Shown piece after piece: positions 1-64,000 of a stretch of 64,000 bases of DNA; the first letter of the stretch is position 1; each line of letters begins with the position of its first letter. The notes under the pieces are model-generated. The model had not been told where the DNA came from. It was given only the letters and a program-made list of their open reading frames with translations, and did not search any database. Both the position numbers and the translations under genes were made by a program. The stretch covers positions 1 through 64,000 of the forward strand of contig NZ_PYGI01000018.1 of NCBI RefSeq assembly GCF_003014615.1, written 5' to 3'. Origin of the DNA: Marinobacterium halophilum (lineage in GTDB: Bacteria > Pseudomonadota > Gammaproteobacteria > Pseudomonadales > Balneatricaceae).

Positions 1-365
1 TGCCGACCTCGGGCATGCAGTTGATCACGCTCATGCAAGATCCGGTAGAACGTGGACTCTGACGCCAGATAGCATCCCCGATCAAGCTGATCCGCGACGA
101 TAAACGCCGGTGGGCGACTCCGGTACCGCGGCTGATTGCAGAGCGATATCACAGTCTCGCGCTCCTGCTCTGACAGTTTATTGTGCGGCATCGGTCTGGG
201 TACGACCGGCCGCTGATCGGCGCTCACCGCCTGATGTGCCGTCCAGCGCTGATAAGTGCGCACACTCAGGCTTAGCAAGGCACACGCCTTGACCAGCGAT
301 GCACCGTTACGCTGAGCCTCTTGGATCAGGCTAACGGCATGCTGGCGATCCGGGAGGCGGGTCAT
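1..365 (-). CDS. IS3-like transposase OrfB, N-terminal part (runs off window)
   Basis: The minus strand reads from an ATG at 365 to the window edge without a stop, giving about 121 residues that begin MTRLPDRQHAVSLIQEAQRN. The start overlaps the orfA stop (ATGA), the usual arrangement in this kind of two-ORF element. The visible part holds a helix-turn-helix-like N-terminus (LSLSVRTYQRWTAHQ) and the start of the region before the catalytic DDE domain (RYRSRPPAFIVADQLDRG). The catalytic residues lie outside the window, so whether the element is active cannot be judged. The family call rests on the orfA/orfB layout and is moderately sure. Confidence 0.75.
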   Translation of the reverse strand, partial: MTRLPDRQHAVSLIQEAQRNGASLVKACALLSLSVRTYQRWTAHQAVSADQRPVVPRPMPHNKLSEQERETVISLCNQPRYRSRPPAFIVADQLDRGCYLASESTFYRILHERDQLHARGR

Positions 366-862
366 TCGTCCTCGTTTTTGGGGCCCCAGATCGCCTCGGC
401 TTTTTTTGACAGGATCAACAGTGCAGCCGTTTCTGCCAGTGCTTTGTCCTTCCGGCGTAGATCCGCTTCCAACTGTTTGATCCGTTTGCGCTCAGCTTTG
501 CTGCTTTGGCGATGGTGCTTGGCCTGTTCATCGGCTTGGGCATTGGCCCCCATACAGGCGGCCTTCCAGGCTTCGATCTGTTCTGGATACACACCGTGCT
601 TACGGCAATACTCACTGAGCTCAGCTTCGCTCATCGGCGCGGTTTCAAGCACCATGCGAAACTTGTCTTCGCTGGTCCATTTATCGGGTGACGCTGAATT
701 GGACGGCAACACAACACCTCGTTTTCTGGCGGCTTTACGCCAATTGTACAGGGTGGCACTGCTGATGCCTTCCTGGCGGGCTAACTCAGCAACGGACAGG
801 CTATGAGGTGGTGCCATCTTCTGGAGAATAGCGGCTTTACGTTCTTCTGAGTAATGGGGCAT
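362..862 (-). CDS. IS3-like transposase OrfA (helix-turn-helix)
   Basis: This 166-residue protein carries two DNA-binding helix-turn-helix segments, one near residues 20-45 (VAELARQEGISSATLYNWRK) and one near 65-105. A basic, coiled-coil-like tail follows (KAERKRIKQLEADLRRKDKAL). It would bind the insertion sequence ends and act with OrfB in transposition. The length is closer to IS150-type OrfA than to the shorter IS3 or IS911 OrfA. The gene is intact. It lies just outside the flagellar cluster beside a tRNA gene, a common landing area for mobile DNA. Confidence 0.8.
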   Translation of the reverse strand: MPHYSEERKAAILQKMAPPHSLSVAELARQEGISSATLYNWRKAARKRGVVLPSNSASPDKWTSEDKFRMVLETAPMSEAELSEYCRKHGVYPEQIEAWKAACMGANAQADEQAKHHRQSSKAERKRIKQLEADLRRKDKALAETAALLILSKKAEAIWGPKNEDE

Positions 863-907
863 GGTTGTTGTCCTCTGAAATGTTCAGGTGACAACTACGC
901 TGACACA

Positions 908-1223
908 TAGGGTAGGCTGGAGAAGGCTTGAGTGTTGGTCAAGTGCTTGATACATGCGTAGAAGCATGGCGAGCATCATGATCAGAGTTCTCTGAAATAT
1001 TCAGAGGAGCTATAACCTGGGCGCAGATCTGCTGGGGTGTCGTTGTTAGCGGTGATTTTTACTGCTCAAAGTGCTTTTGAGCTTGAAGAATGAGTGGGTA
1101 GGTGAAACGTATGCAAGAGCAAGCAAAGGCAAAATCTTGGTGCGCATCTTGGTGCACTTTGGGTTTTTGGCTATTTTTACAGGTTAAACTGAACACGAAA
1201 TGTACGTAAGTCATTGTAATAAA
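908..1223. other. Intergenic region between IS end and tRNA-Arg
   Basis: No convincing gene was seen in these 316 bases. The region holds a palindrome (990-1006, CTCTGAAATATTCAGAG), a small hairpin (GCTCAAA at 1064-1070 pairing with TTTGAGC at 1076-1082) and two tandem 12-mers (1134-1157). Because it lies just downstream of a tRNA 3' end, it may be the remnant of an integrated element. No integrase gene remains. Confidence 0.5.
1134..1157. repeat. Two tandem 12-mers next to tRNA-Arg
   Basis: ATCTTGGTGCGC is followed directly by ATCTTGGTGCAC, one mismatch in twelve. The pair lies about 70 bases beyond the CCA end of tRNA-Arg, where arm-type integrase binding sites are often found in tRNA-targeting elements. 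The integrase link is inference. Confidence 0.6.
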
Positions 1224-1300
1224 TGGTGCCCCAGGCAGGACTCTAACCTGCGACCTGCCCCTTAGGAGGGGGCTGCTCTATACAACTGAGCTACTGAGGC
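1224..1300 (-). tRNA. tRNA-Arg(CCU), with U19-A56 in place of G19-C56
   Basis: The minus strand folds into a full cloverleaf: acceptor GCCTCAG/CTGGGGC, D stem GCTC/GAGC, anticodon stem GCCCC/GGGGC with loop CTCCTAA (anticodon CCT), T stem GCAGG/CCTGC, then A73 and an encoded CCA. A20, an arginine identity base, is present. The D loop reads AGTTGTATA and the T loop TTAGAGT, so the near-universal G19 and C56 are replaced by T and A, which can still pair. The gene begins 44 bases after the flgN stop on the same strand, so read-through from flgN is possible. Confidence 0.93.
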
Positions 1301-1344
1301 ATGATTTGAACGGGGAGGATTCTAACGGTCAACAGGCGTTTTGA

Positions 1345-1842
1345 CTAGGCTTTGCCAAGGCTACGTTGGCCTTCATAGCGACCCTTGTCACCTTTCTGGT
1401 CGTAGATGGAGTTGCCTTGTGCATGTCCCTGCAGCAATGCCAGCAGCTGGTCGTTGCTTTGCTTGCTGCGTAGCAGCACCTGTTCGTTGCGCTGGTTTTT
1501 AGTGCGGATTTCGTCAAGCACGGCTTCCAGCTGATGCCAGGCGTCTGTCATCACTTGGGCGTCGGGCTCGGCGATGCGGTTCAGCAAAGCCAGTACAGAG
1601 GCACGATCATGTGCAACCTGTTGCAGATCCAGCAGGCCGTTGCGTTCGCGAATGTTGCGGTCGATCGCCAGTAGACAGGTTTGCTTGTCCCGGTTACTGG
1701 CGTTCAGTGCATCCAGGGAACGTGCCTGCATCGCTTCCAGCTCGGTATCGAGCAGTGTCGTCAGTTCCTGTAACAGCTGAGTGCCCTGAACGATCAGGGT
1801 GTGCAGCTGTGATGCATATTCAGGTGAAATCGGTAAAGCCAT
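1345..1842 (-). CDS. flgN: Flagellar export chaperone FlgN
   Basis: This 165-residue, mostly helical protein matches FlgN, the cytoplasmic chaperone that keeps the hook-filament junction proteins FlgK and FlgL export-competent. The N-terminus (QLHTLIVQGTQLLQELTTLL) and the C-terminal IYDQKG motif are typical. It follows flgM by only eight bases, with no strong ribosome site of its own, so translational coupling is likely. Its substrates, flgK and flgL, lie about 12 kb away on the other strand. Confidence 0.93.
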   Translation of the reverse strand: MALPISPEYASQLHTLIVQGTQLLQELTTLLDTELEAMQARSLDALNASNRDKQTCLLAIDRNIRERNGLLDLQQVAHDRASVLALLNRIAEPDAQVMTDAWHQLEAVLDEIRTKNQRNEQVLLRSKQSNDQLLALLQGHAQGNSIYDQKGDKGRYEGQRSLGKA

Positions 1843-1850
1843 TCAGACAG

Positions 1851-2177
1851 TCAGCCCAGAAGTTTGTCAAATTGCAGCATACGTTCGGCAACGCGTTCGT
1901 TATCAATCTTGTAGCTTCCGCTGTCGATGGCTGCCTTGATCTGTGCGACCCGATCAGTATCGACATCGGCACTACTGTCTTGCTTGCCGACGGAACGCTG
2001 AAGCGCCTGAGCCGTATCACTGATACGTACGGTATCACTGATGTCGGGCTTGGACGTCTGCATATTTGCAGATCCTGGCGTTTGCGCATTGCCTGGTGTC
2101 TGCTGCTCACTGACTTTACCACGGTTGCCGGCCGCGGGGGCGGGTGACATGCCGGGAAAATCGATAGCCATGTTCAA
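1851..2177 (-). CDS. flgM: Anti-sigma-28 factor FlgM
   Basis: This 108-residue protein has a Pro/Gly/Ala/Gln-rich, probably disordered N-terminal half. The C-terminal half (residues about 50-108) carries the FliA-binding helices (VAQIKAAIDSGSYKIDNERV). FlgM binds FliA until the hook is complete and is then exported, releasing FliA for filament genes. A sigma-28 motif lies 28-54 bases upstream, so FlgM production appears FliA-dependent, a feedback loop known in many bacteria. The gene sits between flgA and flgN on the minus strand. Confidence 0.95.
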   Translation of the reverse strand: MNMAIDFPGMSPAPAAGNRGKVSEQQTPGNAQTPGSANMQTSKPDISDTVRISDTAQALQRSVGKQDSSADVDTDRVAQIKAAIDSGSYKIDNERVAERMLQFDKLLG

Positions 2178-2204
2178 TTACCTCGCAATCTGTTCTGTGC
2201 AAAG

Positions 2205-2231
2205 GTATCGGGCACCTTGAAGAAAACTTTA
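2205..2231 (-). promoter_or_regulatory. Sigma-28 (FliA) promoter of flgM
   Basis: On the minus strand a perfect -35 element TAAAGTTT (2224-2231) is followed after 11 bases by CCCGATAC (2205-2212). The latter matches six of eight positions of the GCCGATAA consensus. The spacing is canonical, and the flgM ATG lies about 27 bases downstream. Confidence 0.85.
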
Positions 2232-2258
2232 GTATTTTTTGCCGGTGATCAATAAATA

Positions 2259-2283
2259 CCGTCAGTATAGCGAAAGCTGACGG
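2259..2283 (-). terminator. Hairpin between flgA and flgM
   Basis: CCGTCAG (2259-2265) pairs with CTGACGG (2277-2283) across an 11-base loop. On the minus strand it follows flgA and is trailed by TATTTATTG, a weak U tract, so it may be an inefficient terminator ahead of the flgM promoter. Confidence 0.45.
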
Positions 2284-2292
2284 CCACGGCGA

Positions 2293-3033
2293 TCAGGGTA
2301 CCTGGACCCGACCGCTGGCCGTGACGCGTGCGCGAATAACAGTGCCCGAGCGGCGATTGGTGACATCGATCATCTCGCCGATACGGCCATCTTCCTCGGC
2401 CGTGCCTTCTGTGCGGATCAGTATAGTGCCACGTCGTGCTTCGATAATGACCGCATCGCCGCGGCTTACAGCGTTGGCCAGGGTCAGCATGCGCGGTGTG
2501 ATAACACTGTCAGCGCTGATGTCGATACGGGCAATACGGCCGGTCACGTCCTGTTGACGGTGAAAGTAGTCACCCCTTAATGAAGCAATGTCATGCTCAC
2601 GCAACTGCAACAGTCCTGGCCGAATGCGACTACCTTTCAGGATAGGGCTGGAGGCCGTGACGATCGTTTTGAAGACATTGACCTTGCCGGTGACGAATAA
2701 ACTCCAGCGCGGTGTCGAACAGCTGACCTTTGCAGTCATGCGTGCGCCGCTGTGAAACGGGATGTTGATAGCCAATGGGTGCCTGCAAGGAGAGAGCTGC
2801 AGTTGTCGGTTGACCGGGTTCAGCTGGACCTCGACGCGACTGTCTGGCACTTTTTCGGTAAAGTGTTGTTTAATGGCTTCAGTTACCTGTTGTTTGATTT
2901 GGATTGAGGTATCGTCAGCGAATGCGGAAAAGGAATGCATTAATCCGCAGACTATGGCAAAAACGGCGGCAACTGGTGTTAAAGTATTGTGATTCACGCG
3001 GGTGTCCTGGCTGTCCAGCCGGGCTAAACTCAT
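2293..3033 (-). CDS. flgA: P-ring assembly chaperone FlgA
   Basis: This 246-residue secreted protein has an N-terminal hydrophobic signal segment (VAAVFAIVCGLMHSFSAFA, cleavage about residue 40) and a C-terminal SAF/FlgA domain (residues about 120-245, including LKGSRIRPGLLQLREHDIAS). In the periplasm FlgA helps FlgI assemble into the P ring. The ATG at 3033 has a GAGG ribosome site ten bases upstream. A GTG near 2994 would give a shorter leader and cannot be excluded. The gene is divergent from cheV with only 28 bases between the start codons. Confidence 0.92.
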   Translation of the reverse strand: MSLARLDSQDTRVNHNTLTPVAAVFAIVCGLMHSFSAFADDTSIQIKQQVTEAIKQHFTEKVPDSRVEVQLNPVNRQLQLSPCRHPLAINIPFHSGARMTAKVSCSTPRWSLFVTGKVNVFKTIVTASSPILKGSRIRPGLLQLREHDIASLRGDYFHRQQDVTGRIARIDISADSVITPRMLTLANAVSRGDAVIIEARRGTILIRTEGTAEEDGRIGEMIDVTNRRSGTVIRARVTASGRVQVP

Positions 3034-3061
3034 CGTTAGTGACCTCGGGGTTGGTTAGATC

Positions 3062-4000
3062 ATGTCAGGGATCCTGGATACTGTAAACCTGCGTACGCAG
3101 ATGGTAGGGCAGAACCGTTTGGAGCTGTTGCTCTTCGGGCTGGAAACCAATCAACGATATGGCATCAATGTCTTCAAAGTCCGCGAAGTGCTGCAGTGCC
3201 CTGAGTTGACTGAAGTGCCGCGCCAGACAACGGCCATCAAGGGGATGGCGCATATCCGTGGTGAAACCATACCGGTGCTGGACCTATCCGAAGCGATTGG
3301 TCGCCACCCCATCCCCGATGAGGACCTGAGCAAAACGTTTCTGATTGTTGCCGAATATAACCGTCGTACGCTGGCGTTTATGGTACGCAAGGTCGATCGT
3401 ATCCTGAATACGCAGTGGGATCAGATTATGGCTCCACCGAAGGAGATCGGCACGGAGAATTACCTGACGGCCGTATTTGAATACGAAGGGAAATTGGTCG
3501 AGATACTTGATGTTGAGCAGATTCTGGCCGATCTTTACCCTATGCCGACGGATGTCAGCGACGAAGTGGCAACCAGTGAAGTGCGTGCCCGGGCGCGTGA
3601 GCACCATGTGCTGATTGTCGATGACTCGGCAGTTGCGCGTAACCAGATGCAACGTAGCCTTGAAGATCTTGGTGTAAAAGTGTCAGTGGCCAATAATGGC
3701 CGTCAGGCTCTGTCCTTGCTCAAGGGGTTGTTGGACAAGGATATCAGTGTCGAGAAGCTGTTTCTGATGGTGATCTCCGATATTGAAATGCCTGAAATGG
3801 ATGGTTACACCCTCACTTCCATGATTCGTGAAGATCAGCGCATGTCCGGTTTGCACGTAGTACTGCATACCTCACTGAGTGGTGGCTTCAATGTGTCGAT
3901 GGTGAAAAAGGTGGGGGCTGATGGCTTCCTCGCCAAATTTAACCCCAATGAACTGGCGGGTGTGGTCGTCAATCGTATCCGCCAAGTCGAACAGGGATGA
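3062..4000 (+). CDS. cheV: Chemotaxis coupling protein CheV (CheW-REC fusion)
   Basis: Residues about 15-160 form a CheW-like coupling domain (GINVFKVREVLQCPELTEVP, GMAHIRGETIPVLDL). Residues about 180-310 form a receiver domain with acidic residues D187/D188 and phospho-acceptor D240 in ISDIEMPEMDG. CheV links receptors to CheA and its phosphorylation is thought to aid adaptation. The 312-residue length is normal. The gene is followed by cheR, 15 bases away, and is divergent from flgA; no clear promoter motif was found in the 28-base gap. Confidence 0.95.
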   Translation: MSGILDTVNLRTQMVGQNRLELLLFGLETNQRYGINVFKVREVLQCPELTEVPRQTTAIKGMAHIRGETIPVLDLSEAIGRHPIPDEDLSKTFLIVAEYNRRTLAFMVRKVDRILNTQWDQIMAPPKEIGTENYLTAVFEYEGKLVEILDVEQILADLYPMPTDVSDEVATSEVRARAREHHVLIVDDSAVARNQMQRSLEDLGVKVSVANNGRQALSLLKGLLDKDISVEKLFLMVISDIEMPEMDGYTLTSMIREDQRMSGLHVVLHTSLSGGFNVSMVKKVGADGFLAKFNPNELAGVVVNRIRQVEQG

Positions 4001-4015
4001 TGGGAGTAAGACTGG

Positions 4016-4855
4016 GTGACTAGCAGCTTTAGTATCACGCCTGCCGAGTTTCGGGAGTTCAGCACGTTTCTTGAGAAAAGCTGCGGTATTTTGCTGGCAG
4101 AACACAAGCAGTACCTGGTGCAGAGCCGTCTCGGCAAAATCATGCAGCAACAGGGCTGCACCAATCTGAATGAATTGGTCACCCGGTTGAATCGGCCGGG
4201 CGGCGGTACCCTGAAAGAGCAGGTCATCGATGCGATGACCACCAACGAAACACTGTGGTTTCGTGATATACACCCGTACGAAATTTTGCGTAACAAACTG
4301 TTGCCCGAGCTTCATGCCAGTAGCCGTTTTCAGAAGCTGCGGATCTGGTCGGCGGCCTGTTCAACGGGGCAGGAGCCATACTCAATCAGTATGGTGATCG
4401 ACGAGTTCAAGCAGCAGACACCGGGTGCGTTTTCATCCGGCGAAGAGATATTGGCGACTGATATTTCGTCTACTGTCCTGGATCAGGCCCGTCGGGGTGA
4501 GTACGAGATGTTGGCATTGGGGCGCGGCTTGTCTCAGGATCGTCTGCACAAATTTTTTCAGTCCACTGAAAGCGGTAGCTGGACAATAGCGCCCAAGATA
4601 AAAAGTCGAGTACGCTTTCAGAGCATGAACTTGCTTGGCCCTTACGGTGCGCTAGGGCAGTTTGATCTGATTTTCATCCGCAATGTACTGATCTACTTTT
4701 CTTCCGACGTGAAGCTGGAAATTCTGCGCAAGATGCATCGTCAATTGCGGCCGGGCGGTTACCTGCTGCTGGGCGCCTCAGAGTCTCTGTCCGGCTTGTC
4801 CGACCTCTACAAAATGATTCATTGCCGCCCCGGCATTATCTATCAGGCGATCTGA
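4016..4855 (+). CDS. cheR: Chemoreceptor glutamate methyltransferase CheR
   Basis: This 279-residue protein has the CheR N-terminal helical domain (FSTFLEKSCGILLAEHKQYL) and the SAM-binding C-terminal domain, with motif IWSAACSTGQEPYS near residues 110-125 and FDLIFIRNVLIYF near 215-230. It methylates receptor glutamates in chemotaxis adaptation. The start is a GTG at 4016, preceded by GGGAG. It directly follows cheV, in the order common in Pseudomonas-type flagellar clusters, ahead of flgB. A hairpin terminator follows. Confidence 0.95.
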   Translation: MTSSFSITPAEFREFSTFLEKSCGILLAEHKQYLVQSRLGKIMQQQGCTNLNELVTRLNRPGGGTLKEQVIDAMTTNETLWFRDIHPYEILRNKLLPELHASSRFQKLRIWSAACSTGQEPYSISMVIDEFKQQTPGAFSSGEEILATDISSTVLDQARRGEYEMLALGRGLSQDRLHKFFQSTESGSWTIAPKIKSRVRFQSMNLLGPYGALGQFDLIFIRNVLIYFSSDVKLEILRKMHRQLRPGGYLLLGASESLSGLSDLYKMIHCRPGIIYQAI

Positions 4856-4860
4856 CTCGG

Positions 4861-4890
4861 GCGGCAAGGCTGCGATGGCCTTGCCGCTTT
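4861..4890 (+). terminator. Terminator after cheR
   Basis: A perfect ten-base stem GCGGCAAGGC/GCCTTGCCGC with a seven-base loop is followed by only three T residues. A related ATGGCTTTGCCGCTTTT stretch follows directly at about 4896-4912. It lies six bases past the cheR stop. Confidence 0.65.
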
Positions 4891-4994
4891 GCCGGTATGG
4901 CTTTGCCGCTTTTGCCCACCACTGTCCCTTTTCTTGTATCCTGATTCTCTCTCGCGACCTTCCCGCACCCTATAAAACGCAGTAGCTCCTAACT

Positions 4995-5010
4995 TGGCAT
5001 ATGAATTGCA
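4995..5010 (+). promoter_or_regulatory. Sigma-54 promoter of flgB
   Basis: TGGCAT, five bases, TTGCA matches the -24/-12 consensus with exact spacing. Transcription would start near 5021, about 32 bases before the flgB ATG. FleR is the expected activator by analogy with Pseudomonas. Confidence 0.85.
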
Positions 5011-5052
5011 TTGTTTTATGTGCAATCAAATTCTTGCAGTTGGGAGAGCTAC

Positions 5053-5454
5053 ATGGCGGTCAATTTCGATTCAGCACTGGGTATTCACGATGATGCACTG
5101 GCATTGCGTGCGCGTCGTGCCGAAGTGCTGGCCAACAATATTGCCAATGCTGACACTCCCAACTTCAAGGCGCGTGATCTCGACTTTGCCTCTGTTTTGG
5201 CGGGTGAAACTTCGAGTCAGTACAGCCTGTCGCTGGCGCAGACCGAAACCGGTCATCAGGATGAGTTCCTGTCACCGGATACCGCCGCCGACCTGCTGTT
5301 CCGTACGCCCAATCAGCCTTCCGTTGATGGCAATACGGTCGAAGTGCAGGAAGAGATGGCGCGCTATAGCGATAACGCCATCCGTTATCAGGCGTCCTTT
5401 CAGTTTCTGAACAGCAAGTTCCAGGGGCTGGTTCGTGCGATCAAGGGTGAATAA
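5053..5454 (+). CDS. flgB: Flagellar proximal rod protein FlgB
   Basis: This 133-residue rod protein has the conserved N-terminal segment RAEVLANNIANADTPNFKARD and a C-terminal amphipathic helix (YSDNAIRYQASFQFLNSKFQGL). FlgB is part of the rod spanning the periplasm. The ATG at 5053 is chosen because GGGAGAG lies a few bases upstream and the protein then begins MAVNFDSALG, as in homologues. An upstream in-frame ATG at 5011 falls at or before the predicted transcription start. First gene of flgBCDE. Confidence 0.96.
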   Translation: MAVNFDSALGIHDDALALRARRAEVLANNIANADTPNFKARDLDFASVLAGETSSQYSLSLAQTETGHQDEFLSPDTAADLLFRTPNQPSVDGNTVEVQEEMARYSDNAIRYQASFQFLNSKFQGLVRAIKGE

Positions 5455-5456
5455 GC

Positions 5457-5891
5457 ATGTCATTGAGTAATGTTTTCAATATTGCCGGTTCCGCCATGAC
5501 GGCACAGACCGTTCGCCTTAATACCACGGCGAGTAACCTGGCCAACGCCGAGAGCGTGAGTTCCAGCGAGGTGGATACCTACCGCGCGCGCAAGCCGATC
5601 TTTGCCGTTAAAGAGATTGCGCCTGAACAGTTGCCGGAAGCGTACCGCTCACTCGTGCCGGGGCAGGGTGTTGAAGTGCAGGAGGTGGTCGAGAGTGATT
5701 CACCACTGCGCATGGCATATGAGCCCAATCATCCGATGGCGGACGAGCAGGGCTACGTCTGGTATCCCAACGTCAATGTGGTGGAGGAGATGGCAGACAT
5801 GATATCGGCTTCGCGCTCCTTCCAAATCAATGCCGATATTATGAATACGGCCAAACAAATGCTGCAGCGTACGCTTACGCTGGGGCAATAA
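5457..5891 (+). CDS. flgC: Flagellar proximal rod protein FlgC
   Basis: This 144-residue rod protein has the N-terminal rod signature MTAQTVRLNTTASNLANAES and the C-terminal helix SASRSFQINADIMNTAKQML that is shared by axial proteins and packs in the inner tube. The start lies two bases after the flgB stop, so translation is probably coupled. Length and motifs are normal for the family. Confidence 0.96.
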   Translation: MSLSNVFNIAGSAMTAQTVRLNTTASNLANAESVSSSEVDTYRARKPIFAVKEIAPEQLPEAYRSLVPGQGVEVQEVVESDSPLRMAYEPNHPMADEQGYVWYPNVNVVEEMADMISASRSFQINADIMNTAKQMLQRTLTLGQ

Positions 5892-5912
5892 GGCTGTTGA
5901 GAGGATAGCGCC

Positions 5913-6593
5913 ATGAGTAACGTAAACGGCGTCGGCAGTAACATCTTCGACCAGATCAATCAGGCGAACCAGAGCCAGGCCAAACCGCAGGCCGGCAAGT
6001 CTGAAGACAGTGAGATGTTCATGAAACTGCTGATCGCGCAGCTGCAGAATCAGGACCCGTCGAGCCCGGCGGACCCGGCTGACTTTATGCAGCAGATCAC
6101 CAACCTGAGCAGTGTCGAAAGCATTCAGAACCTGTCCGCCACCATGGAAAACATGAGCAACACCATGCTCAGCAGTCAGGCAGCCTTGCAGGCTTCGTCG
6201 ATGGTGGGGCAACGCGCTTACGTGAACACCAATATCGCTCAGTTGTATGAGGAAGAGGGGTATGTGGATGGTTTGGTGAGTTTGGAGCAAAGCGCCAGCG
6301 ACGTGCGGATCAGTATTTATGATGCAAGTGGTACCAAGGTTGATGAAGTGAGCATGGGTGCACAGCCGCCCGGCGATCATAACTTTGTCTGGCAGGCGGG
6401 GCCGGGTGTGCCGCCAGGTAACTACCGCATCGTTGCCGAGACTCCCATGGGAGCTGAAGGCAAGTATGAGGAAGTGGCAACCTACATGGGCTTCAACATC
6501 AATAGCGTCACTCTGGGGCAGAACGGGATCGGTATGAAGGTGAATACCGCGATCGGTTCTATCGATATGAGTGATGTGAAACAGCTCGGTTAA
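5913..6593 (+). CDS. flgD: Hook-capping protein FlgD
   Basis: This 226-residue scaffold caps the growing hook and is replaced by FlgK. Residues about 28-105 hold the conserved N-terminal region (FMKLLIAQLQNQDPSSPADP), followed by a Tudor-like/FNIII pair (residues about 110-215) with typical GDHNFVWQAG and GNYRIVAE segments. An AGAGGA ribosome site precedes the ATG. It lies between flgC and flgE as usual. Confidence 0.95.
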   Translation: MSNVNGVGSNIFDQINQANQSQAKPQAGKSEDSEMFMKLLIAQLQNQDPSSPADPADFMQQITNLSSVESIQNLSATMENMSNTMLSSQAALQASSMVGQRAYVNTNIAQLYEEEGYVDGLVSLEQSASDVRISIYDASGTKVDEVSMGAQPPGDHNFVWQAGPGVPPGNYRIVAETPMGAEGKYEEVATYMGFNINSVTLGQNGIGMKVNTAIGSIDMSDVKQLG

Positions 6594-6608
6594 GCGAGGA
6601 AGAGAACA

Positions 6609-8588
6609 ATGGCAGGTTTCAGTACAGCAGTAACAGGGCTGAAGGCATCCACCACCATGCTGGACGTGGCTGGTAATAATATTGCCAACTCCAGCACCGT
6701 GGGTTTCAAGTCATCGCGTACCGAGTTTGGCGATATCTATGCGACCGCGGTAGTCGGTGCCGGTTCTGCCAACGTGGCCGGTTCGGGCGTCACCGTGACT
6801 GACATTGCTCAGGACTTTAAGGCCGGCACGATCGAGTTCACCAACAACAACCTGGACTTGGCGATCAACGGTTCCGGCTTTTTCCAGCTGGATGACGGCC
6901 AGGGCGGTGTGACCTATACCCGTGCCGGTGCCTTTGAGCTGAACAAGGACGGTTACATCGTTTCCAAGAACGGCAAGTTCTTGCAGGGCTATGGTCTGGA
7001 TGCTGATGGCAACCGCCTGCCGATCGGCAATATGGCCGTGACCGAGAAGGAGAGCCCGCCCAAGGCGACCGAGAACATCGATCTGTCATTCAATATCGAT
7101 GCCCGTGACGATGCGTCAAAGTTGCTGCAGAGCTATGACAAGGATGAGCCGGGTTCGTTTACCTACACCACGACGATGCGCACTTTTGATAGTCTGGGTA
7201 ACGAGCATACGATCAAGTTCAACCTGCGTGAGCAGTCCCCTGAGCGCAATGTGTACGGATTTGATAATACCGCGACGACTTTGTCCGGGGTGGATATTAC
7301 CGGCGCGCCACTTCCAGGTGATCCCGCAATCGATCCGAACAATCTGCCGCAATGGGCTGTGGATCTGGCCGATGCGGACCCGCGCATTGATGTGACTTCT
7401 GTACGCTATGATCCGGCGGTTGCGCCCCCAGGTGCGGCGCTGACGTTTGAGTTGAAGGCGTGGGCCACGGACTCTGGCGATGTTGTTGTAACCGATGGCA
7501 CCAACAGCGTTCCCAATCTGCTGACGGGGCCGGACAATTACCGCGCTGCGAATGAAGTCTGGTCTTATGACATCGGGAGTGTAACGGCTCCTGCATCCGG
7601 TGTTATCACCATTGGTGGTGTTGAGATCGATATCGAAAATGCGGGTGATGCCGGTGTTATTGGTCGCCGTATTGCTGAATTCGAACCTCAGATTCTGGAA
7701 GCCAACCCGAATATCGAGTCTGTGCAGCTGGATACCAATAGCACGCCGCCGAGTATCAAGGTGACGTTCAAGGCGATCGAAGGTGATGTTAATAACACCG
7801 ATCTGGACTTGGTACAGGTCAATGACCTGACAGGTTTCGACTTCGGCGGTGCTGCTGCTGGGGCTGGGCCGCAGACAGTTGATCCTGCAGTCATTGCCCA
7901 AGGTGATAATTCCTATCAGGGATACTATCGCACTTACGCATACCTGAATGGTGAAGAACAGCTGGATCTGGGCAAGTTGACGGACCCCGGTGAAGCCAAG
8001 GGGACAGAGCCTGGTCCCATTTTGCTGAGTTTCAACCCGACCAATGGTTTGCTGCGTGGGGTGAATATTCAGGAAGACGGTGATTTCTTCTCGGCAGGCA
8101 GTGCTGTTCCCAGTATCACGATCTCTGGTGCAGACCCGGCCAACCCCGGAACCAAGATTGAGCTGGATATGTCGGGCACAACCCAGTTCGCATCGTCTTC
8201 AATTGTGAAGAGTCAGCTGCAGGACGGTTATACCAAGGGTGACCTGATCGGGGTGACGTTTGCCGGTACCGGTGAGATGATTGCCTCGTTCAGCAACGGC
8301 CAGAACCAGGCCTTGGGCGTGGTGGCGATAGCATCTTTCGAAAACCAGTCCGGTTTGCAGCCTAACGGCGATACCGAATGGTCGGCGACCTTGACGTCGG
8401 GTGATGCTGTAATGAATCCGCCTGGCACCGGTCTGAATGGCACTTTGCGGTCAGCAGCTTTGGAGTCTTCGAATGTCGACCTATCGGCAGAACTGGTTAA
8501 GCTGATCGAAGGTCAGCGCAACTTCCAGGCCAACTCGAAGACCCTGGAAACCCTGAATGCGGTAACACAGAGTATCCTGCAGATCTGA
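6609..8588 (+). CDS. flgE: Flagellar hook protein FlgE, enlarged
   Basis: The N-terminus (MAGFSTAVTGLKASTTMLDV) and C-terminus (ELVKLIEGQRNFQANSKTLE) are classical FlgE, the hook subunit. At 659 residues it is well above the roughly 400-460 residues usual in enterobacteria and Pseudomonas. The extra length lies in the surface-exposed middle (residues about 180-480), which is Asp/Ala/Pro-rich. The frame is uninterrupted. It ends the flgBCDE block and is followed by a strong terminator. Confidence 0.95.
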   Translation: MAGFSTAVTGLKASTTMLDVAGNNIANSSTVGFKSSRTEFGDIYATAVVGAGSANVAGSGVTVTDIAQDFKAGTIEFTNNNLDLAINGSGFFQLDDGQGGVTYTRAGAFELNKDGYIVSKNGKFLQGYGLDADGNRLPIGNMAVTEKESPPKATENIDLSFNIDARDDASKLLQSYDKDEPGSFTYTTTMRTFDSLGNEHTIKFNLREQSPERNVYGFDNTATTLSGVDITGAPLPGDPAIDPNNLPQWAVDLADADPRIDVTSVRYDPAVAPPGAALTFELKAWATDSGDVVVTDGTNSVPNLLTGPDNYRAANEVWSYDIGSVTAPASGVITIGGVEIDIENAGDAGVIGRRIAEFEPQILEANPNIESVQLDTNSTPPSIKVTFKAIEGDVNNTDLDLVQVNDLTGFDFGGAAAGAGPQTVDPAVIAQGDNSYQGYYRTYAYLNGEEQLDLGKLTDPGEAKGTEPGPILLSFNPTNGLLRGVNIQEDGDFFSAGSAVPSITISGADPANPGTKIELDMSGTTQFASSSIVKSQLQDGYTKGDLIGVTFAGTGEMIASFSNGQNQALGVVAIASFENQSGLQPNGDTEWSATLTSGDAVMNPPGTGLNGTLRSAALESSNVDLSAELVKLIEGQRNFQANSKTLETLNAVTQSILQI

Positions 8589-8608
8589 TTACTGAGACTG
8601 CACTTCAA

Positions 8609-8643
8609 GAAAGCCGGGCTAATTGCCCGGCTTTCTTGTTTTT
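8609..8643 (+). terminator. Rho-independent terminator after flgE
   Basis: A perfect 11-base stem GAAAGCCGGGC/GCCCGGCTTTC with loop TAATT is followed by TTGTTTTT. It separates flgBCDE from flgF, and its U tract abuts the next sigma-54 promoter. Confidence 0.92.
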
Positions 8644-8658
8644 GGCATGTATATTGCT
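8643..8658 (+). promoter_or_regulatory. Sigma-54 promoter of flgF
   Basis: TGGCAT, five bases, TTGCT matches the -24/-12 consensus. Predicted start near 8669, about 39 bases before the flgF ATG. It makes flgFGHIJKL a separate transcription unit from flgBCDE. Confidence 0.85.
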
Positions 8659-8707
8659 TAATACCCATCATATGATCTGAAGCGGCAAGCCCTTACCGGA
8701 GCAGTTG

Positions 8708-9451
8708 ATGGACAAGGTTCTCTACGTCGCCATGACCGGCGCACGCGAAAATATGCTGGCCCAGCAGGTTCACGCCAACAATCTGGCCAATGCGACCACT
8801 ACGGCGTTCAAGAGCGATCTTGAGCAGGCCCGTGCCATGCGGGTGCTGGGCGACGGTTTTGAGTCGCGGGTGTATTCAATGAGTGAGCGGCCGGGTACCA
8901 ATCTGGAAAGTGGCGGGCTGATGGAGACCGGACGAGACCTGGATATTGCCATCGACGGTGAGGGCTGGATGAGTGTGATCGGGCCGGACGGTAGTGAGGT
9001 TTATACCCGTAACGGTGCGCTGCAGATCAATGCCGCCAATCAGTTGGTGACAGGCAGTGGTTTGCCGGTGATGGGCAATGGCGGCATTCCGATTGTCATT
9101 CCTCCGGCAGAAAACATCTTCATCGGCAATGATGGCACCATCACCATCAGGCCGTTGGGCGAGAACGCGGCGGAGCTGGCATTGGTGGATCAAATCAAAC
9201 TGGTTCGACCGGAAGCGGGTGCGCTGTATAAGGGGCAAGATAGCTTCATGCACACCGATAACGATGTGCCGCTGCCACCGGCGCTGGATGTACAGGTGCG
9301 TTCCGGCTATCTGGAAGCGAGTAACGTTAATGCCGTATCCGACCTCACCGCAATGATCAGCCTGTCACGGCAGTTCGAGATGCAGGTCAAAATGATGAAA
9401 ACTGCCGAGGAAAACTCTTCTGCGGCCGCCAAAATTCTGCAAATGAGCTGA
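8708..9451 (+). CDS. flgF: Flagellar distal rod protein FlgF
   Basis: This 247-residue rod protein begins MDKVLYVAMTGARENMLAQQ and ends with the axial-protein helix (SLSRQFEMQVKMMKTAEENS). A TTG three bases upstream is too close to the CGGAG ribosome site at about 8697-8701, so the ATG at 8708 is preferred. First gene after the sigma-54 promoter and shorter than FlgG, as is usual. Confidence 0.95.
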   Translation: MDKVLYVAMTGARENMLAQQVHANNLANATTTAFKSDLEQARAMRVLGDGFESRVYSMSERPGTNLESGGLMETGRDLDIAIDGEGWMSVIGPDGSEVYTRNGALQINAANQLVTGSGLPVMGNGGIPIVIPPAENIFIGNDGTITIRPLGENAAELALVDQIKLVRPEAGALYKGQDSFMHTDNDVPLPPALDVQVRSGYLEASNVNAVSDLTAMISLSRQFEMQVKMMKTAEENSSAAAKILQMS

Positions 9452-9475
9452 TAACGCTTTAAAGGAGTCTCAATC

Positions 9476-10261
9476 ATGCATGGTGCTTTGCACGTCGCGA
9501 AAACCGGCCTGAGTGCTCAGGATACTCAGCTCAAGGTCATTTCCAATAACTTGGCTAATGCTAATACGGTCGGCTTCAAAAAAGACCGGTTGGAATTTGA
9601 AGATCTGTTGTATCAAGTACGCCGCCAGCCGGGTGCCGCGACTGGAGAAGATTCGCAGTTGCCATCGGGCTTGCAGCTGGGCAGCGGGGTGCGGACGGTT
9701 GGTACGCAGAAAATGTTTCAAACAGGGGATCTGCAGATAACCGATCAGCCTTTCGATGTGGCGATCAATGGTCGTGGTTTCATCCAGGTGACGCAGCCGA
9801 ATGGTGATGCTGCCTACACCCGAAATGGCACGTTACATCTCGACGGTGAAAGCCGTTTGGTAACAGCTGAGGGTTACCTGATCGAGCCGGCTATTACCTT
9901 GCCAGAGGGTGTGACTAACTTCTCGGTGGGGGGCGATGGTACCGTGAGTGTCTCAGTCGCCGGAGATCCGAACCCAGTGGAGCTGGGGCAGCTGGAGCTG
10001 GCCGACTTCGCCAACCCGCAGGGACTGCAGGCAATTGGTCAGAATCTGTTTATTGAAACGGCAGCGAGTGGCGCGCCTGTTATCGGTGTTGCTGGTGAAG
10101 ATGGGCTTGGGATGCTTCAGCAAGGTGTTCTCGAAGGTTCCAATGTTAATGCCGTGGAAGAGCTGGTTAACATGATCACCACCCAGCGGGCGTATGAGAT
10201 GAACTCCAAAGTGATCTCCACCGCCGACGAAATGCTGGGCTACGTCAGCCAGCAGTTGTGA
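9476..10261 (+). CDS. flgG: Flagellar distal rod protein FlgG
   Basis: This 261-residue protein carries the N-terminal rod signature (AQDTQLKVISNNLANANTVG) and the C-terminal helix VNMITTQRAYEMNSKVISTA. FlgG forms the distal rod that passes through the P and L rings. An AAAGGAGT ribosome site precedes the ATG. The length is the usual 260-262 residues. Confidence 0.97.
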   Translation: MHGALHVAKTGLSAQDTQLKVISNNLANANTVGFKKDRLEFEDLLYQVRRQPGAATGEDSQLPSGLQLGSGVRTVGTQKMFQTGDLQITDQPFDVAINGRGFIQVTQPNGDAAYTRNGTLHLDGESRLVTAEGYLIEPAITLPEGVTNFSVGGDGTVSVSVAGDPNPVELGQLELADFANPQGLQAIGQNLFIETAASGAPVIGVAGEDGLGMLQQGVLEGSNVNAVEELVNMITTQRAYEMNSKVISTADEMLGYVSQQL

Positions 10262-10302
10262 TGATCTGAGCACTTTTTAATTCGGATAAAGGGGCAGGCA
10301 AG

Positions 10303-10980
10303 ATGAAAGCGGGTATGCACGTCATGGTAACAATGGCGGTGCTGCTGTTGACCGGTTGTGTCAACAAGGCGGCGAAGCCGGACAACCCCTATTATGCCCC
10401 GATCCAGCCGGTGCAGATGCAACAGCCACAGCCGGTCACCGGCTCCATCTACGCTGCAGCCAGCGGTATGGATCTATACGGCGATGGCCGTGCCTATCGG
10501 GTTGGTGACATCATTACCGTACAGCTTACCGAGCGGACCCAGTCATCCAAAAGTGCTTCCACCACAGTGGATAAAAGCAACGACATGTCGATTGGTGCGC
10601 CCAATGTGCTGGGGCGTGACCTGAGTGTCTTTGGCAATCCGCTCAGCGCTTCCATGAACTCTGACAGCAGCTTTGATGGCGAAGGCTCATCCGACATGAG
10701 CAACAGTCTGAATGGCAATATCACCGTGACCGTGCATCAGGTATTGCCCAATGGCAACCTGCTGGTGCGCGGTGAAAAGTGGCTGACCCTGAATCAGGGC
10801 GACGAATATATCCGCATCAGTGGCCTGGTGCGCAAGCAGGATATCGGGCCGGATAACATGGTCGAATCGACCCGTCTGGCTGACGCCCGCATTACCTACA
10901 GTGGTACTGGTGCTGCGCACGACTCCAACGTAATGGGCTGGCTGGCACGCTTCTTTATCAGCCCGCTCTGGCCCTTCTGA
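10303..10980 (+). CDS. flgH: L-ring lipoprotein FlgH
   Basis: This 225-residue outer-membrane lipoprotein has a signal peptide ending in lipobox LLTGC (Cys about residue 19) and the conserved region [20 protein letters not shown]. FlgH forms the L ring, the outer-membrane bushing of the rod. The gene follows flgG by 41 bases and precedes flgI by ten. Confidence 0.96.
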
Positions 10981-10990
10981 GGTGAATAGC

Positions 10991-12091
10991 ATGCGTACAT
11001 TGATTCAGCAGATGACGTTGGTGTTCGGGCTGCTGCTGGCGGTTGCGCCGGTGCAGGCCGAACGGATCAAGGATATTGCCAGTGTGGCGGGTGTCCGTTC
11101 CAACCAGCTGGTCGGTTATGGCCTGGTGGTAGGTCTGGACGGCACCGGTGACAAGACCAGCTTCACCTCACAGACGTTTCGCAACATGCTCAACAATTTC
11201 GGTGTGGCCATTCCGCCGAATGTAGACCCCAAGTCCAAGAACATTGCAGCGGTGGCGATTCATGCCGAGCTGCCGCCGTTTGCCAAGCCGGGACAGACCA
11301 TCGATATCACCGTATCCACTATTGGCGATGCCAAGAGCCTGAGAGGCGGCAGTCTGTTGATGGCCCCGCTCAAGGGGGCAGACGGTAATGTGTATGCAAT
11401 TGCGCAGGGTAACCTGGTGGTGTCCGGTTTCGGTGTCGAGGGCAACGACGGTTCGCGATTGTCGCTCAATGTGCCCAGCGTTGGCCGTATTCCCAATGGT
11501 GCCTCGGTTGAACGTACCGTCCCCAACGCCTTTGCCCAGGGCGATAGCCTGATGTTCAACCTGAATCAGCCGGACTTCACTACCGCCCGTCGTGTCGCTG
11601 AACAGGTCAATGGCCTGCTCGGGCCGGATATGGCGATGGCACTGGATGCGGCATCAATTCGAGTGCGTGCACCGCGTGACCCGTCACAGCGTGTCTCTTT
11701 CCTGTCGGTGCTGGAGAATCTGGAAGTCGACCCCGGCACAGAAGCGGCCAAGGTCATCATCAACTCGCGCACCGGTACCATCATCATTGGCCAGAATGTA
11801 CGCGTCTCACCGGTGGCGATTACTCACGGCGGCCTGACTGTGGCGATCAGTGAAAACCTGGAGGTGACTCAGCCAAACGTACTGGGTGGCGGCCAAACTG
11901 TGGTCACCCCACGTACCGAGATCGAAATCGATGAAGGCTCCGGGCGCATGTTCGAGTTCGCACCGGGGGCCACGCTCAGCGATATCGTCGAGGCGGTGAA
12001 CCAGGTCGGTGCCGCACCGGGCGACTTGATGGCAATACTGGAAGCACTGAAACAGGCGGGTGCTCTGAAGGCCGAACTGGTGGTGATCTGA
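10991..12091 (+). CDS. flgI: P-ring protein FlgI
   Basis: This 366-residue periplasmic protein has a signal peptide ([14 protein letters not shown]) and the conserved start of the mature protein, [20 protein letters not shown]. It forms the peptidoglycan-level ring, aided by FlgA. The ATG at 10991 has AGGTGA at good spacing; a GTG at 10982 overlaps that site and is not preferred. The stop codon shares a base with the flgJ start (TGATG), indicating coupled translation. Confidence 0.96.
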
Positions 12092-13128
12092 TGACAATCA
12101 AAAGCGGCTTTGATGCCTCCTCACCTGGCCTGTTTACCGATCTCAATCAGCTGCAAAAGCTCAAGGGACAGGCCAAGACCGATGAACAGGCCGCCTTGAA
12201 AGGCGTAGCGCAGGAATTTGAGCAGCTGTTCATGAACATGATGCTTAAAACCATGCGGCAGGCCAACGATGTGCTGGCCACTGATAGTCCATTCAATTCC
12301 AACGATGTGAAGTTCTATCAAGAGATGTTCGACCAGCAGCTGACCCTGGATCTGTCGAAAAAGGAAAGCATGGGCTTGGCCGATATTATCGTGCAGCAGT
12401 TGAGCCAGCGTGCAGACGCGGTGACTCGGCCTGAGCTGGGTGATGACGAGCAACAGGAAACACAATCGTTGACTGAACAGATGCTCAATCGTGCCTTGGG
12501 TAACGGACCGGTGACCCCGCCCGCAGGCATGACCTTTAGCGCACCGGTCGATACGGCCGCGACCGAGCCGGAGAATGAGATCGAAGTGGATAGCGCTCTC
12601 GCAGACGCGGATGCACAGGAGAGCCTGCCAGCCCGTTTTGATACTCCGGCCCAGTTCATTGAGCAGTTGATGCCGCTGGCCGAGAAGGCCGCGCAGGCGC
12701 TGGGCGTGAACCCGTCGATATTGCTGGCACAGGCCGCGCTGGAAACCGGCTGGGGCAAATTCATTACCCGTGATGCCGCCAGTGGTCAGAGCAGTCGCAA
12801 TCTGTTCAATATCAAGGCGGATAGTCGTTGGCAGGGTGATGCCGTGCAGGTACAGACACTGGAATACCGTGGTGGTGTGGCGGAAAAAGAGCAGGCTCGC
12901 TTTCGTGCCTACACGGATTATGCCGACAGTTTTGGTGATTATGTCGACTTTCTGCAGAGCAATCCGCGCTATCAGCAAGCACTGGAGCAGGGCGCGGACC
13001 CGAGTCGCTTTGTGCGTGAACTGCATAACGCCGGTTACGCCACCGACCCCGAGTATGCCACCAAGATCGAACGGATCTTCAACGGTGATTTGCTGGCGGG
13101 CGTGAACGGTACGGCTCAAGAAGGCTGA
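12091..13128 (+). CDS. flgJ: FlgJ, rod-capping protein with peptidoglycan hydrolase domain
   Basis: Residues about 1-110 match the rod-binding domain (KGVAQEFEQLFMNMMLKTMR). Residues about 185-335 match the glucosaminidase domain (PLAEKAAQALGVNPSILLAQ, ETGWGKF). FlgJ caps the growing rod and cuts peptidoglycan so that the rod can pass. The acidic Ala-rich linker between the two (residues about 120-180) is family-variable. The two-domain form is typical of gammaproteobacteria. The start overlaps the flgI stop. Confidence 0.96.
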   Translation: MTIKSGFDASSPGLFTDLNQLQKLKGQAKTDEQAALKGVAQEFEQLFMNMMLKTMRQANDVLATDSPFNSNDVKFYQEMFDQQLTLDLSKKESMGLADIIVQQLSQRADAVTRPELGDDEQQETQSLTEQMLNRALGNGPVTPPAGMTFSAPVDTAATEPENEIEVDSALADADAQESLPARFDTPAQFIEQLMPLAEKAAQALGVNPSILLAQAALETGWGKFITRDAASGQSSRNLFNIKADSRWQGDAVQVQTLEYRGGVAEKEQARFRAYTDYADSFGDYVDFLQSNPRYQQALEQGADPSRFVRELHNAGYATDPEYATKIERIFNGDLLAGVNGTAQEG

Positions 13129-13188
13129 GTTCGGGCCGATATAGAATAGAGGTTGAGCGGCGGTGATGCCGTTCATCGGAGGAATATA

Positions 13189-15246
13189 ATGAGTTACGGT
13201 TTGCTTAATTTGGGCTCGCAAGCCCTGTCATCCAATCAGTCGGCTCTGTCTGTAGTCGGGCAGAACATCGCCAACGTCAACACTGATGGCTATAGCCGTC
13301 AGCGGCCGGAATTCGCCTCGCGGGAAGGCCTTGGCGGCGTTGAAGTGTATGACATCTCCAGGATCGCGGACCAGTTCCTCAATCGCCAAATCTGGGCAGA
13401 CAAGGCGTCCTACAGCAATGCCGAGCTCTACCAGATGTTCGCCGGTGAGTTGGATAACCTGTTAGCTTCGGAAGCGACCAGTATCTCCTCCGCCATGGAC
13501 ACCTATTTCGGTGCCTTGCAAACCGCCGTCGATGATCCGACCAGCCTGCCCAACCGTGAGCTGTTTGTGGCCGAGGCCAACGCACTGGTGCAGCGTCTGA
13601 ACGATATGGATGCGAACCTGGAGCGCCAGAACAACAGCCTCAACGGTCGGTTGGAGAGCTCAACCGCTCAGGTCAACGCGATCGCCAGCAATATCGCCGA
13701 GCTCAACGACAAGCTGCGCATTGCGACGGCAGCCGGTAGTCAGGTCAACGAGCTGCTGGACAAACGCGATGCTCAGTTGGATAAGCTGTCCAACTTCGTT
13801 AACTTCACCACGGTCGACAATAACGCGACCGGTGAGGTTAACGTCTTTATCGGCAAGGGCGAGCCGTTGGTAATGGGCAAGGATTCCAATCGACTGGTCA
13901 CCACCGTCGACCCTGCCGATGCCAGCCGGCTTAATGTGTCGTTGCAGATAGGCAATAACGTTAACGATATCACGGCCCAGATTGGTGGTGGCGAGATCGG
14001 TGGTTTGCTCGATTATCGTGACAACATGCTGGATACCGCACGAGATCAGATCGGCATCATCACCCTGGCATTTGCCGATACCATGAACTCTCAGCATATG
14101 AAGGGCATGGATCTGGATGGCGAACTCGGCGGACACCTGTTTACGGACATCAATGACCCCAACGCGATGGCGAACCGGGTCCTCAGTGACGGCCGCAACA
14201 CCGTTGATGTCAGCAGCGCGACGGTGCATATCGACGATACCAGCGAGCTGAAAGCAAGCGAATACAAAGTGATCTTCGGTGCCGACAACAGCTTCACCAT
14301 GGTGCGTGAAAGTGATGGCAAACAGTGGAACTCGTCACAATTCACAACGGCTGCAGATGCTGAATCGGTAGACGGCAATCAGCAAATGTACCGTGACCCG
14401 GCCAGCGGTGAACTGACCCTGCGCATTGACGGTTTCACTCTGAGCATGGACCCGGCCGGTAATGATTTCGGCGGCGGCGATCAGTTCGTCATCCGTCCTG
14501 CCCGCACTGCAGCATCGGATATCGATATGGTGTTGCAGGACCCGCGTGATCTGGCCTTGGCATCACCGGTCAAGATCGAAGCGGATGCCGGTAATGAAGG
14601 CACCGGTGTTGCCAACGTCACCGTAACCCGGCCCGAGCAGTTGGGTATCAATAACAACCAGCTGGGCACGCCGATCAAGATCGAGTTCAGTGAAGCGGAA
14701 GTACCTGCTGGCTCCGGCAATATGCAATCGTTCTACCGTGCGTTTGATGTTAGTGATCCCGATAACCCTATCGAGATTGATCTCAGTGACCCAGCTACTC
14801 TGCCTATTGAGGCAACGCCGTTTGTGGCCGGAGAGCCGCTGCAGCTGCCCGGAAATGTGGGCTATGAGGTAGTGATCACCAATCAGCCGAAAGCGGGTGA
14901 TACCTTTACCGTTGGCTACAACGAGGGCGGGGTTTCCGACAACCGCAACGCGCTGGCCATGTCGGATCTGCAGTTCGACAAGAGTACAGTCGATAAGGCG
15001 TCTTACCAGGATCGTTATGGGCAGTTGATCGAAAGGGTTGGTACTCAGACGGCGGTGGCACAGATTAACGCCGAAGCCAGCAAATCGGTGCTGGACGCCA
15101 ATCTGGCGGCTCGCGCGAGCGTCAGCGGCGTCAATCTGGACGAGGAAGCTGCCAAGCTGATCCAGTTCCAGCAGGCCTATTCGGCGTCAGCACAGCTTAT
15201 CCGGGCCTCGCAAACCATATTTGATGCCCTGATCGGCGCGATATAA
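13189..15246 (+). CDS. flgK: Hook-filament junction protein FlgK
   Basis: The 685-residue protein begins MSYGLLNLGSQALSSNQSAL and has the N-terminal motif VGQNIANVNTDGYSRQRPEF. It ends with the typical helix LIQFQQAYSASAQLIRASQT. FlgK joins hook and filament and is a FlgN client. The ATG at 13189 follows a strong GGAGGAA site; a longer in-frame reading from 13153 lacks one. The length is above the enterobacterial 547 residues because of an enlarged middle part, in line with the long FlgE, FliC and FliD here. Confidence 0.96.
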   Translation: MSYGLLNLGSQALSSNQSALSVVGQNIANVNTDGYSRQRPEFASREGLGGVEVYDISRIADQFLNRQIWADKASYSNAELYQMFAGELDNLLASEATSISSAMDTYFGALQTAVDDPTSLPNRELFVAEANALVQRLNDMDANLERQNNSLNGRLESSTAQVNAIASNIAELNDKLRIATAAGSQVNELLDKRDAQLDKLSNFVNFTTVDNNATGEVNVFIGKGEPLVMGKDSNRLVTTVDPADASRLNVSLQIGNNVNDITAQIGGGEIGGLLDYRDNMLDTARDQIGIITLAFADTMNSQHMKGMDLDGELGGHLFTDINDPNAMANRVLSDGRNTVDVSSATVHIDDTSELKASEYKVIFGADNSFTMVRESDGKQWNSSQFTTAADAESVDGNQQMYRDPASGELTLRIDGFTLSMDPAGNDFGGGDQFVIRPARTAASDIDMVLQDPRDLALASPVKIEADAGNEGTGVANVTVTRPEQLGINNNQLGTPIKIEFSEAEVPAGSGNMQSFYRAFDVSDPDNPIEIDLSDPATLPIEATPFVAGEPLQLPGNVGYEVVITNQPKAGDTFTVGYNEGGVSDNRNALAMSDLQFDKSTVDKASYQDRYGQLIERVGTQTAVAQINAEASKSVLDANLAARASVSGVNLDEEAAKLIQFQQAYSASAQLIRASQTIFDALIGAI

Positions 15247-15256
15247 GGAGTCATCC

Positions 15257-16489
15257 ATGCGTATCTCCACAGCCCAGGTATTCCTGTCCAATCTGGATAA
15301 TTTGAGCCGTACCAACAACGATCTGTTCAAAACCCAGCAGCAACTGTCGACCGGCAAGCAGGTCCTGCAGCCATCAGATGATCCGTTGGCGGCGGCCCAG
15401 ATCATTAAGCTGAAAAAGGAAGTGGCACTCAACGATCAGTTTCAGGGCAATATCGACGTATCCCGTCGCCGCCTGGAGCTTGAAGGGATCGCGCTGGAGC
15501 AGATCAACAACATCAATATCCGCCTGCGTGAGATCAGTATTCAGGCCGGTAACGGCGTCTTGTCGGCGGCGGATCGTGACTCGTTGGCGACGGAAGTGGA
15601 TGAGATGACTCAGCAGATGTTGGGTCTGATGAACACCAAAGATGCCCAGGGCGAGTATCTGTTCGCCGGTTATCAGGGGGATGAGCCGGCCTATGCTTAC
15701 GATGAAGCGCAAAAACAGTATCTGTATCAGGGTGACAGTGGCCAGCGTTTCATCCAGATCGGGCCGGACAACCGTATCGCCTCTACTGACTCGGGACAAA
15801 AACTGTTCGAGCAGATCGAAGGGTTGGAACAGGCTGTTGTCAGCAACAACCCGGATGGTGTGCTGACCGGGGTCAGTATTAGTGATCGAGCGCTGTTTGA
15901 GGAAGCGGTCGGCGAAGCCGATTTGCCATTGTCGTTTGCTGTGGATAACACGGTGCCCCCTGAAACAATTGTGGTGACGAACCGAGACGGTGACGAGTTA
16001 TTTAACAATACAGCCGACCCTAGCGATCCCACCAACCAGTTGGAAGATGTGTTGGGACTGTCGATCAGCCTGAATACCAGCACTCCTGCGGGCAGCTACA
16101 CCGCTGAAGTAGATCTGCGTGCCGAAAAAACCAACCCGCTCAACGTGGCGCTCAAGCTCAGTGATGGCCTTAGAAACCTGGACCTGTCCGACCCTGAACA
16201 GAAAAAGGAGTTTGATTCACTGATTGCCGGCACGCTGGATACCCTGACGCAGGCGGAAGAGAGTAACATCCGTGCTCGTACCTCGCTGGGCGCACGCATC
16301 AACGCGCTGGACCAGCAGGAGTCGGTCAATACGGATTATCAGTTGTACACCAAGCAGGCACTGTCTTCCTTTGAAGACTTGGATTACGCCGATGCGATCA
16401 GCCGTTTTGCGCTACAGAAAACTGTCCTGGAAGCCGCTTATCAGAGCTTTTCGCAGATCAAGGACCTGAGCCTGTTCAAGTATATTTGA
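15257..16489 (+). CDS. flgL: Hook-filament junction protein FlgL
   Basis: This 410-residue flagellin-like protein has the N-terminus MRISTAQVFLSNLDNLSRTN and the STGKQVLQPSDDPLAAAQI motif typical of FlgL, plus a C-terminal helix ISRFALQKTVLEAAYQSFSQ. It forms the second junction ring beneath the filament and is a FlgN client. Last gene of the flgF-flgL run; it faces the convergent fliT-like gene. Confidence 0.96.
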   Translation: MRISTAQVFLSNLDNLSRTNNDLFKTQQQLSTGKQVLQPSDDPLAAAQIIKLKKEVALNDQFQGNIDVSRRRLELEGIALEQINNINIRLREISIQAGNGVLSAADRDSLATEVDEMTQQMLGLMNTKDAQGEYLFAGYQGDEPAYAYDEAQKQYLYQGDSGQRFIQIGPDNRIASTDSGQKLFEQIEGLEQAVVSNNPDGVLTGVSISDRALFEEAVGEADLPLSFAVDNTVPPETIVVTNRDGDELFNNTADPSDPTNQLEDVLGLSISLNTSTPAGSYTAEVDLRAEKTNPLNVALKLSDGLRNLDLSDPEQKKEFDSLIAGTLDTLTQAEESNIRARTSLGARINALDQQESVNTDYQLYTKQALSSFEDLDYADAISRFALQKTVLEAAYQSFSQIKDLSLFKYI

Positions 16490-16493
16490 GGTG

Positions 16494-16515
16494 TGGAAGG
16501 GCCTCAGCCCTTCCA
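16494..16515. terminator. Hairpin between convergent flgL and fliT-like gene
   Basis: TGGAAGGGC pairs perfectly with GCCCTTCCA around a CTCA loop, five bases past the flgL stop and eight before the opposing stop. Neither side has a good U run, so it may slow both polymerases rather than act as a strong intrinsic terminator. Confidence 0.5.
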
Positions 16516-16522
16516 GTAGAAA

Positions 16523-16846
16523 TCAGCTAAAACTGCCGTAGGCCTTGCGAGCTTTTTGGTTCTGTTGCAGCTGATTGTGTTCGTGGCTGATCTTTTCTTG
16601 CTGCTGCGTGATGATGACCAATGCTTGGCGCTCAATGAGCTGTGATTGAATGAGCAGCTGTCGAATAGCTGTCAGCGTTTCTTGCGTCATATCAGGCTCG
16701 GAACTGTTTTCCAGTGCGTGAATCAGCTGAACACGTTGCTGTTGCAGTTGAGGTAAAGCATCCCAGTTCTCAGCTTCTGCGCTCTGGTGTAATGACTCTG
16801 TAACCTGCAGTAACCGTGTGGCAAGTTCATATGTATTTTCCATCAT
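16523..16846 (-). CDS. fliT: FliT-like flagellar chaperone
   Basis: This 107-residue helical protein resembles FliT, the chaperone of the filament cap FliD: a paired-helix pattern, a central basic/hydrophobic helix (DALPQLQQQRVQLIHALENS) and a KAYG ending. FliT is usually next to fliS. Here the gene is about 9 kb from fliS, on the opposite strand. Its ATG shares an A with the stop of the giant glycosyltransferase gene (TAATG), so the two are probably translated together. The FliT assignment rests on pattern and context. A role as escort for the glycosyltransferase is speculation. Confidence 0.68.
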   Translation of the reverse strand: MMENTYELATRLLQVTESLHQSAEAENWDALPQLQQQRVQLIHALENSSEPDMTQETLTAIRQLLIQSQLIERQALVIITQQQEKISHEHNQLQQNQKARKAYGSFS

Positions 16847-19800
16847 TACAGACCTAAACAGTTGTTTTCTCTATAAAATACGGCAGTGGACCATGCGACG
16901 ATGTTGATCGGCCCCATTCCGGTAAAATCAATACGCTTGAAGCCCTGTGACAGCAAAAAATTTGAGCCTTCGTCATAGGCTGATCGTTCTGCGTTATCCA
17001 AAATCACGACACCACCATCTTTGAGCGATGGCACGACATTCCTCAAACAGTTTACCCGATCGCGCCCATCCACAAATGCGATATCAAATGCATTTGCATA
17101 CTGAGGCTTCAATACTTCTCGTCCATAATCGCCACCGTACACCAGAGGGTGGTGGATGTAGTCTACATTGGACGGGAGCATGGTTTTAATTTTCTTAAAC
17201 CAGTTTTCGTCATGCTCAACAGACACCACTTTTTTCACTTTTTGGCTGAGCCAAATGGTTGAGTTTCCGCTGCCGTATTCGAAAACGCTAAACTCAGCCT
17301 TAACTCGTTCATTGAAAAAATGAATAAATGGATAGGTGACCCAAGGGACAACACCGTCGGCTGTTACGCTTTCTCTGGATAGAATGGATTTTAACCAACC
17401 TACCTGTTTCAGATAGCTTTCGGGTTTGCTTAACAGCATGTTAGCCGCTTGCTGGCTGGGCGTTTCCACGCCATCAAGTGAGATATTGATATCTTTTATA
17501 GCATGAAGGTAGTCAGCAGCAAGTTGTGTCTTGGTCTTTTTATTGCGTTTGTCCAAAAGACCATATAGATTCAATGCATAATCATACGACCCGTATGCTT
17601 CATGCATGATGTAAGCCAGCTTCATAATAGATGCATCATCAACTTTTTGTAGTTGATCAAAGTCCAACACATATACAGCATCAGCAGTCGTGAGCTGATT
17701 AATACCCTGGTGTATTTGCTTATGTACAACCATGGGAGCAAACAATCTCTTTCGCTGTTCGAGTAAGGTATGCAACATGAAGCCATGTTTGCGCATCCAT
17801 GCATCGATATCGGCAAAGAGAGGCTGGTTCTTGTACAGTGAAATAAAATTCACTTCTGTTTGAATGACCAAGCAGTTTTTCAGTTTCTCTTCTGCATTTT
17901 TGAAAACAGAAAGTTCGCCACCCTGAATATCGATTTTTAACCAGTCTATGGATTTAATTTCGTTAATATCATCTAATCTATGCGTTTTGACGGGTACTTC
18001 TTTTTTAACTTGCGCCCAAATTGGGTAGCCCTGGAAGCGATTCAGGAGTTCAAAATTTGGTTCCAGGGTTGAGGTCATGCCTTCTGCGTGACACAAGTAC
18101 AGAGTCTTTTCCTGGCCATCACCGACGGCGTGGGGTAGATATGTTTCATTTTTCCCCTTCATGCGATTGAGCTTCTTGAGTGCTTCGCTCTGAGGCTCAA
18201 AACCGACAAGGCGTACATGGCCTTTGTCGAGTAATGTGCGATATGGCGGAGTTCCGTCGATCGGGTTAGCACCGATATCGACTACGGATATCTTGGTATT
18301 GAGGCCCCAGTCAAAAGTGGCCGCAGGGGTGGCTGCAGCTGTGGGCTGGGCAGAACTGGCGGCACTTGGCTGTTGGTGGTTAGGTGTAACGATACGTGGT
18401 TGTACTTTGGTACCTGCACTCGGTGTCTTGGGCTGAAGTTGTGTTTTCAGCTTTTCGGTTGTGTAGTGGATGTATTGCTCTGCCAGTGGGTGTGAACTGC
18501 CACCTAGCACGTCGTAACTCAATCCTTTTAGCCCGTAAACGCTGTCGGCAATAAACGCCAATTTCATGCGCTGGTTGGCATTTAATCTGTGCATCCTGTC
18601 ATGGTCAGGGATGAACAGTGCGGCGGCTGCAACCAATTCGTCGCTGTAGCGGTTGGCACCGACAATATTTTGGGGCACCGGCGTATGTTCTTTCTGATCG
18701 GCAAAACAATAGAACCTGAAGCCATTTCGGCTAGCCCAATGAGCCATTTCGGTAAAGTTTGGCTGTCGGACATGCGTCGGCTGGAAGGCAACGTTGGTAT
18801 GAATCAATAATGTATCGGCCAACGACGTTTGGCCATTTTCCAGTATGGCCAAACTGTCATTCAGGTCATCAAGTACCAACCAGTCGAGGCTCGGTAATTC
18901 ATTAATTGTGTCCAATGACGCCGTTGCTACGGGCAGTTGTGCCAACAGCTGCAATGCCTGTTGTGTTGTTTGTTGCATGTGTTCGGCAGGTGCGGGTTCC
19001 AGTGTGCCGCTGTGCTGTGCCGATTGGCAGGCGTACAAGGTTGCAGGTTTGCCATTGCCCAGCGCCATGTTTGGATAGTAATGGCAGCCTGATTGGGAAA
19101 TTACCGGGTTCTTTGTTTGATTGCTGGCAGGATCGAAAACCACCAGTTCCAAGGTACCTAGATCTAGCATCTGCTTGATGATCGGCGTTTTCAGTAGCTG
19201 TGCGCCATGGTCGATGGCAATCACTCGGCCATCAAATGTCCAGTTGAACGTGTTACCTTCTGCTTCTGGAGGGGCTTCTGGGTAGTGTAGCTCGACTGGC
19301 GCGTGCTCATCTTCGAACAGCACTTCACCTTGTTCATTAAAGCTCAGTGCCGCTGGTGCTTTGTTCTCCGTATAACGCTGCCAAATGGCTCTAAGGGCAT
19401 TGTTCAGATGACCGGCAAAGGTCTCGGCATCACATACGGGTGACTGCAGTAGAACAGTGCGCAAGTGTGACCGGATGGTGGTCAGGCTATCTAGATCAGA
19501 TGCCAGCTCTAGCACGCGCTCGCGATATTCATCCCAGCTGTTCGTGACCAGCTCAGGCATGCCGGCGTTCACCAAATGGGTGGCCGAGTGCCGGCCGGCA
19601 AATGTTGGGCCTGGCATCGTGACTACAGGGACGCCCATGGAAAAGGCCTCGCAAGTTGTTAAGCCACCAGAGTAAGGCCAAGGATCAAGGGCGATATCAA
19701 CACGGTTGTAGCATGCCAACAGCTCGTTATGAGGGGAGAAGCCTTCAATGATAATGCGATGGTGGTCGATACCCTGTTGTTTCAGTACCTGCCGTGTCTG

Positions 19801-21201
19801 TTCACACAGTGCGTCTGAATTATACTCGGCACCTTTCAAAAACAGGACTGATTGAGGTAGAGCATGCATGATTAAGGCCCATTGTTCGAGTACAACGGGG
19901 TTTATTTTCATTGGATTGTTGAAACACCCTAAAGTAATAAATCCTTTCTTTCGTGAGGGCAGTTCAGCAACTTCAGGTGTGTATTCGGGCATTTCATAAC
20001 AGATATAATCGTTGGGCATTCTGATCAGTTTCTCGGTATAAAATGCGTCATCACCGTAAGGAGATTCAACGCTATCTGTGATCAGGTAGTCGACAGTGCT
20101 GAGTCCTGTTGTGTTGATGAGTCCGCCGACCCATTTTACCTGTACAGGGGCCGGTTGCATGGCAAGTACGGGGACACGGGAGCCGTTGTTGTAACCAGCC
20201 AGGTCGATCAGTATGTCGATTTCATCCTGACGAATTTGTTCTGCCAGTTCCGCATCGCTCATATGAATAGTAACGTGGTAGTGACTGATTGCTTTGAATC
20301 GCTCAGTCACAGGATCAACCCTGCCACAGCTGCTATACGCATATAACTCAAAGGCATTTTTCGGTAAACGCTCTAGTGCCGCGATGATCATGCGACCGAC
20401 CGGGTGGATGCGGAAACCATCTGAAATCATGCCGACTCGAAGCGTCTTTCCGTTTGATAAGTCAGCCGAAGTGGGACGTTTTCGTGGGGTTTCAGTACTC
20501 CGGCGCTCCCATTCAAGGCAGGCGTTGAAAATGGTTTCTTGCGTTTGCACAGGATCATAGTGCAGCGAAGTCAGTAAATTGGAAAAGGCACTGATATTAT
20601 TCGGCTCGAGTCTAATGGCATGGTTGAAGCAGTGCTGTGCATCATTAGGTGAGCCTAACGCGTTATACAATATGCCAGCGTTATTCCAGTAGCGACTTGA
20701 ATCTGGAAAGGTTTCCAGCAATGAGTTCACTAAGGCCAGGGCATCCGTATGCCGGTTTAGCTGAGCGAGAACGGTGCTCTTGTGAAACAGGTACTCACTG
20801 TAATTGGGGTTGAGCTGCAATGCCTGATCAATGGACGCCAAAGCCTTATCGAGTTGGTGTTGCTGCTTGTAAATATAGGAAAAGAAAAAATGTGTATCGG
20901 GCAGCGTAGGGTCATTGTCCAGAGAATGTTGAAGTGCAATTAAAGCCTTTCCGTCTTGGCCGCGGTTGATATGCATCTGCCCTTCAAACTGCAACATTTG
21001 TGCATCTTCGGGTGTGTGCTCAAGCCCTTTGCGTATAGCTGTTTCGGCATCGTCCCACTGTCCCTTTTGAATGGCGTATATTGCTATTTTTCTCCAGGGA
21101 TTTTGGGTGTTATTCGCTGCTGAAAGCATAGATGCCTGCTGCTTGCCATGTTGCTTGTGACGGTTCTTGCTGTGTTCTTTGTTGCGAGTGTTCTTAGCCA
21201 T
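16846..21201 (-). CDS. Multi-module SPINDLY/OGT-type glycosyltransferase with FkbM and methyltransferase domains
   Basis: This 1451-residue protein probably glycosylates flagellin and may methylate the glycan. Module order: basic tail (1-30); TPR repeats (about 35-235); OGT/SPINDLY catalytic region (about 250-610) with H266 in the IHPVGR motif, K432 in NPMKINP and DPWPYSGGLTTCEAFSMGVP at 506-525, matching the UDP-sugar site of O-GlcNAc transferases; a degenerate FkbM-like domain (about 655-905); an Ala/Pro/Gln linker (920-965); a second FkbM domain with an intact-looking SAM motif VDIGANP (974-980) and D1091; and a class I methyltransferase-like domain (about 1285-1445) with VFEYGSGNSTIW and FVDGRDR. 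It lies between flgL and fliC, reads against both, and looks AT-richer than its neighbours, especially the 3' half, suggesting acquisition. The glycan and donor sugar cannot be predicted. Confidence 0.85.
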   Translation of the reverse strand: MAKNTRNKEHSKNRHKQHGKQQASMLSAANNTQNPWRKIAIYAIQKGQWDDAETAIRKGLEHTPEDAQMLQFEGQMHINRGQDGKALIALQHSLDNDPTLPDTHFFFSYIYKQQHQLDKALASIDQALQLNPNYSEYLFHKSTVLAQLNRHTDALALVNSLLETFPDSSRYWNNAGILYNALGSPNDAQHCFNHAIRLEPNNISAFSNLLTSLHYDPVQTQETIFNACLEWERRSTETPRKRPTSADLSNGKTLRVGMISDGFRIHPVGRMIIAALERLPKNAFELYAYSSCGRVDPVTERFKAISHYHVTIHMSDAELAEQIRQDEIDILIDLAGYNNGSRVPVLAMQPAPVQVKWVGGLINTTGLSTVDYLITDSVESPYGDDAFYTEKLIRMPNDYICYEMPEYTPEVAELPSRKKGFITLGCFNNPMKINPVVLEQWALIMHALPQSVLFLKGAEYNSDALCEQTRQVLKQQGIDHHRIIIEGFSPHNELLACYNRVDIALDPWPYSGGLTTCEAFSMGVPVVTMPGPTFAGRHSATHLVNAGMPELVTNSWDEYRERVLELASDLDSLTTIRSHLRTVLLQSPVCDAETFAGHLNNALRAIWQRYTENKAPAALSFNEQGEVLFEDEHAPVELHYPEAPPEAEGNTFNWTFDGRVIAIDHGAQLLKTPIIKQMLDLGTLELVVFDPASNQTKNPVISQSGCHYYPNMALGNGKPATLYACQSAQHSGTLEPAPAEHMQQTTQQALQLLAQLPVATASLDTINELPSLDWLVLDDLNDSLAILENGQTSLADTLLIHTNVAFQPTHVRQPNFTEMAHWASRNGFRFYCFADQKEHTPVPQNIVGANRYSDELVAAAALFIPDHDRMHRLNANQRMKLAFIADSVYGLKGLSYDVLGGSSHPLAEQYIHYTTEKLKTQLQPKTPSAGTKVQPRIVTPNHQQPSAASSAQPTAAATPAATFDWGLNTKISVVDIGANPIDGTPPYRTLLDKGHVRLVGFEPQSEALKKLNRMKGKNETYLPHAVGDGQEKTLYLCHAEGMTSTLEPNFELLNRFQGYPIWAQVKKEVPVKTHRLDDINEIKSIDWLKIDIQGGELSVFKNAEEKLKNCLVIQTEVNFISLYKNQPLFADIDAWMRKHGFMLHTLLEQRKRLFAPMVVHKQIHQGINQLTTADAVYVLDFDQLQKVDDASIMKLAYIMHEAYGSYDYALNLYGLLDKRNKKTKTQLAADYLHAIKDINISLDGVETPSQQAANMLLSKPESYLKQVGWLKSILSRESVTADGVVPWVTYPFIHFFNERVKAEFSVFEYGSGNSTIWLSQKVKKVVSVEHDENWFKKIKTMLPSNVDYIHHPLVYGGDYGREVLKPQYANAFDIAFVDGRDRVNCLRNVVPSLKDGGVVILDNAERSAYDEGSNFLLSQGFKRIDFTGMGPINIVAWSTAVFYRENNCLGL

Positions 21202-21306
21202 GACGAGCAGCCCTGCTGGATTTCGAATGCACTTATCCTAACGGACTCCGGGAGGTCCAGCCACAGTGATGGTATAGCCGGTTACTGAAAAAACTCAAGA
21301 AAGTAC

Positions 21307-21333
21307 TTAAGTCATGAGAACGTAGGCCGATAA
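21307..21333 (+). promoter_or_regulatory. Sigma-28 (FliA) promoter of fliC
   Basis: TTAAGTCA (21307-21314) is followed after 11 bases by a perfect GCCGATAA (21326-21333). The -35 matches five of eight consensus positions. Transcription should start near 21340, giving a leader of about 110 bases before the fliC ATG. Confidence 0.88.
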
Positions 21334-21341
21334 AGTTGATC

Positions 21342-21405
21342 AACGGCAGCATTGCCGCATGGAACAAGGTGCAAAGGCTAGTTCAGCTAGCCAAGCATTC
21401 TAGGA
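21342..21405 (+). promoter_or_regulatory. fliC 5' leader hairpins
   Basis: CGGCA/TGCCG around GCAT (about 21344-21357) and GGCTAG/CTAGCC around TTCAG (about 21377-21393) lie in the leader. GGA triplets follow in CATGGAA and CTAGGAA and again at the ribosome site. The pattern could allow post-transcriptional control, for example by CsrA; that is inference. Confidence 0.4.
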
Positions 21406-21449
21406 ACAAAGCCTGTTATGGCGATGCCAATATCTGAGGAGAAATACTC

Positions 21450-23228
21450 ATGGCTATGGTAATCAATTCAAACATTATGTCGCTCAACGCGCAGAACCAG
21501 CTGACCAAAAGTCAGAATGACCTCAATACCTCAATGGAGCGTCTGACCAGTGGTAAGCGTATCAACTCCGCTGCTGATGATGCTGCAGGTCTGGCCATTG
21601 CCAACCGTATGACCTCTCAGATTCGTGGTTTGGATCAGGCGGTGCGTAACGCCAACGACGGCCAGGCACTGATTCAGACTGCCGAAGGCGCTTTGGATGA
21701 AACCAGCAACATTCTGCAGCGTATGCGTGAACTGTCTATTCAGTCTGCAAACGGAACCTACGATTCAGGTAACCGCTCGACCTTGAATGCAGAAGTGATG
21801 CAGCTGCAGGAAGAGATCACCCGTATCGCCGATACTACCAGCTTCAACGGTCAGAACCTGTTGGACGGCAGTCTGGGTGAGTTGACCTTGCAGGTAGGCT
21901 CTGAAGCGAACCAGACCATCTCCACTGAAATCGGCAAGCTGGATGCGAAAGGTCTTGGTGGTGAAGCAGGTGGTGATGTAGTAGGGGCTGCTGCAACTGG
22001 CGGTACCTTGGTCGCAGGCTTGACACTGCTGAACAGCTCAACCTCAATGACAATCAACTCTCAGGCAGTGGGCGACTTGTCTGATTCTGCCAACCTGCAG
22101 GAAGCGCTGGATTCCATCAACGAAAAAGTCTCTGGTGTTGAGGTGTCAGCCTTTACCGAGATGACAGCAGCTGATGAAGGTACCGGTATTATCCGTGATA
22201 CCAATGTTCTTGAGTTGAGCATTGTGGGTCCGGGCGCCGAGAGTAATACGATTCAGATCACTGACACCGGCAGTATGGAGGAGCTGGTTGAAGAAATTAA
22301 CTCTCAGGCAGCAGGTCAGCTGACCGCTTCTCTGGATGAAAACGGCAAATTGCAGATCGCAAGCGAAACCGGCGCGACACTGACAGTAGCCACTGATAGT
22401 GCCGATAAGCTTGCAGGTGCCCAGGCATCGGGCTTTGTTGCTGATACAGCCACAGCTGTTGATGGTTCTGAAAATGTGACCGGTAATGCTCAGCTGTCCT
22501 TCACCATCACCGATAGTAATGTTGATAGCGTAGATGTTGCGTTCACCAATGGTGCTACTGGCCAGGCCGCTTCCGCTGCAATTGGTGTACAGACCCGTGA
22601 TGGTGCCGATATTACTGGTGTTGCAAATACTGGCCAGGCAGCATTGAATGAAGGTGACATCACCCTCAATGGTGTTGAAATCGGGGCTGTCGCTGCTGGT
22701 ACAGGTGCCGTGACTCAGGGTGCGAATCTGGCTGAAGCGATCAATAAAATGAGCGCAGAAACTGGTGTGGTCGCAACTGCTGATGGAACTACTGGTGCAC
22801 TGACGCTGGACTCTGTCTCTGGTGATGAGATTTCTATCGACTTCCGAGATGGCAGCAACGCAACGCTTGCCAATACCGGTTTGATTGAAACCAATAATGC
22901 TACCTCTGTTGGCAACTCCGTCGCCGATATCGACATCTCTACTGTGGCCGGTGCCCAGAAAGCGATCGATATTCTCGACAGTGCATTGGAACAGGTGAGC
23001 AGCATTCGTGGTGACCTCGGTGCGGTGAGTAACCGTCTGGACTCCACCATGAGCAACCTGGCCAACATCTCCGAGAACCAGTCAGCGGCCCGTTCACGAA
23101 TTGAAGATGCTGACTTTGCCGCTGAATCGGCTAACCTGTCCCGTGCACAGGTACTGCAGCAGGCGGGTACTGCCATGCTGTCCCAGGCCAATGCAGCACC
23201 GCAGCAGGTCCTGTCACTGCTGCAGTAA
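21450..23228 (+). CDS. fliC: Flagellin FliC
   Basis: This 592-residue filament subunit has conserved D0/D1 ends: NIMSLNAQNQLTKSQNDLNT and RMTSQIRGLDQAVRNANDGQ at the N-terminus, SRIEDADFAAESANLSRAQV and APQQVLSLLQ at the C-terminus. The middle (about 175-490) is long, rich in Ala/Thr/Asn/Gly and contains flagellin_IN-like segments; it would be the exposed, potentially glycosylated D2/D3 region. A strong GAGGAGA site precedes the ATG, and a sigma-28 promoter and terminator frame the gene. Only one flagellin gene is present here. Confidence 0.97.
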   Translation: MAMVINSNIMSLNAQNQLTKSQNDLNTSMERLTSGKRINSAADDAAGLAIANRMTSQIRGLDQAVRNANDGQALIQTAEGALDETSNILQRMRELSIQSANGTYDSGNRSTLNAEVMQLQEEITRIADTTSFNGQNLLDGSLGELTLQVGSEANQTISTEIGKLDAKGLGGEAGGDVVGAAATGGTLVAGLTLLNSSTSMTINSQAVGDLSDSANLQEALDSINEKVSGVEVSAFTEMTAADEGTGIIRDTNVLELSIVGPGAESNTIQITDTGSMEELVEEINSQAAGQLTASLDENGKLQIASETGATLTVATDSADKLAGAQASGFVADTATAVDGSENVTGNAQLSFTITDSNVDSVDVAFTNGATGQAASAAIGVQTRDGADITGVANTGQAALNEGDITLNGVEIGAVAAGTGAVTQGANLAEAINKMSAETGVVATADGTTGALTLDSVSGDEISIDFRDGSNATLANTGLIETNNATSVGNSVADIDISTVAGAQKAIDILDSALEQVSSIRGDLGAVSNRLDSTMSNLANISENQSAARSRIEDADFAAESANLSRAQVLQQAGTAMLSQANAAPQQVLSLLQ

Positions 23229-23258
23229 GCCTTTAAGGTCTATCCTTAACGGATAAAA

Positions 23259-23290
23259 AAGGGCTACCCCGCCAAGGGGTAGCCTTTCTG
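23259..23290 (+). terminator. Rho-independent terminator after fliC
   Basis: GGCTACCCC (23262-23270) pairs with GGGGTAGCC (23276-23284) around GCCAA, with an A run before and TTT after. It lies about 30 bases past the fliC stop and would insulate fliC from flaG-fliD-fliS. Confidence 0.88.
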
Positions 23291-23306
23291 AATAAGAGGT
23301 AAGGGT

Positions 23307-23702
23307 ATGAGTATCGAAACCTCTGGTTTATCCAACCAGCAAGCATTTGCCAGCCAGACGACATCTTCCCGTCAGCAGCCTGAGTCAAGTAGTGCGGCGA
23401 ACGCGGCACCTGTTGCTACCGTGAACAGCGTGACCGACTCTGTACAACAGATCAATTCATCGGAAGGTGCGGCTTTATCCATTGAAAAGCTGCAGGATGC
23501 TGTCGAAAAGATGAACGAGATGATGCAGAACGGCAATCGCTCATTGAGCTTCTCGGTTGATGACAGTACTGAAAAAGTCGTTGTTAAAGTCATGGATCTG
23601 GATACCGACGAAGTCGTACGTCAGATTCCTACGGAAGAAACCCTCAAGTTTGCCGAATACCTGGAAGGCGTGGTCGGTCTGATTTTCGATGAGACAGTCT
23701 GA
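23307..23702 (+). CDS. flaG: Flagellar protein FlaG
   Basis: This 131-residue protein has a disordered Ser/Gln-rich N-terminus (1-45) and the conserved FlaG domain (about 50-130: LSFSVDDSTEKVVVKVMDLD, EVVRQIPTEE). FlaG proteins affect filament length in polar flagellates. It lies between fliC and fliD as in Pseudomonas and Vibrio. GAGGTAAGGGT precedes the ATG. Confidence 0.93.
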   Translation: MSIETSGLSNQQAFASQTTSSRQQPESSSAANAAPVATVNSVTDSVQQINSSEGAALSIEKLQDAVEKMNEMMQNGNRSLSFSVDDSTEKVVVKVMDLDTDEVVRQIPTEETLKFAEYLEGVVGLIFDETV

Positions 23703-23759
23703 CCCAGCAGTGTCCTCTGTTACACTTCATCGGTCTCAATACGTTTAGGGGAGGCCCTC

Positions 23760-25799
23760 ATGTCCAGTATTATTTCATCTCTTGGCGGTGGTTCAGGGAT
23801 TGATACCAACAGCCTGGTATCCCAGCTGACCGCACTCGAACGTGCGCCTAAAGAGCAGCGTCTGGATAGCAGCCAGGAAAAACTGGAAGCTGAAATCTCG
23901 GCATATGGCACCCTGAAGAGTGCGCTATCCGAATTTCAAGGTGTGTTGTCGCCTCTGGCCAATAGCGATATTTTCAATGCGCGTTCGGCTGCCTTTCCCG
24001 AAACCGACATTATTTCACCGAATTCCTTGGCACCGGGAGCCCAGGCCGGCAGTTATCAGATTGAAGTGCTGAGTGTAGCCAGTGCTCAGACGCTGGTGAT
24101 GGGCAACAGTTCCGACTCCAAATCACCGTTGGGAGCCAGCGGGGAGTTGAATATCCAGTTTGGTGCCTGGAGTTATGATGGCAGTGACAATCCGGATCAG
24201 TTCAGTGTCAACGCCGATAAGGGTGCGCTGAATATAACGGTTGAAGCCACTGACTCGTTGGAAGACATCGCAGAAAAGATCAACGCGGGTGGCTCTGACG
24301 TTCAGGCGTCGGTGATGAAAGTGGATGGCCAGTTCCAGTTGATGATCAGTTCACCGTCAGGTGCTGATAATGCCATGCAAGTGACGGCTTCAGATCCGTC
24401 GTTGTCGGCATTTGAATTCAAGCAGGGTAATGCTGCGGCGCTGGAAACCCAACAGGCCAGCGACGCGGTACTCAAGCTCAACGGCCTGACGGTCAATCGG
24501 CAAAGCAATACCATTGACGATGTTATCGACGGTTTCAGTTTTACCGTGAATAAGGCCAGTGTCGGCGAGACAGTCAGCTTTTCGATCGATGCCGACAAGG
24601 GCGTTGCCCAGCAAGCGGTACGTGACTTTGTCGACGCTTACAATGTTTTCATGGAAACGGCGAATAACCTGACGGGGTATAGCCGCGACGAAAACAATCA
24701 GGTCGTGCGGGGCGATCTTTCCGGTGACGGTACCGCCAAGGCGATGATCAACCGTCTGCGTGAGATGGTTGGCTCTGAAGTCGAAGGCGTAGAGTCCGGC
24801 TTCACGGCCCTGACCAACCTGGGTATCCGTACCGAGCGTGATGGCTCACTGTCGATCAATGACAAGGAGTTTTCTCGCGCCTTTAATGAAAACTTTGAGG
24901 CCGTTGGCGATCTGTTCGCCATGAAAACGTCATCGACTAACAGCTTTGTCGATGTTGGCACCGGCACCCGTTTAAGTAATACCGTTCCGGGTGAATACGA
25001 AGTTGAAATCACCCGTGACCCATCCAAGGGCAAGCTTGAAGGGGACAGCATACTGTCGACCTTGTTTGATGCACCGCTGGATACCACCGATGGCAGTTAT
25101 ACATTCAGGATTAACGTCAATGGTACCCAATCCAATGACATTACTCTGAATGGTGTCTATAACAGCGCTGAAGAGATGCGCGATGACTTACAGTCGCTGA
25201 TTAACGGTGATGAAAAGCTCAAAGGGGTAAATGCCGGAATAGATGTGGGGTTTGATCAGGCCACTGGCCAGTTTACTTTCACATCCCGTGAATACGGCAG
25301 CAACTCCAAGGTGTCATTGCTCAATCAGAGTGCCAATATGGATACTCTTGGTCTTGGTGCTGCTTCAGCTCTGACGGCAACAACAGGGCAGGATGTGGCG
25401 GGTACCATCAACGGTGAGCCCGGCTTTGGTGCCGGTGAAGTTCTGTTGCCGAAGCTGGGTTCGGATGCGTATGGCCTGAATTTGACGATCCGCCCAGGGG
25501 CTGCAGCTGAAGGTGCATTCACCATCGGTTTTTCCAAGGGCGTCGGTGGTGAGTTGACCAGCCTGCTTGAACGCTTCATGTCACAGGGGGGCTCGATCGC
25601 CAACCGTGAGGAAAATATCACTAATCAGCTGGACAAGGTGGGTGAAGATCGTGAAGCTCTGGACCGTCGCATGGAGAAGTACCAGTCACGGATCAGCGCC
25701 CAGTTCCTGGCGATGGAAAAAATCATTGGTAGCCTCAATGCGACCGGCAGCTCGCTTGATGGCTTGATCGACCGCTTGCCGTTTACCGCGCCAAAATAA
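23760..25799 (+). CDS. fliD: Filament cap protein FliD
   Basis: The 679-residue protein begins with the FliD signature (SSLGGGSGIDTNSLVSQLTALE) and ends with the C-terminal coiled coil (NQLDKVGEDREALDRRMEKY). FliD caps the filament and directs flagellin folding. The length is above the roughly 470 residues of enterobacteria; the enlarged middle (about 250-600) is in line with the other large surface axial proteins here. It is followed by fliS after 26 bases. Confidence 0.96.
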   Translation: MSSIISSLGGGSGIDTNSLVSQLTALERAPKEQRLDSSQEKLEAEISAYGTLKSALSEFQGVLSPLANSDIFNARSAAFPETDIISPNSLAPGAQAGSYQIEVLSVASAQTLVMGNSSDSKSPLGASGELNIQFGAWSYDGSDNPDQFSVNADKGALNITVEATDSLEDIAEKINAGGSDVQASVMKVDGQFQLMISSPSGADNAMQVTASDPSLSAFEFKQGNAAALETQQASDAVLKLNGLTVNRQSNTIDDVIDGFSFTVNKASVGETVSFSIDADKGVAQQAVRDFVDAYNVFMETANNLTGYSRDENNQVVRGDLSGDGTAKAMINRLREMVGSEVEGVESGFTALTNLGIRTERDGSLSINDKEFSRAFNENFEAVGDLFAMKTSSTNSFVDVGTGTRLSNTVPGEYEVEITRDPSKGKLEGDSILSTLFDAPLDTTDGSYTFRINVNGTQSNDITLNGVYNSAEEMRDDLQSLINGDEKLKGVNAGIDVGFDQATGQFTFTSREYGSNSKVSLLNQSANMDTLGLGAASALTATTGQDVAGTINGEPGFGAGEVLLPKLGSDAYGLNLTIRPGAAAEGAFTIGFSKGVGGELTSLLERFMSQGGSIANREENITNQLDKVGEDREALDRRMEKYQSRISAQFLAMEKIIGSLNATGSSLDGLIDRLPFTAPK

Positions 25800-25825
25800 T
25801 TTTCTGACAGAAGAGTAGTCGTAGA

Positions 25826-26236
25826 ATGATGAACAAGGCCCTGAACCAGTACAAGAGTGTTGATCTCAATACTGCGGTCGAGGCGGCAAGCCCGCACCAA
25901 CTGATCAGTATGTTGTTCCGTGGTGCACTGGAGGCTCTTGCCAAGTCAATGGGTGCCATTGAGCGCAAGGATATCCAGCTGCGTACCCAACAGATCAACA
26001 AGGCGTGCGAAATAGTTGTTACTCTGAAAGGCAGTCTGAACTTCGAGCAGGGCGGCGAAGTGGCAGAAAACCTGGATAACCTGTACGACTACATGCTACG
26101 TACGCTGATGCAGGCCAACCGCGAGAGTGATGCGGCCAAAGTGAAAGAAGTCAGTGGACTGATTGCTACCATCGCCGAAGGCTGGACACAGATCCCGGCT
26201 GAAGAACACCAGACCACAGCCTATAAGGCGAGCTGA
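25826..26236 (+). CDS. fliS: Flagellin export chaperone FliS
   Basis: This 136-residue four-helix protein has the FliS pattern: NKALNQYKSVDLNTAVEAAS, HQLISMLFRGALEAL and LYDYMLRTLMQANRESD. It binds the flagellin C-terminus and prevents early polymerisation. The two leading Met codons (25826, 25829) are both possible starts. No fliT-like gene follows it; the candidate lies about 9 kb upstream on the other strand. Confidence 0.95.
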   Translation: MMNKALNQYKSVDLNTAVEAASPHQLISMLFRGALEALAKSMGAIERKDIQLRTQQINKACEIVVTLKGSLNFEQGGEVAENLDNLYDYMLRTLMQANRESDAAKVKEVSGLIATIAEGWTQIPAEEHQTTAYKAS

Positions 26237-26268
26237 CCCGGCAGGGTTATGTTGTTCATGGCAGAATA

Positions 26269-26297
26269 AAAAAACCGGGCTTGGGCTCGGTTTTTTT
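26269..26297 (+). terminator. Rho-independent terminator after fliS
   Basis: AACCGGGC pairs with GCTCGGTT (one G-U) around TTGG, with A runs before and TTTTTTT after. The symmetry would let it work from either side. Confidence 0.9.
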
Positions 26298-26316
26298 ATG
26301 TGCCCATTCCATTGAC

Positions 26317-26330
26317 GTCAATCCATTGAC
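26317..26330. promoter_or_regulatory. FleQ-box-like operator upstream of fleQ
   Basis: GTCAATCCATTGAC is a perfect inverted repeat (GTCAAT/ATTGAC, two-base spacer) and closely matches the published FleQ consensus GTCANTAAATTGAC. It overlaps a TTGACA (26326-26331) that could be a -35 element, and another TTGACG lies just upstream. This suggests autoregulation of fleQ. Confidence 0.6.
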
Positions 26331-26387
26331 ATCCCCCCCGCAACCGGTACCTTTGACAGAATCCTGACAACCCCTTGGATTCAACCC

Positions 26388-27821
26388 ATGCATGGAACGG
26401 ACATACCGGCAGCCCGCTTCGAACTGCTGATCCTTGATGATGATGCCGAACGGCGGGCAACACTGCGGACCTGCTTTGAATGTATCGGCGTACACTGTCA
26501 TGTTTTTGATTTTGTTACCTGGCTTCAGCAGGGCAGAGTATTCGATCTGGCCCCCATTGGCCTGGTCCTGATTGGCGAAAGCAGCTTGCCGATTGCGTTG
26601 AGCAAACTGATAACCGAGCTGGACGCAGAGCGCACGCGCCCCAAGCTGCTGGTTTGTGAGTGGTCCGAACTTGCGCACCGCGACTTTTCACGCCACGCCA
26701 TCCTCGGTGTGTTGCACGCGCCCTATCGCTATCCACAGCTGCTGGACTGGCTGCATCTCTGTGGTGTGCTCAATACCCAGCCGCTGGACCCGTCTGCGTG
26801 GTTGCCCGAAATGCCCGGTTTTGTTGGCCAGAGTGGCCCGGTCCGGGAAATCCGGCAGCTGATTACGCAGGTGGCACCGCGGGATATCAGTGTCCTGATT
26901 ACCGGCGAGTCCGGCACCGGCAAGGAGGTGGTGGCGCGCTGTCTGCATGAACATTCCAATCGCCGTGACGGGCCGTTCGTACCGGTCAACTGCGGTGCCA
27001 TTCCCTCTGAATTGTTGGAAAGTGAACTGTTCGGCCATGAAAAAGGGGCGTTTACCGGTGCCATTTCCAGCCGTCCAGGGCGTTTCGAGTTGGCCAATGG
27101 TGGCACCCTCTTTCTGGATGAGATCGGTGACATGCCGCTGCCGATGCAGGTCAAGTTGTTGCGGGTGTTACAAGAGCGTCAGTTTGAACGGGTGGGGGGG
27201 AGTAAAACGCTGGAAGTGGATGTGCGCATCGTTGCAGCCACCCACAAGAATCTGGAGCGGATGATTGAGGAAGGTCAGTTCCGTGAAGATCTGTATTACC
27301 GGCTGAATGTCTTCCCGATCGAGATGCCGGCGCTACGGGACCGGTTGGAAGATCTGCCGCTGTTGCTCCATACCCTGAATGAACAGCTCGAAGAGGGAGC
27401 ACTGCTGCAGTTTCATCCAACGGCACTGGCATCGCTGCAGCGTCACCCCTGGCCCGGAAATGTGCGTGAGTTGGCTAACCTGGTTGAGCGGCTCAGTATC
27501 ATCCATCCGGGCAAGGTCATCGGCGTTTCGGAATTGCCGCCCAAGTTCCGCCATATTGAAGAACCGGATCCTGCACGTTATGCGTCCATACCTGCTGAGG
27601 GCGAAGCGGCTGCGATAACGGTCGCTGGCGCAGGCCGACAGTTGCAGCTGCCCGCAGACGGGATTGACCTCAAGGGCTGGTTGGAAGAGCAGGAACAGGT
27701 GTTGATTCGTCAGGCACTGGATACTGCTGATCAGGTGGTATCGCGGGCCGCACGGCTGCTACAGATTCGCCGCACCACGCTGGTGGAAAAAATGCGCAAA
27801 TACGGGATTGAGCGTCAATGA
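26388..27821 (+). CDS. fleQ: Master flagellar regulator FleQ (sigma-54 activator)
   Basis: The 477-residue protein has a FleQ-type N-terminal receiver-like domain (about 10-120) lacking the phospho-Asp (IGLVLIGES). An AAA+ domain follows (about 145-385) with Walker A GESGTGKE (173-180), GAFTGA sigma-54 loop (220-225) and [11 protein letters not shown]-terminal Fis-type HTH ends the protein ([20 protein letters not shown]). It would activate flhA, fliE, fliL and fleSR-type promoters. The LFRS motif that FleQ uses to bind c-di-GMP in P. aeruginosa is replaced by EMPG (141-144), and the Asn after the conserved Arg in VVARN is Cys. The stop overlaps the fleS start. Confidence 0.94.
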
Positions 27822-28888
27822 CCGAAGTTGAACAACTCAAGCAACGGGTGGCTGAACTCGACGTGCAGGTCGAGCAGTTGACCGAGGAGCGTCGCGCCTT
27901 GTCACGCTTGCGTAGGCTGATTGATCGCATGCCCGGTGGTGTACTGGTGATCGGCCAGACCGGGCGCATTACCGAATATAATCCGGCGGCCGAGGCTCTG
28001 CTTGGCATCGTGCTCGACGGTAAAAGCTGGCTTGAAGTGATTAATCAGTGCTTTGCGCCGCGTCCCGATGATGGCCACGAAGTGTCCCTGCAGAACGGAC
28101 GACGAGTCAGTTTGTCGACCCAGGCACTGGATGGCGAACCGGGACAACTGGTTTTCATCACCGACCAGACCCACACCCGTACCCTGCAGGAACAGCTGCA
28201 TCACTACCAGCGCCTGTCCGAGATGGGACGGATGATGGCCTCACTGGCACATCAGGTGCGCACACCGCTGTCGGCAGCGCTGCTGTATGCCAGCCACCTG
28301 ATGTCCGCACAACTGGATGACGACAAACGTATTCGCTTTGCCGGCAAGGTAAAGGCGCGACTGACCCATCTGGAGCAGCAGGTGCGCGATATGCTGATAT
28401 TCGCCCGTGGCGAGACCAAATTGGCCGACCGGGTGGACGGGCGCACATTGATGGCGCGTCTGGAAGACCTGCTGGACCAGCCGCTGACTCAATACGATGC
28501 CGATTGCGACTGCCTGAATGATGCTCCCGATGCCTTGATTCAGTGCAACCTGGAAGCACTGCTGGGTGCGATACTGAACCTGATTAATAATGCGCTGCAG
28601 GCGTGTGGCGATGGCTGTGAGCTGCAGTTGCGTATTGCCCGTGATCATGACCACCTGCTGATTGCAGTCAGTGACAGCGGCCCGGGCATGGATGCTGCGA
28701 CGCTGAGGCAGGCGCAGGAGCCATTTTACACCACCAAATCACACGGCACGGGGCTAGGGCTTGCCATTGCCCAAGTGATGGCACGGGCCCATCACGGCAC
28801 CTTTGAGCTGGACTCCACACCCGGACAGGGCACGCGTGCCTGTTTCCGGCTGCCTTTGCTTACCTTAACCGAACAGGAACATGCATGA
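27818..28888 (+). CDS. fleS: Flagellar sensor histidine kinase FleS (FlrB)
   Basis: This 356-residue cytosolic kinase without membrane segments has an N-terminal coiled coil (1-32), a PAS domain (about 33-120: [20 protein letters not shown]), an H-box with H145 in [13 protein letters not shown], and an ATPase domain ([31 protein letters not shown]). It phosphorylates FleR. Start and stop overlap both neighbours by four bases (ATGA), so fleQ, fleS and fleR form one coupled unit. Confidence 0.95.
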
Positions 28889-30279
28889 GCGCGACCGTAC
28901 TGATCGTTGAAGATGATGTGGACTTGCGTGAGGCGATTGCCGATACGCTTGCGCTGGCGGAGATCCGTTATCTGGAAGCCGGCAGCGCCGAAGAGGCGCT
29001 GGAAACTCTGCAGCAGGCCCGGGTCGACATGGTGATTTCCGACGTCAATATGCCCGGCATGGATGGCCATGCACTGCTGGCCCGTTTGAAGGACACCATG
29101 CCGGCCTTGCCGGTGGCGCTGATCACCGCCTATGGCCAGGTGAACAAGGCCGTTGAGGCGATCCGTAATGGCGCAGTGGATTACCTGATGAAACCGTTCG
29201 AGCCTGACCAGCTGATTGAACTGATCCGCAACCATGCCCAGGGCCTGGCGATGAATGCCGTGGGCGAGCCGATCGCGCAGGCACCTGGCAGTCGACAGCT
29301 GTTGCAGCTGGCGCAACGAGTGGCCGCGACCGACTCCACCGTGCTGATTACCGGTGAGTCCGGTACGGGCAAGGAAGTGCTGGCGCGTTATATCCACAGC
29401 CATTCGACGCGGGCAGAGCAGCCGTTCATTGCCATCAACTGTGCCGCCATTCCCGAAAGCATGCTGGAAGCGACACTGTTCGGCCATGAAAAAGGGGCAT
29501 TTACCGGTGCGGTGAGCAGTCAGCCGGGCAAATTCGAGCAGGCCAACGGCGGTACGCTGCTGCTGGACGAGATCAGTGAAATGGATCTGAGCCTGCAGGC
29601 TAAGCTGTTGCGCGTATTGCAGGAACAGGAGGTGGAGCGGATCGGTGGCCGCAAGGTGATTCCGCTGGATGTACGGGTATTGGCAACCAGTAACCGGCAG
29701 CTGGAGCAAACCGTTGCCGAAGGCCGTTTCCGTGAAGATCTGTATTACCGCTTGAACGTATTTCCGCTGCAGTGGCAACCGCTGCGTGAACGGGTTGAAG
29801 ATATTGAGCCGCTGGCGCAGCAGCTGCTGGCTCACCATTGCCGCAAAATGAAACGCGCTCCGGCGACGCTGGATGCTGGCGCGGTAGCCAGCCTGGGCCA
29901 GCACGTCTGGCCTGGAAACGTGCGTGAACTGGATAACGTGATTCAGCGGGCGTTGATTCTACAAGGCGGGCCGCGGATTCTGGCCAGTGATCTGCATCTG
30001 GGGAGTCAGGCGATCCCGTTGCAATCGTCACCGGTGGCACCTGCCGTGACGGTGGCCGCAGCAACTGCGGATGCGGTGGCGATGACAGCGGACGGGCTGT
30101 TGGGCAATGATCTCAAACAGCACGAGTACCAGCTGATTGTGGAGGCGTTGAAAGCCACTTCAGGTAGTCGCAAAGAGGCGTCGGAAAAGCTCGGAATCAG
30201 CCCCAGGACACTAAGGTATAAGCTCGCCCGCATGCGTGAAGAGGGAATCGATCTGGAGTCAATGCTTGCAGGTGAGTAA
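28885..30279 (+). CDS. fleR: Flagellar response regulator FleR (FlrC), sigma-54 activator
   Basis: The 464-residue NtrC-type regulator has a receiver domain with D53 ([11 protein letters not shown]) and K102, an AAA+ domain with Walker A GESGTGKE (157-164) and GAFTGA (204-209), and a Fis-type HTH at the end ([20 protein letters not shown]). After phosphorylation by FleS it is expected to activate the sigma-54 promoters of the hook and basal-body operons (flgB, flgF). It is the last gene before the acetate module. Confidence 0.95.
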
Positions 30280-30325
30280 GTACTCGCTTTCGATGGAGTT
30301 TAAGACTTTTGTTGTGATCCGAGTA

Positions 30326-30335
30326 GACCAATGTC
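30326..30335. promoter_or_regulatory. Candidate CrbR operator upstream of acs
   Basis: GACCAATGTC lies within the palindrome TAGACCAATGTCTA (30324-30337), 126 bases before the acs ATG, followed by TAATTCAGGGGG. The core GACYAAWGTC recurs before both symporter operons. Assignment to CrbR is inference. Confidence 0.5.
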
Positions 30336-30461
30336 TAATTCAGGGGGATAGAGGGGCTTCGGTATAACCGTGTTATCCAACTCGCATACGCCGACAACAG
30401 CAACTATAACCAAGTGCGGCGTAATAGGTATAACAACAACACGCAAGTTAAGGGCATCACG

Positions 30462-32417
30462 ATGAGTGAACAAAATATTTATCCGGTTGATCCGGCTTTC
30501 GCTGCCAAGGCACACATTGACAACGATACCTACCTGGCAATGTATGAGCAGTCGATCAATGATCCTGACGCTTTCTGGGGTGAGCAGGGCAAGCGTCTGG
30601 AATGGTTCAAGCCGTACACCAAGGTCAAGAACACCTCTTTCGATCCGCACAACGTCAATATCAAGTGGTATGAAGACGGCGAGCTGAACGCCGCCTACAA
30701 CTGTCTGGACCGTCATCTTGAAACCCGTGGTGATCAGGTAGCGATCATCTGGGAAGGCGACAACCCGAGCGAAGACGAAAAAATAACCTATCGTGACCTG
30801 CACGCGCGCGTATGCCGCTTTGCCAATGCGCTGAAGGCCAAGGGCGTCGAGAAGGGTGACGTGGTCACGCTGTACATGCCGATGATTCCGGAAGCTGCGG
30901 TAGCCATGCTGGCCTGTGCCCGCATTGGTGCGGTTCACTCCATCGTGTTCGGCGGCTTCTCACCGGAAGCGGTGGCTGCCCGTATCGAGGGGGCCAAATC
31001 TAAAGTCGTCGTAACCTCCAACTATTCTCTGCGTGGTGGCAAGGTTGTGCCGCTGAAAGAGAACGTCGACAAGGCGCTGGACAACCATGAAGCCGGTAAC
31101 CTGATTGAAACCGTGTTCGTGGTCAAGCGCGTGGAAAAAGATGTTGCCTGGAATGACAGCCGCGATGTCTGGTATGAAGAGGCAGTTGCTGGGCAGTCGG
31201 CTGAGTGCCCGGCCGAGCCGATGAATGCGGAAGCTCCGTTGTTCATTCTGTACACCTCAGGTTCAACCGGTGCGCCCAAGGGGCTTGAGCACACTACCGG
31301 CGGCTACATGGTTTATGCCTCCATGACCCACGAGTACGTCTTTGACTATCACGAAGGGGATGTGTACTGGTGTACAGCCGACGTGGGCTGGGTCACTGGC
31401 CACAGCTATATCGTGTACGGTCCGCTGGCGAACGGTGCCACCACGCTGATGTTTGAAGGTGTGCCGAACTATCCGGACAACAGCCGTTTTGGTCGTGTGA
31501 TCGAGAAGCACAAGGTTAACCAGTTCTACACCGCACCGACCGCTATCCGCGCGTTGATGCAGCAGGGTGAAGATGTACTGGGTGATGCTGATCTGTCCAG
31601 CCTCAAGCTGCTGGGGTCTGTTGGCGAGCCGATCAACCCGGAAGCCTGGACCTGGTACCACCGTATCTTCGGTAACGGCAAATGCCCCATCGTTGATACC
31701 TGGTGGCAGACCGAGACTGGCGGCATCATGATTGTACCGCTGCCGGGCGCAACTCCGACCAAACCTGGCTCTGCTGCCCGCCCGTTCTTTGGCGTACAGC
31801 CGGCGCTGTTGGATGGCGAAGGCAACGAGCTGGAGGGTGAAGCGGCAGGCAGTCTGGTGATCAAGGATTCTTGGCCGGGTCAGAGCCGTTCCATCTGGGG
31901 TGACCATGAGCGCTTCACCCAAACCTACTTCACCAGCTTCAAGGGTGTATATACCACAGGTGACGGTGCCCGCCGTGATGAAGACGGTTACTACTGGATT
32001 ACCGGTCGCGTCGATGATGTGATCAACGTATCCGGCCACCGCATGGGTACCGCCGAGGTTGAATCTGCGCTGGTTGCGCACGCAGCAGTTGCTGAAGCGG
32101 CTGTGGTTGGCTACCCGCATGACCTCAAGGGGCAGGGTATCTACGTGTATGTGACGCTGCAGACCGGTTACGAACAATCCGACGAGTTGATGAAAGAGCT
32201 GCGCAACTGGGTACGTACCGAAATTGGTCCGATCGCGTCGCCTGACCTGATCCAGTTTGCACCGGGCATGCCGAAAACCCGTTCGGGCAAGATCATGCGC
32301 CGTATCCTGCGCAAAATCGCCGAGGACGACTTCGCCGCTTTGGGTGATACCTCGACGCTTGCAGACCCGAGTGTGGTGGATGATCTGATCGAACACCGGA
32401 TGAACCGCAAAGGCTGA
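30462..32417 (+). CDS. acs: Acetyl-CoA synthetase (AMP-forming)
   Basis: The 651-residue enzyme converts acetate, ATP and CoA to acetyl-CoA for growth on acetate. Motifs: adenylate-binding [24 protein letters not shown], and the C-terminal [15 protein letters not shown] with the lysine acetylated in the Pat/CobB regulatory system. The length equals that of E. coli Acs (652). The ATG at 30462 follows AAGGG at good spacing; the in-frame GTG at 30414 lacks homologous sequence. A strong terminator follows. Confidence 0.97.
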
Positions 32418-32445
32418 ACCCAAGCCAATACCTGCAGGTAACAAG

Positions 32446-32479
32446 AACGCCCCCGACAGCAGTGCCGGGGGCGTTTTTT
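32446..32479 (+). terminator. Rho-independent terminator after acs
   Basis: AACGCCCCCG (32446-32455) pairs with CGGGGGCGTT (32466-32475), followed by a T run to 32479. It lies 28 bases past the acs stop. Confidence 0.93.
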
Positions 32480-32492
32480 GTGGGTGATCTGG

Positions 32493-32523
32493 CGACAAAG
32501 CCGTGGCAGATGCGGCTTTGTCG
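32493..32523. promoter_or_regulatory. Perfect 11-bp hairpin upstream of crbR
   Basis: CGACAAAGCCG (32493-32503) pairs perfectly with CGGCTTTGTCG (32513-32523) around a nine-base loop. There is no U run, so it is not a typical terminator. It lies 91 bases before crbR and might be an operator or leader structure. Confidence 0.45.
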
Positions 32524-32614
32524 GTGAAGTGGTGCTATTATTGCCCACCGGTAATATTACTGTTCGATACCCGCCTGGACCGGCTTGGGTCCAAAAGCAC
32601 CAGGGAGATGATGT

Positions 32615-33277
32615 ATGCAATTGGCACAGAAAATCATTATTGCGGATGACCACCCTCTTTTCCGCGCGGCACTGCGCCAGGCGGTGACCCAGGCGGTGCC
32701 CGGTGTTGAGATTGTGGAAGCAGACAGCCACGCGGCGGTTCAGGAAGCGGTGGTACAGCATAGTGATGCCGACCTGGTGCTGTTGGATATTCATATGCCG
32801 GGTACACACGGCTTTTCGGGTCTGGTGTTTCTGCGCGGCCAGCACCCGGGCATGCCGGTCATCGTGGTGTCCGGCAGTGAAGAGACCCATGTGATGAAAC
32901 GGGCGATCGATTACGGTGCGTCGGGCTTCATTCCCAAGTCGTCTCCGCTGGAAACCATCTCGGCAGCCATCACGGCGGTACTTGAAGGTGAAGAGTGGCT
33001 GCCGCAGGAACTGACTGACAACATGGATGACGTCAGCGAAGAAGATCAACAGTTTGCCGCGGCGCTGGTTTCCCTGACCCCGCAGCAGTTCCGCGTGTTG
33101 ACCATGTTGACCGAAGGTTTGCTGAACAAGCAGATCGCCTATGAGCTTAGCGTGTCAGAAGCGACCATCAAGGCCCATGTGACCGCCATTCTGCGTAAGC
33201 TCGGAGTACACAGCCGTACTCAGGCGGTGATTGCTGCCCAGCGCTTGGGCGTTGAACCCCCCAAGACCGAAGGCTGA
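32615..33277 (+). CDS. crbR: LuxR-family response regulator CrbR/ErdR
   Basis: The 220-residue regulator has a receiver domain (about 5-120) with D11/D12 and phospho-acceptor D58 in LVLLDIHMPG, and a LuxR/NarL HTH (about 150-215: LNKQIAYELSVSEATIKAHV). Its place between acs and crbS, and its resemblance to regulators known as ErdR or CrbR that activate acs, support a role in acetate metabolism. It converges on crbS with about 63 bases between the stops. Confidence 0.85.
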   Translation: MQLAQKIIIADDHPLFRAALRQAVTQAVPGVEIVEADSHAAVQEAVVQHSDADLVLLDIHMPGTHGFSGLVFLRGQHPGMPVIVVSGSEETHVMKRAIDYGASGFIPKSSPLETISAAITAVLEGEEWLPQELTDNMDDVSEEDQQFAAALVSLTPQQFRVLTMLTEGLLNKQIAYELSVSEATIKAHVTAILRKLGVHSRTQAVIAAQRLGVEPPKTEG

Positions 33278-33340
33278 TCAGTACCGGCACCCGGCGGGTG
33301 ATTGCCCGCACGCGGGCGCCCACCCACCCGATATGCCGTG

Positions 33341-36300
33341 TTACCCCCCCTTGTCCTTTTCCATCCGCACCGTCGCAATAATCTTGTTGATCATCGCCCG
33401 TAGAGCCGCCGGCTTGATCGGTTTGGTCAGCAGCTGGGCTCCTGCTTCCCTGATTTCGTCCCGTACCTCGTCGGTCCGGTCCGCCGTGATCACAATGGCC
33501 GGGGCAAAGTAGCCGGTTGCTGCATCGGTGCCATCCAACGCTGCCAGCTGGCGCAGGGCCATGACGCCGGTTTCGGTTTCGCCCAGGTGGTAATCGGCCA
33601 GTACGATATCCGGCGTCCATTGCCGAGTCTGTATGGCCTCCAGAGCGGCATCGCCGGACAGCGCGGTGACCACTTCACAGGACCAGCCGTTGAGCAGGGC
33701 ACTCATGCCTTCGAGGATCTTCGGTTCATTATCGATCACCAGCACCTTGATGCCGTTCAACCCCTTGCTGCGAATCCAGCCGCGTTTTTCCGGGCGCGCC
33801 TTTTGTGCCAGTGCCGCTTCGCCCAGTGGCAGTGTGATGCTGAACACGGTGCCCTGGCCGAGCCATGAGCGTACTTGGATCTGGTGGCCCAGCATGCGGG
33901 CAATACGGTCTGTGATGGCCAGTCCCAGACCCAGCCCCTTGACCTGACTGTGCTTGGGGTTGTCGATGCGCTTAAACTCTTCGAACACTTCACGCAGCTT
34001 GTTTTCAGGGATGCCGACACCGGTATCCCATACCTCAAGGCGCAAGTGTTTGCCGACGCGGCGTGCGCCCATCAGCACCCGCCCCGAAGCGGTATAGCGC
34101 ATGGCGTTGGAAAGAAAATTCTGCATGATGCGGCGCAACAGAGCCTGGTCGGAATGGACGACTTGGCGGCAGCTCACGGTATCCAGTCGAAGGCCTTTTT
34201 CCCGTGCCAGCGCGCTGAATTCGGTGCTGAGTGTCTGGAACAGGTTTTCCAGTGAGAAATGGGTCAGGTTAGGTTCGAGTGCGCCGGCATCCAGTTTGGA
34301 AATGTCGAGAATGGTTGTGATCAGTTCCTCGGCGGCCTTTAACGAGCCATCCAGATTCTCGACCAACTGGTGTGTATCTTCGCCATGGCTTTGCTGTGCC
34401 AGTGCCGAGGTAAACAGGCGGGCTGCATTCAGCGGCTGCAGCAGGTCATGGCTGGCAGCCGCAAGAAAGCGGGTCTTGCCGAAGTTGGCCGCTTCCGCAT
34501 CGGACTTGGCCTGGCGCAGTTCGTCTTCCATCAACGCCCGGATTGTATTCTCCTTGCGCAGTTCCTTGTTCACCACGGACAGCGCATGGGTACGTTCGCG
34601 TACGCGTTGTTCCAGATTCTCGTTATTTTCCTGCAGTGCCTGTTCCGCCTTGCGGCGTTCGGTGATGTCCTGATACAGGGTGAAGTAACCGAGTACGTCG
34701 CCGTATTCGCCAATATGGGGAATGTAGGTCACTTCCGCAAAGCGTACGCTGTTGTCATGGGTTGGCAGCCGGGTTTCAAAACGTTGGCGCTCGCCGCGCA
34801 GCACTGCGTCAATATAATGACGTCGGTGCAAATACTCCTCTTCCGGGAGGGCATCCAGCGCGGAAACACCGGCAATATTGTGCCGGTCGAGGCCGAAGGC
34901 ATCGGCATAGGCCTTGTTAATGAACAGGAAGCGCTTTTCCGGGTCCAGATAGCCGATCAGGACCGGCACGTTATCGGTGTAGATACGGATATTCTGTTCG
35001 CTTTCGCGCAGGGCTTCCTCAATATGCTTGTGGTCCGTGATGTCCATGTAGGTGTTGACATAACCGCCATTGGGCATCGGGTTGCCGCGTACTTCCAGCA
35101 CCGTACCGTCCGGTCGGAAGCGTTCATAGGAATGTGGCACACCGGAGCGGATCGATTCCAGCCGCATCTTGACCTGATATTCGACATCACCCAGGCCATA
35201 CTCGCCCTTGATGGCGTTGTAGCGGAACACTTCCTCGATCGGGCGGCCGATGCAGATCAGGCCGTCCGGGTAGTTGAACATGTCGATATAGGGTCGGTTC
35301 CAGGCGACTACACGCATCTGCTGGTCAACCACGCTGATGCCGAGGCTGATGTTCTCGATGGTGGACTGCAGCAGCGAACGGTTGAAACGCAGCGCCTGGG
35401 AAGCTTCGTCAACGATGGTCACGACGTCGCCGATCTCCATCTCCTTGCCACGCAGGGTCGAATCCATGACGATCCGTGCTGATGAGGCGCCGATGGCACC
35501 CGCAAGCAGACGTTCGGTGTGCTGAATCAATTCGGGAGTGGCTTTTTCGGCGGCCATCGGCGGACCGTCACCTTGGCTCTGGCCGAAGCTGCTGAAGGCC
35601 TGACGGGTACGGCTCATGCCCAGAAAACGCTCACTGAGCATCTGCAGGTCACCCACGGTGACTTGGCCGAAGTGGCGTGATGGGTCGGCAATGCCCTTGG
35701 CCGAAACTGTTACGAAGGCGCTGGCCTGAATGCGGTCGACCAGACGCTGAGTGGCGAAACGTGAGACCAGTACAAACAGCAGCAGATTGACGCCCAGGCT
35801 CCAGAGGACGCCATGGGTGAGCGGGTCCATACCGGTAAAGCCGAACAGGCTGGTGGGACTGAGCCAGCCGTCACTGCCACTCAGCTGTGGCAGCCATTCG
35901 TAGGGAATCAGGCGTGCAGAGTTGAGCGTGGGCAGCACCAAGGTATAGAGCCAGAGTAGAAAACCGGCGCTCAGACCTGCCAGCACACCATGGCGGGTGC
36001 CACCTTTCCAGTAAATACCGCCGATGATCGCGGGCATGAACTGGATGGCGGCAACAAAGGCGAGCAGTCCAAAGGAGGCCAGAGGGCCCTGTTCACCCAG
36101 TATCCGATAGTAGAAATAGCCCATCAGCAGCAGGCAGAAGATGGTAATGCGGCGTACCCGCAGCAACAGGGCTCCCAGGTCCTTGGATTGCGACAGACGC
36201 AGCCAGGAGATGCGGAGCAGCAGCGGCATCACAATATCATTACAGACCATCGTGGCCAGGGTGATGCTGGCGACGATCACCATACTGGTGGCTGCTGACA

Positions 36301-37303
36301 GGCCACCGATAAACGCCAGCGTTGCCAGTTTTTCCGACCCGGCTGCCAGGGGCAGCATCAATACAAAGGTATCGGCGTCGACATCGCTGTTGTTGAACAC
36401 AATCAGACCGCCGGTGGCAATCGGCAGCACGAACAGGGCCATCAGCAGCAGGTACAGGGGGAACAGCCAGCGGGCGGTAAACAGATTGCGGCGCTGAGTA
36501 TTCTCGACGATGCTGACATGAAACTGGCGGGGCAAGCAGAAGGCCGCCGCGCAGGCGAGCACAATTTCGGTCATGAAGCCGGTGTTGAGCGGCGAGCTGA
36601 AGTTGTCGTTGTAACGCAGCTGCGCCTGGATCTGGAAACCAAGATCATCAATGCCTTCAAAGATGCCGAAGACCACAAACAGGCCGACCGCGACGAAGGC
36701 GGTCAGCTTGATCAGGGATTCGAAGGCTACGGCCAGCACCAGCCCCTCGTGGTGCTCGGTGGCGTCGATATGGCGGGTGCCGAACAGAATGGCGAATACG
36801 GCCATGATCAGCGCCACGAACAGGGCTGTGTCACTGCCTTTGCTCATCGCTTCGGTCACCCCTGGGGCCAGCGCGTTGTAACTGATGGCAACGGCCTTCA
36901 ACTGCAGGGCGATATAGGGGATGGTGCCCATGACAGCGAGCAGGGTTACCAGCACCGCAAGGCTCTGGCTCTTGCCATACCTTGACGAGATGAAGTCGGA
37001 AATTGTGGTGATGTTCTGCTGTTTGCTGACCAGAAAAATCTTTTCAATCACCCGGATAGCCAGCAAAAATACGATGACCGGCCCGAGGTAGGTTGCCATA
37101 AACTCCCACCCCGTCGATGCGGCCCTGCCGACGGCGCCGTAAAAGGTCCAGCTGGAACAATAGACAGCCAGTGACAGTGAATAGACCACCGGGTTGCTGG
37201 CCCACTGCTTGCCGGCGCTGCTTTTGTCACCGAAGTAAGCGATGGCAAACAGCAGGCCAAGATAGGCCAGGGAGATCAGGATGATGGACCAGCCGGACAG
37301 CAT
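33341..37303 (-). CDS. crbS: SSS-domain hybrid sensor kinase CrbS/MxtR
   Basis: The 1320-residue hybrid kinase starts with a sodium:solute symporter-like membrane region (about 1-515, about 13 hydrophobic segments). Two PAS domains follow (about 645-755 and 770-885), then a coiled coil (885-940), a HisKA H-box with H952 in ASHDLLQPLNAA, an ATPase domain (DTGVGIPE at 1093-1100, GLGLGLAI) and a receiver with D1237 in IVLADYH. This layout is that of CrbS/MxtR kinases, which with CrbR/ErdR control acs and acetate transport. The gene is divergent from the first symporter pair. Confidence 0.88.
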   Translation of the reverse strand: MLSGWSIILISLAYLGLLFAIAYFGDKSSAGKQWASNPVVYSLSLAVYCSSWTFYGAVGRAASTGWEFMATYLGPVIVFLLAIRVIEKIFLVSKQQNITTISDFISSRYGKSQSLAVLVTLLAVMGTIPYIALQLKAVAISYNALAPGVTEAMSKGSDTALFVALIMAVFAILFGTRHIDATEHHEGLVLAVAFESLIKLTAFVAVGLFVVFGIFEGIDDLGFQIQAQLRYNDNFSSPLNTGFMTEIVLACAAAFCLPRQFHVSIVENTQRRNLFTARWLFPLYLLLMALFVLPIATGGLIVFNNSDVDADTFVLMLPLAAGSEKLATLAFIGGLSAATSMVIVASITLATMVCNDIVMPLLLRISWLRLSQSKDLGALLLRVRRITIFCLLLMGYFYYRILGEQGPLASFGLLAFVAAIQFMPAIIGGIYWKGGTRHGVLAGLSAGFLLWLYTLVLPTLNSARLIPYEWLPQLSGSDGWLSPTSLFGFTGMDPLTHGVLWSLGVNLLLFVLVSRFATQRLVDRIQASAFVTVSAKGIADPSRHFGQVTVGDLQMLSERFLGMSRTRQAFSSFGQSQGDGPPMAAEKATPELIQHTERLLAGAIGASSARIVMDSTLRGKEMEIGDVVTIVDEASQALRFNRSLLQSTIENISLGISVVDQQMRVVAWNRPYIDMFNYPDGLICIGRPIEEVFRYNAIKGEYGLGDVEYQVKMRLESIRSGVPHSYERFRPDGTVLEVRGNPMPNGGYVNTYMDITDHKHIEEALRESEQNIRIYTDNVPVLIGYLDPEKRFLFINKAYADAFGLDRHNIAGVSALDALPEEEYLHRRHYIDAVLRGERQRFETRLPTHDNSVRFAEVTYIPHIGEYGDVLGYFTLYQDITERRKAEQALQENNENLEQRVRERTHALSVVNKELRKENTIRALMEDELRQAKSDAEAANFGKTRFLAAASHDLLQPLNAARLFTSALAQQSHGEDTHQLVENLDGSLKAAEELITTILDISKLDAGALEPNLTHFSLENLFQTLSTEFSALAREKGLRLDTVSCRQVVHSDQALLRRIMQNFLSNAMRYTASGRVLMGARRVGKHLRLEVWDTGVGIPENKLREVFEEFKRIDNPKHSQVKGLGLGLAITDRIARMLGHQIQVRSWLGQGTVFSITLPLGEAALAQKARPEKRGWIRSKGLNGIKVLVIDNEPKILEGMSALLNGWSCEVVTALSGDAALEAIQTRQWTPDIVLADYHLGETETGVMALRQLAALDGTDAATGYFAPAIVITADRTDEVRDEIREAGAQLLTKPIKPAALRAMINKIIATVRMEKDKGG

Positions 37304-37525
37304 AGCGAATCTCTCGTATCAGGGTTCTTGAGCGGAGTGTAACGGTGATTGCCTGATGCTGTAACCGCTGTTGCGGCCAAAGCTGTGTTGAGGCGGATCA
37401 TTAATACCGTTTTTCATACGTGACTATTGTATTACATGCTCAGAGTCATGTTTTTGGCGCTTTCAAATAATCCTTTGATTTATATGGATTAATTTAATTT
37501 TTGTACGAATGAATTATAGGCGTTC
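37304..37525. other. Divergent intergenic region crbS / symporter pair
   Basis: The start-to-start gap between crbS and the DUF4212 gene is 313 bases and no gene is visible in it. The 37390-37510 portion is distinctly AT-rich, as expected for promoters. No sigma-54 or sigma-28 motif was seen. A palindromic candidate operator lies at 37526. Confidence 0.5.
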
Positions 37526-37535
37526 TACTAAAGTC
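37526..37535. promoter_or_regulatory. Candidate CrbR operator, first symporter pair
   Basis: TACTAAAGTC, followed by GGGGC, matches the GACYAAWGTC core at nine of ten positions. It lies 81 bases before the DUF4212 ATG. The 14-base block ACTAAAGTCGGGGC is identical to the block before the second pair. Confidence 0.5.
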
Positions 37536-37616
37536 GGGGCTTTTATTGGCTCGCGTCTTTATGCAAGATCGAAGGGTATATTCTCGGCTCCAATAACAAG
37601 AAAACGGAGAAACATC

Positions 37617-37877
37617 ATGGCAGATGATAAATCCAAAGCTGCTCACTACTGGTCGACGAATCTTCGTCTGATCATGGGAAGCCTGGTTGTGTGGGCGTTC
37701 GTGTCCTACGGCTGTGGCATCCTGTTTCGCCCGCTGCTTTCGGGTATAGCGGTCGGCGGTGCCGACCTCGGTTTCTGGTTTGCTCAGCAGGGCGCCATTC
37801 TGACCTTTATCGTGATCATTTTCTTCTATGCCTGGAGAATGAACAAGCTCGATAAAGAGATGGGTTTGGAGGAGTAA
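37617..37877 (+). CDS. DUF4212 small symporter subunit, copy 1
   Basis: This 86-residue protein has two membrane segments (LIMGSLVVWAFVSYGCGILF and AILTFIVIIFFYAWRM) and the family motif LGFWFAQQG. Such proteins accompany VC_2705-type sodium:solute symporters and are predicted small subunits. The ATG at 37617 is chosen for its ACGGAG site; upstream sequence in frame lacks family features. The symporter gene follows after six bases. Confidence 0.9.
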   Translation: MADDKSKAAHYWSTNLRLIMGSLVVWAFVSYGCGILFRPLLSGIAVGGADLGFWFAQQGAILTFIVIIFFYAWRMNKLDKEMGLEE

Positions 37878-37883
37878 GCCAGT

Positions 37884-39677
37884 ATGAGTCAATTTGCAAT
37901 CAACCTGATTTTCGTGGGTGCATCATTCGCACTCTATTTTGGTATTGCGATCTGGGCCCGTGCCGGATCCACCAAAGAGTTCTACGTCGCTGGCGGCGGT
38001 GTCCACCCGGTCGCTAACGGTATGGCGACGGCAGCCGACTGGATGTCAGCGGCGTCCTTTATCTCCATGGCAGGCCTGTTGTCGGCCGGTTATGTCAACT
38101 CTTCCTTCCTGATGGGCTGGACCGGTGGTTATGTACTGCTGGCGATGCTGCTGGCACCTTACCTGCGCAAGTTCGGCAAGTTCACAGTGCCTGACTTCAT
38201 CGGTGATCGATTCTACAGCCGCGGTGCCCGTCTGGTTGCCGTTATCTGTTTGATCGTTGCGTCCGTGACCTATGTAATCGGTCAGATGGCCGGTGCCGGC
38301 GTTGCCTTTGCCCGCTTCCTTGAAGTGAGCAATACCGCAGGTATCTGGATTGCGGCCGGTGTCGTATTCTTCTACGCCGTATTCGGCGGCATGAAGGGGA
38401 TCACCTATACGCAGGTCGCGCAGTACGTCGTGCTGATCGTTGCCTACACAATTCCGGCGGTATTCATTTCACTGCAGCTGACTGGCAACCCGTTGCCGAT
38501 GTTCGGCATGTTTGGTGACTACACCGCTGAAGGCGCGGCCAATGCGGTGCCGTTGCTGGAAAAACTGGATCTGGTCGTACGTGACCTGGGCTTCCGTGAT
38601 TACACGGCTGATGTCGATAACAAACTCAACATGCTGCTGTTCACCCTGTCGCTGATGATCGGTACTGCGGGCCTGCCGCACGTTATCATCCGCTTCTTCA
38701 CCGTACCCAAGGTGGCTGATGCACGCTGGTCTGCCGGCTGGGCACTGATCTTCATCGCACTGCTGTACCTGACGGCTCCGGCTGTTGGTTCCATGGCGCG
38801 TCTGAACCTGATCAAAACCGTCTACCCGGCGGGTGTTGAGCAAGATGCACTGTTGTATGCCGATCGTCCCGAGTGGGTCAAAACCTGGGAAGAAACCGGT
38901 CTGGTCAAGTATGAAGACAAGAACGCAGACGGCCGTATCCAGATGTACAACGACAAGGCTGGCAGTGCTGAAGCTGACGCTTTTGCTGCAACCGCTGAGG
39001 CACGTGGCTGGAACGGTAACGAACTGGTCGTGAACAACGATATTCTGGTACTGGCTAACCCTGAAATTGCACAGCTGCCAGGTTGGGTTATCGGCCTGAT
39101 TGCGGCGGGTGGTATTGCGGCTGCGCTGTCTACTGCAGCGGGTCTGTTGCTGGCGATCTCTTCGGCGATTTCCCATGACTTGATCAAAACCATGATCAAT
39201 CCGAACATCAGTGAAAAAGGCGAACTGACGGCTGCCCGTATCTCCATGGGTGTGGCGATTCTGGTCGCAACCTATCTGGGCTTGAATCCGCCCGGGTTCG
39301 CCGCGCAGACGGTCGCACTGGCCTTCGGTATTGCAGGTGCCTCCATCTTCCCGGCGTTGATGATGGGTATCTTCTCCAAGCGTGTGAACAACAAGGGTGC
39401 AGTTGCCGGTATGGTAGCGGGTCTGACGGCTACGCTGGTATACATCTTCACCTTCCTGGGCTGGTTCTTCATTCCGGGTACCGCAACGCTGGCGAATACG
39501 CCTGATAACTGGATCCTGGGCATCTCGCCGCTGTCGTTTGGTGCGATTGGTGCGATGATCAACTTCGCCGTGGCCTTCGCCGTGTCGTACATGACTGACG
39601 AGCCGCCGGTTGAAATTCAGGAGCTGGTTGAAAGCGTACGCTACCCGAAAGGTGCTGGTGCCGCAGTTGACCACTAA
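37884..39677 (+). CDS. Sodium:solute symporter, VC_2705 subfamily, copy 1
   Basis: This 597-residue integral membrane protein of the SSS family begins with a FALYFGIAIWARAGSTKEFY segment and has GGGVHPVANGMATAADWMSA and GGMKGITYTQVAQYVVL, typical of acetate-type carriers related to ActP. A hydrophilic insert rich in acidic residues (about 315-370) is characteristic of the VC_2705 branch. With acs and crbSR nearby, acetate or a related short-chain acid is the likely substrate; this is inferred from context. Confidence 0.92.
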   Translation: MSQFAINLIFVGASFALYFGIAIWARAGSTKEFYVAGGGVHPVANGMATAADWMSAASFISMAGLLSAGYVNSSFLMGWTGGYVLLAMLLAPYLRKFGKFTVPDFIGDRFYSRGARLVAVICLIVASVTYVIGQMAGAGVAFARFLEVSNTAGIWIAAGVVFFYAVFGGMKGITYTQVAQYVVLIVAYTIPAVFISLQLTGNPLPMFGMFGDYTAEGAANAVPLLEKLDLVVRDLGFRDYTADVDNKLNMLLFTLSLMIGTAGLPHVIIRFFTVPKVADARWSAGWALIFIALLYLTAPAVGSMARLNLIKTVYPAGVEQDALLYADRPEWVKTWEETGLVKYEDKNADGRIQMYNDKAGSAEADAFAATAEARGWNGNELVVNNDILVLANPEIAQLPGWVIGLIAAGGIAAALSTAAGLLLAISSAISHDLIKTMINPNISEKGELTAARISMGVAILVATYLGLNPPGFAAQTVALAFGIAGASIFPALMMGIFSKRVNNKGAVAGMVAGLTATLVYIFTFLGWFFIPGTATLANTPDNWILGISPLSFGAIGAMINFAVAFAVSYMTDEPPVEIQELVESVRYPKGAGAAVDH

Positions 39678-39728
39678 GCATAATAGACCCGAGACGGGCC
39701 GCGAGGCCTGACCAAGGGTGAACTACCT

Positions 39729-39758
39729 CGGGCTTCCAATTGGAAGCCCGACTTTTTT
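39729..39758 (+). terminator. Rho-independent terminator after symporter copy 1
   Basis: CGGGCTTCC/GGAAGCCCG with loop AATT is a perfect nine-base stem followed by ACTTTTTTC. It lies 51 bases past the symporter stop and just before the orphan gene. Confidence 0.92.
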
Positions 39759-39773
39759 CGGGAATGGAAACAT

Positions 39774-40283
39774 ATGATCTGGAATCTGGTTGCAGTCGTG
39801 TTTGCGGGTTTGGGAGCGGCAGGCGTCGCGATGTTGTTGCGCCTGTTGAGCAAAAAGAAACTGCCAAAGTGGATTATTCCGGCATTTGCCGGTGTCGGCA
39901 TGTTGGCCAGTCAAATCTACATGGAGTACACGGCACTGGATCTGATCAAGCAACGGTTGCCTGAAGGGACTGTGGTCATGTCCACTGAAACCGGCTCCAT
40001 GGTGTGGCGTCCCTGGACCTACTATTACCCGATGGATGTGGCGTTCACCGCGCTGGACGAACGCAGTATCGAGCGAGGTTTCAATAACGGCAAACAGGGA
40101 GTCAAGTTTGTGCTTTACCGTTTTGAAAAGCATTATGTGGCTCAAGTAAAGCCGCATCAGCAGTTGCTGGATTGTGAAAGTGGCAACATGCTGACGCTGG
40201 ATGAGCAGGGTCAGCCGGATCTTGCGTCGGTCGTTAAGCTGGAAGCGGGAGACCGCTTGCGCCAACGGCTTTGTCAGGGCTAA
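39774..40283 (+). CDS. Unrecognised small membrane-anchored protein
   Basis: This 169-residue protein is not recognised. It has two hydrophobic N-terminal segments (MIWNLVAVVFAGLGAAGVAM and WIIPAFAGVGMLASQIYMEY) separated by a basic loop (LLSKKKLPK). A soluble C-terminal part follows (about 65-169: TGSMVWRPWTYYYPMDVAFT). GGGAATGG precedes the ATG. It sits alone between a terminator and the second symporter promoter region, yet keeps good codon structure. Its place suggests a role linked to the symporters or to membrane energetics, but no function is proposed. Confidence 0.75.
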   Translation: MIWNLVAVVFAGLGAAGVAMLLRLLSKKKLPKWIIPAFAGVGMLASQIYMEYTALDLIKQRLPEGTVVMSTETGSMVWRPWTYYYPMDVAFTALDERSIERGFNNGKQGVKFVLYRFEKHYVAQVKPHQQLLDCESGNMLTLDEQGQPDLASVVKLEAGDRLRQRLCQG

Positions 40284-40303
40284 GCCGAAGTCTGTAATGC
40301 TCC

Positions 40304-40313
40304 GACTAAAGTC
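40304..40313. promoter_or_regulatory. Candidate CrbR operator, second symporter pair
   Basis: GACTAAAGTC lies in the 14-base palindrome CCGACTAAAGTCGG (40302-40315), 83 bases before the DUF4212 start, almost the same distance as in copy 1. Confidence 0.55.
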
Positions 40314-40396
40314 GGGGCATATTTACCCCCCTGTGTTTGTTAGATTCAGGTAAACCTCAGCGGTTTCACCAGTAATAACAACAACAGGATGGTGTA

Positions 40397-40657
40397 ATGT
40401 CTGCGCAAAATGAAAGTGCCCGTTCCTACTGGCGCGAAAACCTCAGAATCATCATGACCTACATGGTCATCTGGTTCGCTGCCTCCTACGGATGTGGCAT
40501 CCTCTTCGTCGATGAACTGGATCAAATTCAATTCTTCGGCTTCCCGCTTGGCTTCTGGTTTGCCCAACAGGGTGCCATCTACGTATTTATTGGCCTGATC
40601 TGGGCATACGTCTTCAGCATGAACCGGCTGGACGAAAAATACGACGTACACGAATAA
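40397..40657 (+). CDS. DUF4212 small symporter subunit, copy 2
   Basis: This 86-residue protein is the same length as copy 1 and shares its layout: YWRENLRIIMTYMVIWFAAS, LGFWFAQQG and a second membrane segment ending VFSMNRLDEKYD. A GGATGGTG stretch precedes the ATG. It is followed by the second symporter gene after 28 bases. Presumed small subunit of that carrier. Confidence 0.9.
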   Translation: MSAQNESARSYWRENLRIIMTYMVIWFAASYGCGILFVDELDQIQFFGFPLGFWFAQQGAIYVFIGLIWAYVFSMNRLDEKYDVHE

Positions 40658-40685
40658 CAATAACTAAGTTAAGGAAGGCTTTGTT

Positions 40686-42458
40686 ATGAGTCTTGACCTG
40701 CTCACCTATATTTTCATCGGTGGCTCTTTTGCGCTCTATATCGCGATTGCGATCTGGGCTCGCGCCGGATCTACCAAGGAGTTCTACATTGCTGGCGGTG
40801 GTGTACCACCGGTTGCCAACGGTATGGCCACAGCGGCCGACTGGATGTCTGCAGCTTCTTTCATCTCCCTGGCCGGTATTGTGTCCTTTATCGGCCGTGA
40901 CGGTGCCGCTTATCTGATGGGCTGGACCGGTGGCTATGTACTGCTGGCAATGCTGCTGGCACCTTATCTGCGCAAGTTTGGCAAGTTCACCGTGCCTGAT
41001 TTCGTCGGTGACCGTTACTACTCCAGCACGGCACGCACGATTGCCGTGATCTGTACCATCGTGATCTCGTTTACTTATGTTGCTGGCCAGATGCGCGGCG
41101 TAGGCATCGTATTTTCGCGTTACCTGCATGTGGATATCACCACCGGTGTTGTGGTCGGCATGATTATTGTTTTCTTCTACGCTGTACTGGGGGGCATGAA
41201 AGGGATTACCTATACCCAGGTCGCACAGTATTGCGTGCTGATTCTGGCTTTCATGGTGCCAGCCATTTTCCTGTCGATGCAGGTGACGGGGCATATACTG
41301 CCGCAAACGGGTCTGGGCGCGACGTTGGACAGCGGTAAAACGGTGCTGACAACACTTAATGAACTGTCGGTTGAATTGGGCTTTGACCAGTATACGCAGG
41401 GCAACAAGACGACCATCGACATGTTCTTCATGACGGCAGCGTTGATGTGTGGCACCGCGGGCTTGCCGCACGTCATCGTGCGTTTCTTCACTGTGCCGCG
41501 GGTCAAGGATGCGCGTATTTCTGCGGGCTGGGCCCTGATCTTCATCGCTATTCTCTATACCACTGTACCGGCCGTGGCAGGCTTCGGTCGTGTCAACCTG
41601 ATCGAAACCATCAACGGCGCAGACAGCAACGGGGTGGAGTACACCCAGATGCCGAGCTGGTTCAAAAACTGGGAAGAGTCCGGCCTTATTGCCTGGGTCG
41701 ACAAGAACGGTGACGGCAAGGTGTACTACTCGGCAGGCAATGCCTTTGAAGGTGGCAAGCCGGTCTTTGTCGAAGGGGTTGGTGACAGCGGCGAGCGCCT
41801 GACATCGAACGCGACCGCCAATGCCAGTGAGGTCTATGTAGACCGCGACATCATGGTGCTGGCGAATCCTGAAATTGCCAACCTGCCTGACTGGGTAATC
41901 GCGCTGGTAGCGGCAGGTGCTGTGGCGGCGGCACTGTCGACGGCGGCAGGTCTGTTGCTGGTGATTTCGACCTCGATCTCGCATGACTTGATGAAACGAA
42001 CCATCAATCCGAGCATTAGCGATAAGCAGGAACTGCGTTATGCACGCATGGCTGCAATCGTTGCCATCCTCATCGCCGGTTACTTCGGTATCAATCCGCC
42101 GGGCTTTGTCGCCCAGGTGGTGGCGCTGGCATTTGGCCTGGCAGCCTCGTCGGTGTTCCCGGTGATCATCATGGGCATCTTCAGCACCCGCATGAATACC
42201 CAGGGCGCCGTATCCGGCATGGTTGTGGGTCTGGCGAGTACTATTGCCTATATCGTCTACTTCAAGTTCATGGGCGGGACGGCAGACCAGTGGTGGTTCG
42301 GTATTTCACCGGAAGGCTTTGGCACCGTCGGCATGATTCTGAACTTCGTTGTGGCTATGCTGGTATCCAGCGTAACCCCGCCGCCACCCGCGGAAATTCA
42401 GGCCATCATCGAGGATATCCGTATCCCGCGTGGCGCAGCGGAAGCCCACGTTCACTAA
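40686..42458 (+). CDS. Sodium:solute symporter, VC_2705 subfamily, copy 2
   Basis: The 590-residue carrier is closely similar to copy 1 along most of its length (GGGVPPVANGMATAADWMSA, GWTGGYVLLAMLLAPYLRKF). It differs most in the loop after the fifth segment (HILPQTGLGATLDSGKTV) and in the acidic insert (about 315-385, with DKNGDGKV). AAGGAAGG precedes the ATG. The likely substrate is acetate or a related acid. The two pairs look like a diverged tandem duplication. Confidence 0.92.
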   Translation: MSLDLLTYIFIGGSFALYIAIAIWARAGSTKEFYIAGGGVPPVANGMATAADWMSAASFISLAGIVSFIGRDGAAYLMGWTGGYVLLAMLLAPYLRKFGKFTVPDFVGDRYYSSTARTIAVICTIVISFTYVAGQMRGVGIVFSRYLHVDITTGVVVGMIIVFFYAVLGGMKGITYTQVAQYCVLILAFMVPAIFLSMQVTGHILPQTGLGATLDSGKTVLTTLNELSVELGFDQYTQGNKTTIDMFFMTAALMCGTAGLPHVIVRFFTVPRVKDARISAGWALIFIAILYTTVPAVAGFGRVNLIETINGADSNGVEYTQMPSWFKNWEESGLIAWVDKNGDGKVYYSAGNAFEGGKPVFVEGVGDSGERLTSNATANASEVYVDRDIMVLANPEIANLPDWVIALVAAGAVAAALSTAAGLLLVISTSISHDLMKRTINPSISDKQELRYARMAAIVAILIAGYFGINPPGFVAQVVALAFGLAASSVFPVIIMGIFSTRMNTQGAVSGMVVGLASTIAYIVYFKFMGGTADQWWFGISPEGFGTVGMILNFVVAMLVSSVTPPPPAEIQAIIEDIRIPRGAAEAHVH

Positions 42459-42480
42459 GCCGATCAGTCATGACAGGGAG

Positions 42481-42516
42481 CGGGGGCATGCCGGCATGAA
42501 GGTATGCCCCCGTTTT
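42481..42516 (+). terminator. Rho-independent terminator after symporter copy 2
   Basis: CGGGGGCATGCC (42481-42492) pairs with GGTATGCCCCCG (42501-42512), with one G-U pair, followed by TTTTA. It lies 22 bases past the symporter stop. Confidence 0.88.
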
Positions 42517-42545
42517 ATTCCGGACCCGAAAAACAGAGGGACAGA

Positions 42546-44375
42546 ATGCCTAACTCATTCAAGATGGATAACATCCCGTTCAGTTTATTGACGGATGCCG
42601 AACAGACGCTGCTGCGTGCCAACCTGGATATCGGCTACTTCCAGAAAGGCGAAAAGGTCATCACGGCGGGGGAAGTGCCGGATGGCGTGTACGTCATTCT
42701 GAAAGGCTGTGTCAGCGAAAGTGAAGCGATCGAAGCCGGTGTCGAAGCCCCACAGCAGGTCTTTGTGCAGTACCAGAATGAAGATTATTTCGGTGGCTGG
42801 TCAGCCCTTCGGGGTAAGGCGATCCATAACTTTGTCGCTGAAGAAGAAACGATCTGTCATATCCTGCCGACACGGACATTGCTGGATCTGATCGCGAGCA
42901 ACGCCCAGTTTGCCGACTACTTCCAGCAGAATCTGGCGGTCAAGCGCGAGATCGTTGCCCAGCATGGCAGCAATCAGGATATGGCCGAGTTCATGTTGGC
43001 CAAGATTACCGCTGCAGCCGTCCGTGATCCCCTTATCGTGGAGCAGGGCACCAGCATCCGTGATGCGACCGAACTGATGCGCACCCACAAGGCGGACTGT
43101 GTGCTGGCGCGCAAGGGCGGTCGGCTGGGGATGGTGACCGGGACCGATCTGCTGGATGCGGTGGTACTCAAGCAGTTGCCGCTGGAAACCGATGTGTCCG
43201 ATATCGCCAGCTACCGCCTGGTAACCATCGACCATCAGGATTACCTGTTCAACGCACTGGTGATGATGACGCAGCAGCAGATTGAGCGCGTGGTAGTGAT
43301 GGCGGGGGACGAGATGGTTGGCGTGGTCGAGTTGACCGACGTGCTTAGCTATTTCTCCAGCCACTCCCATGTGATCGGTCTGCGTATTGAGCGTGCAGCC
43401 AGTGTGGATCAGCTGCGTGAAGCCGCGCAGGGACTGAACGACCTGATCAAGGCGTTGATCTCCAGCGGGGTCAAAATCCGCTTCACCATGGACCTGTTGG
43501 CCGCGATGAATGGTCGCATCATCTCCAAACTGTTCGACCTGATCATCCCTGCGGACATGCAGCCGCATGTGTGTCTGATCGTGATGGGCTCCGAAGGACG
43601 GGCTGAGCAGATCATGAAAACCGATCAGGACAACGCGCTTATTTTTCGTGACAATCTGGCCTGGCCCGGCATGCAGGCGACCATGCAGCACTTCAGTGAC
43701 ACGCTGATCTCTTTCGGCTTTCCGCCATGCCCCGGGAATATCATGGTGTCCAATCCGGCCTGGGTGAACTCTGTTGGTGACTGGACTCAGCGCTTGAGCG
43801 ACTGGGCGGCGACCTGTGAAGGTAGTGCGCAAATGCAGTTGGCCATAGCGGTCGACGCCAAGCCGGTGGCCGGCAATGAAGCGTTGTTCAAGGTCGCACG
43901 CAACTGGTTTCTGCGGCATCTGCGTAACAATGATGTCTTCTTTTCCCATTTTGCCCGTGCGGCGGTGGAGTTCGACACACCGTTGACCTTTTTTGGCAAT
44001 TTGAAGGATCGTGGGCAACTGGATATCAAGAAGGGTGGTATTTTCCCCATCGTGCATGGTGTGCGTACGCTGGCGCTTGAGCATCGTATTCTCAAGACCA
44101 ATACGTTTCAGCGTATAGAACTGCTGATGGAGCAGGGCGTGATGGAGGAACAGCACGGCAAGGATCTGGCCGAGGCGCTGGCACTTTGTATTCAGCTACG
44201 GCTACGACAGCAAATTCTGCGTGCAGAGGAAGCAGAAGACGGTATCGACCCGACGCCTAACCTGATTGACCTGCAGCAGCTGAACAAACTGGAGCGTGAC
44301 CTGCTGCGTGATGCACTGCATGTGGTGAAAGGATTCAAAAAGCACTTGGCACAGCGCTATCACCTGGGAGGCTAA
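42546..44375 (+). CDS. cNMP-binding/CBS/DUF294 nucleotidyltransferase-like protein
   Basis: The 609-residue protein has a cyclic-nucleotide-binding-like domain (about 15-135: FQKGEKVITAGEVPDGVYVI), a pair of CBS domains (about 155-275), and DUF294 plus its C-terminal partner (about 300-600) with the nucleotidyltransferase-type motif VMGSEGRAEQIMKTDQDNAL. It resembles GlnD-type uridylyltransferases in the last part. In Pseudomonas such a gene lies with a symporter pair and an exonuclease, as here. The ATG at 42546 follows AGAGGGA. The role is probably metabolic sensing; the target is unknown. Confidence 0.88.
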   Translation: MPNSFKMDNIPFSLLTDAEQTLLRANLDIGYFQKGEKVITAGEVPDGVYVILKGCVSESEAIEAGVEAPQQVFVQYQNEDYFGGWSALRGKAIHNFVAEEETICHILPTRTLLDLIASNAQFADYFQQNLAVKREIVAQHGSNQDMAEFMLAKITAAAVRDPLIVEQGTSIRDATELMRTHKADCVLARKGGRLGMVTGTDLLDAVVLKQLPLETDVSDIASYRLVTIDHQDYLFNALVMMTQQQIERVVVMAGDEMVGVVELTDVLSYFSSHSHVIGLRIERAASVDQLREAAQGLNDLIKALISSGVKIRFTMDLLAAMNGRIISKLFDLIIPADMQPHVCLIVMGSEGRAEQIMKTDQDNALIFRDNLAWPGMQATMQHFSDTLISFGFPPCPGNIMVSNPAWVNSVGDWTQRLSDWAATCEGSAQMQLAIAVDAKPVAGNEALFKVARNWFLRHLRNNDVFFSHFARAAVEFDTPLTFFGNLKDRGQLDIKKGGIFPIVHGVRTLALEHRILKTNTFQRIELLMEQGVMEEQHGKDLAEALALCIQLRLRQQILRAEEAEDGIDPTPNLIDLQQLNKLERDLLRDALHVVKGFKKHLAQRYHLGG

Positions 44376-44381
44376 ACCACG

Positions 44382-45011
44382 ATGATCATCCCACGCTCAA
44401 TACGGCGTATGAAAGAGAAGCGCGAGCACCGCGAAGGTCCTTGGGCGCATTTGTTCGAACGCTATGATGGGGACGAAGTGGTATCACTGGACTGTGAAAC
44501 CACCAGTCTTGATGTGAAAAAGGCGGAGATCCTTTCGATCGGTGCCGTACGCGTTAAGGGACGCAAGGTGATCACCAGTGAGCGGTTGGACATCAAGTTA
44601 AAACCGCCGAAAAGTCTCAGTGGTGACTCGATCAAGATCCACAAGATTCGGGCCAGTGATCTTGCTGATGGTATAGAGCTGGACGACGCGCTGGAACAGG
44701 TACTTGCCTTTGTGGGTAACCGCCCGATACTGGGGTATTACGTCAACTTCGATATTCGCATGTTGGACAAGTTCATCCGGCCGCGGTATGGCTTCGGGTT
44801 GCCCAACAAGGCGATAGAGCTGTCACACGTTTACCACGACATCATCAAATGGAAGCACATTGGTGGTGATGTCGATCTGCGCTTTGACACCATTGCCGGT
44901 AAATTGGATATCCCCATCCTTGAACGCCATACGGCCTTGGGCGACGCGATCACGGTTGCTCTGATGTATGTACGACTGAAATATGGCGTGGCACCTGATA
45001 TCAGTTACTGA
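44382..45011 (+). CDS. DnaQ-like 3'-5' exonuclease
   Basis: The 209-residue protein has the DEDDh exonuclease motifs: Exo I VSLDCETTSLD (D37/E39 region), Exo II LGYYVNFDIRMLDKF, and Exo III HTALGDAITVALMY with the catalytic His and Asp. It resembles the epsilon-type exonucleases that lie beside DUF294 and symporter genes in pseudomonads. The start is six bases after the preceding stop, so the two are probably co-transcribed. The substrate, DNA or RNA, cannot be decided. Confidence 0.88.
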   Translation: MIIPRSIRRMKEKREHREGPWAHLFERYDGDEVVSLDCETTSLDVKKAEILSIGAVRVKGRKVITSERLDIKLKPPKSLSGDSIKIHKIRASDLADGIELDDALEQVLAFVGNRPILGYYVNFDIRMLDKFIRPRYGFGLPNKAIELSHVYHDIIKWKHIGGDVDLRFDTIAGKLDIPILERHTALGDAITVALMYVRLKYGVAPDISY

Positions 45012-45036
45012 GCCGTGTATAGTGTGACGTTGATCG

Positions 45037-45062
45037 AAGCGGGCCATATGGCCCGCTTTTTG
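45037..45062 (+). terminator. Rho-independent terminator after exonuclease gene
   Basis: AAGCGGGCC/GGCCCGCTT with loop ATAT is followed by TTTT. It closes the acetate module before fliE. Confidence 0.92.
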
Positions 45063-45119
45063 CTTGATAGAAGCGATGAGACTCGGTTAATACCGTTATA
45101 CGTCAGTATATTGTCGAAT

Positions 45120-45135
45120 TGGTACCCTTCGGGCT
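45120..45135 (+). promoter_or_regulatory. Possible sigma-54 promoter of fliE
   Basis: TGGTAC, five bases, GGGCT keeps the essential GG and GC with correct spacing but lacks the TT before GC. Predicted start near 45146, 43 bases before the fliE ATG, close to the leader lengths of flgB and flgF. Confidence 0.5.
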
Positions 45136-45162
45136 TGATGCGGAGAGGGCGCACTCTATAAT

Positions 45163-45176
45163 GTCAAAATATTGCC
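45163..45176. promoter_or_regulatory. FleQ-box-like site in fliE leader
   Basis: GTCAAAATATTGCC matches 10 of the 13 fixed positions of GTCANTAAATTGAC. It lies downstream of the predicted sigma-54 start, where FleQ is known to bind atypically at fliE in P. aeruginosa. Confidence 0.4.
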
Positions 45177-45188
45177 ACAGGGAGGCAG

Positions 45189-45545
45189 ATGAGCATGATC
45201 GATCGTGCTGATATCAACAGCCTGCTGTCGCAGATGCGCACGATGCGCACCGATATGCAACAGGGCGTGGCACCGGTTGCCCGGCCGGATTTCAACACCC
45301 CGGGTATCAGCAAGACGGAGAGTACCGGTTTTGCCGATCTGTTGAAGAATGCGGTGGATAATGTCAATGCGCACCAGTCAGAAGCGTCCAAGTTGAGGAC
45401 CGCTTATGAGCAGGGCGATCCATCGGTAGACCTGTCAGAAGTCATGATTCAAGCCCAGAAGGCGTCCGTCTCGTTCCAGGCGATGACTCAGGTACGTAAT
45501 CGCCTGGTGTCCGCGTATGAAGATGTTATGAAGATGCCGATCTGA
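45189..45545 (+). CDS. fliE: MS ring-rod junction protein FliE
   Basis: The 118-residue protein has the FliE C-terminal region (DLSEVMIQAQKASVSFQAMT, VRNRLVSAYEDVMKMPI). FliE connects the MS ring to the rod and is an early export substrate. GGAGGCAG precedes the ATG. It begins the fliEFGHIJ run directly after the acetate module. Confidence 0.95.
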   Translation: MSMIDRADINSLLSQMRTMRTDMQQGVAPVARPDFNTPGISKTESTGFADLLKNAVDNVNAHQSEASKLRTAYEQGDPSVDLSEVMIQAQKASVSFQAMTQVRNRLVSAYEDVMKMPI

Positions 45546-45568
45546 GGCATGTAACCGGTTAGGATTGA

Positions 45569-47251
45569 ATGGATAATTCGGCAACACAGGTGAGTAGCAA
45601 AGGCAGTCTGATGTCCGGCTTCAACGGGTTGGGCATATTGCGTCAGCTCGGCCTGATGGTGGGCCTGGCTGCCAGCATTGCGATCGGTTTTGCCGTCGTG
45701 CTCTGGTCGCAAAAGCCGGATTATAACGTCCTGTTCTCCAACCTCAGCTTTGCCGATGCCAACGAAGTGATCGAGCAGCTGAGGCTGTTCAATGTCCCCT
45801 ATAAATTCGATACCGATGGTCGTGCCATTCTGGTGCCGCAGGAGCATGTGCATCAGGCGCGCCTGAAACTTGCTTCCGAAGGCTTTACCAACGACAAGAC
45901 GGTGGGTTTTGAGCTGCTGGAGCAGGAGCAGGGGCTGGGTACCAGTCAGTTCATGGAAAATGCTCGCTTCCGCCGTGGTCTGGAAGGTGAGCTGGCGCGC
46001 ACGATCAGCAGCCTGTTGGCGGTGCGTGCGGCCCGGGTACATCTGGCGTTGCCCAAGGAGTCCGTCTTTGTGCGTGACCAGCGCAAGCCGCGTGCCTCGG
46101 TGTTCATCGAAATGTTTTCCGGCCGTACTCTGGAACGTGACCAGGTCGCGGCAATCGCCAATCTGGTCGCATCCAGCATTCCTGAGCTGGCGGTTGAAGA
46201 TGTAACTGTTGTGGACCAGAAAGGACGCTTGCTCAATACCCGCGATCAGGATGAAGACGTTGTGCTGGCGGCCAAGCAGCTGGAATACACCCGCAAGATC
46301 GAACAGACGCTGGTCAACCGCATCAACAGTATTCTGCAGCCGGTGGTGGGGCTGGGCAACTTCCGGGCCGAGGTCTCTTCCGAGATCGACTTTACTGAAG
46401 TTGAACAGGCTGACGAGATCTACAACCCGGACCTGCCGGCCCTGCGCAGTGAAAAAACGATGGAAGAAAATCGGGCGTCCGGTGATCTCGCGCAAGGGGT
46501 TCCGGGAGCATTGTCCAATCAGCCGCCGGGGCCGAACTCCGTGCCGGAAGAGATGGCAGGCAATGCCGCTGCGAGCGGTCGGGCAGCCAACGGCTCCAGT
46601 CGCGAACAGGCGGTTCGTAACTATGAGCTGGATCGTACGCTGAGCTATACCCGTCATCAAACCGGCGTGGTCAAGCGCCTGAGCGTGGCGGTCGTGGTCG
46701 ATGACGTGAACAGTATCAATGCCGAAACCGGTAACAGTGAGCGCGTGCCCTGGTCGGAAAACGAACTGCAGCGCTTGCAGATGCTGGTGCGCAATGCTGT
46801 CGGTTATTCCGCCGTGCGGGGTGACAGTGTCACGGTGATCAATTCGGCTTTCGTGGCGACCGAGCCGTTTGATACGGCAGACCCGGCTCTGTGGGAGCAG
46901 GACTGGTTCTGGGAAGTGATCAAGCAGGTGATGGCCGGGCTGTTTGTGCTGCTGCTGATTCTTGGCGTATTGCGTCCGATTCTGAAAAGTCTGGCGGATG
47001 CGGGCAAGCACAAGGAAATCACCACGTTGGGGCCGGCGGGCGAAATATCGGCCGACCTGGAAGGTCTTGAAGGCAGTGGCGTGGCCGACGACAAGGTAAC
47101 CTTGGGTGGCAGCAGCGGCAACCGTGGCGTGCTGCCTACACCGAATGAAAGCTTTGATTATCAACTGAATGCCATCCGCAGCATGGTGGCGGAAGATCCG
47201 GAAAAAGTGGCACAGGCCGTGCGGCAATGGGTGATTGATCGTGACCGATGA
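45569..47251 (+). CDS. fliF: Flagellar MS-ring protein FliF
   Basis: The 560-residue inner-membrane protein has two membrane segments (about 20-45: LGLMVGLAASIAIGFAVVLW; about 440-465: VIKQVMAGLFVLLLILGVLR). Between them are the ring-building motifs (YNVLFSNLSFADANEVIEQL, RRGLEGELARTISSLLAVRA). The C-terminal tail binds FliG. It forms the basal-body base. The last 11 bases overlap fliG. Confidence 0.96.
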   Translation: MDNSATQVSSKGSLMSGFNGLGILRQLGLMVGLAASIAIGFAVVLWSQKPDYNVLFSNLSFADANEVIEQLRLFNVPYKFDTDGRAILVPQEHVHQARLKLASEGFTNDKTVGFELLEQEQGLGTSQFMENARFRRGLEGELARTISSLLAVRAARVHLALPKESVFVRDQRKPRASVFIEMFSGRTLERDQVAAIANLVASSIPELAVEDVTVVDQKGRLLNTRDQDEDVVLAAKQLEYTRKIEQTLVNRINSILQPVVGLGNFRAEVSSEIDFTEVEQADEIYNPDLPALRSEKTMEENRASGDLAQGVPGALSNQPPGPNSVPEEMAGNAAASGRAANGSSREQAVRNYELDRTLSYTRHQTGVVKRLSVAVVVDDVNSINAETGNSERVPWSENELQRLQMLVRNAVGYSAVRGDSVTVINSAFVATEPFDTADPALWEQDWFWEVIKQVMAGLFVLLLILGVLRPILKSLADAGKHKEITTLGPAGEISADLEGLEGSGVADDKVTLGGSSGNRGVLPTPNESFDYQLNAIRSMVAEDPEKVAQAVRQWVIDRDR

Positions 47252-48245
47252 AAGTGAACTCACCGAGATCCAGAAAGCGGCGATCCTGCTGATCAGCCTG
47301 GGTGAATCCGATGCGGCGGAAATTCTCAAGCATCTGGGACCCAAGGAAGTACAGCGGATCGGTGAAGCGATGACGCAGCTTGATAACATTCCGCAGTCCC
47401 GTGTGGAAGCGGTGGTCGCCGACTTCATGAACGTGGTCAGCGACCAGACCGGCATTGGCATCAACAACGACCGTTACATCCGGGCCATGCTCAATCAGGC
47501 ACTGGGCGAAGAAAAGGCGAAGACCCTGATCGACCGCATCCTGTTCAGTACCAACACCTCGGGATTGGATACCCTGCGCTGGATGGACCCGCGCCAGGTG
47601 GCGGAAGCTCTGCGCTATGAGCACCCTCAGATTCAGGCGGTTGTCATCGCCTACCTTGATTCCGATCAGGCGGCCATTGTGCTGTCCTTTTTCGATGAGA
47701 AGTCGCGGCTGGAAATCCTGATGCGTATCGCGGCCCTGGATCGTATCCAGCCGCAGGCACTACAGGAGCTTAATGACATGTTCGAAACCCAGTTTACCGG
47801 CAGCAAGGCGAGCCAGTCCCGGACTCTTGGCGGCGTGCGTTCAGCCGCGAACATCATGAACTTCATGGAGTCGTCGCTGGAAGCTGAGCTGATGGAAGGG
47901 ATCAAGGATAATGACGAAAGCCTGGCCAGTGAAATCTCCGATCTCATGTTCGTCTTCGAGAACCTCTCCGATGTGGATGATCGCGGTATTCAGGTCATCT
48001 TGCGTGAAGTGTCAACCGACAGCCTGGTGATGGCCCTGAAGGGCGCTGATACCTCGCTGCAGGAAAAGGTTTTCAAGAACATGTCCAAACGTGCGGCCGA
48101 GCTGCTGCGTGATGACCTTGAGGCCAAAGGACCCGTGCGTGTGTCCGAAGTTGAAGAGGCCCAAAAAGAGATTCTTACGGTGGCTCGACGATTGGCGGAT
48201 GATGGCGAGATTATGCTGGGCGGTTCCGGTGAAGAGATGATTTGA
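47241..48245 (+). CDS. fliG: Flagellar motor switch protein FliG
   Basis: The protein is about 334 residues from a GTG at 47241, with the motifs KAAILLISLGESDAAEILKH, EHPQIQAVVIAYLDSDQAA and the C-terminal charged torque helix (FENLSDVDDRGIQVILREVS). FliG forms the rotor C ring and meets the stator. A TTG at 47235 would add two residues but has no room for a ribosome site. The start lies inside the end of fliF, and the stop overlaps the fliH start. Confidence 0.95.
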   Translation: MTDESELTEIQKAAILLISLGESDAAEILKHLGPKEVQRIGEAMTQLDNIPQSRVEAVVADFMNVVSDQTGIGINNDRYIRAMLNQALGEEKAKTLIDRILFSTNTSGLDTLRWMDPRQVAEALRYEHPQIQAVVIAYLDSDQAAIVLSFFDEKSRLEILMRIAALDRIQPQALQELNDMFETQFTGSKASQSRTLGGVRSAANIMNFMESSLEAELMEGIKDNDESLASEISDLMFVFENLSDVDDRGIQVILREVSTDSLVMALKGADTSLQEKVFKNMSKRAAELLRDDLEAKGPVRVSEVEEAQKEILTVARRLADDGEIMLGGSGEEMI

Positions 48246-48997
48246 TGAAAAGCGATACTCCAGCCCGCATCCGCGCAGCCGAGGCTGGCCAAGTCGAGCG
48301 CTGGTTGCCGCCTGATGTGGGTGGCGAGGCGCGTGTGGTACAGGCGTTGGCGCGCAAGCAGCCAAGCCCGCTGGCCGAACTGGATGTGTCGGTCGTCGAA
48401 GAAGAGATATTTGCCGAAAAATTGACGCTGGCGCAATGGGAATCGATCTGTGAGGAAGCGCGTCAGGAAGGCTATGCCGAAGGGCTGGTGCAGGGGCAGG
48501 AACAGGGTCGCACAGATGGTCATGCTCAGGGACTGGCGCAAGGGTTGGCGGCCGGGCAGGCCGAAATCGAGGCGCGCCTGCAACAGCTGGATGGCTTGCT
48601 GCAGCAACTGCAGCAGCCGTTGGAACAGCAGCGTGAAGCCCTTGAGGATACGCTGATACGCCTGGTTGTCAGTCTGGCGGAGTCGGCCGTCAAGGCAGAG
48701 CTCAGTATCAATATCGAGCACCTGGCCCAAAGTGCGCGTGAGGCCCTGGCCCAGTTGCCTGAAGGTACCGGCGAAGTGGTGCTGAAAGTGCATCCCGACC
48801 AGCTGGTTGCACTGGCCCCACTGTTGAATACCGAAAAACTGGCCCTGGTCGGCGATGATACGCTTGCGGCCGGGGGCTGTCGGGTCGATAGCGGCAGCTG
48901 TCGGGTCGACTATCAAGTCGAGCAGCGTTTCCGCCAGGTCGCCGACCAGTTGCTGGCGCGCCTGATCAAGACTCCCGTCGATAGTGATGACGCATAA
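48245..48997 (+). CDS. fliH: Flagellar ATPase regulator FliH
   Basis: The 250-residue protein has a Gln/Gly-rich middle with GxxxG-like repeats (EGLVQGQEQGRTDGHAQGLA), the glycine repeat typical of FliH. A C-terminal domain (about 130-245: VVLKVHPDQLVALAPLL) holds FliI. It regulates the export ATPase. The ATG at 48245 overlaps the fliG stop (TGATG); an in-frame TTG three bases upstream is less likely. Confidence 0.94.
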   Translation: MKSDTPARIRAAEAGQVERWLPPDVGGEARVVQALARKQPSPLAELDVSVVEEEIFAEKLTLAQWESICEEARQEGYAEGLVQGQEQGRTDGHAQGLAQGLAAGQAEIEARLQQLDGLLQQLQQPLEQQREALEDTLIRLVVSLAESAVKAELSINIEHLAQSAREALAQLPEGTGEVVLKVHPDQLVALAPLLNTEKLALVGDDTLAAGGCRVDSGSCRVDYQVEQRFRQVADQLLARLIKTPVDSDDA

Positions 48998-49009
48998 TGG
49001 GTAGCGCTC

Positions 49010-50392
49010 ATGCCGGATCTTGATCAGCGCCTCAAACGTTATCTCCAATGTGAATATGAGCCGCCACGGCCGGATGTCGAAGGCCGTGTTACACGCCTGA
49101 TAGGCCTGACGCTGGAAGCGGTGGGGCTTAAGGTTGCTCTGGGGGATTACTGTCTGGTTTCCCTGCAAGGCAACGGCAGTGTTGAAGCCGAAGTGGTCGG
49201 CTTTTCCGGCGACCGCGTGTATCTGATGCCTCTCGACAGCGTCGATGGACTGTCGCCTGGCGCGGCGGTACGCCCGCGCGTAGGTGCCAGTCTGGTGCCG
49301 GTCGGTTTCGGTTTGCTCGGACGGGTCATTGACGGCATTGGTCGTCCGCTGGATGGCAAGGGGCCGCTCCGGCCTGACGATATGGTGACGCTGGCGGGTG
49401 AAACCATCAACCCGTTGCACCGCCACCCGATTGAACAGACTCTGGATGTCGGCGTACGTGCCATTAATGGCCTGCTGACGGTGGGGCGTGGGCAGCGTTT
49501 GGGTCTGTTTGCCGGCAGTGGCGTGGGCAAGTCGGTGCTGCTGGGCATGATGACCCGCTTCACCGAGGCGGAGATTACTGTCGTGGGCTTGATCGGTGAG
49601 CGTGGCCGTGAGGTGCGGGAGTTCATCGACCACAGCCTGGGCCCTGAAGGCATGGCGCGCTCAGTTGTGGTGGCGGCACCTGCAGATGATTCGCCGCTGA
49701 TGCGCTTGCGAGCGGCGCAGCTGACCACGCGCATTGCCGAATATTTCCGTGCGCAGGGCAAGAATGTACTGCTGTTGATGGATTCGTTGACCCGTTATGC
49801 TCAGGCGCAGCGTGAGATCGCATTGGCGGTGGGTGAGCCCCCGGCCACCAAGGGCTATCCGCCCTCGGTGTTTGCCAAGTTGCCCAAGCTGGTCGAACGT
49901 GCCGGCAATGGCGAGACCGGTGGTGGTTCGATCACGGCGTTCTATACTGTGTTGACCGAAGGTGATGACCAGCAGGACCCGGTTGCCGATTCGGCGCGCG
50001 CCATTCTGGATGGGCATTTTGTGCTGTCACGTAGCCTGGCCGAGCAGGGTCATTATCCGGCACTGGATATTGAGGCATCAATCAGCCGTGCGATGCCGCA
50101 GATTGTGGATGAGAGCCAGCTGCACCTGGCCTTGCAGTTCAAGCGGCTTTACTCGCGCTACCAGCAGAATGCCGACTTGATTGCGGTAGGTGCGTATGCT
50201 CGCGGCAGTGACCCGGAAACGGATCGGGCGGTGGACATGTTGCCGGTGATCCGTGCCTATCTGCAGCAGGGCATGAATGAACCCATGCCGATCAAGCGCT
50301 GCATGCAGGAGCTGGCGATGCTGATGTCGGCGCCGCCGCAGCAGCCACAAAATGCAACGGCTCAGGGACAACCGCTGCGGCGCACGCCCTGA
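49010..50392 (+). CDS. fliI: Flagellum-specific ATPase FliI
   Basis: The 460-residue type III export ATPase has Walker [16 protein letters not shown] (about residues 165-180), Walker [19 protein letters not shown] and the family motif [20 protein letters not shown]. It energises export with FliH and FliJ. It starts 12 bases after fliH. The length is normal. Confidence 0.97.
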
Positions 50393-50410
50393 CCAGAAGG
50401 ATAGTGGAAA

Positions 50411-50857
50411 ATGACCAAGCCCCGTTCCCAACGATTACAGGTAGTTCTTGCCGTCGCTGAACGCAAGCGTCAGGAAGCTGAACGCTTTCTGGCGGATGCA
50501 CAGCGACGTGTCAATCAGGGCGAAAACGGTATCGTTCAGCTGCAGGGCTATCTGGGCGAATATCAACAGCAGTTTACCGCAACGGGACGTGAGGGTATCA
50601 GCATTCAGGATCTGCACGTACAGCAGGCGTTCATGCAGAAAATTACCCATACCATGCAGGAGCAGGAGCAGGCACTGCAGCAGGCACGTGATCAGGTGCA
50701 GCAGGTACAGGCCTACTGGCAGCAAACCTATGCGCGGCAGAAAGGTATAGAAAATCTGGTGCAAAAGGCGCAGAACGAAGAGTCACATGAGCGTGATCGC
50801 AAATTGCAGCAGGAAATAGACGAGCGCTCGCAACATGTCCGTCCGCGGTATATCTGA
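50411..50857 (+). CDS. fliJ: Flagellar export stalk protein FliJ
   Basis: This 148-residue coiled-coil protein is rich in Gln/Glu/Arg (ERKRQEAERFLADAQRRVNQ). FliJ forms the central stalk of the FliI ring and links to FlhA. Only context and coiled-coil character identify it, as the family is poorly conserved. A sigma-54 promoter for fliK begins six bases after its stop. Confidence 0.92.
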   Translation: MTKPRSQRLQVVLAVAERKRQEAERFLADAQRRVNQGENGIVQLQGYLGEYQQQFTATGREGISIQDLHVQQAFMQKITHTMQEQEQALQQARDQVQQVQAYWQQTYARQKGIENLVQKAQNEESHERDRKLQQEIDERSQHVRPRYI

Positions 50858-50862
50858 AACAT

Positions 50863-50878
50863 TGGCACTTAAATTGCT
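50863..50878 (+). promoter_or_regulatory. Sigma-54 promoter of fliK
   Basis: TGGCAC, five bases, TTGCT is a full consensus match. Predicted start near 50889, 23 bases before the fliK ATG. It gives fliK a promoter separate from the fliE-J run. Confidence 0.88.
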
Positions 50879-50911
50879 TGTTCCTGTTGTTATCATTTGC
50901 AGGACTCTGCC

Positions 50912-52717
50912 ATGGCCATCATCAAAACGGTTTCGAATTCACCACTGGCGCTGAATCTGGCGGTGCTTCCGGCTGCCTCCATGACGGCCACAGCTGGTGC
51001 TCCGATGCAACCGGGCGGTACTCCGGCTTCGGGTTTTCAACTCTTGTATCAGGGCTCATTGCAGGCGCAGGAGGGGCAACAGCCCGCGTCTGTTGACGGA
51101 AAGCCTTTGCCTCCCGAAGGCGAAGCCTTGCCGGAGGAGGCTGCATTGGTGGATGCGCAGGTCGAGCCGGGCGTTCAGCAGGCATCGGCTGAGCACCCAG
51201 CACCGTTGTTGGCAGACGGCCACTGGTCTTTGCCGGCACCCTCAATCAAAGGTATAGCGGCCGACGCTGATGGCAAACCGATTGTTCCTGCCGCCGCCAC
51301 TGCGCCGCTACCGACTGATGAAGCCGCGCGTGCTGCAGGTGTGGCCACGCCGACACGGTCTGCAGGTACAGCAGCAGCCCCCGTCGTGACACCTCCGCCG
51401 TCACCCGCAAATGTGCTTCCGGCTCAGAATGATATTGCCGCTCAGATGGCTGCCAGCGTTCAGTCCTCGGCACTGACTCAAACCCAAAATGCAGCTCAAG
51501 TTCAGGCTCAGGCTCAGGCTACGTTGGCGGCTGCAGGCCATCGTGGCGAGGCGGTCCCTCCGATTGCAGTGCCTGCGGGCGGTACCGACAAACCGGGTAG
51601 TAACAATAAGCCGGGCACTCCTGCTCAAGTATTGCCTGCGACCTCGGCTGCGAGCCCCGGTAGCGCAACAGTCTCGGCCGCTGAGCTGGACGCGTCTCTG
51701 AAGGCAGGTACGGCGGCGGCCGGTGTTTCTGACACTGCAGGGGCGAGCGGAGTTGCTGTCGCAGCATCCAGTGTGTCGACAACGGGTGTTGCGGCGGGAA
51801 CTACGGGAGTGATGCCGCAGACGAGTGAGGGCGTAAGTACGGTGGCAATGGCTGCATCTGCAGCCCCTGCGGCGAGTACCGTGGCTGGTGATTCACCGTC
51901 GGTTGGTACACCGGCAGGGCTGCCGGCTCCCTCTGTCGAAGCGTCTAAAGCGGGCGCAGTGGATATGGATGCGGTGCGTGGTACGCTGGCTGCAGCGGAT
52001 AAAGCGGCAGCTGAGGTTACGGTTGTCCGTGAGGGAGCTACGGCTTCATTGCCCACGCGTCCTGATAGTGGTGTGCCACGCCCTGCGATGGAGGGGGCTG
52101 CAGGCAATGCACGCATGGAGGGTGGTGCTCAGGCCGTGCAGGCCATTGCAGCAGCCACGACAGAAGGGGGCGATACATCTTCCGATACCGGTCAGCAGCA
52201 GCGGCAGGATGGCCAGCAGGCCTCGTTGTCCAATAGCGCGTCATCGCGCCCGCTTTCCGGGACGGCTCCGGCCGCGTCACCGGCCGCATTTGCCTTGCAG
52301 CAGCAGCTGGCTGAGCCGCGCTGGAGTCAACAACTGGGTGAACGTGCTGTCATGATGGCGCAACACGGTCCGCGTGTAGCGCATATCCAGCTGGATCCGC
52401 CGGAGCTGGGAGCGATGCAGATTCGTATCCATATGCAGGGAGCGGATCAGGTCAGCGTCAGCTTTACCAGTGCGCACCCAATGGTTCGCGATGCGCTGGA
52501 GCAGCAGATGCCCAGATTACGTGAGATGTTCGCCGATCAGGGCCTGAATCTACAGGACTCCTCGGTTGCGGATGAGGCGCGTCAGCAGGGCTCGGATCAG
52601 CGCGAGCGCGCCGATGAACAGGGGCGTGCCGGGCACTATGCCGGAACGGCAGACGGCAATGCATCCGAGGCTCCGGCCGCCGCCATCGCGTTGGGTCTGG
52701 TGGACTACTACGCCTGA
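50912..52717 (+). CDS. fliK: Hook-length control protein FliK
   Basis: The 601-residue protein has a long Ala/Thr/Gly/Ser-rich low-complexity N-terminal ruler (about 1-440). The conserved C-terminal FliK_C domain (about 455-545: HIQLDPPELGAMQIRIHMQG, SFTSAHPMVRDALEQQMPRL) interacts with FlhB to switch export specificity. A TTG at 50897 would lengthen it by five residues, but the ATG at 50912 has the AGGA site. Confidence 0.93.
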   Translation: MAIIKTVSNSPLALNLAVLPAASMTATAGAPMQPGGTPASGFQLLYQGSLQAQEGQQPASVDGKPLPPEGEALPEEAALVDAQVEPGVQQASAEHPAPLLADGHWSLPAPSIKGIAADADGKPIVPAAATAPLPTDEAARAAGVATPTRSAGTAAAPVVTPPPSPANVLPAQNDIAAQMAASVQSSALTQTQNAAQVQAQAQATLAAAGHRGEAVPPIAVPAGGTDKPGSNNKPGTPAQVLPATSAASPGSATVSAAELDASLKAGTAAAGVSDTAGASGVAVAASSVSTTGVAAGTTGVMPQTSEGVSTVAMAASAAPAASTVAGDSPSVGTPAGLPAPSVEASKAGAVDMDAVRGTLAAADKAAAEVTVVREGATASLPTRPDSGVPRPAMEGAAGNARMEGGAQAVQAIAAATTEGGDTSSDTGQQQRQDGQQASLSNSASSRPLSGTAPAASPAAFALQQQLAEPRWSQQLGERAVMMAQHGPRVAHIQLDPPELGAMQIRIHMQGADQVSVSFTSAHPMVRDALEQQMPRLREMFADQGLNLQDSSVADEARQQGSDQRERADEQGRAGHYAGTADGNASEAPAAAIALGLVDYYA

Positions 52718-52739
52718 GGCTTCAGCCCCAAAAGCAGTG

Positions 52740-52755
52740 TGGTATATTAGTCGCT
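52740..52755 (+). promoter_or_regulatory. Possible sigma-54 promoter of fliL
   Basis: TGGTAT, five bases, TCGCT keeps the GG and GC with proper spacing but is weaker than the flgB, flgF, fliK and flhA motifs. Predicted start near 52766, 26 bases before the fliL ATG. Confidence 0.45.
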
Positions 52756-52791
52756 TGATCGGCATATACGCGATAACCGGTGGAGGCACGA

Positions 52792-53316
52792 ATGGCGACC
52801 AATGACGCGGCTGAAAACAGCCCTGCGGATGGTGGTAAGGGATCCAAGAAAAAACTGATTATCATGCTGGTACTGGGGGCTGTTCTGCTGCTTGGGGGCG
52901 GTGCAGCCGGTACTTTCTTTCTGTTGTCCTCCGATGAGGTGGCTGTGGAGGCTGCTGCGGCTGCGCCACAGGTGCAGCAAGAGGCGATCTATACCAAAGT
53001 CCGTACGCTGGAAGGCAAACCTTCATTTGTGGTGACGCTGCAATCGGCTGATGACAAGCGGCATTACATGCAGGCCTTTGTCGAGGCGAAAAGCCGTAAT
53101 CCTCTGGTGGATGAGGCCCTTCAGTTGCATATGCCGCTGATTGTTGCACGCTTGAATGCGCTGTTTGGTACCCAGTCGTTCGAAGACTTGCAAAGCCTTG
53201 AAGGCAAGAAGGCACTGCGTAATGAAGCAACACTGCTGGTGCAGTCGATCATGCAGGACAAGCTCGGCGAACCGGGTGTTGAAACCATTCTCTTTACCAA
53301 CTTTGTCATGCAGTAG
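52792..53316 (+). CDS. fliL: Flagellar basal-body-associated protein FliL
   Basis: The 174-residue protein has one membrane segment (about 21-45: KKLIIMLVLGAVLLLGGGAA) and a periplasmic C-terminal domain (ADDKRHYMQAFVEAKSRNPL). FliL associates with the stator and motor and stabilises torque. The ATG at 52792 follows TGGAGG; an upstream GTG at 52780 lies before that site and is rejected. Confidence 0.94.
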   Translation: MATNDAAENSPADGGKGSKKKLIIMLVLGAVLLLGGGAAGTFFLLSSDEVAVEAAAAAPQVQQEAIYTKVRTLEGKPSFVVTLQSADDKRHYMQAFVEAKSRNPLVDEALQLHMPLIVARLNALFGTQSFEDLQSLEGKKALRNEATLLVQSIMQDKLGEPGVETILFTNFVMQ

Positions 53317-53326
53317 GATGAACTAG

Positions 53327-54313
53327 ATGTCGGTCAAGGATCTGCTCTCCCAGGACGAGATCGATGCGCTGCTCCATGGCGTTGATGATGGTGACGTCGA
53401 AACCGATGATGACGCGGATGCGGAGTCGGAAGGCGGCATACAGACCTATGACTTGGCCAGTCATGAGCGTATTGTGCGTGGGCGCATGCCCACGCTGGAA
53501 ATGATCAATGAGCGTTTTGCCCGGCATACCCGCATCAGCCTGTTCAATTTGCTGCGTCGCACTGCTGACGTCACCGTAGGCGGCATCCAGGTGATGAAGT
53601 ACGGTGACTACATCCACACCCTGTACGTGCCAACCAGCATGAGTCTGGTCAAGGCGCACCCGTTACGCGGTACGGCACTGTTTATCATGGATGCGCGCCT
53701 GGTATTCCGGCTGGTTGACCAATTCTTTGGTGGCGATGGCCGACATGCCAAAATCGAAGGGCGGGAGTTCACACCGACCGAGACGCGGATCGTACACAAG
53801 ACCTTGCAGCAGTTGTTTCATGACCTTGAAGAGGCCTGGCGTCCGGTGCATCCGTTGAGCTTCGAGCATGTTGGCCACGAAGTGAACCCGGCCATGGCCA
53901 ATGCGGTCAACCCGACTGAGGTAGTGGTGGTCAGTACATTCCAGATCGATCTTGAGGGTGGCACCGGCGAGCTGCATGTCACCATGCCCTATTCGATGCT
54001 GGAGCCGGTGCGTGATCAGTTGCTGTCGGGTGTACAGACTACCGAAGAACAGAAGGATGAACGCTGGCTGGGTGCCTTGCGCCGTGACATCATCATGGCC
54101 ACCCTGGAGCTGGACCTGCGTGTGGCTGAGCGGGAGTTGACCCTGCGTGACATCATGGAGTTCGAGGCGGGTGACATCATCCCGATCGAGCTGTCTGACA
54201 GCCTGCAGCTCAACGCCAATGGCGTACCGCTGTTCAACTGCCAGCTCGGTACCTCGCGTGGCAATATGGCGGTGAAAATCAAGGATATCATCAAGCGACC
54301 GGGTTCCGACTGA
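53327..54313 (+). CDS. fliM: Flagellar motor switch protein FliM
   Basis: The 328-residue protein has the N-terminal CheY-P binding motif (LSQDEIDALLHG) and the middle CheC-like domain (about 60-230), ending with a FliN-like C-terminal domain (about 245-320). FliM is the C-ring switch protein. It follows fliL by ten bases. The length is normal. Confidence 0.97.
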   Translation: MSVKDLLSQDEIDALLHGVDDGDVETDDDADAESEGGIQTYDLASHERIVRGRMPTLEMINERFARHTRISLFNLLRRTADVTVGGIQVMKYGDYIHTLYVPTSMSLVKAHPLRGTALFIMDARLVFRLVDQFFGGDGRHAKIEGREFTPTETRIVHKTLQQLFHDLEEAWRPVHPLSFEHVGHEVNPAMANAVNPTEVVVVSTFQIDLEGGTGELHVTMPYSMLEPVRDQLLSGVQTTEEQKDERWLGALRRDIIMATLELDLRVAERELTLRDIMEFEAGDIIPIELSDSLQLNANGVPLFNCQLGTSRGNMAVKIKDIIKRPGSD

Positions 54314-54335
54314 GCCGGCCTGCGGAGAGAGCAAC

Positions 54336-54785
54336 GTGAGTAACGAAAACAACAACCAGGACCAGCAGGCGATGGCCGATGAGTGGGCCGCCGCACTGGA
54401 AGAGCAGACAGCGGATGCAGGTTTTGACGCCGACTCGCTGCTGAATGATGTACAGGCCCAGTCGGCCAGCGCGGCACAGGGTGTCGAACTGGATGAGCTG
54501 AAGGATGATTCGATACCGGTCTCCGACCCCAAGCTCGATGTGATTCTGGATATTCCGGTGACATTGACCATGGAAGTGGGGGGCACTGAAATTGCGATCC
54601 GCAACCTGCTGCAGTTGAGCCAGGGCTCGGTGATCGAGCTTGACCGGGTGGCGGGTGAGCCATTGGATGTAAAGGTAAACGGCACCTTGATCGCTCATGG
54701 TGAGGTGGTGGTCGTCAATGACCGCTACGGCATCCGACTGACGGATGTTATCAGCCCGCAGGAACGCATCCGGCGGTTGAAATGA
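54336..54785 (+). CDS. fliN: Flagellar motor switch protein FliN
   Basis: The 149-residue protein has an acidic N-terminal tail (about 1-55) and the C-terminal SpoA domain (about 65-149: LDVILDIPVTLTMEVGGTEI, LLQLSQGSVIELDRVAGEPL). It forms the base of the C ring. The start is a GTG at 54336 with a GGAGAG site. The end overlaps the fliO start by four bases (ATGA). Confidence 0.97.
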   Translation: MSNENNNQDQQAMADEWAAALEEQTADAGFDADSLLNDVQAQSASAAQGVELDELKDDSIPVSDPKLDVILDIPVTLTMEVGGTEIAIRNLLQLSQGSVIELDRVAGEPLDVKVNGTLIAHGEVVVVNDRYGIRLTDVISPQERIRRLK

Positions 54786-55198
54786 AGTGGCTGAGTAGCG
54801 CCCTGCTGCTGCCGTTGATGGCGCATGCAGGTGAAATACCGGTCGCTCCACGCGCCGAAATGCCTGATCCATTGTCCTGGGGCAGTTTGCTGCAATTGGG
54901 GCTGGGACTGGCGCTGGTTGTCGGCCTGATTTTACTGCTGGGCTGGCTGGTGCGACGGGTCAATGGCGCCTCGGCATCCGGCCAGGGCATGAAAGTGCTG
55001 GCGGCCCTGCCGTTGGGGCAGCGTGAGCGGGCGGTCCTGGTGCAGGTGGGGCAGGAGCAGCTGTTGCTGGGAGTCGCTCCCGGTCGGGTCAGCTTGCTGA
55101 AGCACTTTGATGCACCGGTGGTGGACTCCGAGGCCGTGCGTGGCAGCATGTTTGCCGAGCGTCTGCAGCAGGCGATCGGGCGCGGAGGTCCGCAGTGA
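54782..55198 (+). CDS. fliO: Flagellar biosynthesis protein FliO
   Basis: The 138-residue membrane protein has an N-terminal signal-like segment, one clear membrane segment (about 40-62: [20 protein letters not shown]) and a cytoplasmic tail ([20 protein letters not shown]). FliO helps FliP assemble in the export gate. Translation is coupled to both fliN and fliP by overlaps. Confidence 0.93.
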
Positions 55199-55935
55199 GG
55201 TTGATGGCTCTGCTTGCGCTTCTACTGTTTCCTGTTGCGCCATTGCTGGCTGCGGATACCGGTATTCCGGCGGTGACGCTGGTCACCGGCGAAGACGGCA
55301 CAACCAATTACAGCGTCACTATTCAGATACTGGCGCTGATGACATTGATGACGTTCCTGCCGGCGATGCTGATGATGATGACGTCGTTCGCCCGCATTAT
55401 TATCGTCTTTGCCATTTTGCGTCAGGCACTCGGCCTGCAGCAGACGCCGTCCAATCAGATTGTTATCGGTCTGTCCCTGTTTCTGACCCTGTTCATCATG
55501 TCGCCGGTACTGGACGAGGTCAATGCCCGTGCCGTGCAGCCCTATATTGCTGAAGAGATGACCCCGCTGGAGGCGTTCAAGGCCGCGGGAGAGCCGTTCC
55601 ACGACTTCATGTTGCGGCAAACGCGGGAAAGCGATTTGAATCTGTTCATGCGCATTTCCAATACGCCACCCATCGAACGCGCAGAGGAACTTCCCTTTAC
55701 TATACTGATCCCGGCATTCGTGATCAGTGAACTGAAAACGGCGTTCCAGATCGGTTTCATGCTGTTCATTCCATTTCTGGTGATCGACCTGGTGGTGGCC
55801 AGTGTGTTGATGGCGATGGGTATGATGATGCTGTCGCCGGTGATCATTTCGTTGCCGTTCAAAATTATGCTGTTCGTGCTGGTGGATGGTTGGGCAATGG
55901 TGGTCGGCATGCTGGCGGCCAGCTTCGGCATTTAG
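55195..55935 (+). CDS. fliP: Flagellar export gate protein FliP
   Basis: The 246-residue inner-membrane protein has a signal peptide ([14 protein letters not shown]), four membrane segments and the motifs [20 protein letters not shown] and [13 protein letters not shown]. It is the main pore subunit of the type III export gate. The start is a GTG overlapping the fliO stop, with a GGAGGT site; an ATG at 55204 is possible. Confidence 0.96.
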
Positions 55936-55943
55936 GAGGGTAG

Positions 55944-56213
55944 ATGGATCCGGGATTAACGCTCGACCTCTTTGGCCAGGCACTGTGGCTGGTGGTGATC
56001 ATTGTTGCCGTAATTGTGGGACCGGCACTGGCGGTTGGCCTGATCATTTCCGTATTTCAGGCCGCAACCCAGATCAACGAGCAGACGTTGAGCTTTCTGC
56101 CGCGTCTGATTGTGACCTTGCTGGCGCTCATGTGGGCCGGGCCCTGGATCGTGACCAAAATTTCGGATCTCTTCAATTTCCTGTTCCTCAATATCCCGCG
56201 TTTGATCTCATAG
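55944..56213 (+). CDS. fliQ: Flagellar export gate protein FliQ
   Basis: This 89-residue protein has two membrane helices and the conserved segments VGLIISVFQAATQINEQTLS and FLPRLIVTLLALMWAGPWIV. FliQ is part of the FliP5Q4R1 export gate. An AGGAGGG site precedes the ATG. Confidence 0.97.
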   Translation: MDPGLTLDLFGQALWLVVIIVAVIVGPALAVGLIISVFQAATQINEQTLSFLPRLIVTLLALMWAGPWIVTKISDLFNFLFLNIPRLIS

Positions 56214-56220
56214 GCTGGTC

Positions 56221-57009
56221 ATGGAACTGAGCCTGCTGCAGATTGAACACTGGGTAAACGGCTTTCTTTGGCCGTTGTTTCGCGTGATGTCCTTTTTCAT
56301 GGCGATGCCGATCATCGGAACCCAGATGTTGCCGGTGCGACTGCGTTTGGGGTTGGCACTTGCGGTTACGGTACTGCTGGTGCCGGTGTTGCCGCCGATG
56401 CCCGAGTTTGATGCCTTGTCATTGAAGAACTGGATCGTGGTGGCGCAGCAGGTGCTGATTGGCAGTCTGCTCGGCTTTTCCGCCAATATCCTGCTGCAGA
56501 GTTTTGTCGTCGGCGGGCAGCTGATGGCGATGCAGATGGGTCTTGGCTTCGCCTCCATGACGGACCCGGCCAACGGTGTCAGTGTGGTGATCGTGGCACA
56601 GATCTACCTGATGCTGGTGATGCTGCTGTTTCTGGGGATGGATGGTCATTTGGTCCTGATCGAGATTCTGGCGCAGAGTTTTCATGTGTTGCCGGTCGGG
56701 GCCGGCAGTGTCAGTCAGGCCACGCTTTGGCATATGGCCCTGTCGGGCGGCTGGCTGTTCATGGCGGCCCTGCTGATGGCGCTGCCGGCGGTGACCGCGT
56801 TGCTGGTGATCAACTTTGCTTTTGGCATCATGACCAAGGCGGCACCCCAGCTGAACATCTTTGCCATCGGGTTTCCGTTTACCATGCTGATGGGGATCGT
56901 GATCGTTTGGCTCAGTTTGTCCGGTTTTTTCAGCCACTATCAGGTGTTTGCTGCCGAGGCGCTGGGTAATATCGCCGGTTTGCTGACAGTGGAGGGGCCG
57001 GGTGGCTGA
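56221..57009 (+). CDS. fliR: Flagellar export gate protein FliR
   Basis: The 262-residue polytopic protein has six membrane segments and the motifs MQMGLGFASMTDPANGVS and KAAPQLNIFAIGFPFTMLMG. FliR completes the gate complex. It begins seven bases after fliQ, and its end overlaps the flhB start by eight bases. Confidence 0.96.
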   Translation: MELSLLQIEHWVNGFLWPLFRVMSFFMAMPIIGTQMLPVRLRLGLALAVTVLLVPVLPPMPEFDALSLKNWIVVAQQVLIGSLLGFSANILLQSFVVGGQLMAMQMGLGFASMTDPANGVSVVIVAQIYLMLVMLLFLGMDGHLVLIEILAQSFHVLPVGAGSVSQATLWHMALSGGWLFMAALLMALPAVTALLVINFAFGIMTKAAPQLNIFAIGFPFTMLMGIVIVWLSLSGFFSHYQVFAAEALGNIAGLLTVEGPGG

Positions 57010-58147
57010 AGAAACGGGTCAGGAAAAAACCGAAGAGCCCACGAGCAAGCGTCTCAATGACGCACGCGAAAAGGGCGATATCCCCCGGTCACGTGAGCTG
57101 TCGGCGACGGTCCTGTTGCTGGCTGCTGCCGCCTCGGCCATCCTTTTTGGCAGCACCGTGGCCAGTACGATGCTGGGGATCATGGTCGACAACTTTGCCC
57201 TCGATCGGCGTGATATCTTTGATCCGGCACGGATGTTCAGTCATCTGGGAGAGGCTCTATATGCCGGTTTCTTCAGTCTCTGGGGGTTCTATCTGCTGAC
57301 ATTGCTGGCTGCACTGCTCAGTCCGATTGCGCTGGGAGGGTGGAATTTCAGTGGTCAGGCGGTTCAGCCCAAGGGCAGTCGGCTCAACCCGCTGAGCGGA
57401 CTGAAGCGGATGTTTTCGCTTAAGGCGTTGATCGAGCTGGCCAAGGCGTTGGCCAAGTTTTTGCTGGTTGGCTCCTTTGCCATCATGGTGTTGTGGCTGG
57501 ATCGCCCCGACCTGGAGGCGTTGGCTCATGAGGCCGTCGAATCGGCGATTGCGCACTCGTTGCAAATCCTGGGCTGGTCCTTTCTGGTGATGAGTCTGTC
57601 ATTGATCATCATCTCGCTTATTGATGTGCCGTTTCAGCTGTATGACTACAACAAGAAGCTGAAAATGACGCTGCAGGAGGTCAAGGACGAGATGAAGAAC
57701 ACCGAGGGCAAGCCCGAGGTGAAGGGGCGTATCCGTCAGCTGCAGCGGGAAATTTCCCAACGTAAAATGATGTCGGCGGTACCTGAAGCCGATGTGGTTA
57801 TTACCAACCCGACCCACTATGCGGTGGCGCTCAAATATGATCAGCAGGGCGGGGGCGCGCCGCGCGTGGTGGCCAAGGGCGCTGACTTTGTTGCCCTCAA
57901 GATCCGTGAGATCGCTCAGGCACATGATGTGCCGCTGCTGTCGGCTCCTCCCCTGGCGCGTGCGTTGTATCATGCGGCTGAAATCGATGACGAGATTCCA
58001 GCCGGTTTGTACCAGTCGGTTGCGCAGGTATTGGCCTATGTCTATCAGCTCAAGCGTTATCGGCAGCGCCTTGAAGAGGCTCCGGCCCCGCTCAAGGATG
58101 ATGATCTGGATATCCCCGAGGAATTCCGTCAAGATCCACCGGATTAA
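57002..58147 (+). CDS. flhB: Flagellar export switch protein FlhB
   Basis: The 381-residue protein has four membrane segments (about 25-215) and a cytoplasmic domain with the self-cleavage motif NPTH starting at residue 269, the same position as in Salmonella. Cleavage there, with FliK, switches export from rod/hook to filament proteins. The start is a GTG inside the end of fliR. The sigma-54 promoter for flhA starts right after the stop. Confidence 0.97.
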   Translation: MAEETGQEKTEEPTSKRLNDAREKGDIPRSRELSATVLLLAAAASAILFGSTVASTMLGIMVDNFALDRRDIFDPARMFSHLGEALYAGFFSLWGFYLLTLLAALLSPIALGGWNFSGQAVQPKGSRLNPLSGLKRMFSLKALIELAKALAKFLLVGSFAIMVLWLDRPDLEALAHEAVESAIAHSLQILGWSFLVMSLSLIIISLIDVPFQLYDYNKKLKMTLQEVKDEMKNTEGKPEVKGRIRQLQREISQRKMMSAVPEADVVITNPTHYAVALKYDQQGGGAPRVVAKGADFVALKIREIAQAHDVPLLSAPPLARALYHAAEIDDEIPAGLYQSVAQVLAYVYQLKRYRQRLEEAPAPLKDDDLDIPEEFRQDPPD

Positions 58148-58148
58148 T

Positions 58149-58164
58149 TGGCGGGCTTCTTGCA
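58149..58164 (+). promoter_or_regulatory. Sigma-54 promoter of flhA
   Basis: TGGCGG, five bases, TTGCA has exact -24/-12 spacing and begins one base after the flhB stop. Predicted start near 58176, giving a leader of about 114 bases, much longer than for flgB or flgF. Confidence 0.82.
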
Positions 58165-58189
58165 TGCTTTATATTTAGGCGCGTGTAAT

Positions 58190-58202
58190 TGTCAAAAAAA
58201 CA
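58190..58202. repeat. 13-bp inverted repeat, left arm (flhA leader)
   Basis: TGTCAAAAAAACA is an exact reverse complement of TGTTTTTTTGACA at 58264-58276, with 61 bases between. The arms contain GTCA-type FleQ half-sites and lie downstream of the sigma-54 start. Confidence 0.6.
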
Positions 58203-58263
58203 TCAGCTACGCCGTTTTTACTATTGATCCCCACATTTTTAAGCGGGTCATTCCCATATTTAT

Positions 58264-58276
58264 TGTTTTTTTGACA
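58264..58276. repeat. 13-bp inverted repeat, right arm (flhA leader)
   Basis: TGTTTTTTTGACA pairs exactly with the left arm and lies five bases before the GGAGGGAG ribosome site of flhA. Alternatives are an RNA stem or paired FleQ binding sites. Confidence 0.6.
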
Positions 58277-58289
58277 CCTTGGAGGGAGC

Positions 58290-60398
58290 GTGGAGCGCGA
58301 AGTCATCCTGAATAATGTTCGTGGCCTGACACAGGGGAACGTGGGCATTCCCCTGTTGCTGCTGGTTATTCTGGCCATGGTTACTTTGCCCATGCCACCC
58401 TTCCTGCTCGACGTTTTCTTCACGTTCAATATCGCGCTGTCGATTGTAGTGCTTCTGGTCAGTATCTACGCCCTGCGGCCGCTGGATTTTGCTGTATTCC
58501 CGACGATTCTATTGACGGCAACGCTGTTGCGGCTGGCGTTGAACGTTGCCTCGACACGCGTGGTGTTGCTCTTTGGTCATGAAGGGGGCGATGCGGCCGG
58601 TAAGGTCATCGAGGCGTTCGGCGACGTTGTAGTGGGTGGCAACTACGTGGTCGGTATCGTTGTGTTCATGATCCTGGTGATCATCAACTTTGTGGTCGTG
58701 ACCAAGGGTGCCGGGCGTATTTCCGAAGTCAGCGCCCGCTTCACGCTGGATGCGATGCCGGGTAAGCAGATGGCCATTGATGCTGACCTTAATGCCGGCC
58801 TGATCAATCAGGACGAGGCACGCGATCGGCGTCGCGAAGTCACGCAGGAGGCGGATTTCTACGGCTCCATGGACGGTGCATCCAAGTTCGTGCGCGGTGA
58901 TGCCGTGGCCGGCATCATGATTCTGGTGATCAACCTGCTGGGTGGCCTGGGTATCGGCATGGTGCAGCATGACCTGAGCTTCAGCCTGGCGCTGGAATAC
59001 TATTCCCTGCTGACCATTGGTGATGGTCTGGTCGCACAGATTCCGTCGCTATTGCTGTCGACGGCGGCAGCAGTCATGGTGACCCGTGCGAACTCATCTG
59101 AAGCGATGGGGGCGCAGGTATTTCGCCAGATGTTTGCCGCGCCGCGTGCACTGAGCGTGGCAGCTGTCATACTGTTTGTGATGGGCATTGTGCCGGGTAT
59201 GCCGCATGTGGCATTCATTAGCCTGGCGCTGTGTGCCGGTGGTGCTGCCTGGTGGATCCACCGTGAAGAGCAGCGCAAGGTTGCAGTGGCGGCAGAACAG
59301 GCCGATGCTGCAGCGGAGCCTGAAACCAGGCCCAGCGAAGATAATCGCGAGCTGGGCTGGGATGATGTGATGCCAGTGGACATGATCGGCCTGGAAGTGG
59401 GCTATCGCCTTATTCCGATGGTCGACAAGATGCAGGGCGGTCAACTGTTGGGGCGGATCAAGGGGGTGCGCAAGAAACTATCCCAGGATCTGGGCTTTCT
59501 GGTGCCGTCGGTGCATATTCGCGACAACCTTGACCTGTTGCCCGGAGCATATCGCATTACCCTGATGGGGGTGATTGCCGGTGAAGCGGAAATCTATCCG
59601 GATCGGGAATTGGCAATCAACCCGGGGCAGGTATTCGGGGATCTGAACGGGATTAACGTCAGGGACCCGGCCTTTGGTCTGGAAGCGGTCTGGATCGAGA
59701 AGAACCACAAGGAACATGCGCAGACACTGGGTTACACCGTCGTCGATGCCAGTACTGTGGTTGCCACGCACATCAATCAGGTGTTGCAGATGCACGCGCA
59801 TGAACTGCTTGGTCATGAGGAAGTGCAGCAGTTGCTGGACCTTCTGACCAAGTCTTCACCGAAACTGGTGGAGGAGTTGGTACCGAAGAAATTGTCGATC
59901 AGTGCGCTGTTGAAGGTATTGCAGAATCTGCTGATGGAGCAGGTGCCGCTGAAGGACTTCCGTTCCATCGCCGAAGCGTTGGCCGAAGCGGTGCAACGTA
60001 CGCAGGACCCACTGGCGCTAACGGCAGCGGTTCGGGTGGCAATTTCACGTCTGATTGTACAGACCATCAATGGTTCCGAAGCGGAACTGGCGGTGATTAC
60101 CCTGGAGCCGTCGCTGGAACAGATGCTGCTGGGGTCCATGCAGCAGGGGCAGGCGGATGCCGGTCTGGCACTGGAGCCGGGTATGGCCGAGCGTCTGCAG
60201 CGTTCATTGGCAGACGCGGCTCAGCGTCAGGAGATGGCCGGCAAACCGTCGGTATTACTGGTTGCTGCGCCAGTGCGGCCATTGATGGCGAAATTTGTCC
60301 GTTATGGTGAACACCAGATTCATGTACTCTCCTATCAGGAGATCCCGGAAAACAAGAAAGTCACCATCGTCGCCACAGTTGGTGGGCAAAATGGCTAG
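58290..60398 (+). CDS. flhA: Flagellar export gate protein FlhA
   Basis: The 702-residue export protein has eight membrane segments in the first 330 residues (for example LLLVILAMVTLPMPPFLLDV), the conserved FHIPEP-type stretch (LDAMPGKQMAIDADLNAGLI) and a soluble C-terminal domain that binds chaperone-substrate complexes. The start is GTG at 58290 after a strong GGAGGGAG site. flhF follows after 33 bases. Confidence 0.97.
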   Translation: MEREVILNNVRGLTQGNVGIPLLLLVILAMVTLPMPPFLLDVFFTFNIALSIVVLLVSIYALRPLDFAVFPTILLTATLLRLALNVASTRVVLLFGHEGGDAAGKVIEAFGDVVVGGNYVVGIVVFMILVIINFVVVTKGAGRISEVSARFTLDAMPGKQMAIDADLNAGLINQDEARDRRREVTQEADFYGSMDGASKFVRGDAVAGIMILVINLLGGLGIGMVQHDLSFSLALEYYSLLTIGDGLVAQIPSLLLSTAAAVMVTRANSSEAMGAQVFRQMFAAPRALSVAAVILFVMGIVPGMPHVAFISLALCAGGAAWWIHREEQRKVAVAAEQADAAAEPETRPSEDNRELGWDDVMPVDMIGLEVGYRLIPMVDKMQGGQLLGRIKGVRKKLSQDLGFLVPSVHIRDNLDLLPGAYRITLMGVIAGEAEIYPDRELAINPGQVFGDLNGINVRDPAFGLEAVWIEKNHKEHAQTLGYTVVDASTVVATHINQVLQMHAHELLGHEEVQQLLDLLTKSSPKLVEELVPKKLSISALLKVLQNLLMEQVPLKDFRSIAEALAEAVQRTQDPLALTAAVRVAISRLIVQTINGSEAELAVITLEPSLEQMLLGSMQQGQADAGLALEPGMAERLQRSLADAAQRQEMAGKPSVLLVAAPVRPLMAKFVRYGEHQIHVLSYQEIPENKKVTIVATVGGQNG

Positions 60399-60431
60399 GG
60401 TTTGGCGACAGGCGGCCGATAAGGGAAGGAT

Positions 60432-61919
60432 ATGAAAGTAAAACGTATCTTTGCACCGGATATGCGTCAGGCCATGCGTCGGGTTCGAGAAGAGATCGGA
60501 CCGGATGCGGTGATCATCTCCAACCACCGGGTAGCCGGTGGTGTTGAAGTTGTCGCGGCGCGTGAGGATGAATATGAGGCGGCCCAGGCCGAGCTCAAGC
60601 GTAGCCGTGCCGCGCGTGCACCGACAGAGCGCCGGGAAGAGCAGATTCGTATCCTGACGGGCGCGCATTCGCACCAGTCTGAACAGGCCAGCCGTAATGC
60701 GGCGCTGGAAGAAGAACTGAACAAGACGCGGGCACGCATTGCCGAGGCCAGTCAGCGCATGGCTGAGCCCGAGGTGCGAGCAGATCGCAACGTCAATCGA
60801 CAAATCAACGATGAAGATGACGAGGATTTGCGCTCCATTCTTGAGTCGTTGAAGGCGCGTAATCGTCGCCGCGATGCGAGAGCGCCGGAGACCTCCTCCG
60901 TACCCGAAATTGACCCTCCCCGCGCACCGCGATCACCGCCACGGCGAGAACCGGCGTTTCAGCCGGAGCCGCTGCCGATCGAGGAAGATCCGGCACTGCG
61001 CAGCATGCAGCAGGAGATTCAGGAGCTGCGTCAGATGTTGCAGCAGAGCAGTGTGCGAGAACCGGTCGTTGCTCGGCCGGCTGCGCCGGTAGAGCCTGCA
61101 GCGCGTCATGTTCAGGTTGCGCGCCACTTGCAGCAGCTGGGGTTGGGCTCGTCGCTGGTGCGTCAACTGATGAGCGGCGTCGAGCCTGAACTGGCGTCTG
61201 ACAAAGCCTGGCGTAATGCACTGGCACGGCTGGCTGACGCTCTGCCGGTCCTGGGTGAAGAGTTGGTCGAGCGTGGCGGCATGATCGTGTTTGTAGGTCC
61301 TACCGGGGTTGGCAAAACGACAACGATCGGCAAGTTGGCAGCCCGTCATGTATTACAACATGGCAGCTCCAGCGTTGCTCTGGTCACCACCGACTGCTTC
61401 CGTATCGCTGCACATGAACAGCTGAAAACCTTCGGGCGTATTCTTGATGTACCCGTACGTGTCGTCGATGAGACTCATAGCCTGGAAGAGGTGTTGCAAA
61501 GTCTCAGAAACAAGCGGCTGGTGCTGATCGATACGGCCGGTATGAATGCGTCGGACCCGCAAGGGCAGTTGCAGATGCAAATGTTGTCCGGGGTCACGCT
61601 CAGATTGAAAAAACTGCTGGTACTATCATGCTCCAGTCAGCTGCAGTTGATGCGCAATGCGTATGACAACTACTCCGAGCTGGGGTTGCAGGGGTGTGTG
61701 TTGAGCAAAACGGACGAGTCCGGCAGTCTGGGCGAGGCGCTGACGCTGGTGGTCGAAAAGCAATTGCCGATCGCCTACGTCACTGATGGGCAGAAAATAC
61801 CTGATGATATCGGTATTGCCCAACGCAATGATTTGGTCAGCCGTACCGTTGTCATCGCTCAGCGCAGTGCGCAGCAATCGGATGACGGGTTTGACGACTC
61901 GACATTCCGGACGGGCTAA
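60432..61919 (+). CDS. flhF: Polar flagellar placement GTPase FlhF
   Basis: The 495-residue SRP-type GTPase has a basic/acidic N-terminal B domain (about 1-210), an N domain and a G domain with P-loop VFVGPTGVGKTTTIG (about residues 278-292), TTDCFRIAAHEQL and LIDTAGM. FlhF sets the flagellum at the pole. It is followed closely by fleN, its counterpart, as in other polar flagellates. Confidence 0.96.
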   Translation: MKVKRIFAPDMRQAMRRVREEIGPDAVIISNHRVAGGVEVVAAREDEYEAAQAELKRSRAARAPTERREEQIRILTGAHSHQSEQASRNAALEEELNKTRARIAEASQRMAEPEVRADRNVNRQINDEDDEDLRSILESLKARNRRRDARAPETSSVPEIDPPRAPRSPPRREPAFQPEPLPIEEDPALRSMQQEIQELRQMLQQSSVREPVVARPAAPVEPAARHVQVARHLQQLGLGSSLVRQLMSGVEPELASDKAWRNALARLADALPVLGEELVERGGMIVFVGPTGVGKTTTIGKLAARHVLQHGSSSVALVTTDCFRIAAHEQLKTFGRILDVPVRVVDETHSLEEVLQSLRNKRLVLIDTAGMNASDPQGQLQMQMLSGVTLRLKKLLVLSCSSQLQLMRNAYDNYSELGLQGCVLSKTDESGSLGEALTLVVEKQLPIAYVTDGQKIPDDIGIAQRNDLVSRTVVIAQRSAQQSDDGFDDSTFRTG

Positions 61920-61929
61920 GGAGTAGTTG

Positions 61930-62754
61930 ATGAAACAGACCCATCCCGTGAAAGTGATTGCCGTGACCGGTGGCAAGGGCGGTGTCGGTAAAACCAATGT
62001 GTCGGTCAATCTGGCGACCGCACTGGGCGAAATGGGGCGCAGAGTGGTGCTCATGGATGCTGACCTGGGGCTGGCGAATGTCGATGTGATGCTGGGGCTG
62101 CGTGCCAAGCAGAACATCTCCGACGTACTGTCGGGGCAATGCTCATTGCGTGAAGTGATGGTGCCGGCAGGAGACAACTTCTGGATTGTGCCCGCAGCGT
62201 CGGGGACCCAGGAAATGACCGCACTGAGTGCACATGAGCATGCTGAACTGATTCATGCATTCAATGACATCGCCGATGATCTGGACGTATTGGTAATTGA
62301 TACGGCCGCCGGTATTTCCGACTCGGTAGTCAGTTTTGTGCGGGCGGCGCAGGAAGTGCTGGTGGTCGTCTGCGATGAGCCTACATCGATTACCGATGCC
62401 TATGCGCTGATTAAGCTGCTGAACCGGGATTATCATATGACCCGGTTTCGTGTCTTGGCGAACATGGTTCGGACCGATACGGAGGGGCGCAGCATGTTCA
62501 ATAAACTGTTGACGGTTACCGACAGATTTCTTGACGTGACGCTTCAATACGTTGGCTCAATACCTTATGATGAATCGGTTCGCAAAGCCGTACAAAAACA
62601 AAGGGCTGTACTCAAGGCCTTTCCTCAGGAAAGGGCTTCCCTTGCCTTTCGTCAGCTGGCCAACAAGGTTGATGGCTGGCCGGTCAGTTCCAGTCCCAGG
62701 GGGCACCTGGAATTCTTTGTTGAACGGCTCGTGCAAGGCGCGCGCCTACCTTGA
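61930..62754 (+). CDS. fleN: Flagellar number regulator FleN (FlhG)
   Basis: The 274-residue MinD-like ATPase has the deviant Walker A GGKGGVGKTN and the segments LMDADLGLANVDVMLGL and LVIDTAAGISDSVVSF. It limits flagellar number by binding FleQ and acts with FlhF. The ATG at 61930 with AAGGAG upstream is preferred over a TTG three bases before it. Confidence 0.96.
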   Translation: MKQTHPVKVIAVTGGKGGVGKTNVSVNLATALGEMGRRVVLMDADLGLANVDVMLGLRAKQNISDVLSGQCSLREVMVPAGDNFWIVPAASGTQEMTALSAHEHAELIHAFNDIADDLDVLVIDTAAGISDSVVSFVRAAQEVLVVVCDEPTSITDAYALIKLLNRDYHMTRFRVLANMVRTDTEGRSMFNKLLTVTDRFLDVTLQYVGSIPYDESVRKAVQKQRAVLKAFPQERASLAFRQLANKVDGWPVSSSPRGHLEFFVERLVQGARLP

Positions 62755-62765
62755 AAGAAGCGTAT

Positions 62766-63476
62766 ATGTACAACGTAGTGGAGTTTAGGTCAGGCCAGGA
62801 GTTGATTCATGAGTATGCCCCGCTCGTACGGCGCATAGCTCATCACCTGATGGCGCGGCTACCGAGCCATGTTGTACTGGATGATCTTATTCAGGCCGGC
62901 ATGATGGGACTACTGGAAGCAGCCAGCCGTTATGATGCCGGCAAGGGAGCCAGTTTTGAAACCTACGCCGGTATCCGCATCCGTGGTGCCATTATTGATG
63001 AGGTGCGCAGGGGAGACTGGACACCGCGTTCGGTACACCGCAATGCACGCCGTGTCAGTGGTGCCATGGCCGAGGTGGAGCAGCGTACAGGGCGCGATGC
63101 CTCTGACGCCGAGGTGGCTGCCGAGCTCGGGATAGGGGTCGCCGAATATCATGGCTTGTTACAGGATTCGGTAGACAGTCGACTGTTCAGCTATGATCAG
63201 CTGACAGACATGAGCGAGGATACTCCCGCCGAGCAGTTTATCGCTGCCGAGCCGGACCCCGGGCATGAGCTGGAAAGTGATGTGTTCAAACAGGCACTGA
63301 TACGTGCGATCGGTGCTTTGCCTGAGCGTGAACGGCTGGTGCTGTCGTTGTATTATGACGAAGAGCTGAACCTCAAGGAAATTGGTCAGGTATTGGGCGT
63401 CAGCGAGTCCAGAGTTAGCCAGATCCACAGCCAGGCAGCACTACGGCTTAGGGGACGGTTGCGGGACTGGCGCTGA
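62766..63476 (+). CDS. fliA: Sigma-28 factor FliA
   Basis: The 236-residue flagellar sigma factor has region 2 (LIQAGMMGLLEAASRYDAGK, ASFETYAGIRIRGAIIDEVR) and region 4 HTH (LNLKEIGQVLGVSESRVSQI). It reads the promoters found before flgM and fliC. The ATG at 62766 begins MYNVVEFRSGQE and follows GAAAGAAG; a TTG at 62751 inside the end of fleN is less likely. Confidence 0.97.
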   Translation: MYNVVEFRSGQELIHEYAPLVRRIAHHLMARLPSHVVLDDLIQAGMMGLLEAASRYDAGKGASFETYAGIRIRGAIIDEVRRGDWTPRSVHRNARRVSGAMAEVEQRTGRDASDAEVAAELGIGVAEYHGLLQDSVDSRLFSYDQLTDMSEDTPAEQFIAAEPDPGHELESDVFKQALIRAIGALPERERLVLSLYYDEELNLKEIGQVLGVSESRVSQIHSQAALRLRGRLRDWR

Positions 63477-63535
63477 ATATCTGACCTGCTTGCAGGGTAT
63501 CGCTTAGAGGTGTTTTCTGAATTGGGAGAAGTGTC

Positions 63536-63922
63536 TTGAAAAAAGACATCAAAATACTTGTTGTAGACGATTTTTCTACGATGAGACGCATCATTAAAAA
63601 CCTGCTGCGCGACCTTGGGTTCACCAATGTTGACGAAGCGGACGATGGTAAAACCGCATTGCCGATCCTGAAACAGGGCCATGTGGATTTCCTGATTACC
63701 GACTGGAACATGCCTGAAATGACCGGCATCGACCTGCTGAAGACCGTACGTGCAGATCCGTCTTTGGTGCATATTCCGGTATTGATGGTCACCGCAGAAG
63801 CGAAGCGTGAGCAGATCATTGCGGCAGCTCAGGCCGGTGTTAACGGCTATGTCGTAAAACCGTTTACCGCTGCAGTACTTAAGGAAAAGATCGATAAGAT
63901 CTTTGAACGCATCGAGGGCTAA
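63536..63922 (+). CDS. cheY: Chemotaxis response regulator CheY (TTG start)
   Basis: The 128-residue receiver protein has D11/D12, phospho-acceptor D56 ([10 protein letters not shown]), conserved Thr in VMVTAEAK and Lys in VVKPFTA. Phospho-CheY binds FliM and reverses rotation. The start is TTG at 63536, preceded by GGGAGAAG; no ATG lies close enough to keep the first beta strand, so the TTG is accepted. Gap to fliA is 59 bases. Confidence 0.95.
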
Positions 63923-63943
63923 CAGCGTTAGCGGGGAGTTTTG

Positions 63944-64000
63944 ATGGCAGCGCAAACAGCCAGCAAAGTAGATTTCAACGGCTTCGACGAGTTCTTACGT
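63944..64000 (+). CDS. cheZ: Probable CheZ, first 19 residues (runs off window)
   Basis: An ATG at 63944, preceded by GGGGAG, opens a frame that reads MAAQTASKVDFNGFDEFLR to the window end. CheZ, the phosphatase of CheY-P, normally follows cheY in Pseudomonas-type clusters. The call rests on that context only, since the visible residues are not diagnostic. Confidence 0.6.
   Translation, partial: MAAQTASKVDFNGFDEFLR

Follow-up and report, generated by a model that had tools for sequence, protein, structure and literature searches.

A GT41 protein with a degenerate FkbM-like domain and differing C-terminal tails, encoded beside flagellin in Marinobacterium halophilum

The Large Gene and Its Flagellar Neighbourhood

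The window analysed here (the whole 64,000-nt stretch of M. halophilum contig NZ_PYGI01000018.1) contains an open reading frame of 1451 aa at 16846..21201 on the minus strand. An initial annotation had proposed this ORF without naming its strand and had placed it between flgL and fliC; the ORF and its place are both borne out, as the single open frame across 16846–21201 is that of the minus strand, the plus strand being dense with stops, and flgL and fliC are supported by Pfam. The large gene faces flgL (15257–16489; Pfam) and is directly followed on the minus strand by a FliT-like gene (16523..16846; PF05400, E = 4.8e-8); in the sequence TAATG, the stop codon of the former and the start codon of the latter overlap. 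The flagellin gene fliC (21450..23228, plus strand; Pfam Flagellin_N/C), which encodes the presumed substrate, is divergent from the large gene and lies 248 bases from it. A σ28-like site of the flagellin gene (21307..21333, plus strand; TTAAGTCA-N11-GCCGATAA) follows what we take to be the σ28 consensus; GCCGATAA is present in four of five aligned relatives, with one mismatch in G004, while no promoter was identified for the large gene itself.

Around the large gene, flgK, flgL, fliC, flaG, fliD, fliS, and fleQ are supported by Pfam, while the labels flgI, flgJ, fleS, and fleR were assigned by eye and are presumptive. No nucleotide-sugar genes adjoining the large gene were seen in the window, and the gene is the sole GT41 locus found in its genome (3.65 Mb, 47 contigs). 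The flagellar cluster is interrupted between fleR and fliF (window positions 30414–45011) by a set of genes that looks like one for the use of acetate, with an acetyl-CoA synthetase-like ORF (30414–32417, named by eye) and, according to Pfam, two SSF symporters and one DUF294/CBS protein.

Domain Architecture

The initial annotation had described four modules; TPR, GT41, two FkbM-type, and, marginally, methyltransferase-like regions were matched, which makes five when the TPR part is counted. The TPR region (about aa 36–213; 20563..21096, minus strand; Pfam) is the presumed flagellin-binding part. It is followed by the GT41 catalytic region (aa 221–620; 19342..20541, minus strand), identified by Pfam (163.9 bits against a cut-off of 25, E = 6e-48), by alignment, and by PDB matches to 5djs (252 bits), SPINDLY (238), XcOGT (163), and human OGT (about 147); with the full-length protein as query, SPINDLY ranks first. 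The OGT fold, absence of which would have counted against the initial annotation, is thus established by homology to solved structures, not by a model. H266, K432, and DPWPYSGG (506–513) were found at the positions claimed for them, within blocks that align to SPINDLY and to OGTs of bacteria, and among 29 aligned GT41 proteins H266 is shared by 25, K432 by 28, and D506 by all 29; H266, K432, and the DxxPY block are presumably catalytic.

The second FkbM-type copy is intact (aa 962–1207; 17581..18318, minus strand; Pfam, TIGR01444, and motif alignment). Pfam reports FkbM in one stretch only (aa 975–1141, E = 5e-23), and aa 962–1207 score above both curated cut-offs (PF05050 and TIGR01444) and retain the DxGAN, FEP, and KxDxxGxE motifs, which we take to define the family and which can also be seen in aligned homologues. 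The FkbM family is mostly associated with O-methylation of small molecules and sugars. A profile of the intact domain had no match in the PDB at E = 0.1.

The first copy, hereafter psi-FkbM (aa 641–905; 18487..19281, minus strand), was missed by Pfam and was identified by BLAST, hhalign, and alignment. It is homologous to the intact copy (BLAST 30% identity, E = 5e-32; hhalign E = 3.6e-38), and the two share a C-terminal extension; however, where the intact copy has DIGAN and LKIDIQGGE, psi-FkbM has DHGAQ and LVLDDLNDS. Of 17 aligned homologues, none retains the K or the E of KxDxxGxE, one retains the N of motif I (DxGxN), and 12 retain its G, while D24, D50, P51, and D138 (domain numbering) are invariant; G080, whose tail is 96% identical to that of G079, was left outside this alignment, and a separate alignment including it shows the same losses. 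Because the Lys and Glu of KxDxxGxE are gone in 17/17 homologues, this conserved domain is probably not a working second methyltransferase, judging from its sequence. Lacking the intact motifs of an FkbM methyltransferase, it is classed here as an FkbM-like fold only, so that the earlier description of two FkbM-type domains stands for the fold but not for two methyltransferases. A psi-FkbM profile had no PDB match at E ≤ 1, and a structure prediction from an alignment of only psi-FkbM and the intact FkbM domain of the window was unusable (mean pLDDT 40.6).

The C-terminal class I methyltransferase-like domain (aa 1240–1451; 16849..17484, minus strand) gave a marginal Pfam match (Methyltransf_24, aa 1308–1403, 29.2 bits where the cut-off is 26.3) and carries EYGSGNST, a candidate for the SAM-binding ExGxG region. 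As a profile it matches 3cvo with E = 1.3e-49, whereas the window sequence alone matches weakly (E = 6.7e-4); 3cvo is itself labelled a methyltransferase-like protein of unknown function. Structure prediction of aa 1220–1451 from the window sequence alone was likewise unusable (mean pLDDT 41.7).

A search of genome contigs with the whole gene returned one locus, a free-standing methyltransferase-like ORF on a Bacteroidia contig, and hence no relative along the gene's full length. Against the window's last domain this ORF scores 202, as compared to 88–119 for the eight other tails compared; because the Bacteroidia ORF is closer than the tails of the relatives, the scores fit a separate acquisition of the last domain. 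A plasmid search gave 138 records matching parts of the query, none of which covers 80% of it. One plasmid locus (L144; NZ_CP115852.1, 4930–6834) encodes a free-standing FkbM protein that shares 44% identity with the FkbM module of the window across 255 residues, adjoins a Thr-rich repeat protein, and is near a gene for a peptidase-domain ABC transporter. The methyltransferase gene beside this FkbM gene was considered as a relative of the C-terminal domain and rejected, as comparison shows no relation.

Distribution and Genomic Context of the Relatives

Genome samples contained one genome per species and were drawn evenly. Within the genus, the protein or a relative is encoded in three of eight genomes, namely that of the window, G004 (a protein of 1166 aa), and G005 (one of 1017 aa), and the other five are without one. 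In the family, 17/116 genomes have a GT41 match, 16 of them above the cut-off. With psi-FkbM as query, relatives were found order-wide in 15/390 genomes (11/142 genera), 13 of the 15 lying outside the genus and spread over four other families; the family search added G079 and G080, which belong to a different genus of this family, and the overall psi-FkbM set comprises 18 ORFs in 17 genomes. Class-wide, psi-FkbM occurs in at least two of 369 genomes, both in this order (up to seven candidates were scored per genome), and GT41 in 83/369. In the 16 psi-bearing relatives with a GT41 domain, that domain shares 49–67% identity with its counterpart in the window. As to how widespread the fusion is, psi-FkbM relatives recur in the order, and the window's combination of FkbM and methyltransferase-like domains in the tail was found in 1/18 ORFs.

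The order flgL, fliT, large gene, fliC is identical in the window, G004, G079, and G080, and in G005 the large gene is likewise divergent from fliC. Outside the genus, a flagellin-like ORF adjoins the gene in 12/13 genomes; in the thirteenth (G420) the gene has a flaG-like ORF on one side and a contig end on the other. The gene thus stands beside flagellin in several lineages, the arrangement looked for in a flagellin-glycosylation locus. Together with the strong GT41 homology, this neighbourhood, which recurs in other genera and four other families, supports the initial proposal that a multi-domain enzyme of the OGT/SPINDLY type is linked to flagellin. In two genomes of the same genus that lack the gene (G007 and G001), a FliT-like ORF lies directly between flgL and fliC; a third without it (G006) has a cluster with NeuB and a cytidylyltransferase upstream of four flagellins. 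Modification systems seem to replace each other in the genus.

The gene had also been described as AT-richer than its neighbours and therefore probably acquired. GC3 is 0.52–0.55 in the TPR, GT41, and psi-FkbM parts and 0.46–0.47 in the FkbM and last domains, as compared to 0.65–0.69 for flgI to flgL, 0.52 for fliC, 0.54 for flaG, and 0.51 for fliT. The description therefore holds against flgI–flgL and for the last two domains, but the TPR, GT41, and psi-FkbM parts match fliC, flaG, and fliT; a foreign composition of the whole gene was rejected, as GC3 sets apart only the last two domains. Acquisition is supported by the patchy presence in the genus (3/8 genomes) and by the two same-genus genomes with only fliT at this place, but composition marks mainly the last two domains.

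Tails Behind the Constant Core

The 18 psi-FkbM ORFs differ in what follows the domain. Eight have a methyltransferase-like tail alone (G004, G079, G080, G306, G432, G215, G418, and G402), and one ORF each has FkbM plus a methyltransferase-like domain (the window's), FkbM (G448), GT2 plus a methyltransferase-like domain (G242), or FkbM plus Sulfotransfer_2 (G344, with about 360 residues without assignment before them). Three have a sulfotransferase (one ORF in G420 and a tandem pair in G311), two have no tail (≤60 residues; G278 and G255), and one has a GT2 tail, with psi-FkbM after a GT4 domain and neither TPR nor GT41 (G187). Tails were classed by Pfam for 11/18 ORFs and by BLAST and length for G306, G432, G215, G402, the second G311 copy, G278, and G255. 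For the tails of G004, G079, G080, and G418, in which Pfam recognised no methyltransferase, the assignment comes from BLAST against the other tails and against the last domain of the window's protein (E = 6e-7 to 3e-9 in these four) and from the profile match to 3cvo.

The two tandem TPR-GT41-psi-FkbM-sulfotransferase genes of G311 (L106, 7372–14409) have one flagellin adjoining. In G187 (L103, 7993–11499), psi-FkbM lies between GT4 and GT2 and the gene adjoins two flagellin ORFs of equal length; the degenerate domain thus also occurs with other glycosyltransferases. In the relative in G005, which lacks psi-FkbM, the C-terminal domain is Glyco_transf_56/WecF-like; within locus L039 (1–18171), this GT41-WecF-like fusion is adjoined by aminotransferase, WbqC, FAD oxidoreductase, and TylF-like genes, with genes for type VI secretion past fliS on the opposite side.

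In a tree of 22 GT41 domains, G432 (methyltransferase-like tail) and G344 (FkbM plus sulfotransferase) are sisters (support 100/100). The same tree joins G278, without a tail, to G402, with one (100/99), and places the tailless G255 among sulfotransferase forms (99/95); these last differences may be simple loss. Nine of the 19 inner branches are open, and exchange events were therefore not counted. The tail of G004 is 55% identical to that of G242 and 29% to that of G306, whereas its psi-FkbM is 51% identical to that of G306 and 31% to that of G242; the two parts therefore have different histories. Between the window's protein and that of G448, from another family, FkbM is 69%, GT41 62%, psi-FkbM 43%, and TPR 25% identical; this gap alone is no proof of exchange, because psi-FkbM is less conserved in other pairs too, its rate of change in the pairs compared being higher than that of GT41 or of the tails. 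From these comparisons, the constant TPR-GT41-psi-FkbM core with its differing tails looks like an exchangeable kit for flagellar decoration.

Proposed Function and Alternatives

We consider it reasonably likely that the protein is a cytoplasmic flagellin O-glycosyltransferase with built-in tailoring, here methylation, in which psi-FkbM closes the constant core; our confidence is not higher because the methyltransferase assignments of the tails come from BLAST and one profile, not from Pfam. The TPR part would hold unfolded flagellin, a role suggested by analogy with FlmG, and the GT41 part would add a sugar to Ser or Thr. The FkbM domain, perhaps together with the C-terminal methyltransferase-like domain, would then O-methylate this sugar before export, while psi-FkbM may serve as a non-catalytic spacer or docking piece at the end of the core. 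A UDP-sugar such as UDP-GlcNAc would be favoured as donor. SPINDLY uses GDP-fucose, which is unlikely here because a search of this genome for gmd gave only a distant best match (49.6 bits against a cut-off of 415); an absent gmd is still compatible with salvage or with a gap in the 47-contig assembly.

A further-reaching reading, which we put forward tentatively as a possibility, is that of a single-chain assembly line, in which a flagellin-binding, sugar-adding core would be linked through a dead methyltransferase fold, as coupling joint, to methyl-, sulfo-, or glycosyltransferase cassettes swapped between species, the filament surface chemistry being altered via the 3′ end of the gene. If so, one gene would suffice both to attach a flagellar glycan and to complete it, and a new 3′ end would change the filament surface, the part that phages, grazers, and hosts meet. 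The relatives are natural chimeras in which a possible coupling of a protein glycosyltransferase, through a pseudo-enzyme domain, to methylation or sulfation of its sugar can be studied, and the labels "SPINDLY" or "FkbM" describe such genes only in part.

Among the alternatives, the protein may be nothing new but a large member of the known enterobacterial GT41-methyltransferase enzymes, its tail differences being ordinary island variability; methyltransferase domains are described in nearly all island GT41 enzymes, and the islands as very variable (PMC4875605). We nevertheless regard this as unlikely, in view of the class-wide scan, with up to seven candidates scored per genome, in which psi-FkbM was found in at least two of 369 genomes, both in this order; the enterobacterial proteins were considered by description only.

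It is quite improbable that the methyltransferase parts act on the flagellin protein (Lys or other side chains, in the manner of FliB) and not on the sugar: the intact domain is FkbM, of a family tied to small-molecule and sugar O-methylation, and the sulfo- and glycosyltransferases among the other tails fit a glycan, as methyl, sulfate, and second-sugar transfer all do. Protein methylation would accord with a last domain that has no known substrate and with the FliB-type flagellin methylation islands common in Enterobacteriaceae (PMC4875605).

We give equally little credence to a different target (FliD, hook-associated proteins, an adhesin, or another flagellar or surface protein), with fliC adjacency reflecting shared regulation only, for which the coupling in the window to a FliT-like gene, not to the flagellin chaperone FliS, and the Thr-rich repeat protein beside the related plasmid FkbM gene might speak, since flagellin adjoins the gene directly in 12/13 genomes outside the genus while the surroundings differ.

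Comparison with Known Systems

The fusion of GT41 with a methyltransferase has precedents, because such proteins of flagellin islands have already been published for Enterobacteriaceae (De Maayer and Cowan 2016, PMC4875605). In the account given there of flagellin islands in 194 strains, the GT41 enzymes carry AdoMet methyltransferase domains, eight excepted, and FkbM genes also occur in the islands. Like the window's protein, the island enzymes have a SPINDLY domain, are encoded by inserts beside fliC, and hold the methyltransferase domain in the same chain; unlike the window's gene, the inserts lie between fliC and fliA, and in the passages describing the islands neither a degenerate FkbM domain nor a tail with a sulfotransferase or glycosyltransferase is mentioned (PMC4875605). 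In the literature searched, a scope outside which most subscription journals fall, neither an exchange of tails nor an FkbM domain that is degenerate yet conserved was found described.

Within the FkbM family (PF05050, TIGR01444), aa 962–1207 are a member and aa 641–905 a paralogue without the motif residues. The solved GT41 proteins, i.e., 5djs (a TPR_2 repeat protein), SPINDLY (7y4i/8dtf), XcOGT (2vsn), and human OGT, combine TPR and GT41 as the window's protein does but, unlike it, contain no methyltransferase domains. Caulobacter FlmG differs from the window's protein in its length (596 residues), in the pseudaminic acid that it adds, and in that no tailoring domain is mentioned in the passages describing it (PMC7591256). 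The two are alike in an N-terminal TPR part, a GT-B transferase part, and cytoplasmic flagellin O-glycosylation, which for the window's protein is predicted; in FlmG, the TPR part binds flagellins and the GT part alone is insufficient (PMC7591256).
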